NCBI GenBank assembly: GCA_964017185.1
Contig: OZ024875.1
Location: forward strand, 61,003,043-61,067,042
Length of the DNA stretch: 64,000 bases
Direction: 5' to 3'
Source: Rugalucina vietnamica
Lineage: Eukaryota; Mollusca; Bivalvia; Lucinida; Lucinidae
Below, in pieces: positions 1 through 64,000 of this stretch. The first letter of the stretch is position 1. Each line of letters begins with the position of its first letter. A program made the translations under genes and the position numbers. The notes beneath the pieces were generated by a model. That model saw only the letters and a list, made by a program, of their open reading frames with translations, did no database searches and was not told the origin of the DNA.

Positions 1-504
1 CAAGTGTTTAAGATTTCAGTGGTTTGAGATAATCTTTGCAAACAATGCAAGCCACATGGTAATATTGCCGAGGGCCCAAATGGGGTTTAATGGAAAATGT
101 ACAAAGGATTTTGGGGCTATTGTTGCTATTAATGAAGTTTGTTTCCTTCTTCTTATCTAATACAATAAAATGATCTGTCTTTATGCATTATTGGTATAGA
201 GTTATTTGTTATTTTGCATAAAACAGTAACATTCCAAAAATATAGAGACCCCAAAATTGCCTCCCACAAAAAATTATGGAATACTGTAACCTTTTTAAAT
301 TTTTGAATTATTATTTCTCCCTTCATCAAAGCGTCCCCTAGTGAAGAAGTTTTATAAAAGTTAAGGATTACCGTAACTTCAGAATTTATCAAGAGTTACG
401 GCAAACCTTAGTTTTCAAAAGTTACGGTTTGCCATAAGAGACCAGACTGACTACTCTGATTGTTTCTTGTTAGGGAGCCATCATTTCTTAGATGGAAAAT
501 TTTC
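1..504. other. AT-rich sequence without recognised genes
   Basis: I see no gene here. Open frames are short and AT-driven. Short near-repeats of the words 'gttacgg' and 'ccgtaac' occur between about 280 and 430, on both strands. Confidence 0.5.
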
Positions 505-910
505 CAGATTTTTTGATATCAAAAAATCGAATTTTTGATATCAAATAATCGCTTTGATTTTTTGATATCAGAAAATCGAATTTTTTTATATCAAAAAATC
601 GAATTTTTGATATCAGAAAATCACTTTGATTTTTTGATATCACAAATTCGATTATTTGATATCAGAAAATCGAATTTTTGATATCAGAAAATCGATTTTT
701 TTATATCCAAAAAATTCGCTTTGATTTTTTGATATCAAAAATTCGATTTTTTATATCAAAAATTCGAATCAAAAATTATTCGAATCAAAAATTCGAATTT
801 TTTGATATCAATTAAGGAATAACCCTGATTTTTTGAAATCACAAATTCGATTTTGTGATATCAAAAATTCGATTTTTTGATATCACAAATTTGATTTTGT
901 GATATCAAAA
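505..910. repeat. Palindromic GATATC-rich tandem array
   Basis: About 400 bp are built from a degenerate unit centred on the self-complementary word TTTTTGATATCAAAAA alternating with TCGAATTT or TCGATTTT. GATATC occurs twelve times between 515 and 906, and several further units carry the decayed form TATATC. Nearly every unit is its own inverted repeat, so the array is palindromic at many scales. No coding potential is seen. Confidence 0.9.
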
Positions 911-1523
911 ATGCTGATTTTACAGTAAAACGGCGCCTTTTAGGTTGGCGGCCACACCAGATCATGATTTTCTACACGGCATACAAAATAATGTAGATCG
1001 CAGAATATCAATTTGTCTCCTCCACTCCTTACATGTGATTTCTCTGCAAAAGTTGAAGAGGAGCGGTTCAAAGTTAGATATATGAAGTTATAAAGTTTAC
1101 CTAACGACACTTAACATTAAAATAAATTTAATTTAATGTATCTTAATCAAACGGGATTTCAATTAACATGTGAAAACAAGGATGCGATAATAATCATTGA
1201 CACAATTTGTCACATAGACAACAGCTATTACGTGTGTTTTCATTTCCTATTTCAATGACTTCAGAGAAATCACATTTTATTCTTCTTCCTCCTTTGAGAA
1301 TACGTGATGATATACATTTGATTGTGGGGGAGCATGTTTACCGGCAGCACTTCTCATTTCAGAAGTAAGTACCAATATCATTATCTAAAGAAATTGGAGA
1401 AATATTTCCTTGACTTGGCGTTTTGAAGAATTCAAAATTGGGCACTAATATGGGCAATTCTAGGGGTGAGGCTGCATAAAACAATGCCTGGTTGTTGAAC
1501 TTAAGATGAATTTAATTATGTTT
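911..1523. other. Intergenic, possible upstream region of the first acyltransferase gene
   Basis: No gene is supported. A donor-like GAAGTAAGT at 1362-1370 (GT at 1365) could end a non-coding 5' exon that splices to the acceptor at 2631, but nothing in the sequence proves this. The rest is AT-rich. Confidence 0.25.
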
Positions 1524-1744
1524 GAGCCGCCGTATGAGAAAACCAAAAATTTACATAGGCGTAAACATAGGCGAGTAACTGCGAAACTGATCAGCGCCTT
1601 TGTTTTCGTTACACGGATAGTACATTTCCTCCTCTACTTATACCCAAAATTTATAGCTTCTAGCCTGCTTCTGTGACTGTAGAGCCTGGTTTGTGTCGGA
1701 CCTGGTCATAAACCAAAATTGTTGGTATTCACATGCACAGGCTC
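1524..1744 (-). mobile_element. 235-bp palindrome-core MITE (family P), degraded copy
   Basis: It starts with GAGCCGCC and ends with AGGCTC. The inner block CTGATCAGCGCCTTTG and the long arm ('acacggatagtac', 'gtctgtgactg'-like words) match the other family copies read in reverse. The left palindrome arm is eroded. The flanking tetramers GTTT and ATTT would be a target duplication with one change. Confidence 0.85.
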
Positions 1745-2182
1745 ATTTTGCTTTAGATGATTACGATGTAGACATATGACGAATCTGAAAAATTCATTGT
1801 TTATTCCTGGAAAATCTTCAAGTGATGCTTAACTTTTTTCTGGCTGTATATCTAGATAAAACTTTAGAGTGGACATCATACGACTAACCGTATCAACTTC
1901 AACATTGAACGATAAGATAAATTGGACACAATTACTACTAATATTTTAAAATTTTATTTGTAATTACATTTTTTATCTGATGTGAAATATCAAGGATATT
2001 TGGTTAAAGGTAAAAGTAAACACAAACCCAACACCTACTTTTGTTTTGTATACTTTGTATTTACATTGATGTTTTCCTTTCAAATCTAGTCATGCACACA
2101 GTGTTATGGAAATAGATACACCATGACTTATGGTATATGTATATAAACACAATCTTAACACGTCTTTAAAAGTTTTAAAATT

Positions 2183-2417
2183 GGGCCTGTGCATGACAAA
2201 ACCAACAATTTGGGTTTCCGACCAGGTCCAACACAAACCAGCCTGTACAGTCACAGAAGAAACCCAGAATCTTGAAAATTTGGGAATAAGTAGAGGAGGA
2301 AATGTACTATCCGTGTAGCGAAAACAAAGACGCTGATCAGCTTCGCGGTTACCGCGAAGCTGATCTGCGTCTTTGTTTTCGCCCATGCAAATTGTTGGTT
2401 TTCTCACGCACAGGCTC
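2183..2417 (+). mobile_element. Family P MITE, full-length copy with GCCTGTGC-type ends
   Basis: The 235-bp copy has a near-perfect internal palindrome at about 2318-2382 centred on GCGGTTACCGC. Its outer ends are the CCTGTGC and GCACAGG subtype, unlike the GAGCCGC and GCGGCTC ends of most copies. Open frames across it, including a peptide with ENKDADQLRGN, recur in other copies in this window and are repeat-derived. Confidence 0.9.
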
Positions 2418-2669
2418 AAATAGTTATTACTTATATAACTTTTATAATTAGCTAAAATTGTAACGTACATGAATCTGTAATCGAACACGAACGTTATTTA
2501 ATAGGTCTAGCTATAACCAAATTAATAATGCAGATTGTCCGAAGCACCTTGTGATGGCGAACCTAACGCAAATGATACGAAATACTTTTTTATGACAAGT
2601 AGATGTTTTGTATCACCATTCAACAATTTCAGGTCTGAAGAAGAATGTAACAGGGAGATCAAAGACTCC

Positions 2670-2693
2670 ATGGTGTATGGTAACTGCCAGTGA
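2670..2693 (+). promoter_or_regulatory. Upstream mini-ORF of acyltransferase gene 1
   Basis: An ATG at 2670 opens a 7-codon frame (MVYGNCQ) whose TGA ends at 2693, five bases before the main ATG at 2699. The acceptor-like CAACAATTTCAG ends at 2632, so the mini-ORF would lie in the same exon as the coding region. The paralog has the same geometry (5939-5956). It could reduce or condition translation of the main frame by reinitiation; this is inference. Confidence 0.5.
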
Positions 2694-2698
2694 CAAAT

Positions 2699-4432
2699 AT
2701 GGAAGATGATCATGCAGGTGAAATGCAGAAAGAATCAGAAGAATACGCAAGTACCAATGGGGTCGTAAATCATACGGATCATCTTTGCGCTGACAACGCA
2801 GCAAGCGATGGGTTGCTCAATGAAGAGAAAGGTACACAAAAAGAGCTGTCATCTTCCATTGGACAAGAAGCATCACGGGACCACACCGAGTACCAACAGA
2901 TGCCAAACGCGAAACATCTGCTTAGACGCCCTCTTGGTGGGCTTGAGACAGTGTACCACCACGCTATGTCAAAGGGACAGGACATGATATGTCTAATGAC
3001 CAAACTTTCTACAACTTTTCCTGTTATTTCAGATTTAGCCAAAAAGGCACTACATTGTCTCGCGGATCAACATCCTTTACTACGGATGACAATCCAATGT
3101 GCGCCTGCTAAAACATCGAAACAAATATCTTTCCTTGAAATGGAAGAGGTTCGAATCGACTATGCCCTTCAAAGGGGTGACTGGTTATCCGTTCTCCTAG
3201 AAGAAGTTGCTGAACCTTTTGATGTTGGAAAGGGGCCACTGTGGAAATGCAGACTTTTATTGTCACAGGATAAAGTTGCTGACAGCTCAACGACAGTGAC
3301 AGAAAAGGATATAAAACCAGGACCAATGGTCACTGAACGAATCAATGGTACTAGAAACGAACCTACAGATTTCGTACATGAGTCAACGCTTCTATTTCTT
3401 TGGCATCACTCTATAATGGATGGCGGATATGTGGTGTCGATCTTTAAAGAATTTGCGGAAATACTCGACAAACTTCACTCAGGAGTCACTGTGGACAGTC
3501 GATGTCTATCGGCTTCGTTGCCGTCACCAATTGAACATGTTCTCCAAGTATCCTCTCAGGTTACTACAAATCAGCACAACCCGAGGCGAAACATAAATCA
3601 GGAAACATGTTCCCAATCTCTATCGTCTGTTCGTCCAGACTCCTCTCACTCATGGACTGAAACACTCGAGGACTACAACCGGAGATTTTCACACGAGATA
3701 GCACGCTTTCGGTCGACTTTGCCCAGAAATGGATGCATGGTCTACGAGTTCAACGAGGTGGAAACGAAACACATACTGCGGATGTGCAAAATGGAAGGGG
3801 TGACTGCAAATGGTTTGTTCAGTGCAGCAAGTATTCTGGCATTTGTAGACTTACTTTATCCAGTATCTCATCGACCTCACTTTAGAATTCCTTTCGAGTT
3901 CATGCTGGACTTTCGTAAACATTCACCCCTGAAAATCTCGAGAGGTTCAAGAAAGTATTTCCAAGGAGTTGCTTCCATTCATATTCCGATGATGGCGAAC
4001 GTTAAATTTGTGACCAGACCCGTGACAAAACAAGAATTTTGGGCGATGTCAAGGTCATTCGGCAGTGCAATTCAAAACGAGGTTGACTCAGCACAAACAT
4101 TTCAGTGGATAAAAGACCTTGTTAGTGAAACTACAGGACAAAAACACCCGCAGCCAGCTGGCAAATCACCATACGTGCTTTGTCTTTCAAACATGGGTCG
4201 CATGGATGGAGTTTTGACTGGGGACATTTCCAAACGGATGAAATTGACTGGTCTGCATGGTCACCCAACAGTCCTCATTGAGAACAGTCCAATATTTTTC
4301 GTCAGTATCTTTCTTCTGAACGACAAACTTTGTGGCAATGTGAGCTTCTGTGAGAATTATACATCACAGAAAACAGCAGCCGAGTACATAGGACATTTTA
4401 AGAAACAAATTTTGTCACATGCGAAACTTTGA
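2699..4432 (+). CDS. Condensation/PapA5-type acyltransferase, tandem paralog 1
   Basis: The 577-residue protein is encoded in one exon. It belongs by motif to the chloramphenicol-acetyltransferase-like fold that includes NRPS condensation domains, PapA5 and alcohol acetyltransferases. These move an acyl group from a thioester to an alcohol or amine. Seen: HPLLRM at 125-130, the active-site HHSIMDG at 236-242 (general-base His237, structural Asp241), LDFRK at 403-407 (cf. the DLRP-like motif), and LSNMG at 496-500. The first 50 residues are polar and have no signal peptide, so the protein is probably cytosolic. The ATG at 2699 is chosen because an in-frame TAA lies at 2681 and the ATG aligns with that of the paralog. 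An acceptor-like site at 2631 implies a 5' UTR intron. Candidate AATAAA signals lie at 4567 and 4572. The acyl donor and acceptor are unknown. Confidence 0.85.
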   Translation: MEDDHAGEMQKESEEYASTNGVVNHTDHLCADNAASDGLLNEEKGTQKELSSSIGQEASRDHTEYQQMPNAKHLLRRPLGGLETVYHHAMSKGQDMICLMTKLSTTFPVISDLAKKALHCLADQHPLLRMTIQCAPAKTSKQISFLEMEEVRIDYALQRGDWLSVLLEEVAEPFDVGKGPLWKCRLLLSQDKVADSSTTVTEKDIKPGPMVTERINGTRNEPTDFVHESTLLFLWHHSIMDGGYVVSIFKEFAEILDKLHSGVTVDSRCLSASLPSPIEHVLQVSSQVTTNQHNPRRNINQETCSQSLSSVRPDSSHSWTETLEDYNRRFSHEIARFRSTLPRNGCMVYEFNEVETKHILRMCKMEGVTANGLFSAASILAFVDLLYPVSHRPHFRIPFEFMLDFRKHSPLKISRGSRKYFQGVASIHIPMMANVKFVTRPVTKQEFWAMSRSFGSAIQNEVDSAQTFQWIKDLVSETTGQKHPQPAGKSPYVLCLSNMGRMDGVLTGDISKRMKLTGLHGHPTVLIENSPIFFVSIFLLNDKLCGNVSFCENYTSQKTAAEYIGHFKKQILSHAKL

Positions 4433-5888
4433 AGGCCATTTTTGCTGCTACATGTTAGGAGAATATATTTATATTTATTAGTTTTATTAGTTAGATGATG
4501 TATTAAAAAGTTTAGAAGGATTCCTTATCCGGCTACTGTGTCTTCCCCATTGTTTTATTATTATATAATAAAATAAAACTGAAATCCCCTAAGGGCAGTG
4601 AGCATGAGAAAAGGAATGGGCCATACCGCGGTTTCGGCTACGCAAGCCTCTTCAGTGACCCTCTAGATTAACACTGCAACTTTGCAACCCTCAACAGTAA
4701 TCGTTCAGGGTTTAATATAACGATGCAATGCCAGGGACAGGTTCAATCATAATAAAACTAGAAATAAAGATATACGACGACATTCCTATACTTATTCATA
4801 ATAACGAGCACAACTCTTAAAAGAACTGTGCCTACATACGCTGCCTGATCAACAATAACCAGTTGTGTGCAAACGATGATGATATGGCACGTAGTTTAGG
4901 ATTGGGTTAGGTCCGCGTAGGTTTTTGGTAACATTCTTACATCTAATCAATCTAATATCTGCTTGAGAACCATGTTTATGTAATATTCTTTCAAACTTAA
5001 GCATGCGTGCAAGTATTTTGGGTTCAGTCCAGCGTTAAGGAAATATGAGATCATAGTCTGATAGTTTTGATTAACTACTATTGGTTATTATAAAGTTTAC
5101 ATTCCTCCATAAACTCAAAATGATATGAGTATTAAGATAAACGTGTAAAACCAATTATAATATGAAAGCAAATATTTTAGTTCGCATACAGCCATGTATA
5201 GTATTACGTGTTATGATCTGGAATGAGGACACCTATTTCTAGTTTAATGACAGACTGCTCAAGTGAGAAATGAGCCTGGGATTAGATACGAAAGGTTGTA
5301 TACTATGATTATTGTGTCTAATACCTTGCCAAAATGTAAAATTATTTATATGTTTAATGTCGTCACAAGGCGTGAAGCTATTGATCAAACAAGTCACAAA
5401 CGTTGCGTTTCATATTTTTGTTCTCTTTAGGTGTTATTTTTCTTCAATATAATTTTGTGTGTTAATGTGTATAAGTGTGTAGAAACCAGCTTCTAACCTT
5501 CAGACGTACAAATTGACAAACGCTCCGATAAAAGGGATTTCATGATCTAGGTACGTTGGGACTTTATGAAGGTGCACAAGTAGGCAACTTGTTGGGATTT
5601 TATATTTATAAACTATAAAGTAAACAAACAGTTAAAATATAATACTGTTACGTTAAATGATTTATTCCTTTAACTATGATAAATCCGTTTTTGGATATAA
5701 CAAGTTCGGTAAAACGTTTTTTTCCCCTCAAATTTTGGTTGCAATCTCTTTTGATTTTAAAATGAGTCGGATTTTGAAATGAAACGTTTTCCTTTTGATT
5801 GATTTATAAATGTTATTGTAATTGAATTGTGTCTCGAAACATAAAAAGGATAGATTTTTCAAACTTTCTTACATTTGACCACTTTCAG
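4433..5888. other. Spacer between the two acyltransferase genes
   Basis: It holds the 3' UTR of paralog 1 and presumably the promoter of paralog 2. At about 4590-4710 lies a short dispersed repeat containing GGGCCATACCGCGG that recurs at 16533-16650 and, more briefly, at 20120. The remainder is AT-rich with no supported gene. Acceptor-like TTTGACCACTTTCAG ends at 5888. Confidence 0.6.
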
Positions 5889-5938
5889 AGCAAGAGAAAA
5901 GAAAGGAACGCCGTATTTAACCAGGCCATTCCACGAAG

Positions 5939-5956
5939 ATGAAACAAAGCCGCTGA
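5939..5956 (+). promoter_or_regulatory. Upstream mini-ORF of acyltransferase gene 2
   Basis: ATG at 5939 opens a 5-codon frame (MKQSR) ending in TGA at 5954-5956, again exactly five bases before the main ATG at 5962. The context is TGACCAACATGG here and TGACAAATATGG in paralog 1. The encoded peptides differ, so the conserved feature is the position of the stop. Confidence 0.5.
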
Positions 5957-5961
5957 CCAAC

Positions 5962-7725
5962 ATGGCTGATGGTCATGTAAAGGAAATGAAAGACGCAAGA
6001 GAAGCGATTTCAGAGCATGCCAAACTCTTATCAACGACTGAAAAGCGCGCCGCTCTAAAGGCAAGATATCAGGGAATTCCGCAAAACGAATCACTTTCGG
6101 AAAGGCCTTACGGGTCGCATGGAGAACTGTCAGATATCATGGGACATGCTACATCGCGGAAAAGTGTCCTTCATCAGAAGAAACACACCAGTAAGCCACT
6201 CCTTCGACGTCCACTTGGAGGACTTGAATTAGTCTATCACCATGCAATGTCGAAGGGCATGGATAAGATATGCCTGATGACCAAAGTTTCTTCAACTTTT
6301 CCCATTTTGCCAGATTTAGCCGAGCAAGCACTATATTGCCTCGCAGAGCGACACCCTTTATTACGTATGACCATTCAAAGTGGACAAGATAAAGCGTCAA
6401 ACGACATTTTCTTTCAAGAAATGGAAGAGATGCGCGTCGATTTTTTAATTGCTTCTAATAAGGATGACTGGTTACAAGTTCTCGTAGAGGAAAGTGCTGA
6501 GACATTTGATATTGCGAAAGGGCCACTATGGAAATGCCGACTTATATTGCCAAATGAAAATAGAAACACAAGTTCTGATGAAAATAATGTCCATGTGCCA
6601 CAAATCTTTGCGGACAACAAAAGCAACGCTGTAGATATAAATATGAATCACTCTGACGCCAAGCTAAATGACTTTGTCCATGAAGCAACGTTTTTGTATG
6701 TGTGGCATCACTCGATCATGGATGGTGGATATGTCATGCGTATCTTTAGAGAATTTGCACAGATTCTCGATAAGGTTCACACACAGTCAAGCGAGAACAT
6801 AGCAGAGTCGTTGTCTCTTTCTTTACCACCGCCACTAGAACACATACTAGTAAATCCATCTAAGGAAATGAAGAAGCACACGAAACCAAGCATTGAACCA
6901 CGTGCCATTGCATCGTCATCAGTTGTGCCAGATGACTCAAATCCACCATATCAAATCCTTGAAAGCTATACTCAGAAATTTGCTGGTGAGATAGCTCATG
7001 GTTTGCGCAGCTCACCCAGAAATGACTGCATTTACTTTGAATTTGACCAGAAAGAGACAGCACACATTATGAGGATGTGTCGTTTAGAAAAGGCCTCTAC
7101 TAATGGAATATTTAGTGCAGCCAGTCTTCTTGCATTTATAGACTTAGTATATCCATCATCGCGTCGTGAACATTATAGGGTCCCTTTTGACTTTATGGTT
7201 GACTTTCGGAAACACTTACCCCTGAATACATCTAAAGGTTCCAGCAAGTATTTCCAAGGTGTTGCATCGATAGATATTCCCATGGTTGCGGATATTAGGT
7301 TGAACAACAGACACGTGGCAAAGCAGGAATTCTGGGAAATGTCAAGGTCATTCGGAATTGCAATCCACAAAGAAATCCATTCACATGAGCCATTTCAATT
7401 AGTGAAAGATTTTGTTGAAGACGTTGGCTGCCCAAAACACCAGCAGCCAGTTGGTAAATCGCCATATGTGCTTTGTCTATCAAACATGGGTCGCATGGAT
7501 GGAGTTTTGACTGGGGATATTGCCAAACGAATGAGGTTGACTGGTCTGCATGGCCATCCAACAGTGCTCATTGAGAACAGTCCAATATTTTTCGTCAGTA
7601 TTTTTCTTCTGAACGGCAAACTTTGTGGCAACGTTAGCTTTTGTGAAAACTATACGTCACAGAAAACAGCTGAAAAGTACCTTGGACTATTTAAGAACCA
7701 GATTGTAACACAAGCCAAACTTTGA
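5962..7725 (+). CDS. Condensation/PapA5-type acyltransferase, tandem paralog 2
   Basis: The 587-residue paralog of the gene at 2699 lies about 1.5 kb downstream on the same strand. It keeps all family marks: HHSIMDG at 249-255, VDFRK at 413-417, LSNMG at 506-510 and the C-terminal block around FVSIFLLNGKLCGNVSF. The frame is open upstream to about 5875, but the ATG at 5962 aligns with that of paralog 1 and follows an acceptor-like site ending at 5888. The two proteins diverge in their N-terminal 90 residues and in the linker after HHxxxDG. In the last 90 residues I count 79 identities, with long identical nucleotide runs including third positions. Candidate AATAAA signals lie at 7943 and 8072. 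Role: an acyl-CoA- or thioester-dependent transferase of unknown substrate. Confidence 0.85.
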   Translation: MADGHVKEMKDAREAISEHAKLLSTTEKRAALKARYQGIPQNESLSERPYGSHGELSDIMGHATSRKSVLHQKKHTSKPLLRRPLGGLELVYHHAMSKGMDKICLMTKVSSTFPILPDLAEQALYCLAERHPLLRMTIQSGQDKASNDIFFQEMEEMRVDFLIASNKDDWLQVLVEESAETFDIAKGPLWKCRLILPNENRNTSSDENNVHVPQIFADNKSNAVDINMNHSDAKLNDFVHEATFLYVWHHSIMDGGYVMRIFREFAQILDKVHTQSSENIAESLSLSLPPPLEHILVNPSKEMKKHTKPSIEPRAIASSSVVPDDSNPPYQILESYTQKFAGEIAHGLRSSPRNDCIYFEFDQKETAHIMRMCRLEKASTNGIFSAASLLAFIDLVYPSSRREHYRVPFDFMVDFRKHLPLNTSKGSSKYFQGVASIDIPMVADIRLNNRHVAKQEFWEMSRSFGIAIHKEIHSHEPFQLVKDFVEDVGCPKHQQPVGKSPYVLCLSNMGRMDGVLTGDIAKRMRLTGLHGHPTVLIENSPIFFVSIFLLNGKLCGNVSFCENYTSQKTAEKYLGLFKNQIVTQAKL

Positions 7726-8149
7726 CGGAACATCAAGCGATGTTATGGGGTAATACTGTTTGCTCCTGTATTGTTTTCAATACCCGTCTGTGACTTTGTG
7801 TGTTGACCTTATGTGCAATACTTACTTTTACGATATTCATCTAGTATAATTATAATAAGTGCGAATGAAGCTGTAGACACAGTCTGTTTGTGTGTTTAAT
7901 GTGATGTTTGTTTTTGCATTTCTTGGATAACATCTGATATATAATAAATGATAACTTATGTAACCCATAGAAGTGTTGGACCAGAGACATAAAATACGTT
8001 CTTTCCTTTCCTTTTATTTTATCTTATTTTATTTTATCAAAGACAAAGTAGATTGTTATAGAACATTTTGCAATAAAGAATATATTTTGCTTTATCAGTG
8101 TTAACATGATTTTCCTTATTTCTTGCTGGTTTGTATTCGTGCATAAAAA

Positions 8150-8500
8150 ACACTGCGGAAGCTGAGGGCGAAGTTAGGTACCTGTAAAACTGGTGTAAGC
8201 CCGCCAGTAATTTTATATTACTGATCGTTCCAATGCGATACTTCTGTGGTGGTTCTTTTATGTGTTGCCGTTGAATTTTTGTGCTGATTGCACCTTATGT
8301 ACGTTTTCATATTTTTAGGTAACTGAGTGGGGAAAATAGCTGCTCACACGGCTTACGATAGGTTTTCATAGTATAAGTACCTGATTGTTAATTTAGTTTT
8401 TCCCACCTCGGTTTCTTGTTAATTTAGTTTTTCCCACCTCGGTTTCTGGAGTGGGAATCTCTTTTTGATTGCGCCTTTTCCTGATCATTGCTTACTTTTA
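8150..8500 (+). repeat. Modular 570-bp repeat (family M), 5'-shortened copy
   Basis: It contains the family words 'gctgagggcgaagttaggt', 'gcccgccagtaa', 'actgatcgttcc' and 'cccacctcggttt'. A 31-bp stretch at 8387-8417 (gttaatttag ... ggtttctt) is duplicated in tandem at 8418-8447. Matching copies lie at 12067, 13480 (minus) and 38278. Confidence 0.85.
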
Positions 8501-8674
8501 CATTTATAAGTCAGAGTATGTTTTTCTAGGCATCAAAGGTTATTAATAACAAGTCACCATTATAAAGCATACATGGACAAAACTTGCCTGGCCTAACGCA
8601 TTGTTGATGATTGTTTTGTGTAGTAGAAAGACTGTTCTGTCATGGTGGTGTAACTTTCCAGTTCTGTTGAATTA

Positions 8675-8960
8675 AATAAAATACTGAGTTACTGGGTAGG
8701 CATCATATGCATCATCACCGCCTATTGGGAATATAGCCTCTCAGTCGGCTTACCGTCGATATGTTTTCTTAGTATATACCCTAGAACCCGAAATCCTGTA
8801 TCTCGCATATTTAGCATTGGAGGTGACATCTCCTGCTATAGTTGGTTTGAATGCATTTTTGGCTAGTCCTAACCTTCCCTAAGAAGGATTGGGTGGGCTG
8901 CTCTGGAAATTTTTTTTGCACGATAGTCTAATCAGGCGATGTTGTATGGTACTGCTATGA
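8675..8960 (+). repeat. Family M variant with the GAGGTGACATC module
   Basis: The first part ('cctattgggaatatag', 'tcggcttac') matches the middle of family M. It is followed by a module with GGAGGTGACATC and CTATAGTTGGTTTGAATG that is absent from the copies at 12067 and 38278 but occurs at 10075-10265 and, inverted, at 16181-16430. This indicates a modular or recombined repeat. Confidence 0.75.
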
Positions 8961-10074
8961 AATAAGCTTTAAATCTAATAAACAGACAACTACATACCTT
9001 TCCATTATCCAGTCATTTTCCCTGTCTGTATGACTTGCTTTTGTATTTTAAACAATTTTAGAAACTATTGATTTAATTATGAAACACCTGTATTGCTAAA
9101 ACATATTTCTGTATTAATATTTTTACCACTTAACATGTAAAATTACCCCACCCACCTTAATGATATGCATGTATGCGATTTTAATGTTAATCGTCTTATG
9201 GTTAGTTTGTTTTTAACAATCTATCCTCTTTAACATGCTTAAACAATAGCTGAAAAGCAATAAATAAAATATAAAGGTTTGATCCTTTGGAAGCAGTAAA
9301 AACATTCAAAGAGAGATAGTATGGACTATATTGCGCAATTTCGGGTAATGAACCCTCGTCAGTAGCCCTCTTTAAACCGGCAACGAACGCCAGACTATAA
9401 TTGTGCTGCAATTTCGAGAATTTATACGAGGAGTCTAAATCAAAGACATATTCCTAAATTGGGTCAATAATTAAAAAAATGCTTAGAAGTATGTTTCTAA
9501 ACGCGAGTATTTTGAACACTCTGAATATCTTTACCGATCTCAAAGGACCGAAATAAAAAAATAATCTGCACTATAACTGTTTACTAAACTGTATAGACCT
9601 ATACTTAAGGTTATACCTAAATGCATCAATGGTATCAAACAGCGTAAAATCAACTAAATGCGCATAAAAAAATTGTACTTTGAATATTTTCACGGAGTCT
9701 TGGTTTGAAAATATTTCTAAATTAGACATTCTTCCTTTTCAATGACTGATTCAAGTTAATGGCAAAAGAAATGTGAAATAAGAACTGATAACTTGCCTCT
9801 ATGCACAGGAACGGTGGCTGCTACGCGACTGACAGCCCGACAAAACCATAACTAATTACCGAGGGTGTAATGCATTAAAACAATCCAGACTATAATTAAA
9901 AGTGAAGTTTGTGGCATTTTCTTAGAGCTGAATGATGCATATTAAATCAATTTAGGTATATTTGGTAATGGTCAAGCTCAGTACAAACACAAGATACCAA
10001 TTGTATGGACGCTTAAGAATTATTTTGAAATATTTCTGATACTTACCTTTCTAAACACTGAAATCAAATATTGT
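8961..10074. other. AT-rich intergenic sequence
   Basis: No gene is supported. At 9330-9420 there is a weak relative of the 4590-4710 repeat ('cctcgtcagtagccctcttt'). Confidence 0.5.
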
Positions 10075-10265
10075 CTCTTATCCTAGAACACAAAAACCTG
10101 TATCTCTCATATTTTGAGTTTGAGGTGACATCTGCTATAGTTGGTTTGAATGTTTTTAAGTAGTCCTCACCTTCCCGTTGAAGGATCAAGTGGGCTACTC
10201 TTGAATTTTATTTGGCATACTGCTCGAATTCATTGATGTATGGAGGTAGTGCTATGACAAAAAGC
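10075..10265 (+). repeat. GAGGTGACATC module of family M, solitary copy
   Basis: It aligns over about 190 bp with 8770-8960 and with the reverse complement of 16181-16430, sharing GAGGTGACATC, GCTATAGTTGGTTTGAATG and a GGTGGGCTGCTCT-like word. Confidence 0.75.
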
Positions 10266-12066
10266 TATATATCCTATGAAAAGTCTGCTAAAATGTAGTA
10301 TATAAATTGGTCCTTGTTTCTTATTTATTAGTTACTTTCCAATGCATTGTATATTGTTTGTAAGCAAAAGTATAAAGTGCAGTCTCATTTTACAATTTTA
10401 CACTTAAAACCTCATGATCTTTTGAAAGTATGGCATTATTTCACTCAGAATTACCCAAACAACTTTTAAACTCTGCATATTATTGATACTCTGTCTAAAA
10501 TTTCCTAAGTATTACTCCCATTTATATGAAACTATAATTTATATTATGTTATTATATATCACAGGCAACTGTGTAGTGCCTTAGCAATACATGTAATTGG
10601 ATGCCATTTGAAGCCTTACAGGTCAATTAGCAGCCAATTTACAGGTAATTTTGTGAGGCAATGTCTTATTTGTCTGCATTTTGCTCTTATTTCTTAAAAA
10701 TATTGAAAGATAAAATCGCATGATTTATATATCTGAATATGGACCAATAGAGGATTGTCTTAGCAATCTTATGATGCCATCTACATCTCTATAGGGCCAT
10801 AAAAAACCAAGATGCAGTAACTTTTGTAAGTATACCCCTTCAATTTTTCCTCATTTTTTCTCTAATTATTTAAGTTTTCATACATATTTTTGAAAATTGA
10901 AATCACATAATTAATTTATTTGAACATATACAAAAAAACAGTTGTCTTGTATATCATTTTGCACCATTTTCAGCTCATTATGGCCATTTGAGGCCATGAT
11001 AGAAGGACTTTTGTATGTACACCCCATTATTGTTTCCGCATTTTTTCCCAATAAGTTTTACGCATGCATAAAATTATAAAAAACATTTAATCGTATGGTT
11101 AATATATCTGAAAACCAGCTAATGAGCCTTGGTCAAAGCAAACATTCAACACCATATTCAGCTATTTGGGGCCACCCGAGGCCGAGATACAAGAACTTAT
11201 GTTAGTATACCCCTTCATTTTTTTCTCAATTTTTGTTTGAGTATTTATGTTTTCAATAATATTTTTGAAACTTGAAACCATATTAATAATTTATATTATT
11301 ACACTGGAATAGATAATTGTCTAAACAATCATTTAATGCCATTTTCAGCTCTATATAATCATTGGTTGACAAGAAACAAGAACTTATGTAAGTATACCCC
11401 TTTATTTTACCGCATTTTTCCTCCATCTTCTATGCCTTCACAAAAAATTATTAGCTCTCAGAGTCACTTTGATTTATATATATGAATACAAACTTATAGA
11501 ACAAAGTTAAAGCAATCTTTTGATACCACTTTCAGCTATTCCGGCCCATCAGAGGCCAAGATATAAGATTTTTTGTAGGTATACCCCATTTTATTTCCCT
11601 CACTTTTTCTTTAATTATCTATGTTTTCAATAATACTTTTAAACTTGAAATCATTTTATTAATTCATCCGATTTCATATCAAAAGATAATTGTCATAGCA
11701 ATTATTTAGCACCATTTTCAGCTTTTTATGGTCATCTGATGCCATGATACAAGGACTTTTGTATGTATACTCTGCCATCGTTTCCACATTTTTCTTCTAT
11801 ATTTTTTACGTATTCATAAAAATCATTAATACATTTTATCATATGGTTTATATATCTGAATACCAACCAACGTCCCTTGGTCAAAGCAATCATTTAACAC
11901 AATTTTCAGCCATTTTGTGCCACCAGAGGCCGAGATGCAAGAACTTAAGTAAGTATACCCCTTTATTTTTTCCTCAATTTTTCTTTAACTATGTATGATT
12001 TCAATAATATTTTTGAAACTTGAAACCATATGATTAACTTATCTGATAACAAACCAATAAATAGTA

Positions 12067-12396
12067 TCCTGTAAAACCGGTTTAAGCCCGCCAGTAACTT
12101 TGTGTTACTGATCGTTCCAAGGCGATACTTCTGTGGTGGTTCTTTTTGTTTTATGTCTTGGTGTTTAAAAATTTTTGTGCTGTTGGCGCCTTATGTATGT
12201 TTTCATATTTTTAATTAAGTTAAGGTAACTGAGTGGCCACCTATTGGGAAAATAGCTGCTCATTCGGCTTACGATATGCTTCATGGTATGGGTGCCTGAT
12301 TGTTGGTTTGGTTTTTTCCCACCTCGGTTTTTGGAGTGGGAATCTCTTTTTGATTGCGCCTTTTCCTGATCTTTGCCTACTTGTACCTTTGTCTAA
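12067..12396 (+). repeat. Family M copy inserted in the 187-bp array
   Basis: It runs from 'cctgtaaaaccggtttaag' to 'ttgcctacttgtaccttt' and matches 38525-38850 closely. It separates two units of the tandem array, so it is younger than the array. Confidence 0.85.
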
Positions 12397-12734
12397 CAAT
12401 TGTTTGGTGCTATTTTCTGTTCTTTATAATCATTGTTTGACGAGAAACAGGAACTTTTGTAAGAATACCCCTTTATTTTTCTGACATTTTTTATCCATCT
12501 TCTGTGCCTTCATAAAAATTATCACCACTTAGAGTCATGTGATTTATATAATATTATATGAACACAAGCTTAAAGAACAACGTCAAAGCAATCATTTGTT
12601 ACCATTTTTAGCTATTCAGGCTCGTAAGAGACCAAGCTACAAGCTTTTTTGTGCGTATATCCCTGTACTTTTTCCACATTTTCCCCATATCTTCTATTAT
12701 ATATGCCTTCATAAAAATATTACAACTTTGAGTC

Positions 12735-12836
12735 AATTCAATTCAATTCAAACTTTATTTCACTCAATCCATCATATAAATGGCAATATGAGGTAATGTT
12801 AAACACTTTGACAATGGAGGCTCTAAAGAGTCACAT
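12735..12836 (-). mobile_element. Retroposon 3' tail-like fragment
   Basis: Read on the minus strand it ends with AATAAAGTTTGAA followed by repeated GAATT units, a form typical of 3' tails of non-LTR elements. No coding part is present. It interrupts a 187-bp unit. Confidence 0.4.
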
Positions 12837-13479
12837 GATTTATCATGTATATGAATACAAGCTTATATATCAAAATCAAAGCAATCATTTGACACCATTT
12901 TCAGCTATTCATAAGTATACCCCTTTTATTTTTCCTCATTTTTTTCTTTAATTATCTATGATTTCAATATTAGATTTAAACTTTTAAATCATAATGATTA
13001 ATTAATACGATTTCATACCCAAAGATAATTATCTAAGCAATTATTTTACACTATTTTCAGCTCTAAATGAGCATTGAATGACTAGAAACATGAACTTTTC
13101 TATGTATACACCTTTTATTTGTTTGCATTGTTCCTCTATTTTCAATGCATTCATCAAAATATTAATATTTTAAGTACATACAGACGCCAGTGACACTATT
13201 TTTTGCTCTTTTTTCAAAACTGATAGATTATTAATGCATTAAGTACATTCTACATCATGTGCAAAAATGAAAATCATATCTTCGTCAGAAATGCTAGAAT
13301 TTGATAAAATTTCAAAAGTAACTGTAAAATGTGGATAAGTTTGTTCTATCAATTTACCCCTGATTGCCAATGGCCAATTGATTTCACACACTATAAAGAT
13401 TTTTCTGTACCAGGTAGCTGAAAGGGCCAGTAGGCTATTAATCAACTTAGACAGACAAGAACTGTCTTGAGAAAAAAGT

Positions 13480-14065
13480 ACAAGTAGGCAAAGACCAGGA
13501 AAAGGCGCAATCAGAAAAAGACTCCCACTCCAAAAACCAAGGTGGGAAAAAACCAAACTACCAATCAGGCACTTATACCATGAAAACACTTCGTAAGCCG
13601 AATGAGCAGCTATTTTCCCAATAGGTGGCCACTCAGTTACCTTAACTTAACTAAAAATATGCAAACATACATAAGGCGCCAACAGCACAAAAATATTTTA
13701 AACACCAAGACATAAAACAAAAAGAACCACCACAGAAGTATCGACTTGGAACGATCAGTAACACAAAGTTACTGGCGGGTTTAAATCGATTTTACACGGC
13801 CGTAACCTCACCCTCAGCTTCTGCAGTGGTTCATAACATTTAGTTAGTTCTTCGGTCCTCGTGGTGAATCTCTAACTAGTAAATGAATCATCAAGAACAA
13901 ACAAATAAATCATGATAAACATCCTGATGAATCAAAACCCAGGACTCACAGATTCAGTAAGCTGCCCGACGATGGAGATCCCTGGGCGCCAAATAACTTA
14001 CTAACTCCGGAGCTAAAGAAAAACATCAGTTGGACCCCGGTGTTAGTTCTTGCACAAGACATAAA
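13480..14065 (-). repeat. Family M, long copy
   Basis: It is the reverse complement of 38278-38860 over its whole length, including the outer part with 'ccaggactcacagatt', 'gggcgcc' and 'ttggaccccggtg'. The short frame at 13239-13589 is a by-product. Confidence 0.85.
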
Positions 14066-14240
14066 AAAATAAAATAAAAAAATAAAGTGAAATAAAATAA
14101 AGATGAGCTGTGTTTCTGCTGCAAAGTTCAGGACTTTGTTTTACACATTTTTACATCCCTATAATTAGAAAATGGTTAGTTTGTGTATCTGTTAAATGGC
14201 CTAGACACCCGTTTTTCTCGCAGTGGGGCATTGTTCTTGA

Positions 14241-14360
14241 CCCGCATCATGAGAAAACTGGAATTTTGCCTATGTATACGAAAACAAAGGCGGAGATCAT
14301 CTGTGCAGTAACTGCACAGCTGATCAGCGTCTTTGTTTTCACTTCACGTATAGTACAGGT
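14241..14360 (-). mobile_element. Family P MITE, truncated after the palindrome
   Basis: CCGCATCATGAGAAAACTGG is followed by a palindrome around CTGTGCAGTAACTGCACAG and 'gcgtctttgttttcacttcacgtatagtac', then the family sequence stops. The arms differ at one position (CATCTGTG against CACAGCTG). Confidence 0.8.
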
Positions 14361-15605
14361 ATCGATAACACGCGGTCTGTTTGGAACATTAATGGAATTA
14401 ATTTCAACAGAATTTTATCATTATTCCATGTATTATCTTAGCTTATCTTAGGCTCAGATTGGTTGCACAAGCTTGATCAGAACTTTTTTCTTATCTTTCT
14501 TTTTTCTTTTTCTTCTTTTTTACTGCATATCTAGTATAATCTTACTACATGTAGTTGATGAATTTTAAATTTCAATGTAAAAAATGTAATGTAAACTATG
14601 AAACTCTTAAGTCATGGTTTGCATCCAACCTCTCGGGTTTGGATGTGCATAGGTTTTCCCAAGACAAAGGCTAACATCAGACATACCAAAGACAGTAAAA
14701 AGGCAATAAACTTGCCCTAATCCATTCATTTCCTGTAACAGTTTATTTTCCACATCCATCATTAAGTGATAGCAGATTATGCCTCCCTTTTGAAGATTTC
14801 CTGGAGAATGTTCCACTACTTAGGGCAGGGCATTAACTAATGACCGTGAAATGTATTCATGGCTGGAGATCAGGCTATTGGTTAAAATAAACAATATTTT
14901 CATAATTTTGGCCTACTATGATAAAGCAGACCAGCCCAAAAGGTGTGTAGCAAAGTTTCCCAGAGTGCTGATTAGATGTGTGTAGATGCCATGTTCTAGA
15001 ATCTACCTATTCAAGAGGATTACAGACATTTTGTATCATCAAACAGTTTTAAGGTTTATCTGACAATTAGATTTTCAAAAGAACTTCGATTTCAAAGTGG
15101 TATAACTCTTTTATTTATGGACAGATCTACATAATATTTGGTGGGTGGGTGGTTTGAAGTATGACAAAGATAAACGTATCACAGATTTGCTTAATTTTGA
15201 ACGGTTCTTGATCTATCAAGGATTTTGTTAGGGATGACCAATTAATAATGAACTGCATGACAAAATGTGCTGTATTTCTGCTTTGAGACACTATTTCGAA
15301 AATCCCTGATACATTATTGTAGATCTCTATCAACTGATGGCTGTCACAGAAAAAGGTACCTCTAACTGAAAACAGTTAAAAAGAAGATGCAACTAAACTG
15401 CAAAAAGACAATTAAAACTGTCTCATTGTGTCAACAAAAGGCTATAAAACATTCTCAACACATACATATATCAGTGGAAAGAACATTTTCTCTTCTTTCA
15501 GGTGACATGCAGATTATGCTTGTAACATTTTCCTAAGGTAGGCTAAATGCCTTTCAAAGATAACTACTGTCAATATTTTCGCGATAGGATTGTATGTCCT
15601 TAAGG
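14361..15605. other. Intergenic, no feature recognised
   Basis: Sequence is AT-rich with scattered short frames and no domain-like translation. A short T/C-rich stretch lies at 14485-14522. Confidence 0.5.
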
Positions 15606-15609
15606 ACAG

Positions 15610-15915
15610 AAGATTAATTTATCTGAAAACCAGCCTATAGAACCAAGTCTAAGTAATCATAAAACACCATTTCAGCTATTAAGAGCTGTCAGAGGCAGAG
15701 ATACCAGAATTTTTGTAGGTATACCTCTTTATTTTTTCCATTATTTTGCGTAAGTGTTTGCTTGTTGGTTTGTTTGTTTGTTTCATAACTTTTTCTTGAC
15801 ACTTTAAGCCTCATGATTATATATCTGACAGTGACCGACTTTACATTGTTTCAACATTTTTTTTCGATACCATTTCCAGCCTTTACCGTGAGAAGCTGAA
15901 GTACAATAACTTTGA
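15610..15915 (+). repeat. Two outlying degenerate 187-bp units
   Basis: 'aaaacaccatttcagctatt' followed by GTAGGTATACCTC at 15716-15728, and a second CCATTTCCAG near 15872, match the array at 10590-13140. The two blocks were probably one array before later insertions. Confidence 0.65.
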
Positions 15916-16180
15916 ACAGACCGAAAACGGTCAGCTGTATATACAAATTCCCAGATAGGCACAAAGACAGAGTGTAATCTCGATCAATGATAATGTTTCA
16001 AATAAAAGTATCTAAAACGCAAAGCTATAGATAAATTTCGAACACGCACATTGCTTGAAAGTGGGTGGGGTAACTTGGCATGACAAAACCCTACAATATA
16101 AAGGATTTAAAGCACTTTAAATACATTTTGAATTGTGTGAAGTTATTCATATTCAGAGTATTTGCATAAATGTGCATTGT

Positions 16181-16520
16181 TTTATTTATCAAAAAAAGCA
16201 CAATGACCCCATAAATGATGTAAAAATCTGCTTTGTATCGAATGCGTATATTCCCATGGTACCTCAGAACATGGTGTGAGTAAACCTATCTGCCAAAAAA
16301 ATTTCCAGAGCAGCCCACCTAAACCATTTATGGGAAGGTTAAAACTATTCAAAAATGCATTCAAACCAACTATAGCAGAAGATGTCACCTCCTTCAAAAA
16401 TTACCCTGGCTGGATTCTAGGGTAATAAGTACCTAATTGTTAATCTAGTATTTTACCATCTTTGTTTTGGAGTGGGAATGTCTTCCTGGTTGTGCCATTG
16501 ATCACTGCCTACTTTCACCT
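16181..16520. repeat. Family M variant: inverted GAGGTGACATC module plus direct tail
   Basis: 16181-16430 is the reverse complement of the module at 8770-8960. Immediately after, 'agtacctaattgttaatcta' to 'ctgcctactttcacctttc' is the family M tail in direct orientation. The two parts are thus in opposite orientation, unlike the copy at 8675. Confidence 0.7.
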
Positions 16521-16662
16521 TTCTTTAAGAGCAGTGAACATATCAATGAGAAAGGGGATGGGCCATGCCGCGGTTCAGTTGACGCTTCAAATTTGGCAGC
16601 ATGGAGCACAAAAACAATAACTGCAATTTGAAACTTTCAACAAGATAGTCAATAGTTTAGTT

Positions 16663-16818
16663 TAAACATATTTTATTGTCAAACTCAAAGGGGTTGGGCT
16701 ACAAGTTCTGACAACATTAATTACAGCCCGTCCCCTACAACATATTTACAACAACAGCACACATGGCAAACATAAACAAAAAGTTATACAATGCATATAC
16801 CTATTTTTCAAATATTAT

Positions 16819-16873
<55 letters not shown>

Positions 16874-18005
16874 GTAGTTTCAGTGTCAGATGTCGGTTTG
16901 GGGAAATCAAAACTGGACGAAGTATGGGACTTATTCGTCATACAGTGACTACTCAAAGCGCCTTGTATCCTTTATGTACTGTTGGGCAGCCTGAAATAGA
17001 AGAGAATTATCATCATCATTTAGAGTAGATTTTCCTAGAGTGGATTTTCCATACAAAATTGCATTTAAACTCAGAGGGTGATAATTGCGTGTATTTCTAA
17101 ACAAAATCAATCTTGAATCTCTATAGTTTTCGCATTCAAAGAAATAATGTTCAGCATTTTCCATAATATAACCACAACAGCAACTAAGTGAGTCAGTAAG
17201 ATGATTATGAAAGAGGTCGCATTTTAAGTCGCTGCAATTATTACGTAATCTTGCATGCAAAACTGCCAATCTCCTTTGACCTTTCATGAAATATGTGGGG
17301 ACATGAGTGTTGCCTAAGACTTCATTTTAAATGTACTTCGAAAAGATTTCTCTGATTGCATTGTTTAGATTGTTCCAATCAGACACAGATGATGGAATAC
17401 AGGATTTATGAGATATTTCGGTACGGGTATACATTGTTGAAATGTTTTGTCGATTGCGTAAAGGATAGTTAGTGACATCTCCAACAAGTGGTGGAACAAT
17501 ATCAGATATGTAGTCCGGAACAAGGTTGTTGGAGCATTTATACCTCAGAGATTTATACATAAAGCACATCTTTTGAAAGTATCTCCTTTTCGAAAGTGAA
17601 TCCCAACCACATTCCTGGTATAAATTCGGTATAGATGTAGATTTAGTTAGACCTGTGACGACTATACGGGCGGCTTCGTTTTGTAATCTTTCTAGTGCAT
17701 TTTTGTCCTGATCAGAACAACCATCCCACACAATAGAAGAATACTCTAACAGAGGTCTTACATATGAAACATGCATTTGGTTCAAAGCTTGTCGAGTAAA
17801 TCGGTATTTTAATCTTTGCATGGCACATAACACTTAATATGGTTTCTATGTGAGAATGCTGTTGTCCATTATATGATAAAGTTAAACCCAAATGTTTGTG
17901 GTTTTCAACAAAGTTAATGAGAGTGTTGTTAAAAGAAAAAGTGGGTATGAAATTAAGGGGCCTTAGAGTGAACAACATTGCAACCGTTTGGATAGTCAAT
18001 ACAAA
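16663..18005 (-). mobile_element. 5'-truncated, frameshifted non-LTR retrotransposon
   Basis: Minus-strand fragments in order: KTVAML-like 'TVAMLFTLRP' and 'HKHLGLTLSYNGQQHSHI' (about 17995-17830), then in another frame 'YVRPLLEYSSIVWDGCS' through 'DWNNLNNAIREIF' (17833-17327), then 'GQRRLAVLHARLRNNCSDL' and a zinc-knuckle-like C-C-C...H...C (GYIMENAEHYFFEC; 17287-16949). This is the RT thumb and C-terminal tail of a Jockey/CR1-type element. The catalytic YxDD part is missing upstream and there are frame breaks near 17820 and 17310. The 3' UTR runs to about 16663 and ends with a TGACAATAAAATATG-like word. A GA microsatellite lies inside it. Inactive. Confidence 0.85.
16822..16872. repeat. (GA)n microsatellite
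   Basis: About 25 uninterrupted GA units lie inside the 3' UTR of the retrotransposon remnant. Confidence 0.98.
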
Positions 18006-18209
18006 GACTAGTATTATCAATATTTCAAACATCGGTTAAAAGTTTCTGATCTCTGAATTCGTTCATTTCATCTTAACAACATCAAAAGTAGATGAATATA
18101 CTTTTGACAACATGACATTTTCTCGGCGACAGTTCCAAGATCATTTTCCTCCGAGTAGACAAACATCATCGCCAGCTGCTTCATTCGCAGGTCTGATTTA
18201 TAGACAAAT

Positions 18210-18434
18210 GAGCCGCCTCGTGGGAAAACCAACAATGTGGTTTTCGAACAGGTACGACACAAACCGGCCTGTACAAGCACAGAAAAGAGCTAGAAGCTTG
18301 AAATTTCGGATTTAAGTAGAAGAGGAATTGTACTATCCGAGTAGCGAAAAGAAAGGCGCTGATCAGCTCCGCGAAGCTGATCTGCGTCTTTGTTTTCGCC
18401 TATTTAGGCTGTTGGTTTTCTCATGAGGCGGCTC
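18210..18434 (+). mobile_element. Family P MITE, full-length, 4-bp target duplication
   Basis: Ends are GAGCCGCCTCGTGGGAAAACC and its inverse; the palindrome centre has lost a few bases (CAGCTCCGCGAAGCTG). Flanks are AAAT on both sides (18206-18209 and 18435-18438). Confidence 0.92.
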
Positions 18435-19013
18435 AAATAATCAGTGAGCACGATCAATGTTGTACGTCAACAGCTTCAAATTCTAATCAGACCGCTTTTA
18501 CGAGTCGTTGACAAAATTTTTGCCATATCCACCCAAGTCCGTATTGTCCAGTACTCAGTAGCATAACATGTCCACGCCCCTCTTCTAAAACTTTATTTGG
18601 AAACACACCTTTCTTAGACCGACAGTTAAAGGCGGTCGGAGAACGTTGAATATCGGTTACGGGTACAGTTGGACCGACCATAACTCTAATTAGCACTTGT
18701 AGCAATTCAATTTCAGGTGGTCATGCATGCTGGTGCTACGTCATACGGAACTAAATTAGACCCTTTAATGTTATTTAACTATTGTTCATTTAAATATTGG
18801 CTAATTAGTTCATTGTTCCAATTTATTGCACAGAGGTCTTGTATTTCATTCATATAAAAGTTTTTTTCTTGAATTGAAACCGTGTTGAAGCGATCTTTGA
18901 ATGTTCATATTCCTGTTTTAACTTTTGATTTAGTTCTTTTGGTTGTTACGTTTATTTTTGAATTCTACCGTGGTTTGTTCGTTGGCTTCTCTGTTTGCGG
19001 CGATCAACGTTCA
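18435..19013. other. Probable upstream region of the PPxY membrane protein gene
   Basis: No gene is recognised in it. The frame of the first coding exon is open back to about 18882 but has no ATG before 19014. Confidence 0.35.
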
Positions 19014-21086
19014 ATGAAACAACTGTTAGCTGCCTTCATACTTTCATTCTTTGGTAAGTCATTCTTCTGTATTATAACATTTTACCTGATAATCTGAAGA
19101 GTTCCCGTTCATCATGTACATACGGAAAGTCAAAATTATACAACATGATGTATAGCGAATCCAAATCACCCAGATTTACTTGCTACATGAGGAAGTGATG
19201 ATGTCTTCCTTTACCTGATTTTATTTTGCAATTAATTCGTAGATGACACTAACGACTTTGTCAATAGGCTGTGGAAAAGTAGCATCTCGACGTATCAGTT
19301 TTCTTTGTGGGCTTTTGCAGTCTTAAGAATCGAATCATACTCGTGAAAACGATACATCCATTTTATAATAGTATTTAATGTATTGTTCAGACATTGTAGT
19401 AAATCGCGAGTTATGCCTAAAGAGACCCCGTCCAAAGGTTTACTTGTCCTGTGATTCTTGCTGTGGTCCAGATGATGAACAGTAACGGTTGTGAAGATGA
19501 TACCACTACCAGCACAACAACAGAAACAACAACAGCGGCGTAGGTTACTCATTTTATTGTCTCCAATTGCATCTCGTAGACAGTTGAAAATGCAGTTCAG
19601 AACAATTAGCAAGGCACTTACTTATGAGCCTGTGCATGAGAAAACCAACAATTTGGGTTTCCGACCAGGTCTGACACAAACCAGCCTGTACAGTCACAGA
19701 AGAAACCCAGGATCTTGAAAATTTGGGTATAAGTAGAAGAGGAAATGTACTATCCGTGTAGCGAAAACAAAGACGCTGATCAGCTTCGCGGTTACCGCGA
19801 AGCTGATCTGCGTCTTTGTTTTCGCCCATGCAAAAATCCGGTTTTCTCACGATGCGGCTCAAATGGTCAGATACATTTTTCTTGAACCGGTGATGTTCAG
19901 GGTATATAAATTCAGTTGTGTAAGGCATTTACACACAACACGGACATAATAATAATAATAATAATAATAAAGCAGAAATTCAAACAATTCAAACAAACAA
20001 ACAAACATGTATCATGGAGCGCCTGGTGTTTAAGGAACGGTTAATTAAAGCGTTTTAGTCAACCCGGCAAAGAAGATGGGCTTTCTTTACGTTAGATTAT
20101 TTTTTCTTTAAGAGCTGAGAATGGGCCATACCGCAGATATCTTGTTTTCTTTTATGCCTCAGATTTTAATACAATGCCGTACTATATACATACATGTATG
20201 TTTCACATTGTTTTAGACCTCAATGGTGGGTTGTAGGGGTGTGTGGTGGCATCAGTATATTGCTAGTGGTCATCTTTGTCGTGGCGCTGTTAGTGTGTAC
20301 CAAGAAGAAGATGCAGGAAAGGATGCTAGCAACACGAGAAATGTCTTGTAAGGTGATTTTAATTCTCATTCTGTCTCGAAGTCAATTGCAAATTACTTTG
20401 GGGCTACTTTTTTCAGAAATTGAAAATACCTCATTTTTAGTGTGGAACTTTGGTGCTGATTGCAACAGTCCCTAGTCGTTGCTTTTTTCCTTTTTTAACA
20501 TTCTGTGTTAAAGATTTCATTGAATATTCGTCTGTGAGTCTAAATACATTTTAAAATAAAAATAAGTCGAAATTGGTCTAAATAATCCATCGGTTGTTTA
20601 TTTTAAAAAGAACATTCTGATTTTTTTCCCTGTTTAATAATTGTTGATAGTTTTTCTTTTGCAGTGGCACCTGCGTCGACATTTCATGAGACTTCATTTA
20701 CCCGAGCAATCACAGTGGAACCAGCACGACCACCGCCATACTCCATGGAAACGCCTACAGACAGACCGCCATCTTACCAATCACAACGATCGGCGAGAAG
20801 ATCAGGGAGGTACAGTGAAAGAAGTCTTCAAAATTCTAGAACTTTAGCACCATTAGATACAAATGTTTTACCCGCCATTCGCCCACCAGATTCAGGAGGA
20901 CTTCCGGATTACACAACGATGTGTCTCTCGGATATGGAAGAACCTACGCCAGAAAGTAGTTCGCAGATTAATACGCAGACAGTTTCGAGGCTATCTGACA
21001 ATAGAAGTGCTAACAGGTCGTCGTCGTTTTCAGTTGAGAGTCCAAGGTCACCACCCCCACCGTATTCTAGACATGCATATGAGTAG
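19014..21086 (+). CDS. Single-pass membrane protein with PPxY tail, WBP1/VOPP1-like (4 exons)
   Basis: I assemble exons 19014-19053, 19391-19481, 20217-20347 and 20665-21086. All junctions are GT..AG and phases agree (1, 2, 1), giving 684 nt, 227 residues. Exon 1 encodes MKQLLAAFILSFF, a signal-peptide-like start, before donor GTAAGT. Exon 2 gives a short ectodomain with Cys at C..(11)..CDSCC. Exon 3 gives PQWW, a membrane segment at about 49-71 and a basic KKK stop. Exon 4 is a Pro/Ser-rich cytoplasmic tail with PPPY (110-113), PPSY (122-125) and PPPY (218-221). PPxY motifs bind WW domains, e.g. of NEDD4-type ubiquitin ligases. The layout recalls WBP1/WBP1L and VOPP1; the family name is inference. 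Donor 2 (CA|GTAACG) is the weakest site. A family P MITE sits in intron 2. Confidence 0.72.
19626..19860 (+). mobile_element. Family P MITE in intron 2 of the PPxY gene, mixed-subtype ends
   Basis: The left end is GAGCCTGTGCATGAG, as in the copy at 2183, with which the left half is nearly identical. The right end is the GATGCGGCTC subtype, as in 45680-45914. The flanks (TTAT and AAAT) do not form a duplication. The palindrome is intact around GCGGTTACCGC. Confidence 0.9.
19930..20216. other. Intronic sequence with (ATA)n and GGGCCATACCGC word
   Basis: A short (AAT)n run lies at 19948-19971. GGGCCATACCGC at 20127-20138 is shared with 4617 and with a near-copy (GGGCCATGCCGC) at 16559. Confidence 0.5.
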
Positions 21087-21527
21087 AGCTAGACATTATC
21101 TGACAAAGAAATCTTTCGACAAGTCAAGGGCTCCAACATTACTTCACAGTATTTAATAGATCTAACCGCAACGTTCTGAGAAAGTTGAACCCTAAATTTT
21201 TCAACACTACCCTCGGAACCTTGCCGACCGTTTGTGTAAACATGATGTGGAACCATATCAGGGAACAACAGAAGTTTTCTTTCAAAATACCAATGCAACT
21301 GTTTAAAAAATGTTGTTATGATGGAATGTGTTTGTGTAAATAATGCCCAGTAAACAAGTACGAAATCCTTGAATGTTATGCATTACATAAATATGCTCAA
21401 CAACTGGGCCTCTGGGCTCCAGTCTTGCCACAGCATTTCCCTGTGTTTCTACCGTAACATAGGGGTTGGACGCTTTTTCAATGATGAGAACTTTGAATCA
21501 TTTATCCATGGTCGTTATGTGAACACG

Positions 21528-22274
21528 TCAAACCCTATTAGTTATCCCACCTTCCACAGGCATAATGTGACCTGTTACATACGAGGCTTGATCACTGAGT
21601 AGAAACATTGTCACGTTGACTAACTCATCAATGTCTGCTAGCCGTCGCAGTGGAGTCCGCCCTTTAAAATAGTCTATGGCTACTTTGGAGGTAAACCTCG
21701 TCCGTAATGACAGTGGAGTTAATATAACACCTGGATTCACACTGTTCACACGAATGTTGTACGGTCCTAACTCTTCAGCCATAGTTTTTGTTAACATATC
21801 CATGGCAGCTTTCGATGAAGAATAAACAGAAAGATTCCTAGCCACTTTGAGAGAGGCCGCACTAGACACATTAACTATGGACCCTCCATGCCCTCGCTCC
21901 ACCATTCCTCTAGCGACCACCTGAGATATATTGAACGCCGCTTTATAGTTAATATCGAATTCAATTTCCAGCAGTTCTTTTGTGACATCTAAGAAAGGGG
22001 TTGGGTATGTGATTCCCGCATTATTCACAAGCAGTTGTATAGGACCAATACTTTCTACCACAGTCCTAGTCTTGTCCCAGTCAGCTATGTCAACATTATA
22101 CACATCTATATCCGGGACTTCCTCCTGTAGACTGTCTAGATCTGCCTGCGTTCTACTAACTGCGTGTACTTTAGCACCTAGCGCAGCTAGTCGTAGGGCA
22201 ATTGCTCGACCTATACCTTTTCCTGCGCCCGAAACCAAGGCGTGTTTACTATGAAACATGATACATGTATTCAT
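21528..22274 (-). CDS. Short-chain dehydrogenase, L-xylulose/dicarbonyl reductase type
   Basis: The 248-residue classical SDR in a single exon catalyses NAD(P)H-dependent carbonyl reduction; L-xylulose reductase makes xylitol in the glucuronate-xylulose pathway and also reduces alpha-dicarbonyls. Seen: GAGKGIG at 16-22 (Rossmann dinucleotide loop), AVSRTQADLDSL after the second strand with Arg/Thr suited to NADPH, NNAG at 84-87, catalytic Ser138, Tyr151 and Lys155 (YSSSK), and the C-terminal TGHIMPVEGG. Length and motifs match the DCXR family of about 244 residues. The ATG at 22274 is taken; the ATG at 22259 (MFHSKHALVSG) is equally plausible and would give 243 residues. The gene converges on the PPxY gene, with 441 bp between stop codons. 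Lack of introns may reflect retroposition or family habit. Confidence 0.88.
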   Translation of the reverse strand: MNTCIMFHSKHALVSGAGKGIGRAIALRLAALGAKVHAVSRTQADLDSLQEEVPDIDVYNVDIADWDKTRTVVESIGPIQLLVNNAGITYPTPFLDVTKELLEIEFDINYKAAFNISQVVARGMVERGHGGSIVNVSSAASLKVARNLSVYSSSKAAMDMLTKTMAEELGPYNIRVNSVNPGVILTPLSLRTRFTSKVAIDYFKGRTPLRRLADIDELVNVTMFLLSDQASYVTGHIMPVEGGITNRV

Positions 22275-22668
22275 TTTTATACATAATCCATTTAGATATT
22301 TAGAATATGTCACACGGTGTCGATTCACTAACTATGTGTCGTCTTTATAGTGCATGGTTAACTGTGCAACCAAATCTAACAGATTTATAGTGTTTTTGCA
22401 AAAGCGCACGAAGAAAAAGCATTAGGCCTATATATACTTTGCGCAATGAACGGCAAGCAACTGGTGTTTATCGTCGTACAAACGAGTAAATCTCTGCCAT
22501 TAAGTCAAACACATCTATACGATAGGTTCCGATGATGGGTTGAGGCCGAGGGGTTTAGGTCCGAGATGTATTTTGTTTTATCATCAGGCTGGTAAATTGC
22601 AAACGTTTGTTCTGTACTGTTACTTGTGGTTGTTGCAATAGCTTGCACTCGACTTGTAAGCATTGAAT

Positions 22669-22865
22669 ACTTAAAATTTCGTACGTTTCAACGAATAGTA
22701 CGAAATATTTGTCTTTGCGCTACGGGAGCGCACCTAAATTGTAGTGTACTTGCCTTATGCAGGGTGTATTGGTTATGTATGCACGGGTGATTTCATGAGT
22801 GAGCGATTTTACAATAGTTTGTAAGGTCAGTTTCTAGGCGGCTCTCGAAGTGGACAGTTTTGAAC
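22669..22865. repeat. 197-bp unit, perfect copy of 30049-30245
   Basis: Every base from 'acttaaaatttc' to 'cagttttgaac' is the same as at 30049-30245. It begins with an inverted repeat (ATTTCGTAC ... GTACGAAAT) and includes a small stem, TGCGCT and AGCGCA around ACGGG. It lies about 400 bp upstream of the reductase gene's start. No open frame of note. Confidence 0.97.
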
Positions 22866-23899
22866 AAACAACGAGCTTTCTACATGTACACATACTTGCG
22901 TTTGGTTGAAAGGTGTTCTCTTGATGAAGACTCGAGGAAATGGCAACGACAAAAGGCGCTTTTATGGAAGTTCGCCGACCGGCATTTTCTTTTTATATGT
23001 TACACGAAGTTGCTTCGATTTTGCTTTTTGGCATGTCCAACTTCGAGGGACAATCGATTGTTTCGCTAAATTACAGGTAAATCGCTAAACAGGGGAATTA
23101 ACTGAGTTTTCTGGGAAAATCGATACTACCTGTCAGAGTTCTCTTCGTTACAACTATACCTGTATCTTACCTTTAGAATATAGTCACTGTTGTCAAGGAT
23201 ACGTGCGCATACGATAAATGTCTAAAGTGAAGGTTGCAGATTTTGATAGGTTTACCCTCTTCAAATGCGATAATATAAGCAGGGGCAAATCAAAACAGGT
23301 CGCTTCTTGGAAAATTTTAATTTCTGTTTTCGCTACATTAAATTAATTTACGCATTTCACCAAATACTTAAAGCCTTGAAAACAATTAAATTTAAATGAA
23401 TTAGACACGTACATGTATTTTATAATTTTATGATGAGCGTGTATGTATTTGTATGTGTGGATGCAAATTATCGCAAAGTCAATCAATTACATGTACATGT
23501 ATGTACATATGTGTACTTTATAAATCCAGCCACAGTTAAGGCTTAAAGCGCATGTAATAATCTAAATACCATAATCAGAATAATCAGAAAAAAGCACAAT
23601 TTTAATCAATTTAAAACAAAAATCCTGATTTAATTTAATTCTTCAAAATATGCGGTTTTCTTGAAACAAGTATGGTAAACTAGATTTTCATATGCGGCAC
23701 AAAAACAAACTCGCAAATCATTTTTTTCTTATTTCACACACATAGTCATTTTTTGTGTGTGAGCAACAGGTTTGAATCCAGCCAGGTCGGAAAATCTATA
23801 TACAGTTTGTGTCGCGGCGCGTCAAGTTGGTACATAAATTATGCGTCCTTTAGTCCTTACAACAGACACGTGCCCTCAGGTAAATGTTTGCGCAGATTT
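22866..23899. other. Intergenic, no gene recognised
   Basis: Two overlapping frames of 60-69 codons at 22860-23088 show no family features. The stretch has many 'acatgtac'-type words. Confidence 0.4.
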
Positions 23900-24130
23900 G
23901 AGCCGCGATGCGAGAAAACTTGTCATCGGTGTTTTCGACAAGGTCTGACATAAACCAGGCTGTACAGTCAAAGACAAGGCTAGAAGCTTGAACTTTTGGA
24001 TTTAAGTAGAATAATAATTTTATTATCCGTGTAGCGAAATAAAAGGCGCTGATCATTTGTGCAGTTACTGTACAACTGTTCTGCGTCTTTTTCGCGTAGG
24101 CAAATATCTTGTTTTCTCATGATGCGGCTC
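23900..24130 (+). mobile_element. Family P MITE with ATTT target duplication
   Basis: GAGCCGCGATGCGAGAAAAC to GATGCGGCTC, flanked by ATTT at 23896-23899 and 24131-24134. The palindrome is partly decayed (TGTGCAGTTACTGTACA). Confidence 0.92.
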
Positions 24131-24264
24131 ATTTTATAGTTTCATATACCTGACACGCTCAGGTTTAAGGGCTACAAACCAGAATGTTTAGCTTCTTTAT
24201 TTTAGTTGATTTAGTCCTTGATAAAGTATTGGAATGATGATTAAATTGTTGAAAATAACATTAT

Positions 24265-24530
24265 AAAAACCTGTCCGTGAAAGAATACCCCCTTTTATAT
24301 AGTAAAATTGGGGTTGACAGGGTTATACCTCTTTTTCTTATTTTTGAAATAACATAGATTGTAGGTAGTCGTTAGAACCGCCTCGGCGAGGCGATTCTAA
24401 CGTGTACCCAAATCAATGTTTTGAACAAAATTATGAAAACTATCAACAATTTTCCAATGAAATTTTCAATTTTTTACAGCAGAAACAAATCTCTGCATTT
24501 TGCATGGGCAAGTTTCTGTAATGAAACATG
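24265..24530. mobile_element. Second palindrome-core element (family Q)
   Basis: It runs from 'cctgtccgtgaaagaatacc' to 'gcatgggcaagtttctgta'. The core at 24371-24401 is a 31-bp palindrome with one arm mismatch (GTTAGAACCGCC against GGCGATTCTAAC), inside a longer hairpin made by 'catagattgt' and 'aatcaatgtt'. Confidence 0.8.
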
Positions 24531-24569
24531 CAGCAATCAAAAGCATACTGTGATTTTCGAAAAAAAAGA

Positions 24570-24572
<3 letters not shown>

Positions 24573-24623
<51 letters not shown>
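24573..24623. repeat. (CT)n microsatellite
   Basis: Uninterrupted CT dinucleotides of about 50 bp. A predicted peptide of alternating Leu and Ser across it is an artefact. Confidence 0.97.
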
Positions 24624-24626
<3 letters not shown>

Positions 24627-24659
24627 CAAAGAAAATAATGAACGAAAAAATATTTTAAA

Positions 24660-25264
24660 ATAAAAAAAAAAGATGCAATACATCAGCGCAACAAAAAACG
24701 GGGTTCATTAAAAATGAAGGTTTTGTCATTTCATTATTTGCATATAAAAGCCATATTCTTTGTTCTTACATCATCAATTAAAGAGGCTCTTTTCGAGAAA
24801 AGTCACAAAAATATAATTTTAGCATCCTACATGGCTTAGCATAGGGGAAGACTTGTAAAATATAATCTTGTCATTTATTAAATTATTAATTTTGATTCTT
24901 TTAAAGATGTGATGATAGGCTGCCACAAATACCACTTATTGTAAAAACATTACTCTGAAAGGGCAATAGTTGGTGTCATAAATCAATTATAGACACGCGT
25001 GCTACAGTCAGTGGCTACCAGTTCACACCTGACATTTAAAGATGCGCTATCACAATGTCAGTTTACTTTCAAAACTTTATGAAATGAATGATATTTTTCA
25101 GGCCTGTTACTCTTTAATTATACTACCTTTCTTATTTTTCTTATTTTATTACATAAACTTTTTGTGAAATTGATAAAGTATACTGCTTTAAATTTGTCGA
25201 AACATAATCTAAAATTATCAATTCCTGTTTTATCATGTATATTATTTAAACATATTGCATAAGG
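24660..25264. other. AT-rich, no feature recognised
   Basis: Nothing beyond short A-runs. Confidence 0.5.
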
Positions 25265-25268
25265 ACTA

Positions 25269-25271
25269 TAA

Positions 25272-25334
<63 letters not shown>

Positions 25335-25335
25335 A
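25269..25335. repeat. (AATA)n microsatellite
   Basis: About 16 AATA units in a row. Confidence 0.97.
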
Positions 25336-28260
25336 ACTCGGTCAATCAAATGGATTATGGATTAGGGTACGGAATTACCTGCAAATGCTAAGAGATTTAC
25401 CTGTAGACTATTAAGATAGCGACATTAAAATCAATAACAGCGATTAGATGCGAAGCGTCAAAAAATTAATGAAAAATAAAATGGTTTGCTTGCTTGGATA
25501 TCAAAAGGGCTCTATTTATTTTTTGTTTATTTATACAAATTTCGTATCAGCGTGTTCGCCATTTAATTGCGCATATGCCCCCGTTTGCACAGAAAAAATA
25601 TTTACATTATTAAAATAATTATGACCGGTTTTCTAACAGTGAACCCATTTCATACAGAAATTTCACTATATGTTTAATTAGTCCTAGGTTTGAACAAAAA
25701 TGGTGAAAAAGGTCCAAAAAGTACTAATCCAAATTTCATAAAACTTATATCAGGACGTTTGGGAGGTAATAAGGAAAAACATATGTTTGCACAGGAATGA
25801 TCCATCGATTAGTTTTAAAGATATTACCATAAAACCAACAGATTCCATTGTAATTCCCTATTAACGTTCAAGCCAGTTGCCGATACCTGGCTGTCTTTAA
25901 AAGTCCCGTATGTGTGGTATTGTCAGTTTGACGTTTCACCAGTAAACTGTTCTGATTCTGATTCTGAATTATACACGTACAACGTGTGTCGGTGTACTAA
26001 GTGTCAATGTAATACTTGTAAAACGCATGTATATAAATCTTCGTTTACACGAGCTTGGACATTTTATATGAATGCAAGTAACAGTTTATGCGGCAAAACA
26101 TATACGCATACATATCTAACATTGTGAACAAGTGAAGTTATTGGTAAAAAATAAATAAATAATAAACTAAAAAAATAAAAAAAAATAATAAATAAGGTAA
26201 TAAATGAATAAATCAAATTTAGTTTTAGACAGTGTACAGGTATGTCGAAACCAGTGGAAAGCAAGGTGAGTAGAATACATAAAGAAATGAATAAATAAAC
26301 GAGTAAATGAATAAATGAATTATTAGAGAAACATCAACAAAAGGTGTTTGGATACTGTTGTAAATGCACATTGAAAGAGAAAAGAAAGCATATCGGAAAT
26401 TTATTTCGAAATATCCTAGACTATAGACGATCGAAATATTCATAGTTCATTATACGGAACCCTGATCATGTATATATTGTCATTGCAGTTTATTGTCAAT
26501 GAGTGAAACACAGTATCGGCAGTACCAAGGCGACATTCCACCTAGTCGGTAACACCATTGACATGAAGCGGAAATGAGGTTGTTTAGAGCCACGAGAATG
26601 TGGGTATTAGCATTCCTGTGTCATCTGATTGTTGAATGGACTTCAAAGTGAAAAAGATGAGTATATCATGCTTCTCATACGCACATTTTAGAAAGAACAG
26701 ACAGCAGACGTTTAATTAAGAACTGTATGTTCAGACCCTGTAGTTACCGCTCCGTACGCTAAGTACCGTTACGCTACGGATATATTATTTTCAAACATGA
26801 GCAGGGAAAATAAATGATGAACATGGTCACATAAAACGACTTATGCGTGATGTTTTTATAATTATACATGTACGATTTTAATTTCAGTTTTCCGTTCAAT
26901 TAATATGAGCGTATGTTTTGTTTAAACAAGCTTTTATTTGTGCATATCGAATCTTAACGTAAATCACAGCTATGGCAAGTGTAACATGCCCTGATTCAAA
27001 TTGAAATACACTAAAATAATTCACATTCCCCGACATGGTGCAACTATCCCAGAAACGCTCTGAAAAAGGTAAGTTAAGTGGAGAAACTTAATTTAAGCGA
27101 GATAATCGCCAATTTTAAATGGAAACACAGATCTTTCTTCTATGCAAAGCTACGAAATATCGGAGGTCATTAAGACGAAATGATATATTGGAGGTAAAAG
27201 TAGGTAAAGATCAGAAAATCATATCACATTTGATAAACGAGAAAAGTTATACTATGTACGAATGTTTCAGCTCGATACAGATCGACTTCAAGATGAAAGT
27301 TCCTGACCCTGATTGATCGTTTGAGACTGTAGAGTCAGTTTGGTTAAGTGACATGATGACTAAACAATAAGATAAGTATGATTTTGAGGAGTCTTGTTTT
27401 ACATTTATAAATATATCAGATAATGGTTTTACGGATGCACAGAGGCTTCACGGATGTCACAGTGATACGAGAAAGTAGGATAGAATTATGTCAGTCAATT
27501 GCGGAATGTAATTTTTCCAATTATCCGACATGCACATTTGAATAGTACTGCTGCTAATGAGTAATTTGGCTCAAGCGTTATCGAGTAAGTATATCGTTCA
27601 GTTCTTTTATAATGAGACTAAGGCACAGAAAACCATGAAACATGTAACAATGAATTACTGTATTGCCGGAAACAAAATAAGATACGGAATCATTGATCGG
27701 CAATGTATCTCAAGTCATGTTGTTTAAAGTGGTAATAATGCAATGTCATTTGAAGGACCAGACATAATCTGACAGAAAGAAGTCAGTGAAAGGTAAGGTA
27801 AACTTGGCGAAAGGCACATTTTTATGCAGAAAAAAACAAAAAACAAAAAAAAAAAAAAAAAAAAAAAAAAACAGCCAAAATTCGGAATACCAGTCACAAG
27901 GAAGTGACGATTGAATTACAATTGAACACAATGTAAGCTTAAGGCCTTTGCTATATACATCCGTTCATGGTGTTTTATTTTGTCGTTGAATGAGCTGGAA
28001 AGAGGCAAGAATCAGTATTTTGATATAAACACATCAAGTTCGGCATGAAAAGATTTTGTTTAGATGCACTCATTCAAGGCGAAACAAAAATGAAATTCTG
28101 CATATGAGACACAAGATGTAGGTCTTGCATTATGTTCAGATGAAACTTGCATATTGTACTTTCGGAGAATCTGGAATCCTGCATCAGATCCGTGACGCAA
28201 TATTTTAAGGCGTTCATTTGTAGCATGAAGTGTATCAGAGCTAAACGGTAAGTTGATTAT
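25336..28260. other. AT-rich intergenic block
   Basis: No gene is supported. At 25917-25966 the words 'gacgtttcaccagtaaact' and repeated TTCTGA match 50455-50506. TGAATAAA-like tetranucleotide tracts lie at 26140-26320 and an A-run at 27839-27871. A 65-codon frame with ATG at 27119 has no recognisable feature. Confidence 0.45.
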
Positions 28261-28261
28261 A

Positions 28262-28530
28262 AAGCCCCGGATGAAGGCAGTATAGACACGCAGATGATCG
28301 AGTAAAAATCAGAAGCTATGAGGCGACTGGAAATGATATACATGTATATAGGCAACAAGAAAGGTTTGTGATTAGTGACCCGAAAAGGCGGGAAATACAT
28401 TTTGAGCCCCGGATGAGGCTAAAATAAGTGCCGCGGAAGAGGTAAATAACGAGTCCCGGATGCGACTAAACATCTGCCCCGGATGTGGCATGAAATATAA
28501 GTCCCGTATGAAGATAGATAACTGAATAAA
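28262..28530 (+). repeat. Degenerate short tandem repeat, CCCCGGATGAGGC type
   Basis: CCCGGATG-like cores recur near 28264, 28407, 28456, 28479 and 28503, spaced about 23-28 bp in the denser part, each followed by an A-rich tail such as 'taaaataag'. Confidence 0.6.
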
Positions 28531-28539
28531 GTTAGAATT

Positions 28540-29939
28540 ATGGATGTACAATGTATTAGCACTAATAATGCTGGTGACGTGAATAAGGCGGGCACGATTA
28601 GCCCGAATTGTGAGCGGGTGATGTGAGCCCGTGAGTGATTTGAATTTAGACTCTGTATAAGGAGACGCAAGTCCGAATACTGCTTGATAAGACTGAATGA
28701 AGCTGGAAGTACATGCTTTACGTGATGCGTAAGTAAATTGGATTAGTATACAAACATTACAGAAAGTGGATACCCATAGATGAGAGAGCATATTCTTGTA
28801 TTTGTAAGTTGGATAAAGTTTTATCAGATTTGTATGAAAATATACGTACTGCAGCAGTAATGACAACGCAGAATGAAAAAGTTATTCGTGTAACATATAT
28901 GATGTATTGTATAGAGAAAATGGAATGCGGGTTGCACAACCCTGTTGTTCAAGCAATTTGGCAGTTGAACACATACGGTACAAACATTTTACGATTACCG
29001 ATCTGCTGCTTTGACTAGACGTTTCAAATGATTGGTTGATATTAGCGGTACAAATCCGCAAAAACCAACAGTTGTTCAGATAAATAGAAGAATCGTTTTT
29101 CTATTGTACATTTTAATTCAAAGAATTTTCAGAAGTGTTTGACTATATATTTGAATAGTCGTTTACCATGCTATCTGTTATATAATGTCTCTTTTTCAGA
29201 GACTGGCTCGCAGGCTGGCGTTTACGAAAAGAATGAAAAACTTCAATAAAGGAGAAAACATTGGGAAATGTGTATTGTGGACTTTATCAGGAATGTTACA
29301 TATATATAAGTCAGTTGACTACGTAAAAAAGACGATGATAGTGTTTGCTTTATTGTACGTCATTGGCTTAGCTTTAAATGCTAATTAATCATTTTAGAGC
29401 ATATTTTGTTAGCCTGTGTGGTTTTGAGAATTTATGACAAGGGTTGTGCGTGAGTTGGTATATTGTTTTGATGTATTTTAACAGAAGAGCGTATATTGGT
29501 AACGCCAATTGGTGCCATATGTTCGAAACTAGTAACGTTTTATCTCGATTTAAGATAAAAATTTTATATTTTGAAGTCGTTTTATGCAAGGCAATAATAA
29601 TTATGGTTTATTTCAAATGATATTTTCTTTGCATTATGAGATGGATTTTTAAATTCAAATGGGGCGATGCATAACTGCAGGATAAATGAACAGATTGTTT
29701 AAAAGAAATGATAAATTTATAAGCATGTTTTTCAGTCGTTTTCACATCTTTACATTTAAGATTTTGTCATTTTTGTCAAGTGTTTATCCATAAATTAACA
29801 ACTGAAGCTTAGAAGTAAAACGCACGCATGAAGATGCACACTATTATGTCAGTAATGTTGGATTGGTGTGTTCATTAAGAATTTTGTACCGAAGAATCTT
29901 GTATTTTTTGTTGCAATATTTGTCATTTTTATGTATTAG
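28540..29939. other. Intergenic, no gene recognised
   Basis: A 67-codon ATG frame at 29185-29388 ends in a hydrophobic stretch (MIVFALLYVIGLALNAN) but has no other support. The rest is AT-rich. Confidence 0.4.
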
Positions 29940-30262
29940 AATCTATACAAATTTTGGTCTTTTCGCGCTTCTAACATTTGTATTCTTCTAAAGTGCGCCA
30001 AAATGCATCAAACGTGTTGTTTTGATTTGTTGCCGAAGCAAAGAAAAGACTTAAAATTTCGTACGTTTCAACGAATAGTACGAAATATTTGTCTTTGCGC
30101 TACGGGAGCGCACCTAAATTGTAGTGTACTTGCCTTATGCAGGGTGTATTGGTTATGTATGCACGGGTGATTTCATGAGTGAGCGATTTTACAATAGTTT
30201 GTAAGGTCAGTTTCTAGGCGGCTCTCGAAGTGGACAGTTTTGAACCAAAATTTGTATAGATT
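29940..30262. repeat. Composite unit bounded by a perfect 19-bp inverted repeat
   Basis: AATCTATACAAATTTTGGT at 29940-29958 is the exact reverse complement of 30244-30262. Inside are a 62-bp block (29990-30051) repeated exactly at about 30592-30653, and directly joined to it the 197-bp block (30049-30245) that also occurs at 22669-22865. The two blocks overlap at the shared bases ACT. Confidence 0.9.
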
Positions 30263-30970
30263 AGATGATCTTAAGGTGTTAGATTGCCACCTTCCCTATA
30301 GAAGGAGTATACTGCATTGCATGTAATCTACAGCCTTTTTACCAGCTAGAAAAAATAAGGGCTAGTTGGATGTTTTTGCTGGGCGGCGGGTATTCTGTAC
30401 GGGGTCAAGATCATCCACAGTAGACCTCTGAAAGTGACCAAACTATTAACGTATTTTTGTAAGCAATTCGGGCAAAATCCAGTGCCTTCAATTCGGCCTG
30501 TTTTCTCCAGGAACAACTGCTTTATCTACCCTTGACGTCAAACCAAACGCTTTACTGCTGTCACTTTCTCATGTTCACTGTTCACTTCAATAAAGTGCGC
30601 CAAAATGCATCAAACGTGTTGTTTTGATTTGTTGCCGAAGCAAAGAAAAGACTGTGCGTTTCCATAGGAAATGATTCGCTAATTGTCTTTGTTAACCGTC
30701 AGTTTCCGGACCAAACATTCTTGAACTAGTATAGCATCCTTCGAAGCGAGAGTGTACGGTTTGTGAGGCGCAGTATCTGTCTGAATGAGGTTCAGCTCTG
30801 TATTATAGTGTATAGCCATGTAAACTTGAGAACATGCAAGCCAATTTTTATAACACCTTTTATATTTCAAGATTAAAGATTTGTGATAATATTTTAAGTA
30901 TTGTTTTATATTCATCATAAATTAGTTGGGAACAGACAAGAATAATATATTTCAACGTGTGTGTGTGTGT
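30263..30970. other. Intergenic, contains second copy of the 62-bp block
   Basis: The 62-bp block (AAAGTGCGCC ... AAAGAAAAGACT) lies at about 30592-30653. Otherwise no gene. A short (GT)n run lies at 30958-30970. Confidence 0.6.
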
Positions 30971-30975
30971 ACTGG

Positions 30976-30985
30976 TATATAAAAG
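30976..30985 (+). promoter_or_regulatory. TATA box candidate
   Basis: TATATAAAAG lies 73 bp before the ATG at 31058. A start about 30 bp downstream (near 31007) would leave a short leader that contains one mini-ORF, ATGGTATATGGTTAA at 31021-31035. Confidence 0.4.
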
Positions 30986-31057
30986 ATGGCTTTAAACAAC
31001 CTTACCTAATAAATTAAATCATGGTATATGGTTAAAATTATGAGAATCTGAGTAAAG

Positions 31058-31510
31058 ATGACCGACACTGGTAAACTGGAAAATAAACCAGGTGTTATTA
31101 ACGAAAGTAAAGTTCAGAAGGAATCCTTGGAGCCTGAACATCCTGCAGGAGCGCATACCATTCAATCAGATAAAACTGGCGAACGGCATGATTCAGAGAT
31201 TGATGAAAAGATTCATGTGAAAGATGAAGGAAAAACAGACAGTGAGGGTGAAATAAAAGAAAAACTTGCAAGCGATAGTAATAAGAAGAAAAAGAAAAGA
31301 AACAAAGTCGACTTTGACGACCAACGGCGAATGTTGAAAAGTGAGCCTGTTGGTAATCGAAAAGAGAAACTGAATAAAGTCAGGATTGAGTTCCAGAAAC
31401 GCATTATAACAAAACTGGGATTCTTTAATTCTGTTCGAGCGCAAGAGAAGAAGTGGGGCGCTAAGAAAGATCTTCGGAAAAGCAGGATGGATACGCAGAC
31501 AGCTGGTTAG
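31058..31510 (+). CDS. Charged Lys/Glu-rich protein, function unknown
   Basis: The 150-codon ATG frame has good start context (AAAGATGAC) and follows a TATA-like box. The first 75 residues are acidic and polar (KTDSEGEIKEK). A lysine cluster KKKKKRNK near residues 76-85 could be a nuclear localisation signal. The last 70 residues look like a basic amphipathic helix region (RKEKLNKVRIEFQKRIITK). I recognise no domain. The stop TAG lies inside GTTAGT, which could instead be a splice donor (GT at 31505), so this may be a first exon. Codon use looks protein-like compared with neighbouring AT-rich frames, but this is an impression. Confidence 0.45.
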   Translation: MTDTGKLENKPGVINESKVQKESLEPEHPAGAHTIQSDKTGERHDSEIDEKIHVKDEGKTDSEGEIKEKLASDSNKKKKKRNKVDFDDQRRMLKSEPVGNRKEKLNKVRIEFQKRIITKLGFFNSVRAQEKKWGAKKDLRKSRMDTQTAG

Positions 31511-31649
31511 TATAACATCACATTAACACAATTACTATGTAATAAAACTTGAAATACGTACTGCAGCTCAGCTAGCCGAGATATAATGACTTATCTAAAT
31601 GAAAATATGTTTAATGTACGTAAGTTCATTTTAATCCTTAATCATTTTT

Positions 31650-31681
<32 letters not shown>

Positions 31682-32028
31682 GAAGAAACAAAAACGAATG
31701 CAGTGAACTCATGTAAATGTTGATTTACATTATTTCGATTTATGCGTTCATAAAGGGGCTTCATTCGGTTTGCTGTTAAGTAAACTTAGGTTTATCTCCA
31801 GCATGGATCATTTTTCAAGCAAGTGTTCATGAGTAGTATACAAGTTTATCTCCAGCATGGATAATTTTTCAAGCAATGTGAAAATAGTATCTGCTCTCTA
31901 CATTTTTTAAGGATGCTAATTGATCAACTGCAATACGGTCCTCGAAAATACAGGCACTGATTAGTATCATAGACCAGATGCCCAGCTGCATGATCAAACT
32001 ACCGATTACAATGTCCTTTGTCATAAAT
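31511..32028. other. Intergenic with A-run
   Basis: An A-run of about 30 bp lies at 31653-31681. 'gtttatctccagcatggat' occurs twice, at about 31790 and 31845. No gene. Confidence 0.5.
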
Positions 32029-32189
32029 GAGCCGCCGCATAAGATAACCAGCAATCTGCATATGCGAAAAAAAAAGCCCCAGATCATCCGTGCAGTGACT
32101 GCACGGATGATCAGCGCCTTTGTTTTCGCTACACAGATAGTACAATCCCTCTTATTCTTACATCCGAATTTGAGCTTCTATCTATAAAG
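32029..32189 (-). mobile_element. Family P MITE cut by the 45-bp array
   Basis: It starts with GAGCCGCCGC. The palindrome at 32082-32112 is perfect over 31 bp with arms GATCATCCGTGCAGT and ACTGCACGGATGATC around G. The long arm is lost where the tandem array begins. Confidence 0.88.
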
Positions 32190-34000
32190 AGTCTGTATGT
32201 GAGCTGCATAAACTTTGACTACTCTGTGTTTCACATCCTGTATGTGTGACTACTCTATGTTTCAGATCCTGTATGTGAGATACATAAACTTTGACTACTC
32301 TGTTTCAGATCCTGTATGTGAGATACATAAACCTTGACTACTCTATGTTTCAGATCCTGTATGTAAGCTGCATAAACTTAGTCTACTCTATGTTTCAGAT
32401 CCTGTATGTGAGATACATAAACTTTGACTACTCTATGTTTCAGATCCTATATGTGAGATACATAAACCTTGACTACTCTATGTTTAAGATCCTGTATGTA
32501 AGCTGCATAAACTTAGTCTTCTCTATGTTTCAGATCCTGTATGTGAGATACATAAACTTTGACTACTCTATGTTTCAGATCCTGTATGTAAGCTGCATAA
32601 ACTAAGTCTACTCTATGTTTCAGATCCTGTATGTGAGATACATAAACTTTGACTACTCTATGTTTCAGATCCTGTATGTAAGCTGCATCAACTTAGACTA
32701 CTCTATGTTTCAGATCCTGTATGTAAGCTGCATAAACTAAGTCTACTCTATGTTTCAGATCCTGTATGTGTGATACATAAACTTTGACTACTCTATGTTT
32801 CAGATCCTGTATGTGAGATACATAAACCTTGACTACTCTATGTTTCAGATCCTGTATGTGTGATACATAAGCTTTGACTACTCTATGTTTCAGATCCTGT
32901 ATGTGTGACTACTCTATGTTTCAGATCCTGTATGTGTGACTACTCTATGTTTCAGATCCTGTATGTAAGCTGCATAAACTTAGTCTACTCTGTGTTTCAG
33001 ATCCTGTATGTGAGATACATAAACCTTGACTACTCTATGTTTCAGATCCTGTATGTAAGCTGCATAAACTTAGTATACTCTATGTTTCAGATCCTGTATG
33101 TAAGCTGCATAGACTTAGTCTACTCTATGTTTCAGATCCTGTATGTAAGCTTCATTAACTTAGTCTACTCTATGTTTCAATCCTGTATGTAAGCTGCATA
33201 AACTTAGTCTACTCAATGTTTCAGATCCTGTATATGAGATACATAAACTTAGTCTACTATATGTTTCAGATCCTGTATGTGAGATACATAAACTTTGACT
33301 ACTCTATGTTTCAGATCCTTTTTGTAAGCTGCATAAACTTAGTCTACTCTATGTTTCAGATCCTGTATGTGAGATACATAAACTTTGACTACTCTATGTT
33401 TCAGATCCTGTAAGTGAGATACATAAACCCTGACTATTCTATGTTTCAGATCCTGTATGTGAGATGCATAAACTTTGACTACTCTATGTTTCAGATCCTG
33501 TATGTGAGATACATAAACCTTGACTACTCTATGTTTCAAATCCTGTATGTAAGCTGCATAAACTTAGTCTACTCTATGTTTCAGATCCTGTATGTAAGCT
33601 GCATAAACTTAGTCTGCTCTATGTTTCAGATCCTGTATGTGAGATACATAAACTTTGACTACTCTATGTTTCAGATCCTGTATGTAAGCTGCATAAACTT
33701 AGTCTACTCTATGTTTCAAATCCTGTATGTGAGATACATGTACATAAACTTTGACTACTCTGTTTCAGATCCTGTATGTGAGATACATAAACTTTGACTA
33801 CTCTATGTTTCAAATCCTGTATGTAAGCTGCATAAACTTAGTCTACTCCATGTTTCAGATCCTGTATGTGAGATACATAAACTTTGACTACTTTATGTTT
33901 CAGATCCTGTATGTGAGATACATAAACTTTGACTACTCTATGTTACAGATCCTGTATGTAAGCTGCATAAACTTAGTCGACTCTATGTTTCAGATCCTGT
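32190..34000. repeat. 45-bp tandem array, about 40 units
   Basis: The unit is 45 bp: TACTCTATGTTTCAGATCCT followed by GTATGTGAGATACATAAAC or GTATGTAAGCTGCATAAAC and a TTTGAC or TTAGTC end. Both variants are interspersed rather than separated. Because 45 is divisible by three, long frames stay open (15-residue repeats such as ILYVRYINFDYSMFQ), but they break repeatedly, have no common start, and frames are open on the minus strand as well, so I do not call a gene. Confidence 0.95.
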
Positions 34001-34118
34001 GGTGTTGAGAGCCAGTACACCAGTTGATGCATTTATCACACAGAGGAATGAAGTATGATCATCGGAAATCATAGACTGCATTGCAATGTGTACATGACCT
34101 TGTTGGAATTGATATCAT

Positions 34119-34220
34119 AATCAGCACCTTTGCTTTCAAAACAAACTATTATATCTAAATCGGAAGTTTCAAGCCTCTAATGGTGTTCTCTTGATAAGGT
34201 GCCTGGTTTGTGTAGAAAAT
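34119..34220 (-). mobile_element. Family P MITE fragment
   Basis: 'tcagcacctttgctttc' followed by 'aaatcggaagtttcaagcct' and 'ggtgcctggtttgtgt' match the long arm of family P. Both ends are missing. Confidence 0.6.
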
Positions 34221-34295
34221 AGGGATGGGCTGTAATTAAAGATGGCAGAACTTGTAGCTGAACCCTTCAAATTTGGCAATAAAACATATTTAAAC
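34221..34295 (+). mobile_element. Solo 3' tail of the retrotransposon family seen at 16663-18005
   Basis: GGGATGGGCTGTAATTAA, CAGAACTTGTAGC and GCAATAAAACATATTTAAAC match the minus strand of 16663-16735. No coding part remains. It is followed by an (AC)n run at 34310-34339. Confidence 0.75.
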
Positions 34296-34305
34296 TGAAA
34301 GTGGT

Positions 34306-34309
<4 letters not shown>

Positions 34310-34339
<30 letters not shown>
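34310..34339. repeat. (AC)n microsatellite
   Basis: About 14 AC units directly behind the retrotransposon tail. Confidence 0.95.
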
Positions 34340-34340
<1 letters not shown>

Positions 34341-34810
34341 CAATACTTCTGCAGTTTCAGTGCTCCTTGAATCAAAATCAAATTCATGAAGTTTAGGCAA
34401 ACATACAGTTTTAGAAGCCGAGTGGTCAGACGAGTTTTCTTTAAAGTGAGATTTGTTGTGATATAAGAGATGAGATAATGCTTGGATGGTCATTTGCAGT
34501 TATAGCTTGACAAGTGATTAACCAATATTTGGCGTGCATGGTTATGCATTTCACTACAAATTTGTAATCCAAAACTTGCTTACTTGTAATAGATAACTGC
34601 TTTTCTTAACTTCGACTCCATGGTACCGAGAGCATGGGAAAGAAATCATGACCAACCTCAAAGAATGAACATTGGGCTGACTGAGATTCAATACTGTATA
34701 TTCTTTGATTTAATGTTTTATGTCCACACATATTTAACAGCTACATTCATGTTCATATGGTCACTTACATTCATCCATCTGAGAGCAATGGACTTGACCA
34801 TCATAATCAT
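34340..34810. other. Intergenic, no feature recognised
   Basis: Only short frames without family features. Confidence 0.5.
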
Positions 34811-34811
34811 T

Positions 34812-35177
34812 TGGGTGTCAGAATAGCTCAGTATTTCTGAGCTATATACCTATTCCATAGGTTGCGGGTTCGCGCCCCGGCTTGGACGAATATATTTCTG
34901 AATAGAAATACAAAAGAAATTAATCAAGAATCCGACGGAACGTATGTGGTCTGGCTGTCGCCTTCCAAACGCGGTGGTTTCACAGGCACATTCCTGGAAG
35001 CCGAGATGTGACGACCTGGCTTTCCTCCACCTTGGGCAGCCCTGCACATAATACTCAGAAATGAGGGTGTCGCAGTATAGATTATACTAAGGGTGTCGCA
35101 GTATAGATAGATCCAGGAAGCTGAGATGTGACAACCTGGCTTTCTCAGGCAGCCCTGCACAAAATACTCAGAAATGA
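34812..35177 (+). mobile_element. tRNA-derived SINE-like element
   Basis: The head 34812-34886 has pol III promoter-like boxes: TAGCTCAGTATTTCTG (A-box region, D-arm-like) and GGGTTCGCGCCCCGG (B box and T-arm-like), with CCTATTCCATAGG between them as a short anticodon-arm-like hairpin. The body follows, including a partial tandem duplication of 'cagccctgcac' and 'actcagaaatgaggg' segments (34993-35075 and 35112-35183). The tail passes into a GGTTG repeat. Family not named. Confidence 0.55.
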
Positions 35178-35311
35178 GGGTTGGGTTGGGTTGGGTTAGA
35201 TTAGGTTAGGTTAGGTTAGGTTAGGTTCGGTTCGGTTCGGTTCGATTCGATTCGATTCGATTTGATTACATTCGATTCGATTCATTAGATAGATAAGATA
35301 GATAGATAGAG
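35178..35311 (+). repeat. Pentamer microsatellite drifting through GGTTG, GGTTA, GGTTC, GATTC, then GATA
   Basis: Successive blocks of GGTTG, (TTAGG)n, TTCGG, TTCGA and finally AGAT units form a chain of one-base changes. The TTAGG block equals the arthropod-type telomere unit, but it is only about five units long and lies in a repeat tail. Confidence 0.9.
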
Positions 35312-35380
35312 TCCACTTTCATGTTTAGGGGCACAGGAGTAAGTCAGTCCTTGATGATAAAGTAACTGATGGTACCCTAC

Positions 35381-35495
35381 CATGAGCACCCGACTACCCA
35401 GTCGTCCATGCTCCAGCTTGGGTCACCCATCCAGCCACTAACCAAGCTCAACGTTGCTTATCTTGCGACAATATCCAGACACACTACGCGTCGCT
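35381..35495 (-). repeat. 5S rRNA-derived sequence (SINE or pseudogene)
   Basis: Minus-strand words match the 5S rRNA internal promoter region in order: AAGATAAGCA (5S AAGCTAAGCA), GCTTGGTTAGTGGCTGGATG (5S CCTGGTTAGTACTTGGATG), GGGTGACC (5S GGGAGACC), then CTGGGTAGTCGGGTGCT (5S CTGGGAATACCGGGTGCT) after an insertion of about 17 bp. The 5' third is poorly matched. This is not an intact 5S gene. Confidence 0.6.
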
Positions 35496-36134
35496 GTAAA
35501 AGCTAGCTCATACAGCAAGGCTGTATATGTGTCTGATATACCTGTGGCACCCCAGCCACTACATGACATTCCTCTAAGCAAACAGAAACACCCAAGATGG
35601 GACGCTGCATTTTGCGGCATCACATCTGGGCTATGCTGTTTGCCTATGTCAGGCTACAAACAGAATGCTAGCTCATATGAGTTAACCATTACCACACTGA
35701 TCAAGGGCAAGCCCTTCTCAGGCAGATTACCATTAGTTAGTGTATATTTCATTCACCACTGACTGTGACATGCTTTTCTTTAACCAGCTAAAATGGAAGA
35801 ATAGCCAATAAAATAATTTCAGGACCAAGTCTTCATGAAAGAAATGTGCCGGAAATGGGGGGTTAAGTGTGTGTCCCAGTAAACCCAAATAAATGAGAGT
35901 ACATAATCCAATACTTTTGAATAAAATATTTCTCATATTGGTGGCATATAAAACAAAGATTTTGTTCTTTTTTTGTTCAACTTTAATAGCTTAATAAAAA
36001 TATTAGCAAAAATAATAAAATAAGCCTTATAATGAACAAGCTGGCAAGCATATATAAAATACTAGATAAAATGAGTTGACAATAATCTAACAACTGTTAA
36101 AATTCAGATCAGTAAAATGCTAAAATTCAGATCA
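35496..36134. other. Intergenic
   Basis: A 102-codon plus-strand frame (35454-35762) overlaps the 5S-derived sequence and has no family features. The rest is AT-rich. Confidence 0.45.
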
Positions 36135-36253
36135 GTCACCCATGTACTATCCATGTAGTGAAAACAAAGGCGTTAAAAAGCTGTGCATTTACTGCACAGC
36201 ATATCTACGTCTCTTTCGAAAAGACGAACGACCATTTCTTCATGAGGAGGCTC
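36135..36253 (+). mobile_element. Family P MITE, right half, degraded
   Basis: 'gtactatccatgtagtgaaaac' in shortened form, the palindrome remnant GCTGTGCATTTACTGCACAGC and the end GAGGAGGCTC remain. Confidence 0.8.
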
Positions 36254-36749
36254 AACTGATAGAAATGTTTAAAAATATCAAACAAGACAGCAGCCAAACT
36301 CGCTCATACTGAAAACATGTTTAAAATAATGCATCAACTTGTTAATTTTAGAAAAAAATAATACAGAGATCTGCATAAAATGGTTTTGATACATGCATAC
36401 AACCTGTAATTCCATAAACTGCAACAATATAACAACCTTTTTTATCACAAATAATTTGTAAATGTGTTCTGGAATGTGATTAGAAGGCAAACAAGAAACA
36501 TCATAACTTTCCAACAAAAATATAAATGATACATGTACTTTCTGAACAAATAAGTCAAACATTAAAAATAATTATGGACCAATAGTTGCATAAAATAATG
36601 CCTTACTTTATAATAAAGGAAAAACGGTTTGCAAAACACATAAAAAATGTATTAACATTAACAAAACCTTTATCAGTAGATTTATTAAATTCATAATGTT
36701 AAAATTTGTTTTAAATTATCAAAATCTGAACTTCAAAGTCAACAAGAAT
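36254..36749. other. AT-rich intergenic, no feature recognised
   Basis: Nothing beyond AT-rich sequence. Confidence 0.5.
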
Positions 36750-36756
36750 TACCATA

Positions 36757-38003
36757 TTCGTTCTAATTAGCGCACATGCTAACATATTGGTATTTTACAC
36801 CAACACTACGCACTAATACCAATCAATACCGCATTAGACACATTAAAACTCAACCGTAAATGATCAAAAACTACTTTGCAACAATTTAAACACTTAAATG
36901 ACATCACCATTGATAGATTTGACATGGTTATTTCAGCATTTTGATGTGTTGTTTTCGTTTCGTTCGTACGAGGATGATCCAATAATGAATGAGACTTTTT
37001 GAATTAATCCTATGTAAATAAACTTGGCTTCTTGTAAATATATCATTAACATTGCTCAACATAACGCGCACACAAGGCACTGGTTAAAGGGCACATGTAG
37101 ACAACTACATCTTGTTGCTTAGCAACAGGAGAAAGCGAGTTAAATGTCCTTGGCCACGTAGCAATTATGCACATAAAATGGGTTGCCATGGCAACTGGTG
37201 ATAAAAAATCCTTTCATGGCATACTGTTGTTTATAGTTATCATTACTAGCTTTATGCTCTGCAAATATCACTTACATACAGCTGATAATTCAAGTAGGCT
37301 GAGTGATTTTGCAACAAAAGATGAGTTTTGTTTGCAAAAGAATTCAATGATTTTGGGGGTAGGGGTGAGAAATACCTCAAACCCTGAGTATACATGACAC
37401 GATAAAATGTTTTTAATCTTGAAATGATCAATTATGGGGTAAATATTGCAAATAAATTACAAAAGTGACACTTGACCTTTTCTTTTTACGTTGCCTAGCA
37501 ACTATAGAATTTGGAAAATGCTATTAGCCAGAATTCATATAGTAAAATGGTTGCTAGGCAACCACCTCTTAATCACGAGCGCAAGACTCGATATGACCAA
37601 AGCAAAATATTTCAGAGATGAATGTTAACACAGGCAATACTCAATTATGATAAGGAACCGTATTTAAATTTTGTGACATAGTCAGATATCTACAGGCTAT
37701 GTTTGTTTGAAGGGCAAATGGTGGCCATAGGTGCTGCACGAGTAGTTCTTAAATAACCATAGCAACCAAAGTTATCTGCCAAATTTGATAAAACTTGCTC
37801 CAAAGAGAGATCACATGTGTATCTTGTAAACAAAAGTAGTAAACTTGAGCCAGTCAATAGGGTTTATAGAATAAGAGAAAAGTCTCAATCATTATTGGAT
37901 CATCCTCGTAGTGTGCACTAATTAGAACAATATTTTCTTACCATATCTTTTAGTTATGTTGAAAAATTAAGCACATCATGCGCTAATTAGAACCATTACG
38001 GTA
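36757..38003. mobile_element. Nested terminal-inverted-repeat element(s)
   Basis: Inner pair: TACGAGGATGATCCAATAAT at 36966 and its inverse ending near 37909, extending to about 33 bp with few mismatches (944 bp apart outside to outside). Outer pair: GTTCTAATTAGCGCACATG near 36761 against 'gtgcactaattagaac' near 37913 and again 'catgcgctaattagaac' near 37979. No transposase is encoded, so it is non-autonomous. The form of the inner ends recalls Tc1/mariner-type elements; this is inference. A 76-codon frame at 37167 inside it is not supported. Confidence 0.7.
37114..37563. promoter_or_regulatory. Cluster of four X-box (RFX)-like palindromes
   Basis: GTTGCTTAGCAAC at 37114-37126, GTTGCCATGGCAAC at 37182-37195, GTTGCCTAGCAAC at 37490-37502 and GGTTGCTAGGCAACC at 37549-37563, plus a weaker ATAACCATAGCAACC at 37753-37767. 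These fit the X-box consensus bound by RFX factors that control cilium genes. All lie inside the TIR element. Binding is inference. Confidence 0.5.
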
Positions 38004-38277
38004 TGTTTATTTGTATCTTGTTTTTCCATATCTGTCAAATGAAGACTGAAGCAAAGTACAATGTACTAACATTTATGGCTCTAATGAATAATCAGAAGAC
38101 AATAACTTTGGCATACTCTTTAACAATTTGGCTCAGATTCATCAGTAAATTGCTTTAATATAGCATGTGTGCTTTAAAAAAAATGGAAAAGAACAGCCAC
38201 AATATTCTCTAACAATATGGTCATTGTAAAGGCCGCATGGTACACGAAGTCCTGTACAATTTATTAAAACAAACAGA

Positions 38278-38860
38278 CTTGTCCACCGGGGTCCAACTGG
38301 TGTTTTTCTTTTGCTCCGGAGTTAGTAGGTTATTCGGCGCCCAGGGATCTCCATCGTCGGGCAGCTTACTCAATCTGTGAGTCCTGGGTTTTGATTCATC
38401 AGGATGTTTATCATGATTTATTTGTTTGTTCTTGATGATTCATTGACTAGTTAGAGATTCACCACAAGGACCAAATAACTAACTAAATGTTATGAACCAC
38501 TGCAGAAGCTGAGGGTGAGGTTAGGTACCTGTAAAACCGGTTTAAGCCCGCCAGTAACTGTGTTACTGATCGTTCCAAGTCGATACTTCTGTAGTGGTTC
38601 TTTTTGTTTCATGTCTTGGTGTTTACAATTTTTTGTGCTGTTGGCGCCTTATGTATGTTTTCATATTTTTAGTTAAGTTAAGGTAACTGAGTGGCCACCT
38701 ATTGGGAAAATAGCTGCTCATTCGGCTTACGATATGTTTCATGGTATAATGTACCTGATTCTTGGTTTGGTTTTTTCCCACCTCGGTTTTTGGAGTGGGA
38801 ATCTTTTTCTGATTGCGCATTTTCCTGATCTTTGCCTACTTGTACCTTTTGGTAACCAGT
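38278..38860 (+). repeat. Family M, longest copy
   Basis: It runs from 'tccaccggggtccaactgg' to 'tttgcctacttgtaccttt' and is the direct counterpart of the inverted copy at 13480-14065. Confidence 0.85.
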
Positions 38861-39201
38861 CAAGAGCATGGCTTTACAAAGACCTTATTGTTGCATACCG
38901 GTAGTACTAAATGTAAGTACATTGATCAGCAGTTACATGTATATATCTACTTTGTTTCTTGGATAGTAAAACCTATCTTACTTCAAAATTAAAAATTCAA
39001 ATAATAATTCTAAAGAAGTTATTATTTTGTAGGGCTACCTATTAAAACTATGTACATGTACAAGATTCATTACATATAAAACATTATGTCATAATGCACT
39101 TTGAGTAGGCTGAGTATTCACAGTAAGCATGCATGGAGCAAAGTAATGGTTTTTCAATGAATGCAATCACAACCTAAGATGCCAAGCAATGAATATAAAG
39201 A
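38861..39201. other. Probable 3' UTR and downstream region of the kelch gene
   Basis: No clear AATAAA on the minus strand was found near the stop. No other feature. Confidence 0.3.
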
Positions 39202-42200
39202 TTATGTATGTGGATAAGCAACTTGAAGAAGCCCTACTTTGTGGAACCCGGGTCCTACTAACAAAACATCACCAAAATTACCAGTCTCAACATCATAAGT
39301 GCCCAAATATGCATCAGCATCCTGGTTACACAGGAAGTAGATCTTGTTTCCATAGAAACAAACATGGCGGAATAAATGGCCGAAATTCTCAGGAGTAGAG
39401 GTAATGGCTGTCCATTGTCTGGTTTCCATGTCATAGACCTCATTTTCAAAACAGTCTTTAAATCCTCCAAATTCTGACCCCATATATCCACCAATGACAA
39501 TCAGCTTTCCATCATGTGGGGTTATGCTGTGACCTTGCCGAGGGGTCAACATGGGAGCTAATGGCGACCAGGCGTCTGCACCGTCAGTCAGACTGAATGT
39601 TTCCCCTATAGGAACAGGTTTTGATTCATTGTCACTGATTCCTCCACAAACGTATAAAATATTGTTACAAACAGCTGCTGCAAGATCAAAACAGCCTTGT
39701 GGTAATGATGCAAGATTTTTCCATGCATTTTCTTCTGGATTATACATCTCTGCAGACGACAAAATCTTCTCCGGATCCTCCATGTCCCCAAGCTTGTGAA
39801 ATACCCCACCCACTACGTACATCCTTGTCTCAGAGTTACATATTGCAAACGACACTCTCGGTTGATTCATTGAGGCCACTTCCTCCCATTCTCGTAACTT
39901 GGGTTCATACCTGAACATCCGATTACTGCTCCCATAATTATCAACGCTATACCCACCAACAGAGAAAAGGAAATTCCCTATTGTTGCCTGACTGGATGTA
40001 CTATAATCAGTCCCTAATCTTGACTCACTCAAGTTCTCTATAAATAGATTAGACTCAGCAATCTCTGGATCTTTGTAGACGACAACGTTGTGGTTCGTCT
40101 CGTCGTTAAATGATGACACTATGACGGTAGGACGAGCACCTCTCGGCATGTATTTCTCTCCCTTCTTCAAACACTGAGAGGCTACATCAAAACAAAATGA
40201 TTTGGCTTCTTCGACCTGTAAGTAAGGCAAAAAGTGAAACATAAACCAATTAAATACAACGGTTTTGCAAACATATGAGACTGAAATGGTACTGTATTTA
40301 ATTGATTCCAGTCTTTGAACAAACAATATTGCAAGTACAATTTTAGCAATAAGGACTAGACCCACTATACTGCGAATTGGTGTTTTAACATAATGATCTA
40401 ATACTGTGATCCATTAGCAATGCAAACATACATTGTATATTCTAAAGGCTGGTTTGACCGTTTATTTTGTTTGGTTGTATTGTGGTTTGACATCCAAGTC
40501 AACTATTTTTCTATCATTTAAGGATGGATTTACTACATGTACTTTATATTTTACTTCCTGCACATTGACCATTTTTATTTGCAGTTCACGTGTCTTGCTA
40601 GAGGCCAAAATCTGGTGCCAGTGGGGTTCAAACCCTGACCTCTCAGCCCAGAGTTTGAGGCTCTATCACCATGCCAACTGTGCTTGAGTACTGCCCTATT
40701 TTCACCAACTAAGCCATAACCAAAGTATATGAGAGCCACGCCATGAGAAAACCGGATTTTGCCTTGGCGAAATCAAAGGCACAGATCAGCCTTGCAGCAA
40801 CTGTTAAGCTGATCAGCACCTTTGTTGTCGCTACACGGATAGTACAATCCCACTTCCTCTTAAAACCGAAATTGCAATGTTGTAGCCTGCTTCTGTGACT
40901 GTACAGGCAGGTTTGTGTCCGGCCTGGTCGGAACCCCCAAAGACCGGTTTCCACACGTATCTGCTCATGACTTGAGTACCCACCTCCTCTCTAATTTCAG
41001 GAAACTCCATGACCTCCCGTGGAATGGCTTCTAGTTCCTCAAGATCCATAGTCGGGAACCGTAGTTGTCGTAGTAACGGCAAGAAATGTTCTTTTCGCGT
41101 CCTGTCATCTAGGTGAACCCACTTTACTATGAGCTGCAAAGTACAGAGAAAAACAGTTTATCAGTGTACATGTTGAGCTTTTAAGTGTAATTTCTTCTTT
41201 TTTTTTAGCAGTTAACTATCAGGCAAATCTTGAGAAACTTTTCTACTTGTATGCAGAGCAGGTATAAAATGTTCTTGAAACCCCATACAATATTACATTA
41301 ACATGTACAAAATTTAACAAATACAAGTAAATAAGACAAATTTTAGTATTTTTCAGAATCAAAAGTTACTGCACAGCTGATCTGAGTCTTTGTTTTCCCT
41401 ACAAGGATAGTACAATCCATCTTCTTCTTCAGGTTTCTAGACTTCTTCTGTAGCTGTAAAGGCTGGTTTGTGTCAGACCTGGTCGGAAACCCCGAAGACC
41501 AGTTTTCTTCCCTAGAGGCTCATTTTTTAAAGTTCTTTACCTCGAGTAATCCAAACTCTGACACTTCAACAAACATGCCCTCCATCAAGAACTGTTGGAG
41601 CAACTCGGATGACAATTCCTTCAGGAAATTCTCTTTCTCCACCAAGAATGGCAGATTGTTACCAAAGTGGCGGAATATCTCCCATCTCAACTCGCCAAGC
41701 GAAAACTTATCAGCCAGTTGCATTGTTTTGGAGTAGTCCACAAGGTACATGTACCTCATCAGAAAGTCACAACAAACTTCTGTGACCCAGTCTACTTGGA
41801 AGAATCTTGCAGCTTCAAGAATGTCCGGAACTACTTTCGGCTCTATGGTAACAATCCCGTAATAAAAGTAGTCCAACATGGCGGTAAACCCTGTCGCACT
41901 GATCTCCTTAATTTCTACTTCTTTTTTGTTCTTCTCTTTCATATCATGGCTAAACATGGCCGAGAAATATTTGCTGCCTTCTTTCAAAACTCTTTTGTGA
42001 CCCTTGAAAGTTTTCCCGCCAACTTTGAGATCCACATCACAACCTCTTTCGTCATTGTACTTGACCTTGACCTCTAGAAAGTTAGTATTGGTGTATTTGA
42101 TGTGATTTTCTGACAGTTCCAGGAACTCAAATGGTGGTTTTTCCTCTGGTTCTCCAATCAAATCGCCATTAATCTCGTTTACTGCTGGGAAACCCGCCTC

Positions 42201-42230
42201 TCCACCCTCAGCAAAGTTACTCATAGCCAT
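39202..42230 (-). CDS. BTB-BACK-kelch protein (KLHL type), 3 coding exons
   Basis: Exons on the minus strand: 42230-41541, 41133-40984 and 40215-39202, all phase 0, with donors CTCGAG|GTAAAG and GAGGAG|GTGGGT and acceptors TTTGCAG and CTTACAG. The product is 617 residues, normal for a kelch-like protein. BTB about 54-160 (CDVDLKVGGKTFKGHKRVL), BACK about 165-275 across exons 1 and 2 (VKWVHLDDRTRKEHF), and kelch repeats about 300-600 with repeated GG and W marks (FSVGGY, YVVGGV, YVCGGI, IVIGGY). Such proteins usually act as substrate adaptors of CUL3 ubiquitin ligases; the substrate is unknown. The leader exon begins at 42267 after acceptor TATTTTCAG, so at least one more upstream exon exists. 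Introns carry family P MITEs. Confidence 0.88.
40604..40690 (-). repeat. tRNA-like remnant in a kelch intron flank
   Basis: Read on the minus strand, TGGTGATAGAG and GGGTTTGAACCCC are spaced like the A and B boxes of a tRNA-derived sequence. The arms do not fold into a complete tRNA. It could be an old SINE head. Confidence 0.3.
40733..40966 (-). mobile_element. Family P MITE in kelch intron 2, ATGA target duplication
   Basis: GAGCCACGCCATGAGAAAACC to the end at 40966, flanked by ATGA at 40729-40732 and 40967-40970. The palindrome is decayed (CAGCCTTGCAGCAACTGTTA). In transcript sense its first base is 17 nt after the end of coding exon 2. Confidence 0.92.
41367..41521 (-). mobile_element. 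Half family P MITE in kelch intron 1
   Basis: It begins at the centre of the palindrome (GTTACTGCACAGCTGATCTG) and continues through the long arm to GAGGCTC at 41521. In transcript sense it starts 19 nt after the end of coding exon 1. The other palindrome arm and short end are missing. Confidence 0.85.
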
Positions 42231-42443
42231 CTTTATAGGTAGTGTATTGGCTTTATTGACTCACAACCTGAAAATAAAATCATTCAATTGCTTGTGTTTT
42301 TTTTTGTGTTTTTTTTTTAAGTTTGAGTTAGTGCTGTAAGTCCGTGTTCAACAGCTATGGTCATGTTTGGACGGACAGTTATTCTAGCCACACTGTTCGT
42401 GGTGAAACCTCTTGAAGATAGGTAACCAGTGATGAGAACATAT

Positions 42444-42631
42444 GAGCCGCCATGCGAGAAAACCGGTCTTCTGGGTTTCCCACCAGGTCTGACACAAACC
42501 GACATGTACAGTCACAGAAGATGGCTAGAAGCTTGAAATTTCGGATCTAGGAAGAAGAGGTGTTACTGCACAGCTGATCTGCACCTTTGTTTTCGCATAG
42601 GCAATAATCCCGTTTTCTCACGAAGCGGCTC
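42444..42631 (+). mobile_element. Family P MITE lacking one palindrome arm, upstream kelch intron
   Basis: Ends GAGCCGCCATGCGAGAAAAC and GAAGCGGCTC are flanked by ATAT on both sides (42440-42443, 42632-42635). The left palindrome arm and about 45 bp before it are deleted, the sequence resuming at GTTACTGCACAGCTG. Confidence 0.92.
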
Positions 42632-43494
42632 ATATTTCTTTCAACACTAACTGACAACTACCCTTCTTCAACCCTTCAATTGAAAACATGTCTTTAACAT
42701 TGGACTCCAAGTATGCTGCTCCACTGCAAATTTTAAATACAAATTTCAAATGACTGAAATCGTATACATGCTAGTGCATGTATACGATTTCGGCCATTTA
42801 AACTTACATGTGCGGTGCTCCAGTCACTATTGGTTATTTCCAACCCCATTCAAATAGAAAAGATGGCCAAACACTATTCCAATTGATCAATGTAATATTC
42901 AAATAAATTTTGAACACAGTTGTATTATACTGACTAATACACCTTTGAAATACACTTATTTAACTCCTACACAATTCAGGTTCAAGGTTATTTTGAAAAT
43001 AAAATAAATATGATTTATAGCATTTCAAAAAACATCTGTTTGAAAACTTATTTGAATCCACTTTGAAAGATGTACATGGAAATTTGTCAGAAACAACAAA
43101 ATATGCATAAATATTAATACACATCATGATCACAAACTGTTTGTGGCCCAACCAACTAAACAATTTTTAGATGAGACAGGGTCCTGTATGCTTTGACCCA
43201 AACTTTCATGAATTAAGATAACTTTTGTGCAGGCTGGTGTGTGTTGGACAGAGAATATATAGCCATGAATATAGCTACATCACAAGAACCCCAGTCTTCA
43301 AAATGTCAGATGACTAGATCAGACTAAACTGTGCGGTACAAACACAAATACAGCTAAGTCTTGAAAACAAGAGGGACTTAAAATTGTCTACCTGTAAGTA
43401 CTTAAGTAAAATGGCCCACTGGCATGGTTTTTTACATCAGCACTTGTTTTGACATGTTTTCTTATGATATTGTTCAATTAATCCACATTCATTC
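42632..43494. other. AT-rich, no gene recognised
   Basis: A short inverted pair 'gaaatcgtatacatgc' and 'gcatgtatacgatttc' lies at 42757-42790 (perfect 16-bp arms, almost touching), otherwise nothing. Confidence 0.5.
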
Positions 43495-43660
43495 AGTAAC
43501 TGCACAGCCGATCAGCGCCTTTGTTTCCACTACTTGGATAGTACAATTCCTCCTCTACCTACAATTTCAAGATTCTAACTTTCTCCTGAGACTGTACGGG
43601 CCGTTTTGTTTCAGACCTGGTTTGGAAACCCAGAATACCGGTTTTCTCATGTCGCGGCTC
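43495..43660 (-). mobile_element. Half family P MITE, starting at the palindrome centre
   Basis: CAGTAACTGCACAGCCGATC followed by the long arm and end GTCGCGGCTC. The other half is missing, as in the copy at 41367. Confidence 0.85.
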
Positions 43661-44107
43661 ATATTTATTTTATCCACGTTAGTTGTTCCCAGTCATGTTC
43701 GTTGTGTCTGGATAACAGGTGTGCATTCCCTCCCCATTTAATCCTTTATAAATCAGACAATGGGAAAGGCTAATGTCAAATATATTCTAAAACTGAGTAC
43801 TCACTCAGACTCTATTCTAGAAAGACCTGTGGTGATTTGCCTCTTTTGTAGTCTAACATTCAATTAACACCTTTTCAGTCATGTCGGGAAGGAGCCAAAA
43901 ACCAGCACTATGGGGAAATGATGTGTCTTGCTCGAGAGAACTGCTCGGTGGCAGGGGGGTTCAACTTGGCATTTGATGCTCCACATTTCCAAAACTGTGA
44001 TAAAACTGCTCGAGGATAAATTTCAGCTTTGACCCAAAAGTGGGTTTTTACGAGTTATGTCGCTAGCCTATGATGACTCACTGTTCCCCACAATGCTGGT
44101 CTCATAT
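43661..44107. other. Intergenic with a weak inverted pair
   Basis: ACCAGCACTATGGGGAA at about 43902 and TTCCCCACAATGCTGGT at about 44085 are inverted with two mismatches, suggesting another small element of about 200 bp. Confidence 0.35.
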
Positions 44108-44320
44108 GAGCCGGAACGCAAAAAAAACAGTCTTTGGGGTTTCCGAGCAGGTCTGACACAAACCAGCATGTGCACCTACAGAATCTTGTTAAAAGCTTGA
44201 AATTTCGTATTTAGGAAGAAGAGGAATTGTACAATCTGTGTAGCGAAAACAAAGTAGCAAAGCTCATCTGTGCCTTTGTTTTTGCATAGGCAAAAATCTG
44301 GTTTTCTCGTGACGCGGCTC
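44108..44320 (+). mobile_element. Family P MITE with ATAT target duplication and deleted palindrome core
   Basis: Flanks ATAT at 44104-44107 and 44321-44324. The core reads AACAAAGTAGCAAAGCTC, so most of one palindrome arm is gone. Confidence 0.9.
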
Positions 44321-44486
44321 ATATTGAGGTGTTTGTAACGATAAATGGTTGCATTTATCTGTCCCACAGCCCCTTAGGGGACATTGTTACAAATCACTGG
44401 TATGAGTCTTGAATCTATTATAACTTATTTATCATTATGTATGTACATGTATTATTTCTGACAAATTATTAATATACAAAATTAAT

Positions 44487-44720
44487 GAGCGGCTGCATCA
44501 GTAAACCAGCAATCTGCTTATGCCAAAACAAAGTGCAGATCAGCTGTGCAGTAACTGCACAGCTGATCTGCACCTTTGTTTTCGCTACACATACAGTACA
44601 ATCCCGCTTCTTCTTGAATCCGAAATTTCAAGCTTCTAGCCTACTTCTGAGACTGCACAACCAGGTTTGTGCCAAACCTCACCAGAAACCACGAAGACAG
44701 GTTTTCTTGAGTTGTGGCTC
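44487..44720 (-). mobile_element. Family P MITE with perfect 41-bp palindrome
   Basis: The palindrome at 44533-44573 has arms GTGCAGATCAGCTGTGCAGT and ACTGCACAGCTGATCTGCAC around a single A. Flanks are TAAT and AAAT. Confidence 0.92.
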
Positions 44721-44886
44721 AAATCATACCTTTAAGGCGTAAACAGCCACACCTACAGACCACACCTAGAGGGGAAATTTTCTGTCACAGCAGCTATGTA
44801 CCAAAGCTTTCCCGCCCACCTTTTGACCTTGACCTTGTCTTCACATTAGCCTAGCTATCACACCTGAAAATAGAAAATTTGTCCAT

Positions 44887-45290
44887 GCCATGATTGAAAA
44901 CAACAATCTGGGTTTCTGACCAGGTCTGACACAAACCAGGCTGCACATACATAGAAAATACAGTTCAACCTCATTATAACACGCCTCACTATAGTGCGGT
45001 TTTCAATATAACACGGCCATGTCATGGCTCCCAAATTAATTATTTTGCTATATGTCTATTGTAAATAACCTCATTATAACACGGTTCACTTATAACACGG
45101 TCTGTTTGCTTGGACCCCAAAGATAGCGTTATAATGAGGTTGACCTGTAGATAGAAACTTGAATTTTCTGATTTAGAAAGAAGAGACATTGTATCTATCC
45201 AGTATCCGCAGAGTGAAAACAATGACACAGAATATTTGATCGGTGCCTTTGTTTTCACATAAGCTGATTGTTGGTATTTTGATGTCAATC
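44887..45290 (+). mobile_element. Family P MITE interrupted by a pogo-like MITE
   Basis: Left part 44887-44960 ('gggtttctgaccaggtctg') and right part 45148-45290 ('gatagaaacttgaattttctg', 'ggtgcctttgttttcac') are continuous family P sequence once 44961-45147 and one TA are removed. The palindrome is decayed. Confidence 0.8.
44961..45147. mobile_element. pogo/Tigger-like MITE, 187 bp, TA target duplication
   Basis: Ends CAGTTCAACCTCATTATAAC and the inverse of CAGGTCAACCTCATTATAAC match at 19 of 20 positions and are flanked by TA (44959-44960 and 45148-45149). CAGT-type ends and TA duplication are typical of pogo-like Tc1/mariner elements. No transposase. Confidence 0.88.
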
Positions 45291-45679
45291 ATGAAATTTC
45301 ATTCACTTTAAGAGTTTGCAGATATCCATCTAGCAATGTCTTGGTCTCTAGCATTAACCTATCTAGATCTATGAACATTTAATACAATAATGCACAGTCA
45401 CATAATGGTTATCCTAAATAGTTGACATCCAGTAACTCTAACTTTCATTCTTATATGCACAATTTTAGGTTGTATATTAAACAGATTTGCTACCAAATAT
45501 GTACTTTAACAAAGATTTACTCCAAAAAAGATGTAATATACCTTATTTTATGCAAAAAATGGTACTTGATACTTTTTACTGACTAAACTTTGATTCATTC
45601 TTATCAGCTAGATCATCCACAGATATTTATCTTGATTTAGAAAGATAAAAAAAAATAATGCTCTATACTGATAAAAAAT
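45291..45679. other. AT-rich, no feature recognised
   Basis: No gene or repeat recognised. Confidence 0.5.
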
Positions 45680-45914
45680 GAGCCGCGACGTGAGAAAACC
45701 GGTCTTCGGGGTTTCCGACCAGGTCCGACACAAACCGGCCTGTACAAGCTCAGAAAAGAGCTAGAAGCTTGAAATTTCGGATTTAAGTAGAAGAGGAATA
45801 GTACTATCCGTGTAGCGAAAACAAAGGCGCTGATCAGCTTCGCGGTTACCGCGAAGCTGATCTGCGCCTTTGTTTTCGCATAGGCAAAAATCCGGTTTTC
45901 TCACGATGCGGCTC
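45680..45914 (+). mobile_element. Family P MITE, best-preserved copy
   Basis: 235 bp, GAGCCGCGACGTGAG to GATGCGGCTC, flanked by AAAT on both sides (45676-45679, 45915-45918). The 31-bp core 45832-45862 is a perfect palindrome with arms GATCAGCTTCGCGGT and ACCGCGAAGCTGATC around T, continuing outward as a long hairpin to GCGAAAACAAAGGCGC and its inverse with one mismatch. Confidence 0.95.
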
Positions 45915-45993
45915 AAATTATGTAAGGTAGTCTTGATTTGCTTTATTGAGAAATTTTGTATGATTTAAAATGTTGTTTTTATTGTTAAATTAT

Positions 45994-46232
45994 GAGCCGA
46001 CACATCAGAAAACCAACAATCTGCATAATGAGAAAACATTTAAGGCACAGACTAGCTTGATGGTAACCGTGAAGCTGATCGGAGCCTTTGTTTTCGCTAC
46101 ACAGGTAGTACAATCCCTCTTCTTCTTATATCCAAAATCTCAAGCTTCTAGTCTGCTTCTGTTACTGTACAGGCTGGTCTGAATCAGACCTGGTCCGAAA
46201 CCCAAATTTTTGGTTTTCTCATGCTGAGGCTC
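45994..46232 (-). mobile_element. Family P MITE, decayed palindrome
   Basis: GAGCCGACACATCAGAAAACC to ATGCTGAGGCTC. The core AGCTTGATGGTAACCGTGAAGCT has three arm mismatches. Confidence 0.88.
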
Positions 46233-46239
46233 ATATATA

Positions 46240-48419
46240 TCTAGTATAAAATGAAATTAATCCCAAAAACCTTGAGACATAAAAGCTTTAAAACCAACAA
46301 TGGATGAAATGACCTACCGTTAACCTGAGAAGATCCTGATAATAATGCAATACCTCAAGTAACAGTCTGACAGCGATCTACACCAAGCCTGTAAACCAAT
46401 CTGTATCCCAATCTTTACAGAATTAAACTAAAAACTCACAACATACCTGTGAAAAGCTGTATTTTGTAGGAGTTCATTTGTCAAGGTCTGTGTCACACTA
46501 CTGTCAAGCCTATGGAAAGTGACTAAGTAATTGCCGTAACAATTATATGTTTTGGGACACAGTGATGCACAATTACACACAGTGTAGACCTCATTCTCAT
46601 GTAAGTGCAGTTTAAGCAGAGTTACCATACATCAAGCCGGTGTTTTACACTTTATTTTTCCCACTGCATAAATTCAAAGGCATTTGTGTAAACTCCTACA
46701 AAGAACATCAGACATACTTGAACTTTGTATTATTTACAACATAGTGTATGGTATAGACAAGAATCAGTGACGTTCTTGGGGGTTTTATGCCTCGTTTTCA
46801 AAATACCATAACAATGTTTCAAAGGTTTTGGTGGTGATATTTCATGATTAGGGCAAAAGCCCAATGTATTCTGAACCTATAACTATTAAAAGTTTTGACT
46901 ATTTCCCCCATATAGTGTAAAAAAGGTGATTTTAGCGGGGGTGGGGGTCAAAATTTCATATGTGAGAAAATTTTAATTTTTCGCTTTTCCTTGCTTGTAG
47001 TCCTTTAATTCCACTATTGTATCATATTTTGTGCATGTAACACTGAGTAAAGTGTGATAAACATGCATAATGCCACTGAAATGAAATTGAAATATTACAA
47101 CATCAACATTTTGGGTACAAACCTTTAGCAGTTACCTGTATAATATTATTGTCTAAGTACCACCAATATACAAGGCACTGTTAACTCATAAGAAAACCTG
47201 CTATCTGTTATATGCAAAACCTTATACCCAGATCAGCGATGACCAGCCAGCTACTCAGAATTGCGTCATTAATAAACAAAACTTCAATCCATCTTCTATG
47301 TCTTGCATAGCTTGATTAGAGTTCGATCTTAACCAAAAACATTTTCTCCAGACACGGCCCATTGTGACTAAACTTGGTCACACTGAGCAACCTTGCATGA
47401 ATATTTATTTACCTGTATAAACCTGTTACAACACGGCCTTCAATGTATTAATTTTTCTGATTCACTTTAACGTCACTTTCAAGATTATTTCAGCTCGTAT
47501 GAGACTGACCAATCAGTAGGTGGATGAAAACACGAGAACCCAGAGAAAAAACTCCAGGCACACCTGCAAACAGAACTTGGCTTGTCTTACATGTGTCTCG
47601 TTTCAGTATAATGGTTGTGTGGAAGTGATTCTAATCATAAAAGTTATTTTTGATTCGATTAGATTATGGCCGAGCATCCTTTAATAGGAACAATTTTTCA
47701 GTCATTTTGGGATTGGGCCACGTATTACTTCCTGTACCCAGTACTCGGGGTGGGGGGGGGGGGGGGTTAGTGTGTCTCAGGCACAGTACGGCTCCCCACG
47801 ATTGGATCAAACCCAGGGCCTCTATTTAGAATCACTTTCATTAAAGAATTGAAAGATCCTTGTTTTGATGCCTAAAGTGATATAATAAGCAAATAGTTTT
47901 ATGAGAATGAATGGAAAATTGTGTAAACACCCTTAAAGTTGTAGATTTGAAACTTTACGTCGCTGAATTGTACCAATGACAAAGACAGTTTAAGTTCACA
48001 TGGTACAGGCTAATACCTAGACAGTGGTGGCATCGTACCGACTTGACTGAATAGTTGTTGATTTGGAAGTTAATACATTTAAAAAAAAAAGTAGGGAAAC
48101 AGTCCACCAATGTTACTGTTTGTGGTGCAAGAGGTTATTGGCCGTGTAAAAAGTGGACAATATTAGTATAGAATGATTACAAAAGTTTGTTCCACAGAAT
48201 GTATAGTACCCTCATTTTCTGGGGAATGGAACATAAAAAATGGTTATAAATCAAGCAGATTTGGGATAATTTTGGAAACAAATGTATATATCCATTTTTT
48301 GTACTATAAATATGGCATACAACTTAATTGCTGTTTTGTTTTCTTTTTAATTTTAAGTTAAAAACAATTTCACATACTTGGGCTCTAGTACTGAGATAAC
48401 ATTTTGGGCTGTAGGGTAC
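46240..48419. other. Intergenic, no gene recognised
   Basis: A possible degraded family P fragment lies near 47180-47270. A G-run of about 15 lies at 47752-47766. Short frames show no family features. Confidence 0.45.
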
Positions 48420-48518
48420 TGTTCCCCCCCGAGTCCCAGAACGCCATTCACATATATTATGTATAATATGACAATACATTCATATGCAAAGGGATTTCTT
48501 GGGACTCGGGGGGGAACA
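48420..48518. repeat. 99-bp element with perfect 19-bp inverted ends
   Basis: TGTTCCCCCCCGAGTCCCA at 48420-48438 and its exact inverse at 48500-48518 enclose 61 bp of AT-rich sequence. No matching duplication of flanks was found. Confidence 0.85.
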
Positions 48519-49340
48519 ATGTTGAATAAATACTTTTCTATTTTTCTATATGTTTAATACAAAATATGTCCATTTTAACCCAAAAATAAAGCAGTACTTC
48601 TTTTGAAACAAGAATCTTAATCCAATATCATAAACTATGGACTACCAGCAAACATGTATACAAAAACAGAAGCATTTGACCAACATTTATTTTTATCAAA
48701 ATCTGAGGCAGCTATACATTATGGCTCCCATTACCACCGTCAGAGGTCCTTTATACCATAAATGGGTAGCAATGATAAACAGTTTTGTCTGCTATTCTTG
48801 TCTGTTTCAAAGTGTATGAATCAGACTACAAAAAGTCGCTACATAGCTACATTCCTTTTATCTTGTCTTCATATGGCTGGTCGAGGATGGTTCTACATTT
48901 CTTAGCAATAACAAAATGTTTACTTAAAGCATGTATTTTTGTGACAGACTTAGAAATAGATCTGCTAAATTATCTGCAATATTGACAGTCATTGATTTCC
49001 AAAAATATATTACCAGTACCTATTAACACTTTACATGTACATTTCTGGCACGCTCACTCACAATCATGACTTTACTATGCCAATTTTGTGAAAGGTTACA
49101 TTCAAATATTTTCACAAGTCAGGCATAAAAATGTAAATAACTTATCTAGTTTTAAATCAAGTTCAATATTTTTCATTTTGCTACTTGTTCCTAGCCAATC
49201 CATGTAACACAAAACTTCTTAAAAACTGTGAAAAAAATGGTTAAGCCACTCGCCTTGTACAACAGGGTACCACCCCAGGCTTCTCCAGTCTATCCAATCA
49301 GACTTTAAACCAATGTCCCATCTCCACAATACGATAACAT
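48519..49340. other. AT-rich, no gene recognised
   Basis: Only short frames. Confidence 0.5.
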
Positions 49341-49600
49341 GGCCATGCAATATACAGAGAATTTTTTCAGGTGTAAAATCAAAAATTTTAAGCTGAGAAT
49401 TTTTGATATTTCTTTTATTTTTGCTCAAAACATAGATTGTGGGTACATGTTAGAACCGCCTCGGCGAGGCGGTTCTAACGAGTACCCACAATCTATGTTT
49501 TGGAGCAAAAATACGAAAAATAGGTATACCCCTGCATACCCCAGTTTTGCTATATAAAAGTGGGGTTCAAGGGGGTATACATTATACGGACATGTTTTCA
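49341..49600. mobile_element. Family Q element, well-preserved copy
   Basis: The perfect 31-bp palindrome at 49449-49479 has arms GTTAGAACCGCCTCG and CGAGGCGGTTCTAAC around G. Outside it 'cataGATTGTGGGTAC' and its inverse extend the hairpin. One end reads 'ggccatgcaatatacagag', the other 'gggggtatacattatacgga'. Confidence 0.88.
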
Positions 49601-50540
49601 TGATGATATGACTGTTACTGTTCACTGGGATGCTAAACCACAAAACAAACATTTGAACAAAACCTATTTTTGAAATCTGTTAGGTTTCCTGCACATGCCC
49701 CCCCTGACAATATCAAGACTTTATTTAGCATGGATAGCAGCTCAGTGAGCTCACACAAAGAAACTCCTTGCTCGGATTAACTTAAAGGATATCAAAAAAC
49801 CTGCACTTTAAGCAAAACAGAGCTCTTACTAATAATGATCCTTTCAAAATTCTGTTACTGAATAAGTCTGCTGAATGCAAAATAGGTAAAATACATGCAC
49901 GAGCACCCACCTCAATCTCCTAGTATCCAACAAGACATTGTCAGACAGAAAGCATGTCGTGAAGGTGATATAAGGTGAACCTCCCCAGGGTGTTGTCCTA
50001 AATTAGTCCTGACAAAGCAAAACCTACCAAATGCTGTGTGCCAGGTTAAGACTTAAACCTGCCTGTACACTTGTCCAGTCTGGTTCTCAGACCAAGACCA
50101 AGTGTTACTGTCCATAATGATGTGACAAAGCTTTTTGTCAAGGCTACTCCTACAAGGTGGCAGGAGGAGCAAAAGGCAGCCTAATCTGAGTATTTATTTC
50201 AAACCAACATGTCATTTTGCCAAGTTTTCCCTGTCCCGGGGTGTTGTCTTTCAATTTGTTCAGTCAGTGTCACCAACTGATGATGATAGTATGCATCATT
50301 ACCGTAAACATGGGAAAAATTCTCACCCCTAAAAATATCTAATCTTAAGTTGTTATCTTGAAAGTTTCAAAAAATCCGTACATTTTTCTTCTTTTCTTGT
50401 GAGAGCTTGGGACTAATCCCCCCGGTCAAGCCCCATCCCCCCAGGCCCTGGTGTCGTATTGTTGTCAGTCTGACGTTTCACCAGTAAACTATTCTGGTTC
50501 TGATTCTTCTTCTTCAAAAAGACAAGAACTCCGCGGAGGT
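49601..50540. other. Intergenic
   Basis: 50455-50506 shares 'gacgtttcaccagtaaact' with 25917-25966. No gene recognised. Confidence 0.5.
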
Positions 50541-50543
50541 CGA

Positions 50544-51121
50544 TATCGCACCTGCATCGGGCAAAGTCAATAGACCGTGAAATATAGTTCAAGGGCACCG
50601 GGTCAAGGTGCGTGCTTGAAGGGTATGTCAAGGACAATTACTATGCAAGGTTTCAGACTCGCAGCTATCTCTGATGTCATGAAAACCAAACTTCGACGTA
50701 AAAATTTTCAAAGTCAGTGGACCATAAAATATAGGTCAAGGGCACTGGGTTAAGGTGTATGCTTGAAGGGTATGTCAAGGACAATTATTATGCAACGTTT
50801 CAGACTCGCAGCTATCTCTGATGTCGAGAAAACCAAACTTCGACGTAAATGTTGACAAAACTTCGACGTAAAAATTTTCAAAGTCAGTGGACCGTGAAAT
50901 ATAGGTCAAGGACACCGGGTTAAGGTGCGTGCTTGGAGGGCATGTCAGGGACAATAACTATGCAAGGTTTCAGACTCCCAGCTATCTCTGATGTCGAGAA
51001 AACTAAACTTCGACGTAAATGTTGACGGACGGACGAACGAACGGACGAACGAACGAACGAACGTACGGACGGACGGAAATTTGAACTCCTATATCGCACC
51101 CTGCTATAAGCAGGTGCGATA
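50544..51121. mobile_element. Modular element: three tandem units between TATCGCACCTGC ends
   Basis: TATCGCACCTGC at 50544-50555 is inverted as GCAGGTGCGATA at 51110-51121; the right end also folds on itself with 51092. Between them are three tandem units of about 170 bp each containing 'gtcaaggacaat', 'caaggtttcagactcgcag' and 'aaacttcgacgtaaa', then a (GGAC/GAAC)n run at 51028-51076. This plan (tandem core plus microsatellite) recalls bivalve 'pearl'-type elements; the assignment is inference. Confidence 0.75.
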
Positions 51122-51751
51122 AAAAACAAAACAAAACAAAAACACACACACACTGTTATTTCTCATGAAATACGGGAAAAAAAAGAACCTCAAGTGGTTG
51201 TTTCCCCAGGCCTCAGGTCTATAGGCATGTGACCATAATATTCAGATGTCATTTTCTCTGAAATTTCTTTACCAATCAACATGATCAAAGCCAATTTTCA
51301 TGTCGAGACCTTAGAGGAGGGTGGAAATCAAGATTGTCAGTGATTTTTCCGCTATAAAACCGACTCTGGTTTTAGGAGTCGTTCCCAATGGCAAAAAGTA
51401 TCTTTTTTCCCCAAATGCATGACTCAAAATTCCCAATCTGAAAGCTTCCCTATAACGCTCACAACTGCAATCATAATTTATAACATGTACTGTTAAAAGC
51501 ATCAATTAGTCAATTAGTCTGATATTTGTGACACGGAATACCGCTAATTTGCATGCGTCCCAGTCATATGCTGTTTACTTTTAGAAAACAAATCACTGCA
51601 TTATAACATTAATCATGATATTTTTACCATCTTTTTCTGGCCTTTAGATAATGTCCCTGATTTTCCCAGTTGATGGTAAAATTAGGCTATTTTTAACAAT
51701 TGAACCTGTACTGGTACCAGTCTCAAAATGCTGAAAAAAATCACTGTTCAT
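51122..51751. other. Intergenic, no gene recognised
   Basis: No gene or repeat recognised apart from a short (AC)n run near 51140. Confidence 0.45.
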
Positions 51752-52460
51752 ACAGGAAGGTCAATACCATGCCCTGCATCAGGCAAAAGTGTGACAATGA
51801 AGGTCAGGGACACAAGATCAAGGTACAGTCAAATTGAGTCAATAGACATAATTGTGCGTCACTTCCAGAAAACTCCATAGACTTCAAATCAATGTAATTT
51901 CATGTTTGCAAGAAAATTTATGCTGCTTCTCCTGGTCAACATATTTTCAAGCTTTTGGTGTCATTTGAAAGGTAAAAGAACAAAGCAATAGACTCATTAT
52001 TTTCTTTAAATTCTATGCATGCACTTTTTTTTCTTTAAAGCTGCAATTTTTAAAAACTTCACCAGAATAACCTTTGTTAATTGCTTTATTTATTTAACTT
52101 TAAAATGACACAAAAATCATAAATATATGATGGCCAGAAGAAAAAGTATGCTTATGGACTGTAAATGCTTGAATGTGAATCTGAATGGTTTACAGGTGAC
52201 ACTAGTCTGGCGGGTCAGCCGTCAAAATGAATTTTTGATAACTGATTTATCATTTTGACAAAATGAACCACTGGGTATGATACTTCATTTCGACGGCTGA
52301 CCAGTCAGACTAAGGTGACACAACAAACCATTCGGGAGGGGTATCTCAATGACAATTAATATGCCAGGTTTCATGCTTTGTAAAGAAATACCAAGAGCTG
52401 GCATAAAGCCTTGACAGAGTCAATGGACCATATAGGCCAAGGACAGGGGTAACCCGAGTC
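51752..52460. repeat. Degenerate relative of the 50544 units, with insertions
   Basis: 'ccctgcatcaggcaaaagtg' and 'gaaggtcagggacac' near 51772-51812, and 'gacaattaatatgccaggtt' and 'gtcaatggaccatatagg' near 52350-52440, are decayed matches to the unit at 50560-50700. Confidence 0.6.
52203..52312. mobile_element. 110-bp MITE with 29-bp TIRs and 9-bp target duplication
   Basis: TIRs start TAGTCTGGCGGGTCAGCC and TAGTCTGACTGGTCAGCC and agree at 26 of 29 positions. AGGTGACAC lies directly outside on both sides (52194-52202 and 52313-52321). A 9-bp duplication is usual for Mutator-like elements. No coding capacity. Confidence 0.92.
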
Positions 52461-53500
52461 TTCTCTGGCTGCAAACATGGGGCTTACCGCAAATCCGAAC
52501 TAATACTTAGTATATTGGTTATTTTGAAATCAGAGAAGTCTCAGATTAGGACAGGGGATGGCACATTCAAACGAGTTTCATCTGGGAAAATCCATCCAAG
52601 CCGGAGCTTGGATTGGCATGATCCATGGGCTTTAAGACCTACATGTACATATATTCCGAATATAAGTAGCATACGAATATCCTATTATTTACAGGTAATA
52701 AATTGACCAAGAAACGTATTTTTTTTGGCGAAGATCGTAATCGCATCAAATCAAATAACAAGTACTATCTTAAATCAATGCATTTTCATCTAATTCATCA
52801 AATTTCTGTCTCAAATAACTGAAAATATACCTTTTAATCGATGGTTTGGTTGGTTGGTTGGTTGTAGCTAAGCCCTAATTGGCCGTAGTGTTCTCTCGGT
52901 GAAGTGACTCTCTGTATTTTCTCTAAGTATAACTGTCACACAAGTAATCCTGCGTAGGTGGTGCGCTAATGTCTTGTTGAGATAGAAGTAAAGTCTATTT
53001 TCCAATCAATGCCACTCTTCGAATGTTATTTAACCAGAGCCCCTTTAATCTGAAATTGTCAAACAATTCACAGTAACCACTTGTAATTGTATCAGCCTAC
53101 TAACTAAGACACCCATTTGCAGCTCACTATGCAGAGTTCAATTCCGAATGCTCCTTGTATAAACACTGAACACTGGTGTTGACTCAGACTTAAATGTACC
53201 TTAACATATTCAGTCCCAAGGTAGGAAGTAGTCTTTATCACAATTGATTTAAAGTTAGAATGCAGAAAACAACAAACATCACAAGGAGATGAACATCACA
53301 ATATTTGCTCTTTATCACAGATCAATGCTTGTAGCATGCTTATATAAAAACCTGTGAAAAACCTTTTGACTAGACTTATATTGAGAAATACTAAACAATA
53401 AATTGTTGATATTTGCCATGCATACAATGTATTCAAGCACACAAACATTAACTATGAACACCTTAAAATGAAAATGTGTGATGACTGATGGAAGATACAT
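52461..53500. other. Intergenic, no gene recognised
   Basis: A 'ggttggttggttgg' run lies near 52850. No other feature. Confidence 0.45.
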
Positions 53501-53511
53501 ACAAATTTCTT

Positions 53512-53518
<7 letters not shown>

Positions 53519-53563
<45 letters not shown>

Positions 53564-53615
53564 CATTATTATTATTATTATTATTATTATTTTTTTTTTT
53601 TTTTTTTTTTTTTTT

Positions 53616-53691
<76 letters not shown>

Positions 53692-53702
53692 CTTTTTTTT
53701 TT
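53519..53702. repeat. Poly-T with two (ATT)n blocks
   Basis: Long T-runs alternate with ATT repeats at 53564-53590 and 53617-53650. It could be the expanded poly-A tail of the minus-strand retrotransposon at 54241-55185. Length may be affected by sequencing error. Confidence 0.8.
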
Positions 53703-54001
53703 CATATATAACAATGATAAATGCATGACCATGAGACTATGATTATTGTTGATGGAAGCAGAAATCTACATGTATAATTCATTTTGAATGACAGCACATA
53801 CTTATATTATCAATTATTGAAATGCTCAGACATGCCTTAAACAGCATTTCTAAAGTCAGTCAAGCAACAAAATTCACAGGCACCCCAAAGAAACAGCCAC
53901 CATGACAATGAAATATTTGGCTATTAACCAAAAAGAGATTATTTCACTCGATGATAAAATACCCCATAGCGGATGGTGCTCCTTTATCAACAGCGATAAT
54001 T

Positions 54002-54006
<5 letters not shown>

Positions 54007-54050
<44 letters not shown>

Positions 54051-54062
54051 ATAATAATAATA
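54007..54062. repeat. Poly-A and (AAT)n run
   Basis: About 43 A followed by a short AAT repeat. Confidence 0.95.
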
Positions 54063-54240
54063 AACAGTAATGATTAATGTGTAGGAGCTGGTGGCAGTGT
54101 ATGAATTACAATTAATGAATTAAGTATCCAACCATACACACATAAAGTAAGATTCAGTATAATACATTACAGGGAATGAGGAGGGGCTGGGTGAGGGGGG
54201 GGGGGGAGGGGAGGGGGGGCAGGGGAATACGTGAGAAGCA

Positions 54241-55185
54241 CTATTTTTTGAGAAACCTCTTTGTGCTTGTGATGTACTCACTAAGCAACATTAAGAGTGA
54301 TTCTCTGTGCTCTTTGAATATTTCTTCCTTCAAGCTGAGGAAGATTTCTGCACTAATAACTTGTGCTCCAGTAAGATAGAACATCTGGGTTAGTAATTTC
54401 TGTCTTTCCTCTTCATATTCTTCACAGTCACAAATAAAATGGACTACGGTCTCGATCTCACCGCATGTGCAGTTCGGAGATTCTTCGAGACCTATCTTGT
54501 GTCTATAGTCATTTAGAGTATATCCTAATCTAAGCTGTGAAATAACCTTTTTTTCTTCTATGAAAGGCATAAACATATATGTTGGGCTTTTCAAAGAGAC
54601 CTTTGGCTTGTATTCATACAAATGCCTGCCCGTATCAGATGCATCCCAAGACCTCTGCCATTTCATGCAACATGATACTCTCGCAAATTTCTTAAAATCA
54701 GCTCCAGTAAGAATCTGACTTTCTTCTGGGAAAGATTTTGCTTCCTCTGCAGCCTCTTTTGCTAAATCATCTGCAATACAATTTCCTCTGATATCGGCAT
54801 GGCCCGGCGTCCACTGGATACTGATTTCAAGTCCTGATCTCTCCAAATCTGAAATAAGGAGTTTAATATCTTCTACAGCCTTTTTATGGGATGTAGCAGC
54901 CCATCCTAAGGTCAAAATTCCCACGGCTGATTGACTATCTGAAAATATTGTAATACCATGTATTTGTCTTTTCTTGTGTTCACTCTGAGCAAATTCTAAG
55001 GCCATAAGAATGGCTATTAATTCACCAAGCAATATTGAGCCTCTGTTAGTAACAGGTCTCTTCAACATGACAGGCTCTGTCTCATTTTTGATGACAGGTG
55101 CAACTGCAGGTGCTCGATATTTTGCAGTTATTCCCCTTTGGTCCGGTCCATTGAAGTGCCCCCAAAATCCGGTCCACTGAAAAGC
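54241..55185 (-). mobile_element. Non-LTR retrotransposon remnant: RNase H and C-terminal zinc motif
   Basis: The minus-strand frame is open from 55185 to the stop at 54241. It shows an RNase H domain with ELIAI (Glu), FSDSQ (Asp), WTPGHADIRGN (His) and ADDLAK (Asp), followed by a C-x-C-x7-H-x4-C motif (CTCGEIETVVHFICDC) and a C-terminal tail. RNase H at the C-terminus after RT is typical of I-group elements. The RT domain and probably the first RNase H Asp are missing, so it is 5'-truncated. Unlike the remnant at 16663 this part has no frame break, suggesting it is younger. Confidence 0.85.
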
Positions 55186-56227
55186 TTACGGATTGTCTCA
55201 TCAACATGGTCCTTGATACCTTCCACCTAGTGGGGACTACTCTGATATTTTCTATTTATATTTGGGTACGATTTTGTTGGGGTAGATGGGATTAGTGTAT
55301 ACATATAGGCTTGTTTGTACAGTACTAAAGATCGCACTTGAAAAAAATATGGGCTGTTGAAAAAAATCTTCGCTTGCATTTTATAGGTGAATTATCCTCT
55401 TAAAAACAGTGTGCCAGACTCCAAATTGAGAAGCCAGGGCTTCGAATCAAGCCCACTGGGACCGCATTGTGTGAAGCGCCAGTGGAAAATCTTTCCATAC
55501 CCACCGGAGATAAACCGTACACGTGATTTTCCGGTCTTGTTTAGTTTACTTGTTACTCATCGTTATAAGTTTGGCTCAGTATACATGTATCTTCAATTTC
55601 AACGTATGCCGTTCAACGATCAGGCAGTCAGGGTAATGCCACTAGTAAGGGCACTGTTGTTGTGACAATACTAAGTAAGAACACTGTTGTTGTCGGAACA
55701 TAAAACTTTCAATGCATAACAAAAATCTAAATGCGACAAAGCAGGCCATACCTCCCCCACTGAGGGTCAGGTGTATCGCCGAGCATTTCGTCTAATCCGC
55801 TTTCGGGGATTACTGTGAATAAATGAAATAATCTAGCTGCTTACATTAAAATGTTAAAAAATGACGGGCCTGTGAGCACACGAAAACTTCGGCGACCATG
55901 AGGACTGAAAAAGTTCATTTGGTTTAAAATTATAAATCAGAGCGTTGGGAACGACCAGAACGCCTTCTGTCGCTGGGGTTAATCGAACCATTTCGATGAG
56001 ATTTGTATTTCGTTGGTGGTTTCATAAAATTTATTGTCTATGCTTGAATATCAACTCATTTCAACACTATTGACCAAATCCATGTTGGCCCTATAATCTT
56101 AAAGTCTGAGACTGCCTAAGGACGGATTGTGCTGCAGTACATGCAAGTAATGGAACCCTTTCAACCGCCATCATTTTGCTTACATGTTGCTTTGTGCCCA
56201 TGGTATATGTGTAATAATAATAAAAAT
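55186..56227. other. Intergenic, no gene recognised
   Basis: At 55422-55460 'agggcttcgaatcaagccc' forms a T-arm-like hairpin, without the rest of a tRNA. Confidence 0.4.
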
Positions 56228-56464
56228 GAGCCTTCGTGTGAGAAAACTAACAATTCGGGTGTCCGACCAGGTCTAACACAAACCAGTTCTGTACAGTCAC
56301 AGAAGCAGGCTAGAAGCTTGAAATTTTGGATTTAAGAAAAAGTGGAATTGTACTATGTGTGTAGCGAAAAACAAAGGCGCTGATCAGCTTCGCGGTTACC
56401 GCGAAGCTGGTCTGCGCCTTTGTTTTCGCATATGCAAATTGTTGGTTTTCTCATGCGATGGCTC
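56228..56464 (+). mobile_element. Family P MITE
   Basis: GAGCCTTCGTGTGAGAAAAC to GCGATGGCTC, with a core of the CTTCGCGGTTACCGCGAAG type and one arm change (CTGGTC against GATCAG). Confidence 0.9.
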
Positions 56465-57366
56465 TAATAAATGATATATACATGTAATTGCATTCGCATC
56501 ATATATGTATTTAGGGTTTCTGATCGGTAAGATGATGTCGAGATACATGCTTGCTTGCATGATAAAAGAAACTTTCTTCAGCCATGTAGAATCCGCGACA
56601 GAAGTTGTCGGTTTGACACATGAGTGTATTTGCTTATAAATGTAGTTGGCATTTACTTAAAGAGTAAAGATTCAGAGTTGAGGTCTTAACGATGACGTTT
56701 TGAACAACTGGCTCCTGGTGGTTTCGATGATGACTCAAGAATGTAAAAAAAATAAAATATTTTGCTATTAAAATCATTAGTAAAGCTGACCTTTTAATTT
56801 TGCACAAATTAGGGTCTCTAATCTGGGTTCTAATCTTTTTAAGCGGATTTTATCAGACAAAAAGAACAATATAACACCCGATTTTCGCTGGACCTCCGCA
56901 AATAATCCGTATGAATAGGTAATTTCTTGATTTCTGCAAGATTTTTCATGTATCAAACAGATTATTTGTATTGTTAGTGACTTTACTTATAGGGCTTTCT
57001 AACTCTAAATTGGTCAGTTTAACAGCAGAATGAGGATTGGGAGCTTGTAGGATTGGGAGCATGTAAAGCTAAGTCTTCTCAAAATTTTAAATTTCCGATT
57101 TCCAACTTTGAAAATTAAGTTTTTGATAATGCATACTGTAAACGTTTTATTTCATCAGTAATTCAAACTACACACGCGTTTGTAACGCAAAAATATATTT
57201 CTTAAAACTAATAATTATTTTAGACAGTAGAAAGCGTCTTTGTAAATTGTAGCTAAATCTTCAAACGACCAAACAAATCAAATAAAAACTAAATTTTGCA
57301 TTTGGGGTTTTCCTTCCACATTAGTTTTGTTTATTAATCTTGTTATTTTTCCGCCAACAGCACAGA
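56465..57366. other. AT-rich, no gene recognised
   Basis: No gene or repeat recognised. Confidence 0.5.
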
Positions 57367-57455
57367 TTTCGATAATGCGTAGGTGTTGTGCACAGATGAG
57401 TTTATATCAGCTCTGTGTATTCTGCCTAAGCACCATCGACACATAAAGCGGCGAC
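57367..57455 (+). repeat. Direct repeat, first copy (second at 58778-58863)
   Basis: TTTCGATAATGCGTAGGTGT to 'caccatcgac' and 'aagcggc' matches 58778-58863 with only scattered changes and short indels. Confidence 0.85.
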
Positions 57456-57659
57456 TGATGTAGGGATTTGCTGGGATCTTTTGTCACGCCATGAGGATAA
57501 TGTAAATGGAAATAAACTAAGCCAACGTTAGATCACTTCTCAATGCACGGAAACCGGACCCATTACAATAGAGGACTCCTTTTAAACTAACTTGGACGAT
57601 GTTGCTGTTGTTATATTAAACTTGGCTATGGACATAACTCACGGTTAGTTGAACGCTCG

Positions 57660-57683
57660 CGGGGGGGGGGGGGGGGGGGGGGG
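57660..57683. repeat. Poly-G run
   Basis: About 23 consecutive G. Length may be uncertain. Confidence 0.9.
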
Positions 57684-57751
57684 CGGTTAACTACCTATAT
57701 ATGACGTAGTAGGGATGTGCTGCCCGAATAGCCCCCTTTTTCAGCCTCGCC

Positions 57752-58028
57752 AGATATATGAATGGGTTACCTTTTTTAAGTCAAAATATATGAATGGCCC
57801 TATTTTTCCATATTTAGTCTATGAATGACCACATTTTTCGGACATCCATGTTTAAGAGCACTTTTTTGCTGACATACACAGCTCAGAAAGTCGAAATATT
57901 TGTATATAATTGTGTATAGGTCAAAATTTTGTACAATCAAATATATGAATGGGTCACTTTTTTCGAAGGCATGATATATGAATGGGTCCCTTTTTTCGAT
58001 TACCAGATATATGAATGGGGGTATGTTT
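57752..58028 (+). repeat. Degenerate repeat ATATATGAATGGG + T-run
   Basis: Six copies of (A)TATATGAATGG(G/C) followed by a pyrimidine-rich CTTTTTTC block, near 57754, 57785, 57820, 57940, 57972 and 58005. The peptide IYEWVPFF that repeats in one frame is a by-product. Confidence 0.8.
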
Positions 58029-58119
58029 TAAAGCATCGGGCGGCACGTCCGTACCAAAATTACCTCCGAGTTACACCCCCCAACCCCCCCCCGAGGTTGA
58101 ACGTTGCCAATCGATCGTT

Positions 58120-59060
58120 ATATTGAGTGTAATGGAGTGTACATAGTCCAACCTTTGTCATAAAATTCAAACTGGGGATAAACCAGACCACTTTAAAACT
58201 GGTACAATGTAATAACTCAACTCATAGGCAACATTACATGCTAAATTTTATGTGCACTTTATTTGATTAAAAATGCCTTGCAATGAAAAATACAACCCAA
58301 TATGGTTTAAAACCTCAGAAAACAATTCTTCAGTCATTTAATCATTTGAATTTACTTTCTGTCAGCAAAATACGTACATGTATTAACATTATCTTTTTAC
58401 ACTTCCATTTAAATTTGAAGGGTTAAACGTTTTGTCTTTTCAAAGTATTTTCTTCAGTGAAACAAACGCCTCGACGAGGCAAAAAAAAAAAAAAAAAAAA
58501 AAAGTATCGCATGGGCAACTTTTTGTAATGCAATGGTACCTCATCCAATTCAGTTGTTATTATACGAAATGGTATTTGTATTTCTGTCCTCACTATGTTC
58601 ATTAAAATCTACCAATACTGCATTCATTTTTTGTTTGAATGTCCTCCTTTGATTGTATAATGCCAGGTTTGTTATTACATTTACTCCAAAGGAAGACTGG
58701 TCCTCTCAACTGGGTTAGCTTCTTAAATATTTCGACTTTTCAATGAGATTTAGTTTAACAGGTATTTTTACAGGTATTTTCGATAATGCGTAGGTGTTGT
58801 GCACAGATGATTTTATTCTGCTCTGTGTATTTCGCCTGAGCACCATCGACTTGAAGCGGCAAGACATAAGAGCAAAATGTTACAATATTTTTAGATAGAT
58901 CATAGGACATATAAATATTTCATGAAATCGTTTGAGAGAAATGCTTCTGATAGATGTTAATGAGATGGCAAGCAAAGTAAACCCTGATCAGACTTATCAT
59001 GTTTGTTTGTTTGAGTTAGTGTTTTATGTCCATAGACAACAACTTACACCAGGATAACAT
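58120..59060. other. Intergenic with repeat fragments
   Basis: 58440-58540 contains a fragment of family Q (CGCCTCGACGAGGC, then an A-run and 'catgggcaactttttgtaat'). 58778-58863 is the second direct repeat copy. No gene. Confidence 0.55.
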
Positions 59061-59510
59061 GTCCGTGAAAAGAATACCCCCACATATCCCTCTTTTATAT
59101 GAGCCGCCTCGTGATAAAACCAACAATGTGGTTTCGGAACAGGTCCGACACAAAACAGCCTGTACAGTCACAGAAGATGGCTAGAGGATTGAAATTTTGG
59201 ATTTAGAAAATAGATGAATTGTACTATCCCTGTAGCGAAAACACAGACGCTGATCAGCTTCGCGGTTACCGCGAAGCTGATCTGCGTCTTTGTTTTCGCA
59301 TATGCAGATTGTTGGTTTTCTCATGAGGCGGCTCATATATTTAGTAACACTGGGGTTCATAGGGGTATACCTATTTTTCTTATTTGTGTTCCAAAACACA
59401 GATTGTGGGTACTGGCGGTTCTAATGTGTACCCACAATCTATGTTTTGAGCAAATATAAAATTTTCAATTTTTACAGCTGAAAACAAAATCTGTGTATAT
59501 TCCATGGCCA
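59060..59510. mobile_element. Family Q element split by a family P MITE
   Basis: 'catgtccgtgaaaagaatac' lies left of the insertion and 'ggggtatacctatttttctt' to 'ccatggccatgtc' lies right of it. One arm of the Q palindrome is missing (GTACTGGCGGTTCTAATG). Confidence 0.8.
59101..59334 (+). mobile_element. Family P MITE nested in family Q, ATAT target duplication
   Basis: GAGCCGCCTCGTGATAAAACC to GAGGCGGCTC with ATAT at 59097-59100 and 59335-59338. The core is a perfect CTTCGCGGTTACCGCGAAG palindrome. It is younger than the Q copy. Confidence 0.93.
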
Positions 59511-59696
59511 TGTCATGTAGAGATGGTCTGTTGTCTTAGCCACACTGTACCTTGGCAATGAGGCAGGTTAATACATATAACATAGAATACATTACAGGCT
59601 CTTATTGAATCAGCAGAAGATGAAGAATAGCTGTTGAAATATTTCCATAATCAAAATGTACAAGATGTGAACATTGATCCGAACCCACTTTATTAC

Positions 59697-59893
59697 AATG
59701 AGAAAACATTAGCGATGTGCAGTAACAGCAGAGCTTATCAGCGCCTTTGTTTTCACTACCATGTACAATCCCTCTTTTTCTTAAATCTGAAAATTCAAGC
59801 TTCTACGAATAGTCTGCTTCTGTGACTGTACAGTCCGGTTTGTGTCAGACCTGGTCGGAAATCCAAATTGTTGGTTTTCTCATGCAAAGGCTA
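59697..59893 (-). mobile_element. Family P MITE, degraded
   Basis: 'tgagaaaacatt', a core remnant TGCAGTAACAGCAGAGC, the long arm, and 'tggttttctcatgcaaaggct'. Confidence 0.8.
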
Positions 59894-59904
59894 AAATAGT
59901 TTGA

Positions 59905-60655
59905 TTTAAAAAAAAATGCTTGACCAAAAAAATTTTTTTTTGCTTAATTGTCTCTTGAGCTATGCCAATACAGGTATAGGTATTTGATCGGACTGTGTAA
60001 ATAACTATGTTTTCAATAATGTGACTCTATGACGGTAAACAATATAGGACCATGTGCTTCACATGGCACTGGAAAAGTGTGTAAAACGAATAGGTGCCCA
60101 TTTTACTGTGTTTACAAAACTTCATCACGTGAGTTGAAGCGGCACAGTCAAAGTATTTTATCTATATCATTTAAAACACTAACAAAATATTTTGGTTTTG
60201 ACACCTAGCCCTCTTCTGTAGCTTTTCAGCCAACTATATGCTAGTAGACTTTGTAATAAACCCCTGTAAGTGTGATTAGCTTTATTTATATAAGTTCAGC
60301 ATCACATATAAGATCTGGCAATAAACAATAATGGTCAGTGTGATCAGTTGGATATAATCATCAGGAAAACATGTCTGTGAAATGTATACCCCCTTAAACC
60401 CCACTTCTACAGAAAACTGCGTTTGGCAGGGGTATACCTATTTTTCTTATTGTTTTATCCAAAACATAGATTCAGGGTACTCGTTAGAACATCCTCGGCG
60501 ATGCAGTTCTAAGGTGTACCCACAATCAATGTTTTGAGCAAAATATTTTAGTTATTTACACAGTCCGATCAATTACCTATACCTGTATTGGCATAGCACA
60601 AGAGACACTTAAGCAAAAAAAAAAATTTTTTTTTGGTCAAGCATTTTTTTTTTAA
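59905..60655. repeat. Pair of about 105-bp inverted repeats
   Basis: 59905-60012 and 60541-60655 are reverse complements ('ctatgccaatacaggtatag', 'atcggactgtgtaaataact') with few mismatches. The right arm interrupts a family Q copy that resumes at about 60656. Confidence 0.8.
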
Positions 60656-60880
60656 AAATATCAATTTTTTTTCTGATGAAATTTTCATATTTTTACCTGA
60701 AAAAAACTTCTCTGTTTAACAAGTACATGTACCAACAATCAATGTTTTGAGCTGAAATATTAAAAATATCAAAATTTTGCCAATGAAATTTTCAGTTTTT
60801 GTTTTTGAAAAAAACTTCTCTATATATTGTATGGGCAAGTTTTCGTAATGTCTATGTTTCAAGACTGCATCAGAAGAGGC
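60365..60880. mobile_element. Family Q sequence, interrupted and partly repeated
   Basis: The left part 60365-60545 has a decayed core (TTAGAACATCCTCGGCGATG). After the inverted-repeat arm, 60656-60710 and 60720-60860 carry two successive Q right ends ('gaaaaaaacttctct', 'tgtatgggcaagttttcgta'). Confidence 0.7.
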
Positions 60881-61277
60881 TTACAGGCCTAATTAGATGT
60901 CGACATAGGTATATCAAGGTGTACTCAAGTTTAGAATGTGCCAAAATAGGCTTTCTCTTGACATGGCTCAGTTGTTAAAAATACAAAATTTTCACAAGTT
61001 TTGACATAGAATTCATCAAGACTGCGATCACCAGAGAAATATGAAAGTATATATTTCACAATAATGCACAACCATTTCAATAAGTGCTTTAATCTGATAT
61101 TTATTACTAATCCCTGGGGATAATCTGTCTAAAATGTTAATCTAGACAGTAGGGGAGAAGCTTAGTGGTTTAAATACAGTCCAGAGTGGATTAGGTTAAT
61201 CTGGTTAGTTTCTGGTATTGCCCCACTCACTGATTCAGCTCTGGACTTGTCTGGCTTATCATTATGATAATCACCCA
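60881..61277. other. AT-rich, no gene recognised
   Basis: 'ctcactgattca' and 'tctggcttatcat' at 61225-61264 recur at 61545-61583, flanking the next Q copy as imperfect direct repeats. Confidence 0.5.
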
Positions 61278-61535
61278 TGCAACATACAGAGATTTTTTTC
61301 ATCAGTAAAAATTGAAATTTCATCGAAAATATTTAGATATTTTGAATAATTTTGTTCAAAACATTGATTGTGGGTATTCATTAGAACCGCCTCGCCAAGG
61401 CGGTTCTAATGAGTACCCACAATCTATGTTTTGGAACAAAAATAAGAAAAATAGCCTACCCCTGTATACCCCAGTTTCACTATATAAAAGTGGGGTTTAA
61501 GGGGGTATACATTTTATGGACGTTTTCCTGTTGGC
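61278..61535. mobile_element. Family Q element with altered palindrome
   Basis: The core at 61379-61411 has arms CATTAGAACCGCCT and AGGCGGTTCTAATG. Relative to 49449 a G:C pair has become A:T on both arms. Confidence 0.85.
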
Positions 61536-61594
61536 CCATCCTACTCACTGATTCAACTCTGAACATGTCTGGCTTATCATACACTACAGTATTT

Positions 61595-61828
61595 GAGCCA
61601 CCTCGTGGGAAAACCAACAATGTGGTTTCCAAACAGTTCTGACACAAACCGACCTGTACAGCTACAGCGGCAGGCTAGAAGCTATAAATTTTTTAGATAA
61701 GTAGAGGAGGAATTGTACTATCCGAGTAGCGAAAACAAAGGCGCTGATCAGCTTCGCGGTTACCGCGAAGCTGATCTGCGCCTTTGTTTTCGCCTTTGCA
61801 GATTGTTGGTTTTCCCATGGGGCGGCTC
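61595..61828 (+). mobile_element. Family P MITE with ATTT target duplication
   Basis: GAGCCACCTCGTGGGAAAACC to GGGGCGGCTC, flanked by ATTT at 61591-61594 and 61829-61832. The core palindrome is intact (CTTCGCGGTTACCGCGAAG). Confidence 0.93.
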
Positions 61829-61832
61829 ATTT

Positions 61833-62334
61833 GTTTTATGTTATGTCTTGTTGATTTGAAATAAATCTGGTCTGTATGTTGACAAATCCATGCCAAAATG
61901 TACTCAGTACACAGGTACTTATTTAAGCCTCTGGAAAATTGAAACCAAAGGCAACCTCCTTTGTTTTTAACACTTTCCTCTTAAGCTTGTCATTGTTTAT
62001 GATAAATATATTGGAAATCATGTTTGAGCCCTCTCAACATGTGTCAAATATTTGTTGCACTTTTCAAACACCACAACAAACTTTCAAACAAAACAGAAAG
62101 ATTCAATTCAGTGTAACTAAACTTTAGTGCACAAAAATCATAAACAATTATTATTATGGTCTTTTTCATTATAATCAACTCATAATTTAAACCTCGAAAA
62201 TCATTAAACAAACAGACTTGTTTAATTTATCTTTCAAAATTCCCATTAAAACTTTTCAGTCATATCAGGTTTTGGGTATTAATTAACCATTACTATCAGG
62301 CGTGAGCACGTCTTACTCAAGAAGTAAACATGCA
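61833..62334. other. AT-rich, no gene recognised
   Basis: No gene or repeat recognised. Confidence 0.5.
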
Positions 62335-62605
62335 TTATGAAAACTTGCCCATGCAATATACAGAGATTTTTTAGCTTTAAAAATTGAAAATTTTCAACTG
62401 AAAAAATTTGTTATTTTTCTTATTTTTGCTCAAAACATAAATTGTGGGTACACGTTAGAACCGCCTCGCCGAGGCCGTTCTAACGAGTCACCAGAATCTA
62501 TGTTTTGGAGCAAAAATAAGAAAAAATAGGCATACCCCTGTTTTGCTATATAAAAGTGGGGTTCAAGGGGGTATACATTACACGGACATGTTTTCATGAT
62601 GGGTA
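62335..62605. mobile_element. Family Q element
   Basis: 'catgcaatatacagagattt' to 'gggggtatacattacacgga'. Core arms CGTTAGAACCGCCTCG and CGAGGCCGTTCTAACG differ at one position. Confidence 0.85.
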
Positions 62606-62624
62606 CCAGTAGGGTTCAAACCCT

Positions 62625-62880
62625 GCACCAGGAAAACATGTCCATGCAATATATACCCCCTTATACCCCACTTTTAGATAGCGAAACTGGGGTTTACACG
62701 GGTATACCTAATTTTCTTATGTCATTGTGGGTACTCTTTAGAACCGCCTCGCTACCCACAATCAATGTTTTGAGCAAGAATACCAATATAATAAAAAATC
62801 CAAATTTTTCTAAAGTAATTTTTAATTTTCACAGTTGCTAAAAAAGTCTGTATATTGCACAGTCAAGTTTTTGTAAAGAA
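62625..62880. mobile_element. Family Q element lacking one palindrome arm
   Basis: 'aacatgtccatgcaatatat' and 'ccccttataccccact' start it. The core reads TTTAGAACCGCCTCG and then jumps to CTACCCACAATC, so the right arm is deleted. Confidence 0.8.
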
Positions 62881-63160
62881 ACTGTCAATCCATAGTCATG
62901 TGCTCTAGGCTACCACATTCTCTTTTATTTAGACCAGGCAACAAAGGAAAATAATGGAATTAAGAAATAATCTCATTTAAATGCACATTTTATTTCCATA
63001 ACATTTAAATGATGGCATTGAGGCAATAGATAGTTCTGACATTCAGGACCAGAGGTTATAAAATGCTCAACTAAAGTGAGCATGATATTTAATCGGCACG
63101 GTTAGATCAAATCAGATAAAATCTGCAGCTAAATATAATCTGAAATGGATACAAATAAAT

Positions 63161-63297
63161 GAGCCACAATGCAGGATTTCCGACCAGGTTTGACACAAAC
63201 TGGTCTGTTGAGTCATAGAAGCAGGCTTGAAGTTTGAACTTGCAGTTACTGCACAGCTGATTTGCATCTTTTCTTTTCGCATAGGCAAAAAGCCATG
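63161..63297 (+). mobile_element. Family P MITE, one palindrome arm deleted, right end lost
   Basis: GAGCCACAATGC and the long arm jump from 'aagtttgaactt' to GCAGTTACTGCACAGCTG, as in the copy at 42444. It ends near 'aggcaaaaagcc'. Confidence 0.82.
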
Positions 63298-63546
63298 TAA
63301 GAATTAGTGATTTAGTGCTCAGTTTATCTGAATAGAAAAAGTTTTCTAACAATTTTGCCAATATCTTTTAAAATATGAAAATTCACAAGGCTGCCATACA
63401 ATATAATAACCATTGAACAAATTTATTTGCATAGAGTATATTCAAGATTTTAACCTGACAATTTGAACATATAGCACTGCATGAGGCAATCAGGGTATAA
63501 CAGCTGATGTGGAGACATGATTGTGGAGACATGATTGAACAAGTAT

Positions 63547-63781
63547 GAGCCGCATCATGAAAAAACCGGACTTTTGCATATGCGAAAACAAAGGCGCAGA
63601 TCAGGTTCGCAGTAACTGCGAAGCTGATCAGCAACTTTGTTTTTGCTACACGGATAGTACAATTCCTCTTTATTTCTAAATCCTAAGTTTCCAGCCTCTA
63701 GCCATCTTCTGTGCTTGTGCAGCTCAGTTTGCGTGGGACCTGTTCGGAGACCAGATTGTTGGTTATCTCTTGAGGCGACTC
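63547..63781 (-). mobile_element. Family P MITE, full-length
   Basis: GAGCCGCATCATGAAAAAACC to GAGGCGACTC, with core CTTCGCAGTAACTGCGAAG, a further palindrome variant with one outer mismatch (CAGGTTCGC against GCGAAGCTG). Confidence 0.9.
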
Positions 63782-63911
63782 AAATATGTAACTATCAATC
63801 CAAATGACAGTTGCGCTGCATGGTATTTGGAAGTAATAAGTCCAGTTTTCTCATGACACAGCTGAAATGGACTTCTCATGATGATTTCTTTTTCTATGTG
63901 TTGTAAAACTT

Positions 63912-64000
63912 GAGCCGCCTCGTGGGAAAACCAACAATCTGCATATGCGAAAACAAAGACGCAGATCAGCTTCGCGGTAACCGCGAAGCTGATCAGCGCC
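63912..64000 (-). mobile_element. Family P MITE running off the window
   Basis: GAGCCGCCTCGTGGGAAAACC, then GCGAAAACAAAGACGC and the core CTTCGCGGTAACCGCGAAG; the long arm lies beyond the window. Confidence 0.92.

Follow-up and report, generated by a model that had tools for sequence, protein, structure and literature searches.

Three copies of a short repeated element in a 64-kb window (the whole stretch of Rugalucina vietnamica DNA analyzed here) contain perfect 31-bp palindromes whose arms differ from copy to copy and match within each copy. How do the two arms of a palindrome come to change together? The three palindromes, described in an earlier note, were confirmed at 45832-45862 and, on the opposite strand, at 44538-44568 and 32082-32112, each with its arms as described and 15/15 positions paired; the differences among them at arm positions 6, 8, 9, 10 and 13 were confirmed as well. 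They are a selective, tidy sample: among 15 copies with scorable inner arms, 8/15 are perfect and 7/15 have one to four mismatches.

The element family and its internal quasi-palindrome

A profile search of the window gave 30 matches to a non-coding, MITE-like mobile element of about 237 bp with the ends TGAGCC…GGCTCA. From the 26 aligned matches (at least 40 bits), the arm sample comprises the 15 whose two inner arms have no gaps; in the other 11, an arm or the core is missing or gapped. Core types are defined at arm positions 8/9 to 14 as C (TTCGCGG), I, or intermediate (TTCGCAG), and G (GTGCAG). The copies are as follows.

45679..45915, +, e45679, full element, C-type core (profile match 261 bits, both ends, AA/AA flanks)
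45815..45879, +, 65-bp quasi-palindrome within e45679, its inner part (31 bp) at 45832-45862; T/T at arm position 16
44486..44721, -, e44485, full element, G-type core (profile match, both ends)
44538..44568, -, perfect 31-bp palindrome of e44485; position 16 paired A/T
32026..32205, -, e32026, partial element, G-type core, mirrored changes at 6 and 8 (profile match)
32082..32112, -, 31-bp palindrome within e32026, perfect
2182..2418, +, full element, C-type core, inner arms perfect (profile match, both ends)
19625..19861, +, full element, C-type core, inner arms perfect; right end resembling that of e45679 (mosaic)
59100..59335, +, full element, C-type core, inner arms perfect
61594..61829, +, full element, C-type core equal to that of e45679 over all 65 bp
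63910..64000, -, element truncated where the window ends, C-type core, inner arms perfect (profile match)
56227..56465, +, full element, C-type core, one arm mismatch
63546..63782, -, full element, intermediate (TTCGCAG) core, one arm mismatch
14237..14357, -, e14237, partial element, G-type core, one arm mismatch (position 6) (profile match)
23899..24131, +, e23899, full element, G-type core, three arm mismatches and one mirrored change
36143..36255, +, partial element, G-type core, four arm mismatches and one mirrored change (profile match)
40732..40967, -, full element, core nearest to intermediate, four arm mismatches
45993..46233, -, e45992, full element, core nearest to C-type, four arm mismatches and one mirrored CpG change
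1523..1745, -, both ends present, right arm partly deleted (profile match)
18209..18435, +, full element, core with a 9-bp internal deletion (profile match)
42443..42632, +, both ends present, left arm deleted (profile match)
44107..44321, +, both ends present, left arm deleted (profile match)
41364..41522, -, partial element retaining just the left arm, which has A at position 16 (profile match)
43494..43661, -, partial element, left arm only (profile match)
59682..59892, -, partial element, right arm truncated (profile match)

Fifteen copies retain both ends, which form terminal inverted repeats (TIRs) with 2-9 mismatches per 22 positions. The 2-bp flanks match in 12/15 copies (4.1 in shuffles, P=1e-5), as AA, TT, TA or TG. 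Like MITEs, the elements are short (190-241 bp) and multicopy (30 matches per 64 kb) and appear to lack a transposase gene, and no autonomous relative with the same ends was seen in a Pfam scan of 9 of the 20 listed open reading frames of the window. By its sequence features, the family is one of non-autonomous DNA transposons (MITE-like) carrying an internal 65-bp quasi-palindrome. Tc1/mariner elements require a TA target duplication, which the AA, TT and TG flanks do not fit. Helitrons and Helentrons, including DINE-1-like elements, insert without target duplication, at odds with the 2-bp duplication found here; a hairpin near one end is a trait that the family does share with them, the core reaching from about position 137 of 237 to about 37 bp before the right end. 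The foldback element Tetris, in the portion of its description available, gave no closer match.

The inner 31-bp palindrome sits within the 65-bp quasi-palindrome, which has arms of 32. At arm position 16, 13/15 copies keep a T/T mismatch. The centre base is T in 14 copies and C in one; flipping of the centre, a sign of interstrand switching, was seen in 0 of 15, and spacer inversions are expected only for the interstrand form of template switching. Palindromes with at least 16/18 arm positions paired number 18 in the window and zero in ten 64-kb order-1 Markov sequences; nine belong to this family and three to a second hairpin family; five lie in the A/T-rich patch 470-930, and one (42773) is in neither family nor patch. 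The TIR motif GAGAAAACCA and the core motif GCGAAAACAA agree at 8/10 positions.

Beyond the window, a HMMER default-filter profile search of at least 224 pattern-matched viral and genome contig stretches found no full-length copy; it returned 26 weak rows, the best of which, on a contig from an alphaproteobacterial MAG, scored 20.6 bits (E=1.8e-4). Rfam gave 0 matches in the window at the gathering threshold. Elements with ends similar to TGAGCCGC are presumably common in bivalve sequences. The end letters TGAGAAAACC, encountered in an octopus paper, were part of a primer and a gene fragment.

Co-variation of the arms

Arms of the same copy match better than arms of different copies, and the co-variation is therefore real. 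Within copies there are 18 mismatches, against 46.3 expected between copies (15 copies, P=5e-5) and 28.4 when the comparison is made inside core type (P=5e-5). Double changes occur in 11/19 arm pairs (4.5 in shuffles); the weak one of five pair measures, further pair types, gave 18 versus 15.8 and was reached in 38/500 shuffles. The co-variation is also partial. The earlier note's statement that the arms change in concert thus holds as coordination beyond chance and fails as a rule, since 7/15 copies carry unmatched changes.

The same note had argued that point mutation is insufficient. Positions 10 and 13 show CpG transitions (CpG to TpG/CpA), and parallel mutation is easy there because they are CpG sites. 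The window has a CpG observed/expected ratio of 0.67, with TpG and CpA at 1.22, and further CpG transitions account for the private change at position 11 in e45992, for outer position 19 in e44485, and for the single mirrored change found in the second hairpin family. These observations favor a reading with no special process, in which there are a few lineages, each sampled by the window, with parallel CpG decay on both arms and chance differences. Against it, mirrored non-CpG changes occur at arm positions 4, 6, 7, 8 and 9 and at outer positions 17 and 20, and the excess of matching persists when CpG columns 10-13 are removed (13 mismatches versus 26.2, P=1e-4), becoming weaker when column 9 is removed as well (13 versus 19.5, P=0.0017). 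We regard this reading as improbable.

The note had also suggested that the arms correct each other. Continual correction at each inserted copy is contradicted by the private changes: 19 are unmatched, versus five mirrored pairs (1.3 expected by chance, with mutation weights of the analyst's choice), and therefore at most about 1/6 of private changes would have been corrected. The excess of mirrored private changes is non-significant once e32026 is excluded (3 versus 1.2, P=0.09). Unmatched changes are moreover retained in nearly half of the copies, and the T/T mismatch persists. Some observations do fit such correction. The inner arms of e32026 and e44485 are perfect where non-core terminal branches predict 5-7 mismatches, and 12 copies have 13 mismatches versus 41 predicted, on branches that include pre-insertion time; position 6 has changed on a single arm in e14237 and e23899 but on both arms in e32026. 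Overall, we consider continual correction highly unlikely.

Mosaic cores and the origin of matched arms

The core types are mosaic relative to the remainder of the element. They are scattered over the non-core tree (three changes) and the body tree (five changes), with 16/22 rows typable and few well-supported branches. Copies 45679 and 61594 have identical 65-bp cores, with bodies that differ by 25% and right ends by 39%. Three separate families, each amplified from a palindromic master, would have undone the original observation; with core types on intermixed bodies, the data do not separate cleanly in that way, although few branches of the tree are well supported.

The reading we prefer, to which we give roughly even chances, is that source elements now and then gain a perfect core, probably through hairpin-templated correction; such cores then spread as blocks, and copies decay normally once inserted. 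One arm of an active source element would gain changes, and an occasional event would copy the changed arm onto the other, making a new perfect core. Copying might involve fold-back of the nascent strand or template switching and be confined to a short stretch close to the centre, a mechanism described for hairpin arms in the accessible portions of PMC8794818 and PMC8604942. The new core would then travel as a single block when elements transpose or copies exchange sequence, and inserted copies would decay at random, with CpG decay adding coincidental mirrored changes. Tract copying fits the neighboring mirrored changes at 9+10, 6+8 and, in e44485, 16+19, although such events are few; later decay fits the imperfect copies. 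Known inheritance, copying and decay of palindromes can explain the pattern of co-variation.

Several observations weigh against arm copying. The copying step is reconstructed rather than directly observed; switching should sometimes erase the T/T mismatch and flip the centre; the pairs at position 20 (G/C, A/T, G/T, A/C) form a series as in stepwise change; and, for distinct copies, the mirrored evidence outside CpG drops to P=0.049 when tested within type and to P=0.07 when e32026 is excluded.

The main rival is selection on source elements for a hairpin or a two-fold symmetric protein site, such that only elements with matched arms are mobilized. The palindrome would be recognized as a folded single strand, a cruciform or a dyad, with T/T as a required bulge. 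The stem is retained while its sequence changes, as is the T/T, and in C-type copies the core is less variable than the body (4/65 versus 52/108 variable columns in six copies; 14/65 versus 60/108 with two more). In the larger 15-copy set, however, the core is not conserved (inner core 22%, body 24%, outer 15%). Moreover, the arm mismatches show no wobble preference (5 GU, 4 AC, 9 other), RNAalifold on 12 whole elements gave an unfavorable covariation term (+0.81, double change in 11/62 pairs), and no transposase was identified, the Pfam scan having covered 9 of the 20 listed reading frames. Such selection is possible, but we think it unlikely.

In a reading that combines the two, the palindrome would act as a DNA hairpin that the transposition machinery recognizes as a signal and in which the T/T bulge is required. 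The arms would be rewritten from each other in transposition-linked replication or gap repair, lineages would switch perfect cores, and cores would spread across diverged bodies by palindrome-centred block exchange. We hold this to be quite improbable.

If arm copying is true, the many copies of such an element amount to natural replicates of a single quasi-palindrome, and the one-event and two-step origins of compensatory changes become directly countable. Covariation, often read as proof of RNA structure, can in repeated DNA come from inheritance, exchange and CpG decay.

Comparison with known systems

The earlier note knew of no description of such changes; compensatory hairpin changes are in print, at least in the parts of the sources consulted, for DINE-1 of Drosophila (PMC2374699) and the REPINs of Pseudomonas (PMC3116915). 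DINE-1 elements are likewise short, mobile and non-coding; they have inverted repeats, and a hairpin lies close to one of their ends. The sequence of its stem varies between species, from which the authors infer compensatory mutations. In contrast, the DINE-1 stem is 7-11 nt, the comparison is between species, and the element inserts between TT, whereas the present family has a 32-nt quasi-palindromic arm, true TIRs, a 2-bp duplication and differences among copies within one genome. REPINs are bacterial, consist of two REP sequences and lack TIR transposon ends. According to the available part of PMC8266576, REP sequences of Escherichia coli have a stem with a conserved mismatch bulge that is needed for REP activity, a parallel that would favor hairpin selection here; they too are bacterial, and a function of the T/T in the present family is hypothetical. 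Template switching at quasi-palindromes, as far as the portions of PMC8794818 and PMC8604942 extend, produces matched inverted-repeat arms (PMC8794818) and multi-base mirrored changes, a pattern that a few events here may share, but it also erases mismatches and can invert spacers, neither of which is the rule in this family. MITEs in general are short, with TIRs, target duplication and many copies; this family differs in its long internal quasi-palindrome near one end.

The P element and its quasi-palindromic core

An iterated profile search of the window, with overlaps removed, gives 30 matches to the P family, 26 of which score at least 40 bits. The 15 copies with both ends span 190-241 bp, with 11 in the range 233-241 bp, and their flanking dinucleotides (AA, TT, TA or TG) are identical in 12 of the 15, versus 4.1 with shuffled ends (P=1e-5). 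We take P for a MITE-like DNA transposon and leave its superfamily unnamed; placement in Tc1/mariner was dropped because the duplication is not TA-only. No description of P appeared in titles or abstract openings among the matches listed (most subscription journals and Repbase lay outside this scope), and no Rfam family matches it at the gathering threshold.

The commonest core type is a quasi-palindrome of 65 bp in which arm position 16 carries a T/T mismatch; in element orientation it reads GCGAAAACAAAG(G/A)CGC-T-GATCAGCTTCGCGGT-T-ACCGCGAAGCTGATC-T-GCG(C/T)CTTTGTTTTCGC. The core lies off-centre, nearer one end, so that a single strand folds as a TIR stem bearing a long hairpin; folding z-scores are -14.6 for DNA (one copy) and -12.1 for RNA (another copy). 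The three perfect palindromes described in the earlier note are indeed there, each with 15 pairs flanking a single centre base:

45832-45862, 31-bp palindrome, copy e45679 (copies are named by start coordinate)
44538-44568, 31-bp palindrome, copy e44485, strand opposite to 45832-45862
32082-32112, 31-bp palindrome, copy e32026, strand opposite to 45832-45862

Palindromes with at least 16 of 18 arm positions paired number 18 in the window, nine supplied by P, and none in ten order-1 Markov sequences of 64 kb each. One of the other nine, at 42773 (16/18 paired), belongs to neither P nor the second hairpin family described below.

Co-variation and decay of the arms

The co-variation of the core arms is real. 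Of the 26 aligned matches, 15 retain both inner arms and 11 were left out. Within-copy arm mismatches in the 15 total 18, versus 46.3 when arms are paired at random between copies and 28.4 when random pairing stays inside the core type (both P=5e-5). For the 10 distinct arm pairs, the 18 mismatches compare with 38.0 (P=5e-5), or 27.0 inside core type (P=8.5e-4). Among 13 distinct rows with 19 pairs, double-change pairs (11/19 versus 4.5) and paired cells (92.3% versus 84.1%) exceed all 500 shuffles; the number of further pair types, a weak measure, is 18 versus 15.8 and is matched by 38 of the 500. The TIRs co-vary more weakly (103 versus 127 over 28 columns, P=0.0016; 73 versus 81.9 over 22, P=0.018).

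The changes at arm positions 10 and 13, two of those flagged in the earlier note, are transitions at CpG sites; CpG is depleted in the window (observed/expected 0.67; TpG and CpA 1.22). Mirrored positions outside CpG are 4, 6, 7, 8 and 9, plus outer 17 and 20. Without CpG columns 10-13 there are 13 mismatches versus 26.2 (P=1e-4), and without column 9 as well, 13 versus 19.5 (P=0.0017). For distinct copies without columns 9-13, 18.8 are expected (P=0.0068; inside core type, P=0.049; with e32026 removed, P=0.07). No wobble preference was seen among the 18 mismatched cells (5 GU, 4 AC, 9 other).

Decay of the copies is likewise real: the 15 inner-arm pairs are perfect in 8 of 15 copies, and the other seven carry 1-4 mismatches. 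The observation of arms changing in concert is confirmed; the verdict is limited chiefly by its scope, a single 64-kb window apart from the rest of the genome. The earlier note's reading of this change stands only in part, since the co-variation holds but continual correction within each copy is disfavoured: counted from the nearest of the three core types (at arm positions 8/9 to 14, C, TTCGCGG; intermediate, TTCGCAG; G, GTGCAG), private arm changes comprise 19 unmatched changes and 5 mirrored pairs. Continual repair at each copy draws support from the 13 arm mismatches seen in 12 copies versus 41 predicted from non-core terminal branches, although those branches span pre-insertion time too. 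The five mirrored pairs compare with 1.3 under a mutation model whose CpG and transition weights are our own choice (P=0.0033), or 3 versus 1.2 with e32026 removed (P=0.09).

Origin of the matched arms

Whole cores appear to be inherited and exchanged between copies, which would be why the arms differ in concert. The 65-bp core is identical in copies 45679 and 61594, whose bodies diverge by 25%, left TIRs by 32% and right ends by 39%. Among 14 copies compared, segments have different nearest relatives; copy 19625 joins a body like that of copy 2182 to a right end like that of copy 45679. Core type must change at least three times on the non-core tree and five on the body tree (16/22 rows typed), trees in which 2/19 and 1/19 inner branches, respectively, are well supported. 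Variable columns in six full C-type copies number 4/65 in the core versus 52/108 in the body (P=1.6e-9), a low core variation that is favoured because copies were picked by core and near-intactness. Adding two more C-armed copies gives 14/65 versus 60/108 (P=1.5e-5), and two intermediate types, 23/65 versus 64/108 (P=0.003); across 15 copies of all types, inner-core variation (22%) resembles that of the body (24%), and the outer arms are lower (15%). Sources of transposon diversity named in PMC4168063 are gap repair, template switching and ectopic recombination.

For the birth of a new perfect core, which we infer, we propose arm copying by template switch. Compensatory stem changes in mobile-element hairpins are already known from work on DINE-1 (PMC2374699) and on REPINs (PMC3116915). 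Template switching is a possible maker of them according to PMC8794818, where the authors describe its maintenance role as circumstantial. Such copying would predict neighbouring mirrored changes, and these are present, though events are few: 9+10, 6+8 and, in e44485, 16+19, where T/T becomes A/T alongside a mirrored CpG change. It would also erase mismatches and, in its interstrand form, flip centres; homogenised arms and inverted spacers are described in PMC8604942. Of the 15 copies, 13 keep the T/T mismatch, 14 have T as the centre base and one has C. Short copied tracts near the centre would reconcile arm copying with the lasting T/T and the unflipped centre. The main rival is that selection maintains a bulged hairpin; the activity of E. 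coli REPs needs a stem bulge (PMC8266576). When 12 whole elements are folded to a consensus, the covariation term is +0.81, which lends no support to a conserved whole-element fold.

Other hairpins and repeats

A second hairpin family has arms of ~38 nt with AACCGCCTCG at the centre:

49411-49520, stronger copy, centre 49464
61342-61450, stronger copy, centre 61395
62417-62524, stronger copy, centre 62469
24336-24439, weaker copy
59378-59459, weaker copy
60452-60543, weaker copy
62724-62785, weaker copy

By eye, its differences are mainly one-armed, with one mirrored change, at a CpG; strong co-variation is therefore not universal among the window's hairpins. One copy has G as its centre base where others, in the same orientation, have C.

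Further features of the window are:

470-930, inverted GATATC-containing repeats in an A/T-rich patch
2684-4432 and 5854-7725 (+), long open frames whose resemblance to condensation-domain/PapA acyltransferases is weak and falls below Pfam cut-offs; the latter has 18 related proteins, the window's own included
10757-13131, array of ~187-bp repeats
32174-33933, 45-bp unit repeated in tandem, adjoining the 32082 palindrome
44960-45140, inverted-repeat stretch CAACCTCATTATAACACG … GTTATAATGAGGTTG, flanked by two P family fragments
53475-54074, long, facing poly-T and poly-A tracts ~300 bp apart
54241-55185 (-), RNase H-like frame, probably a piece of a retrotransposon
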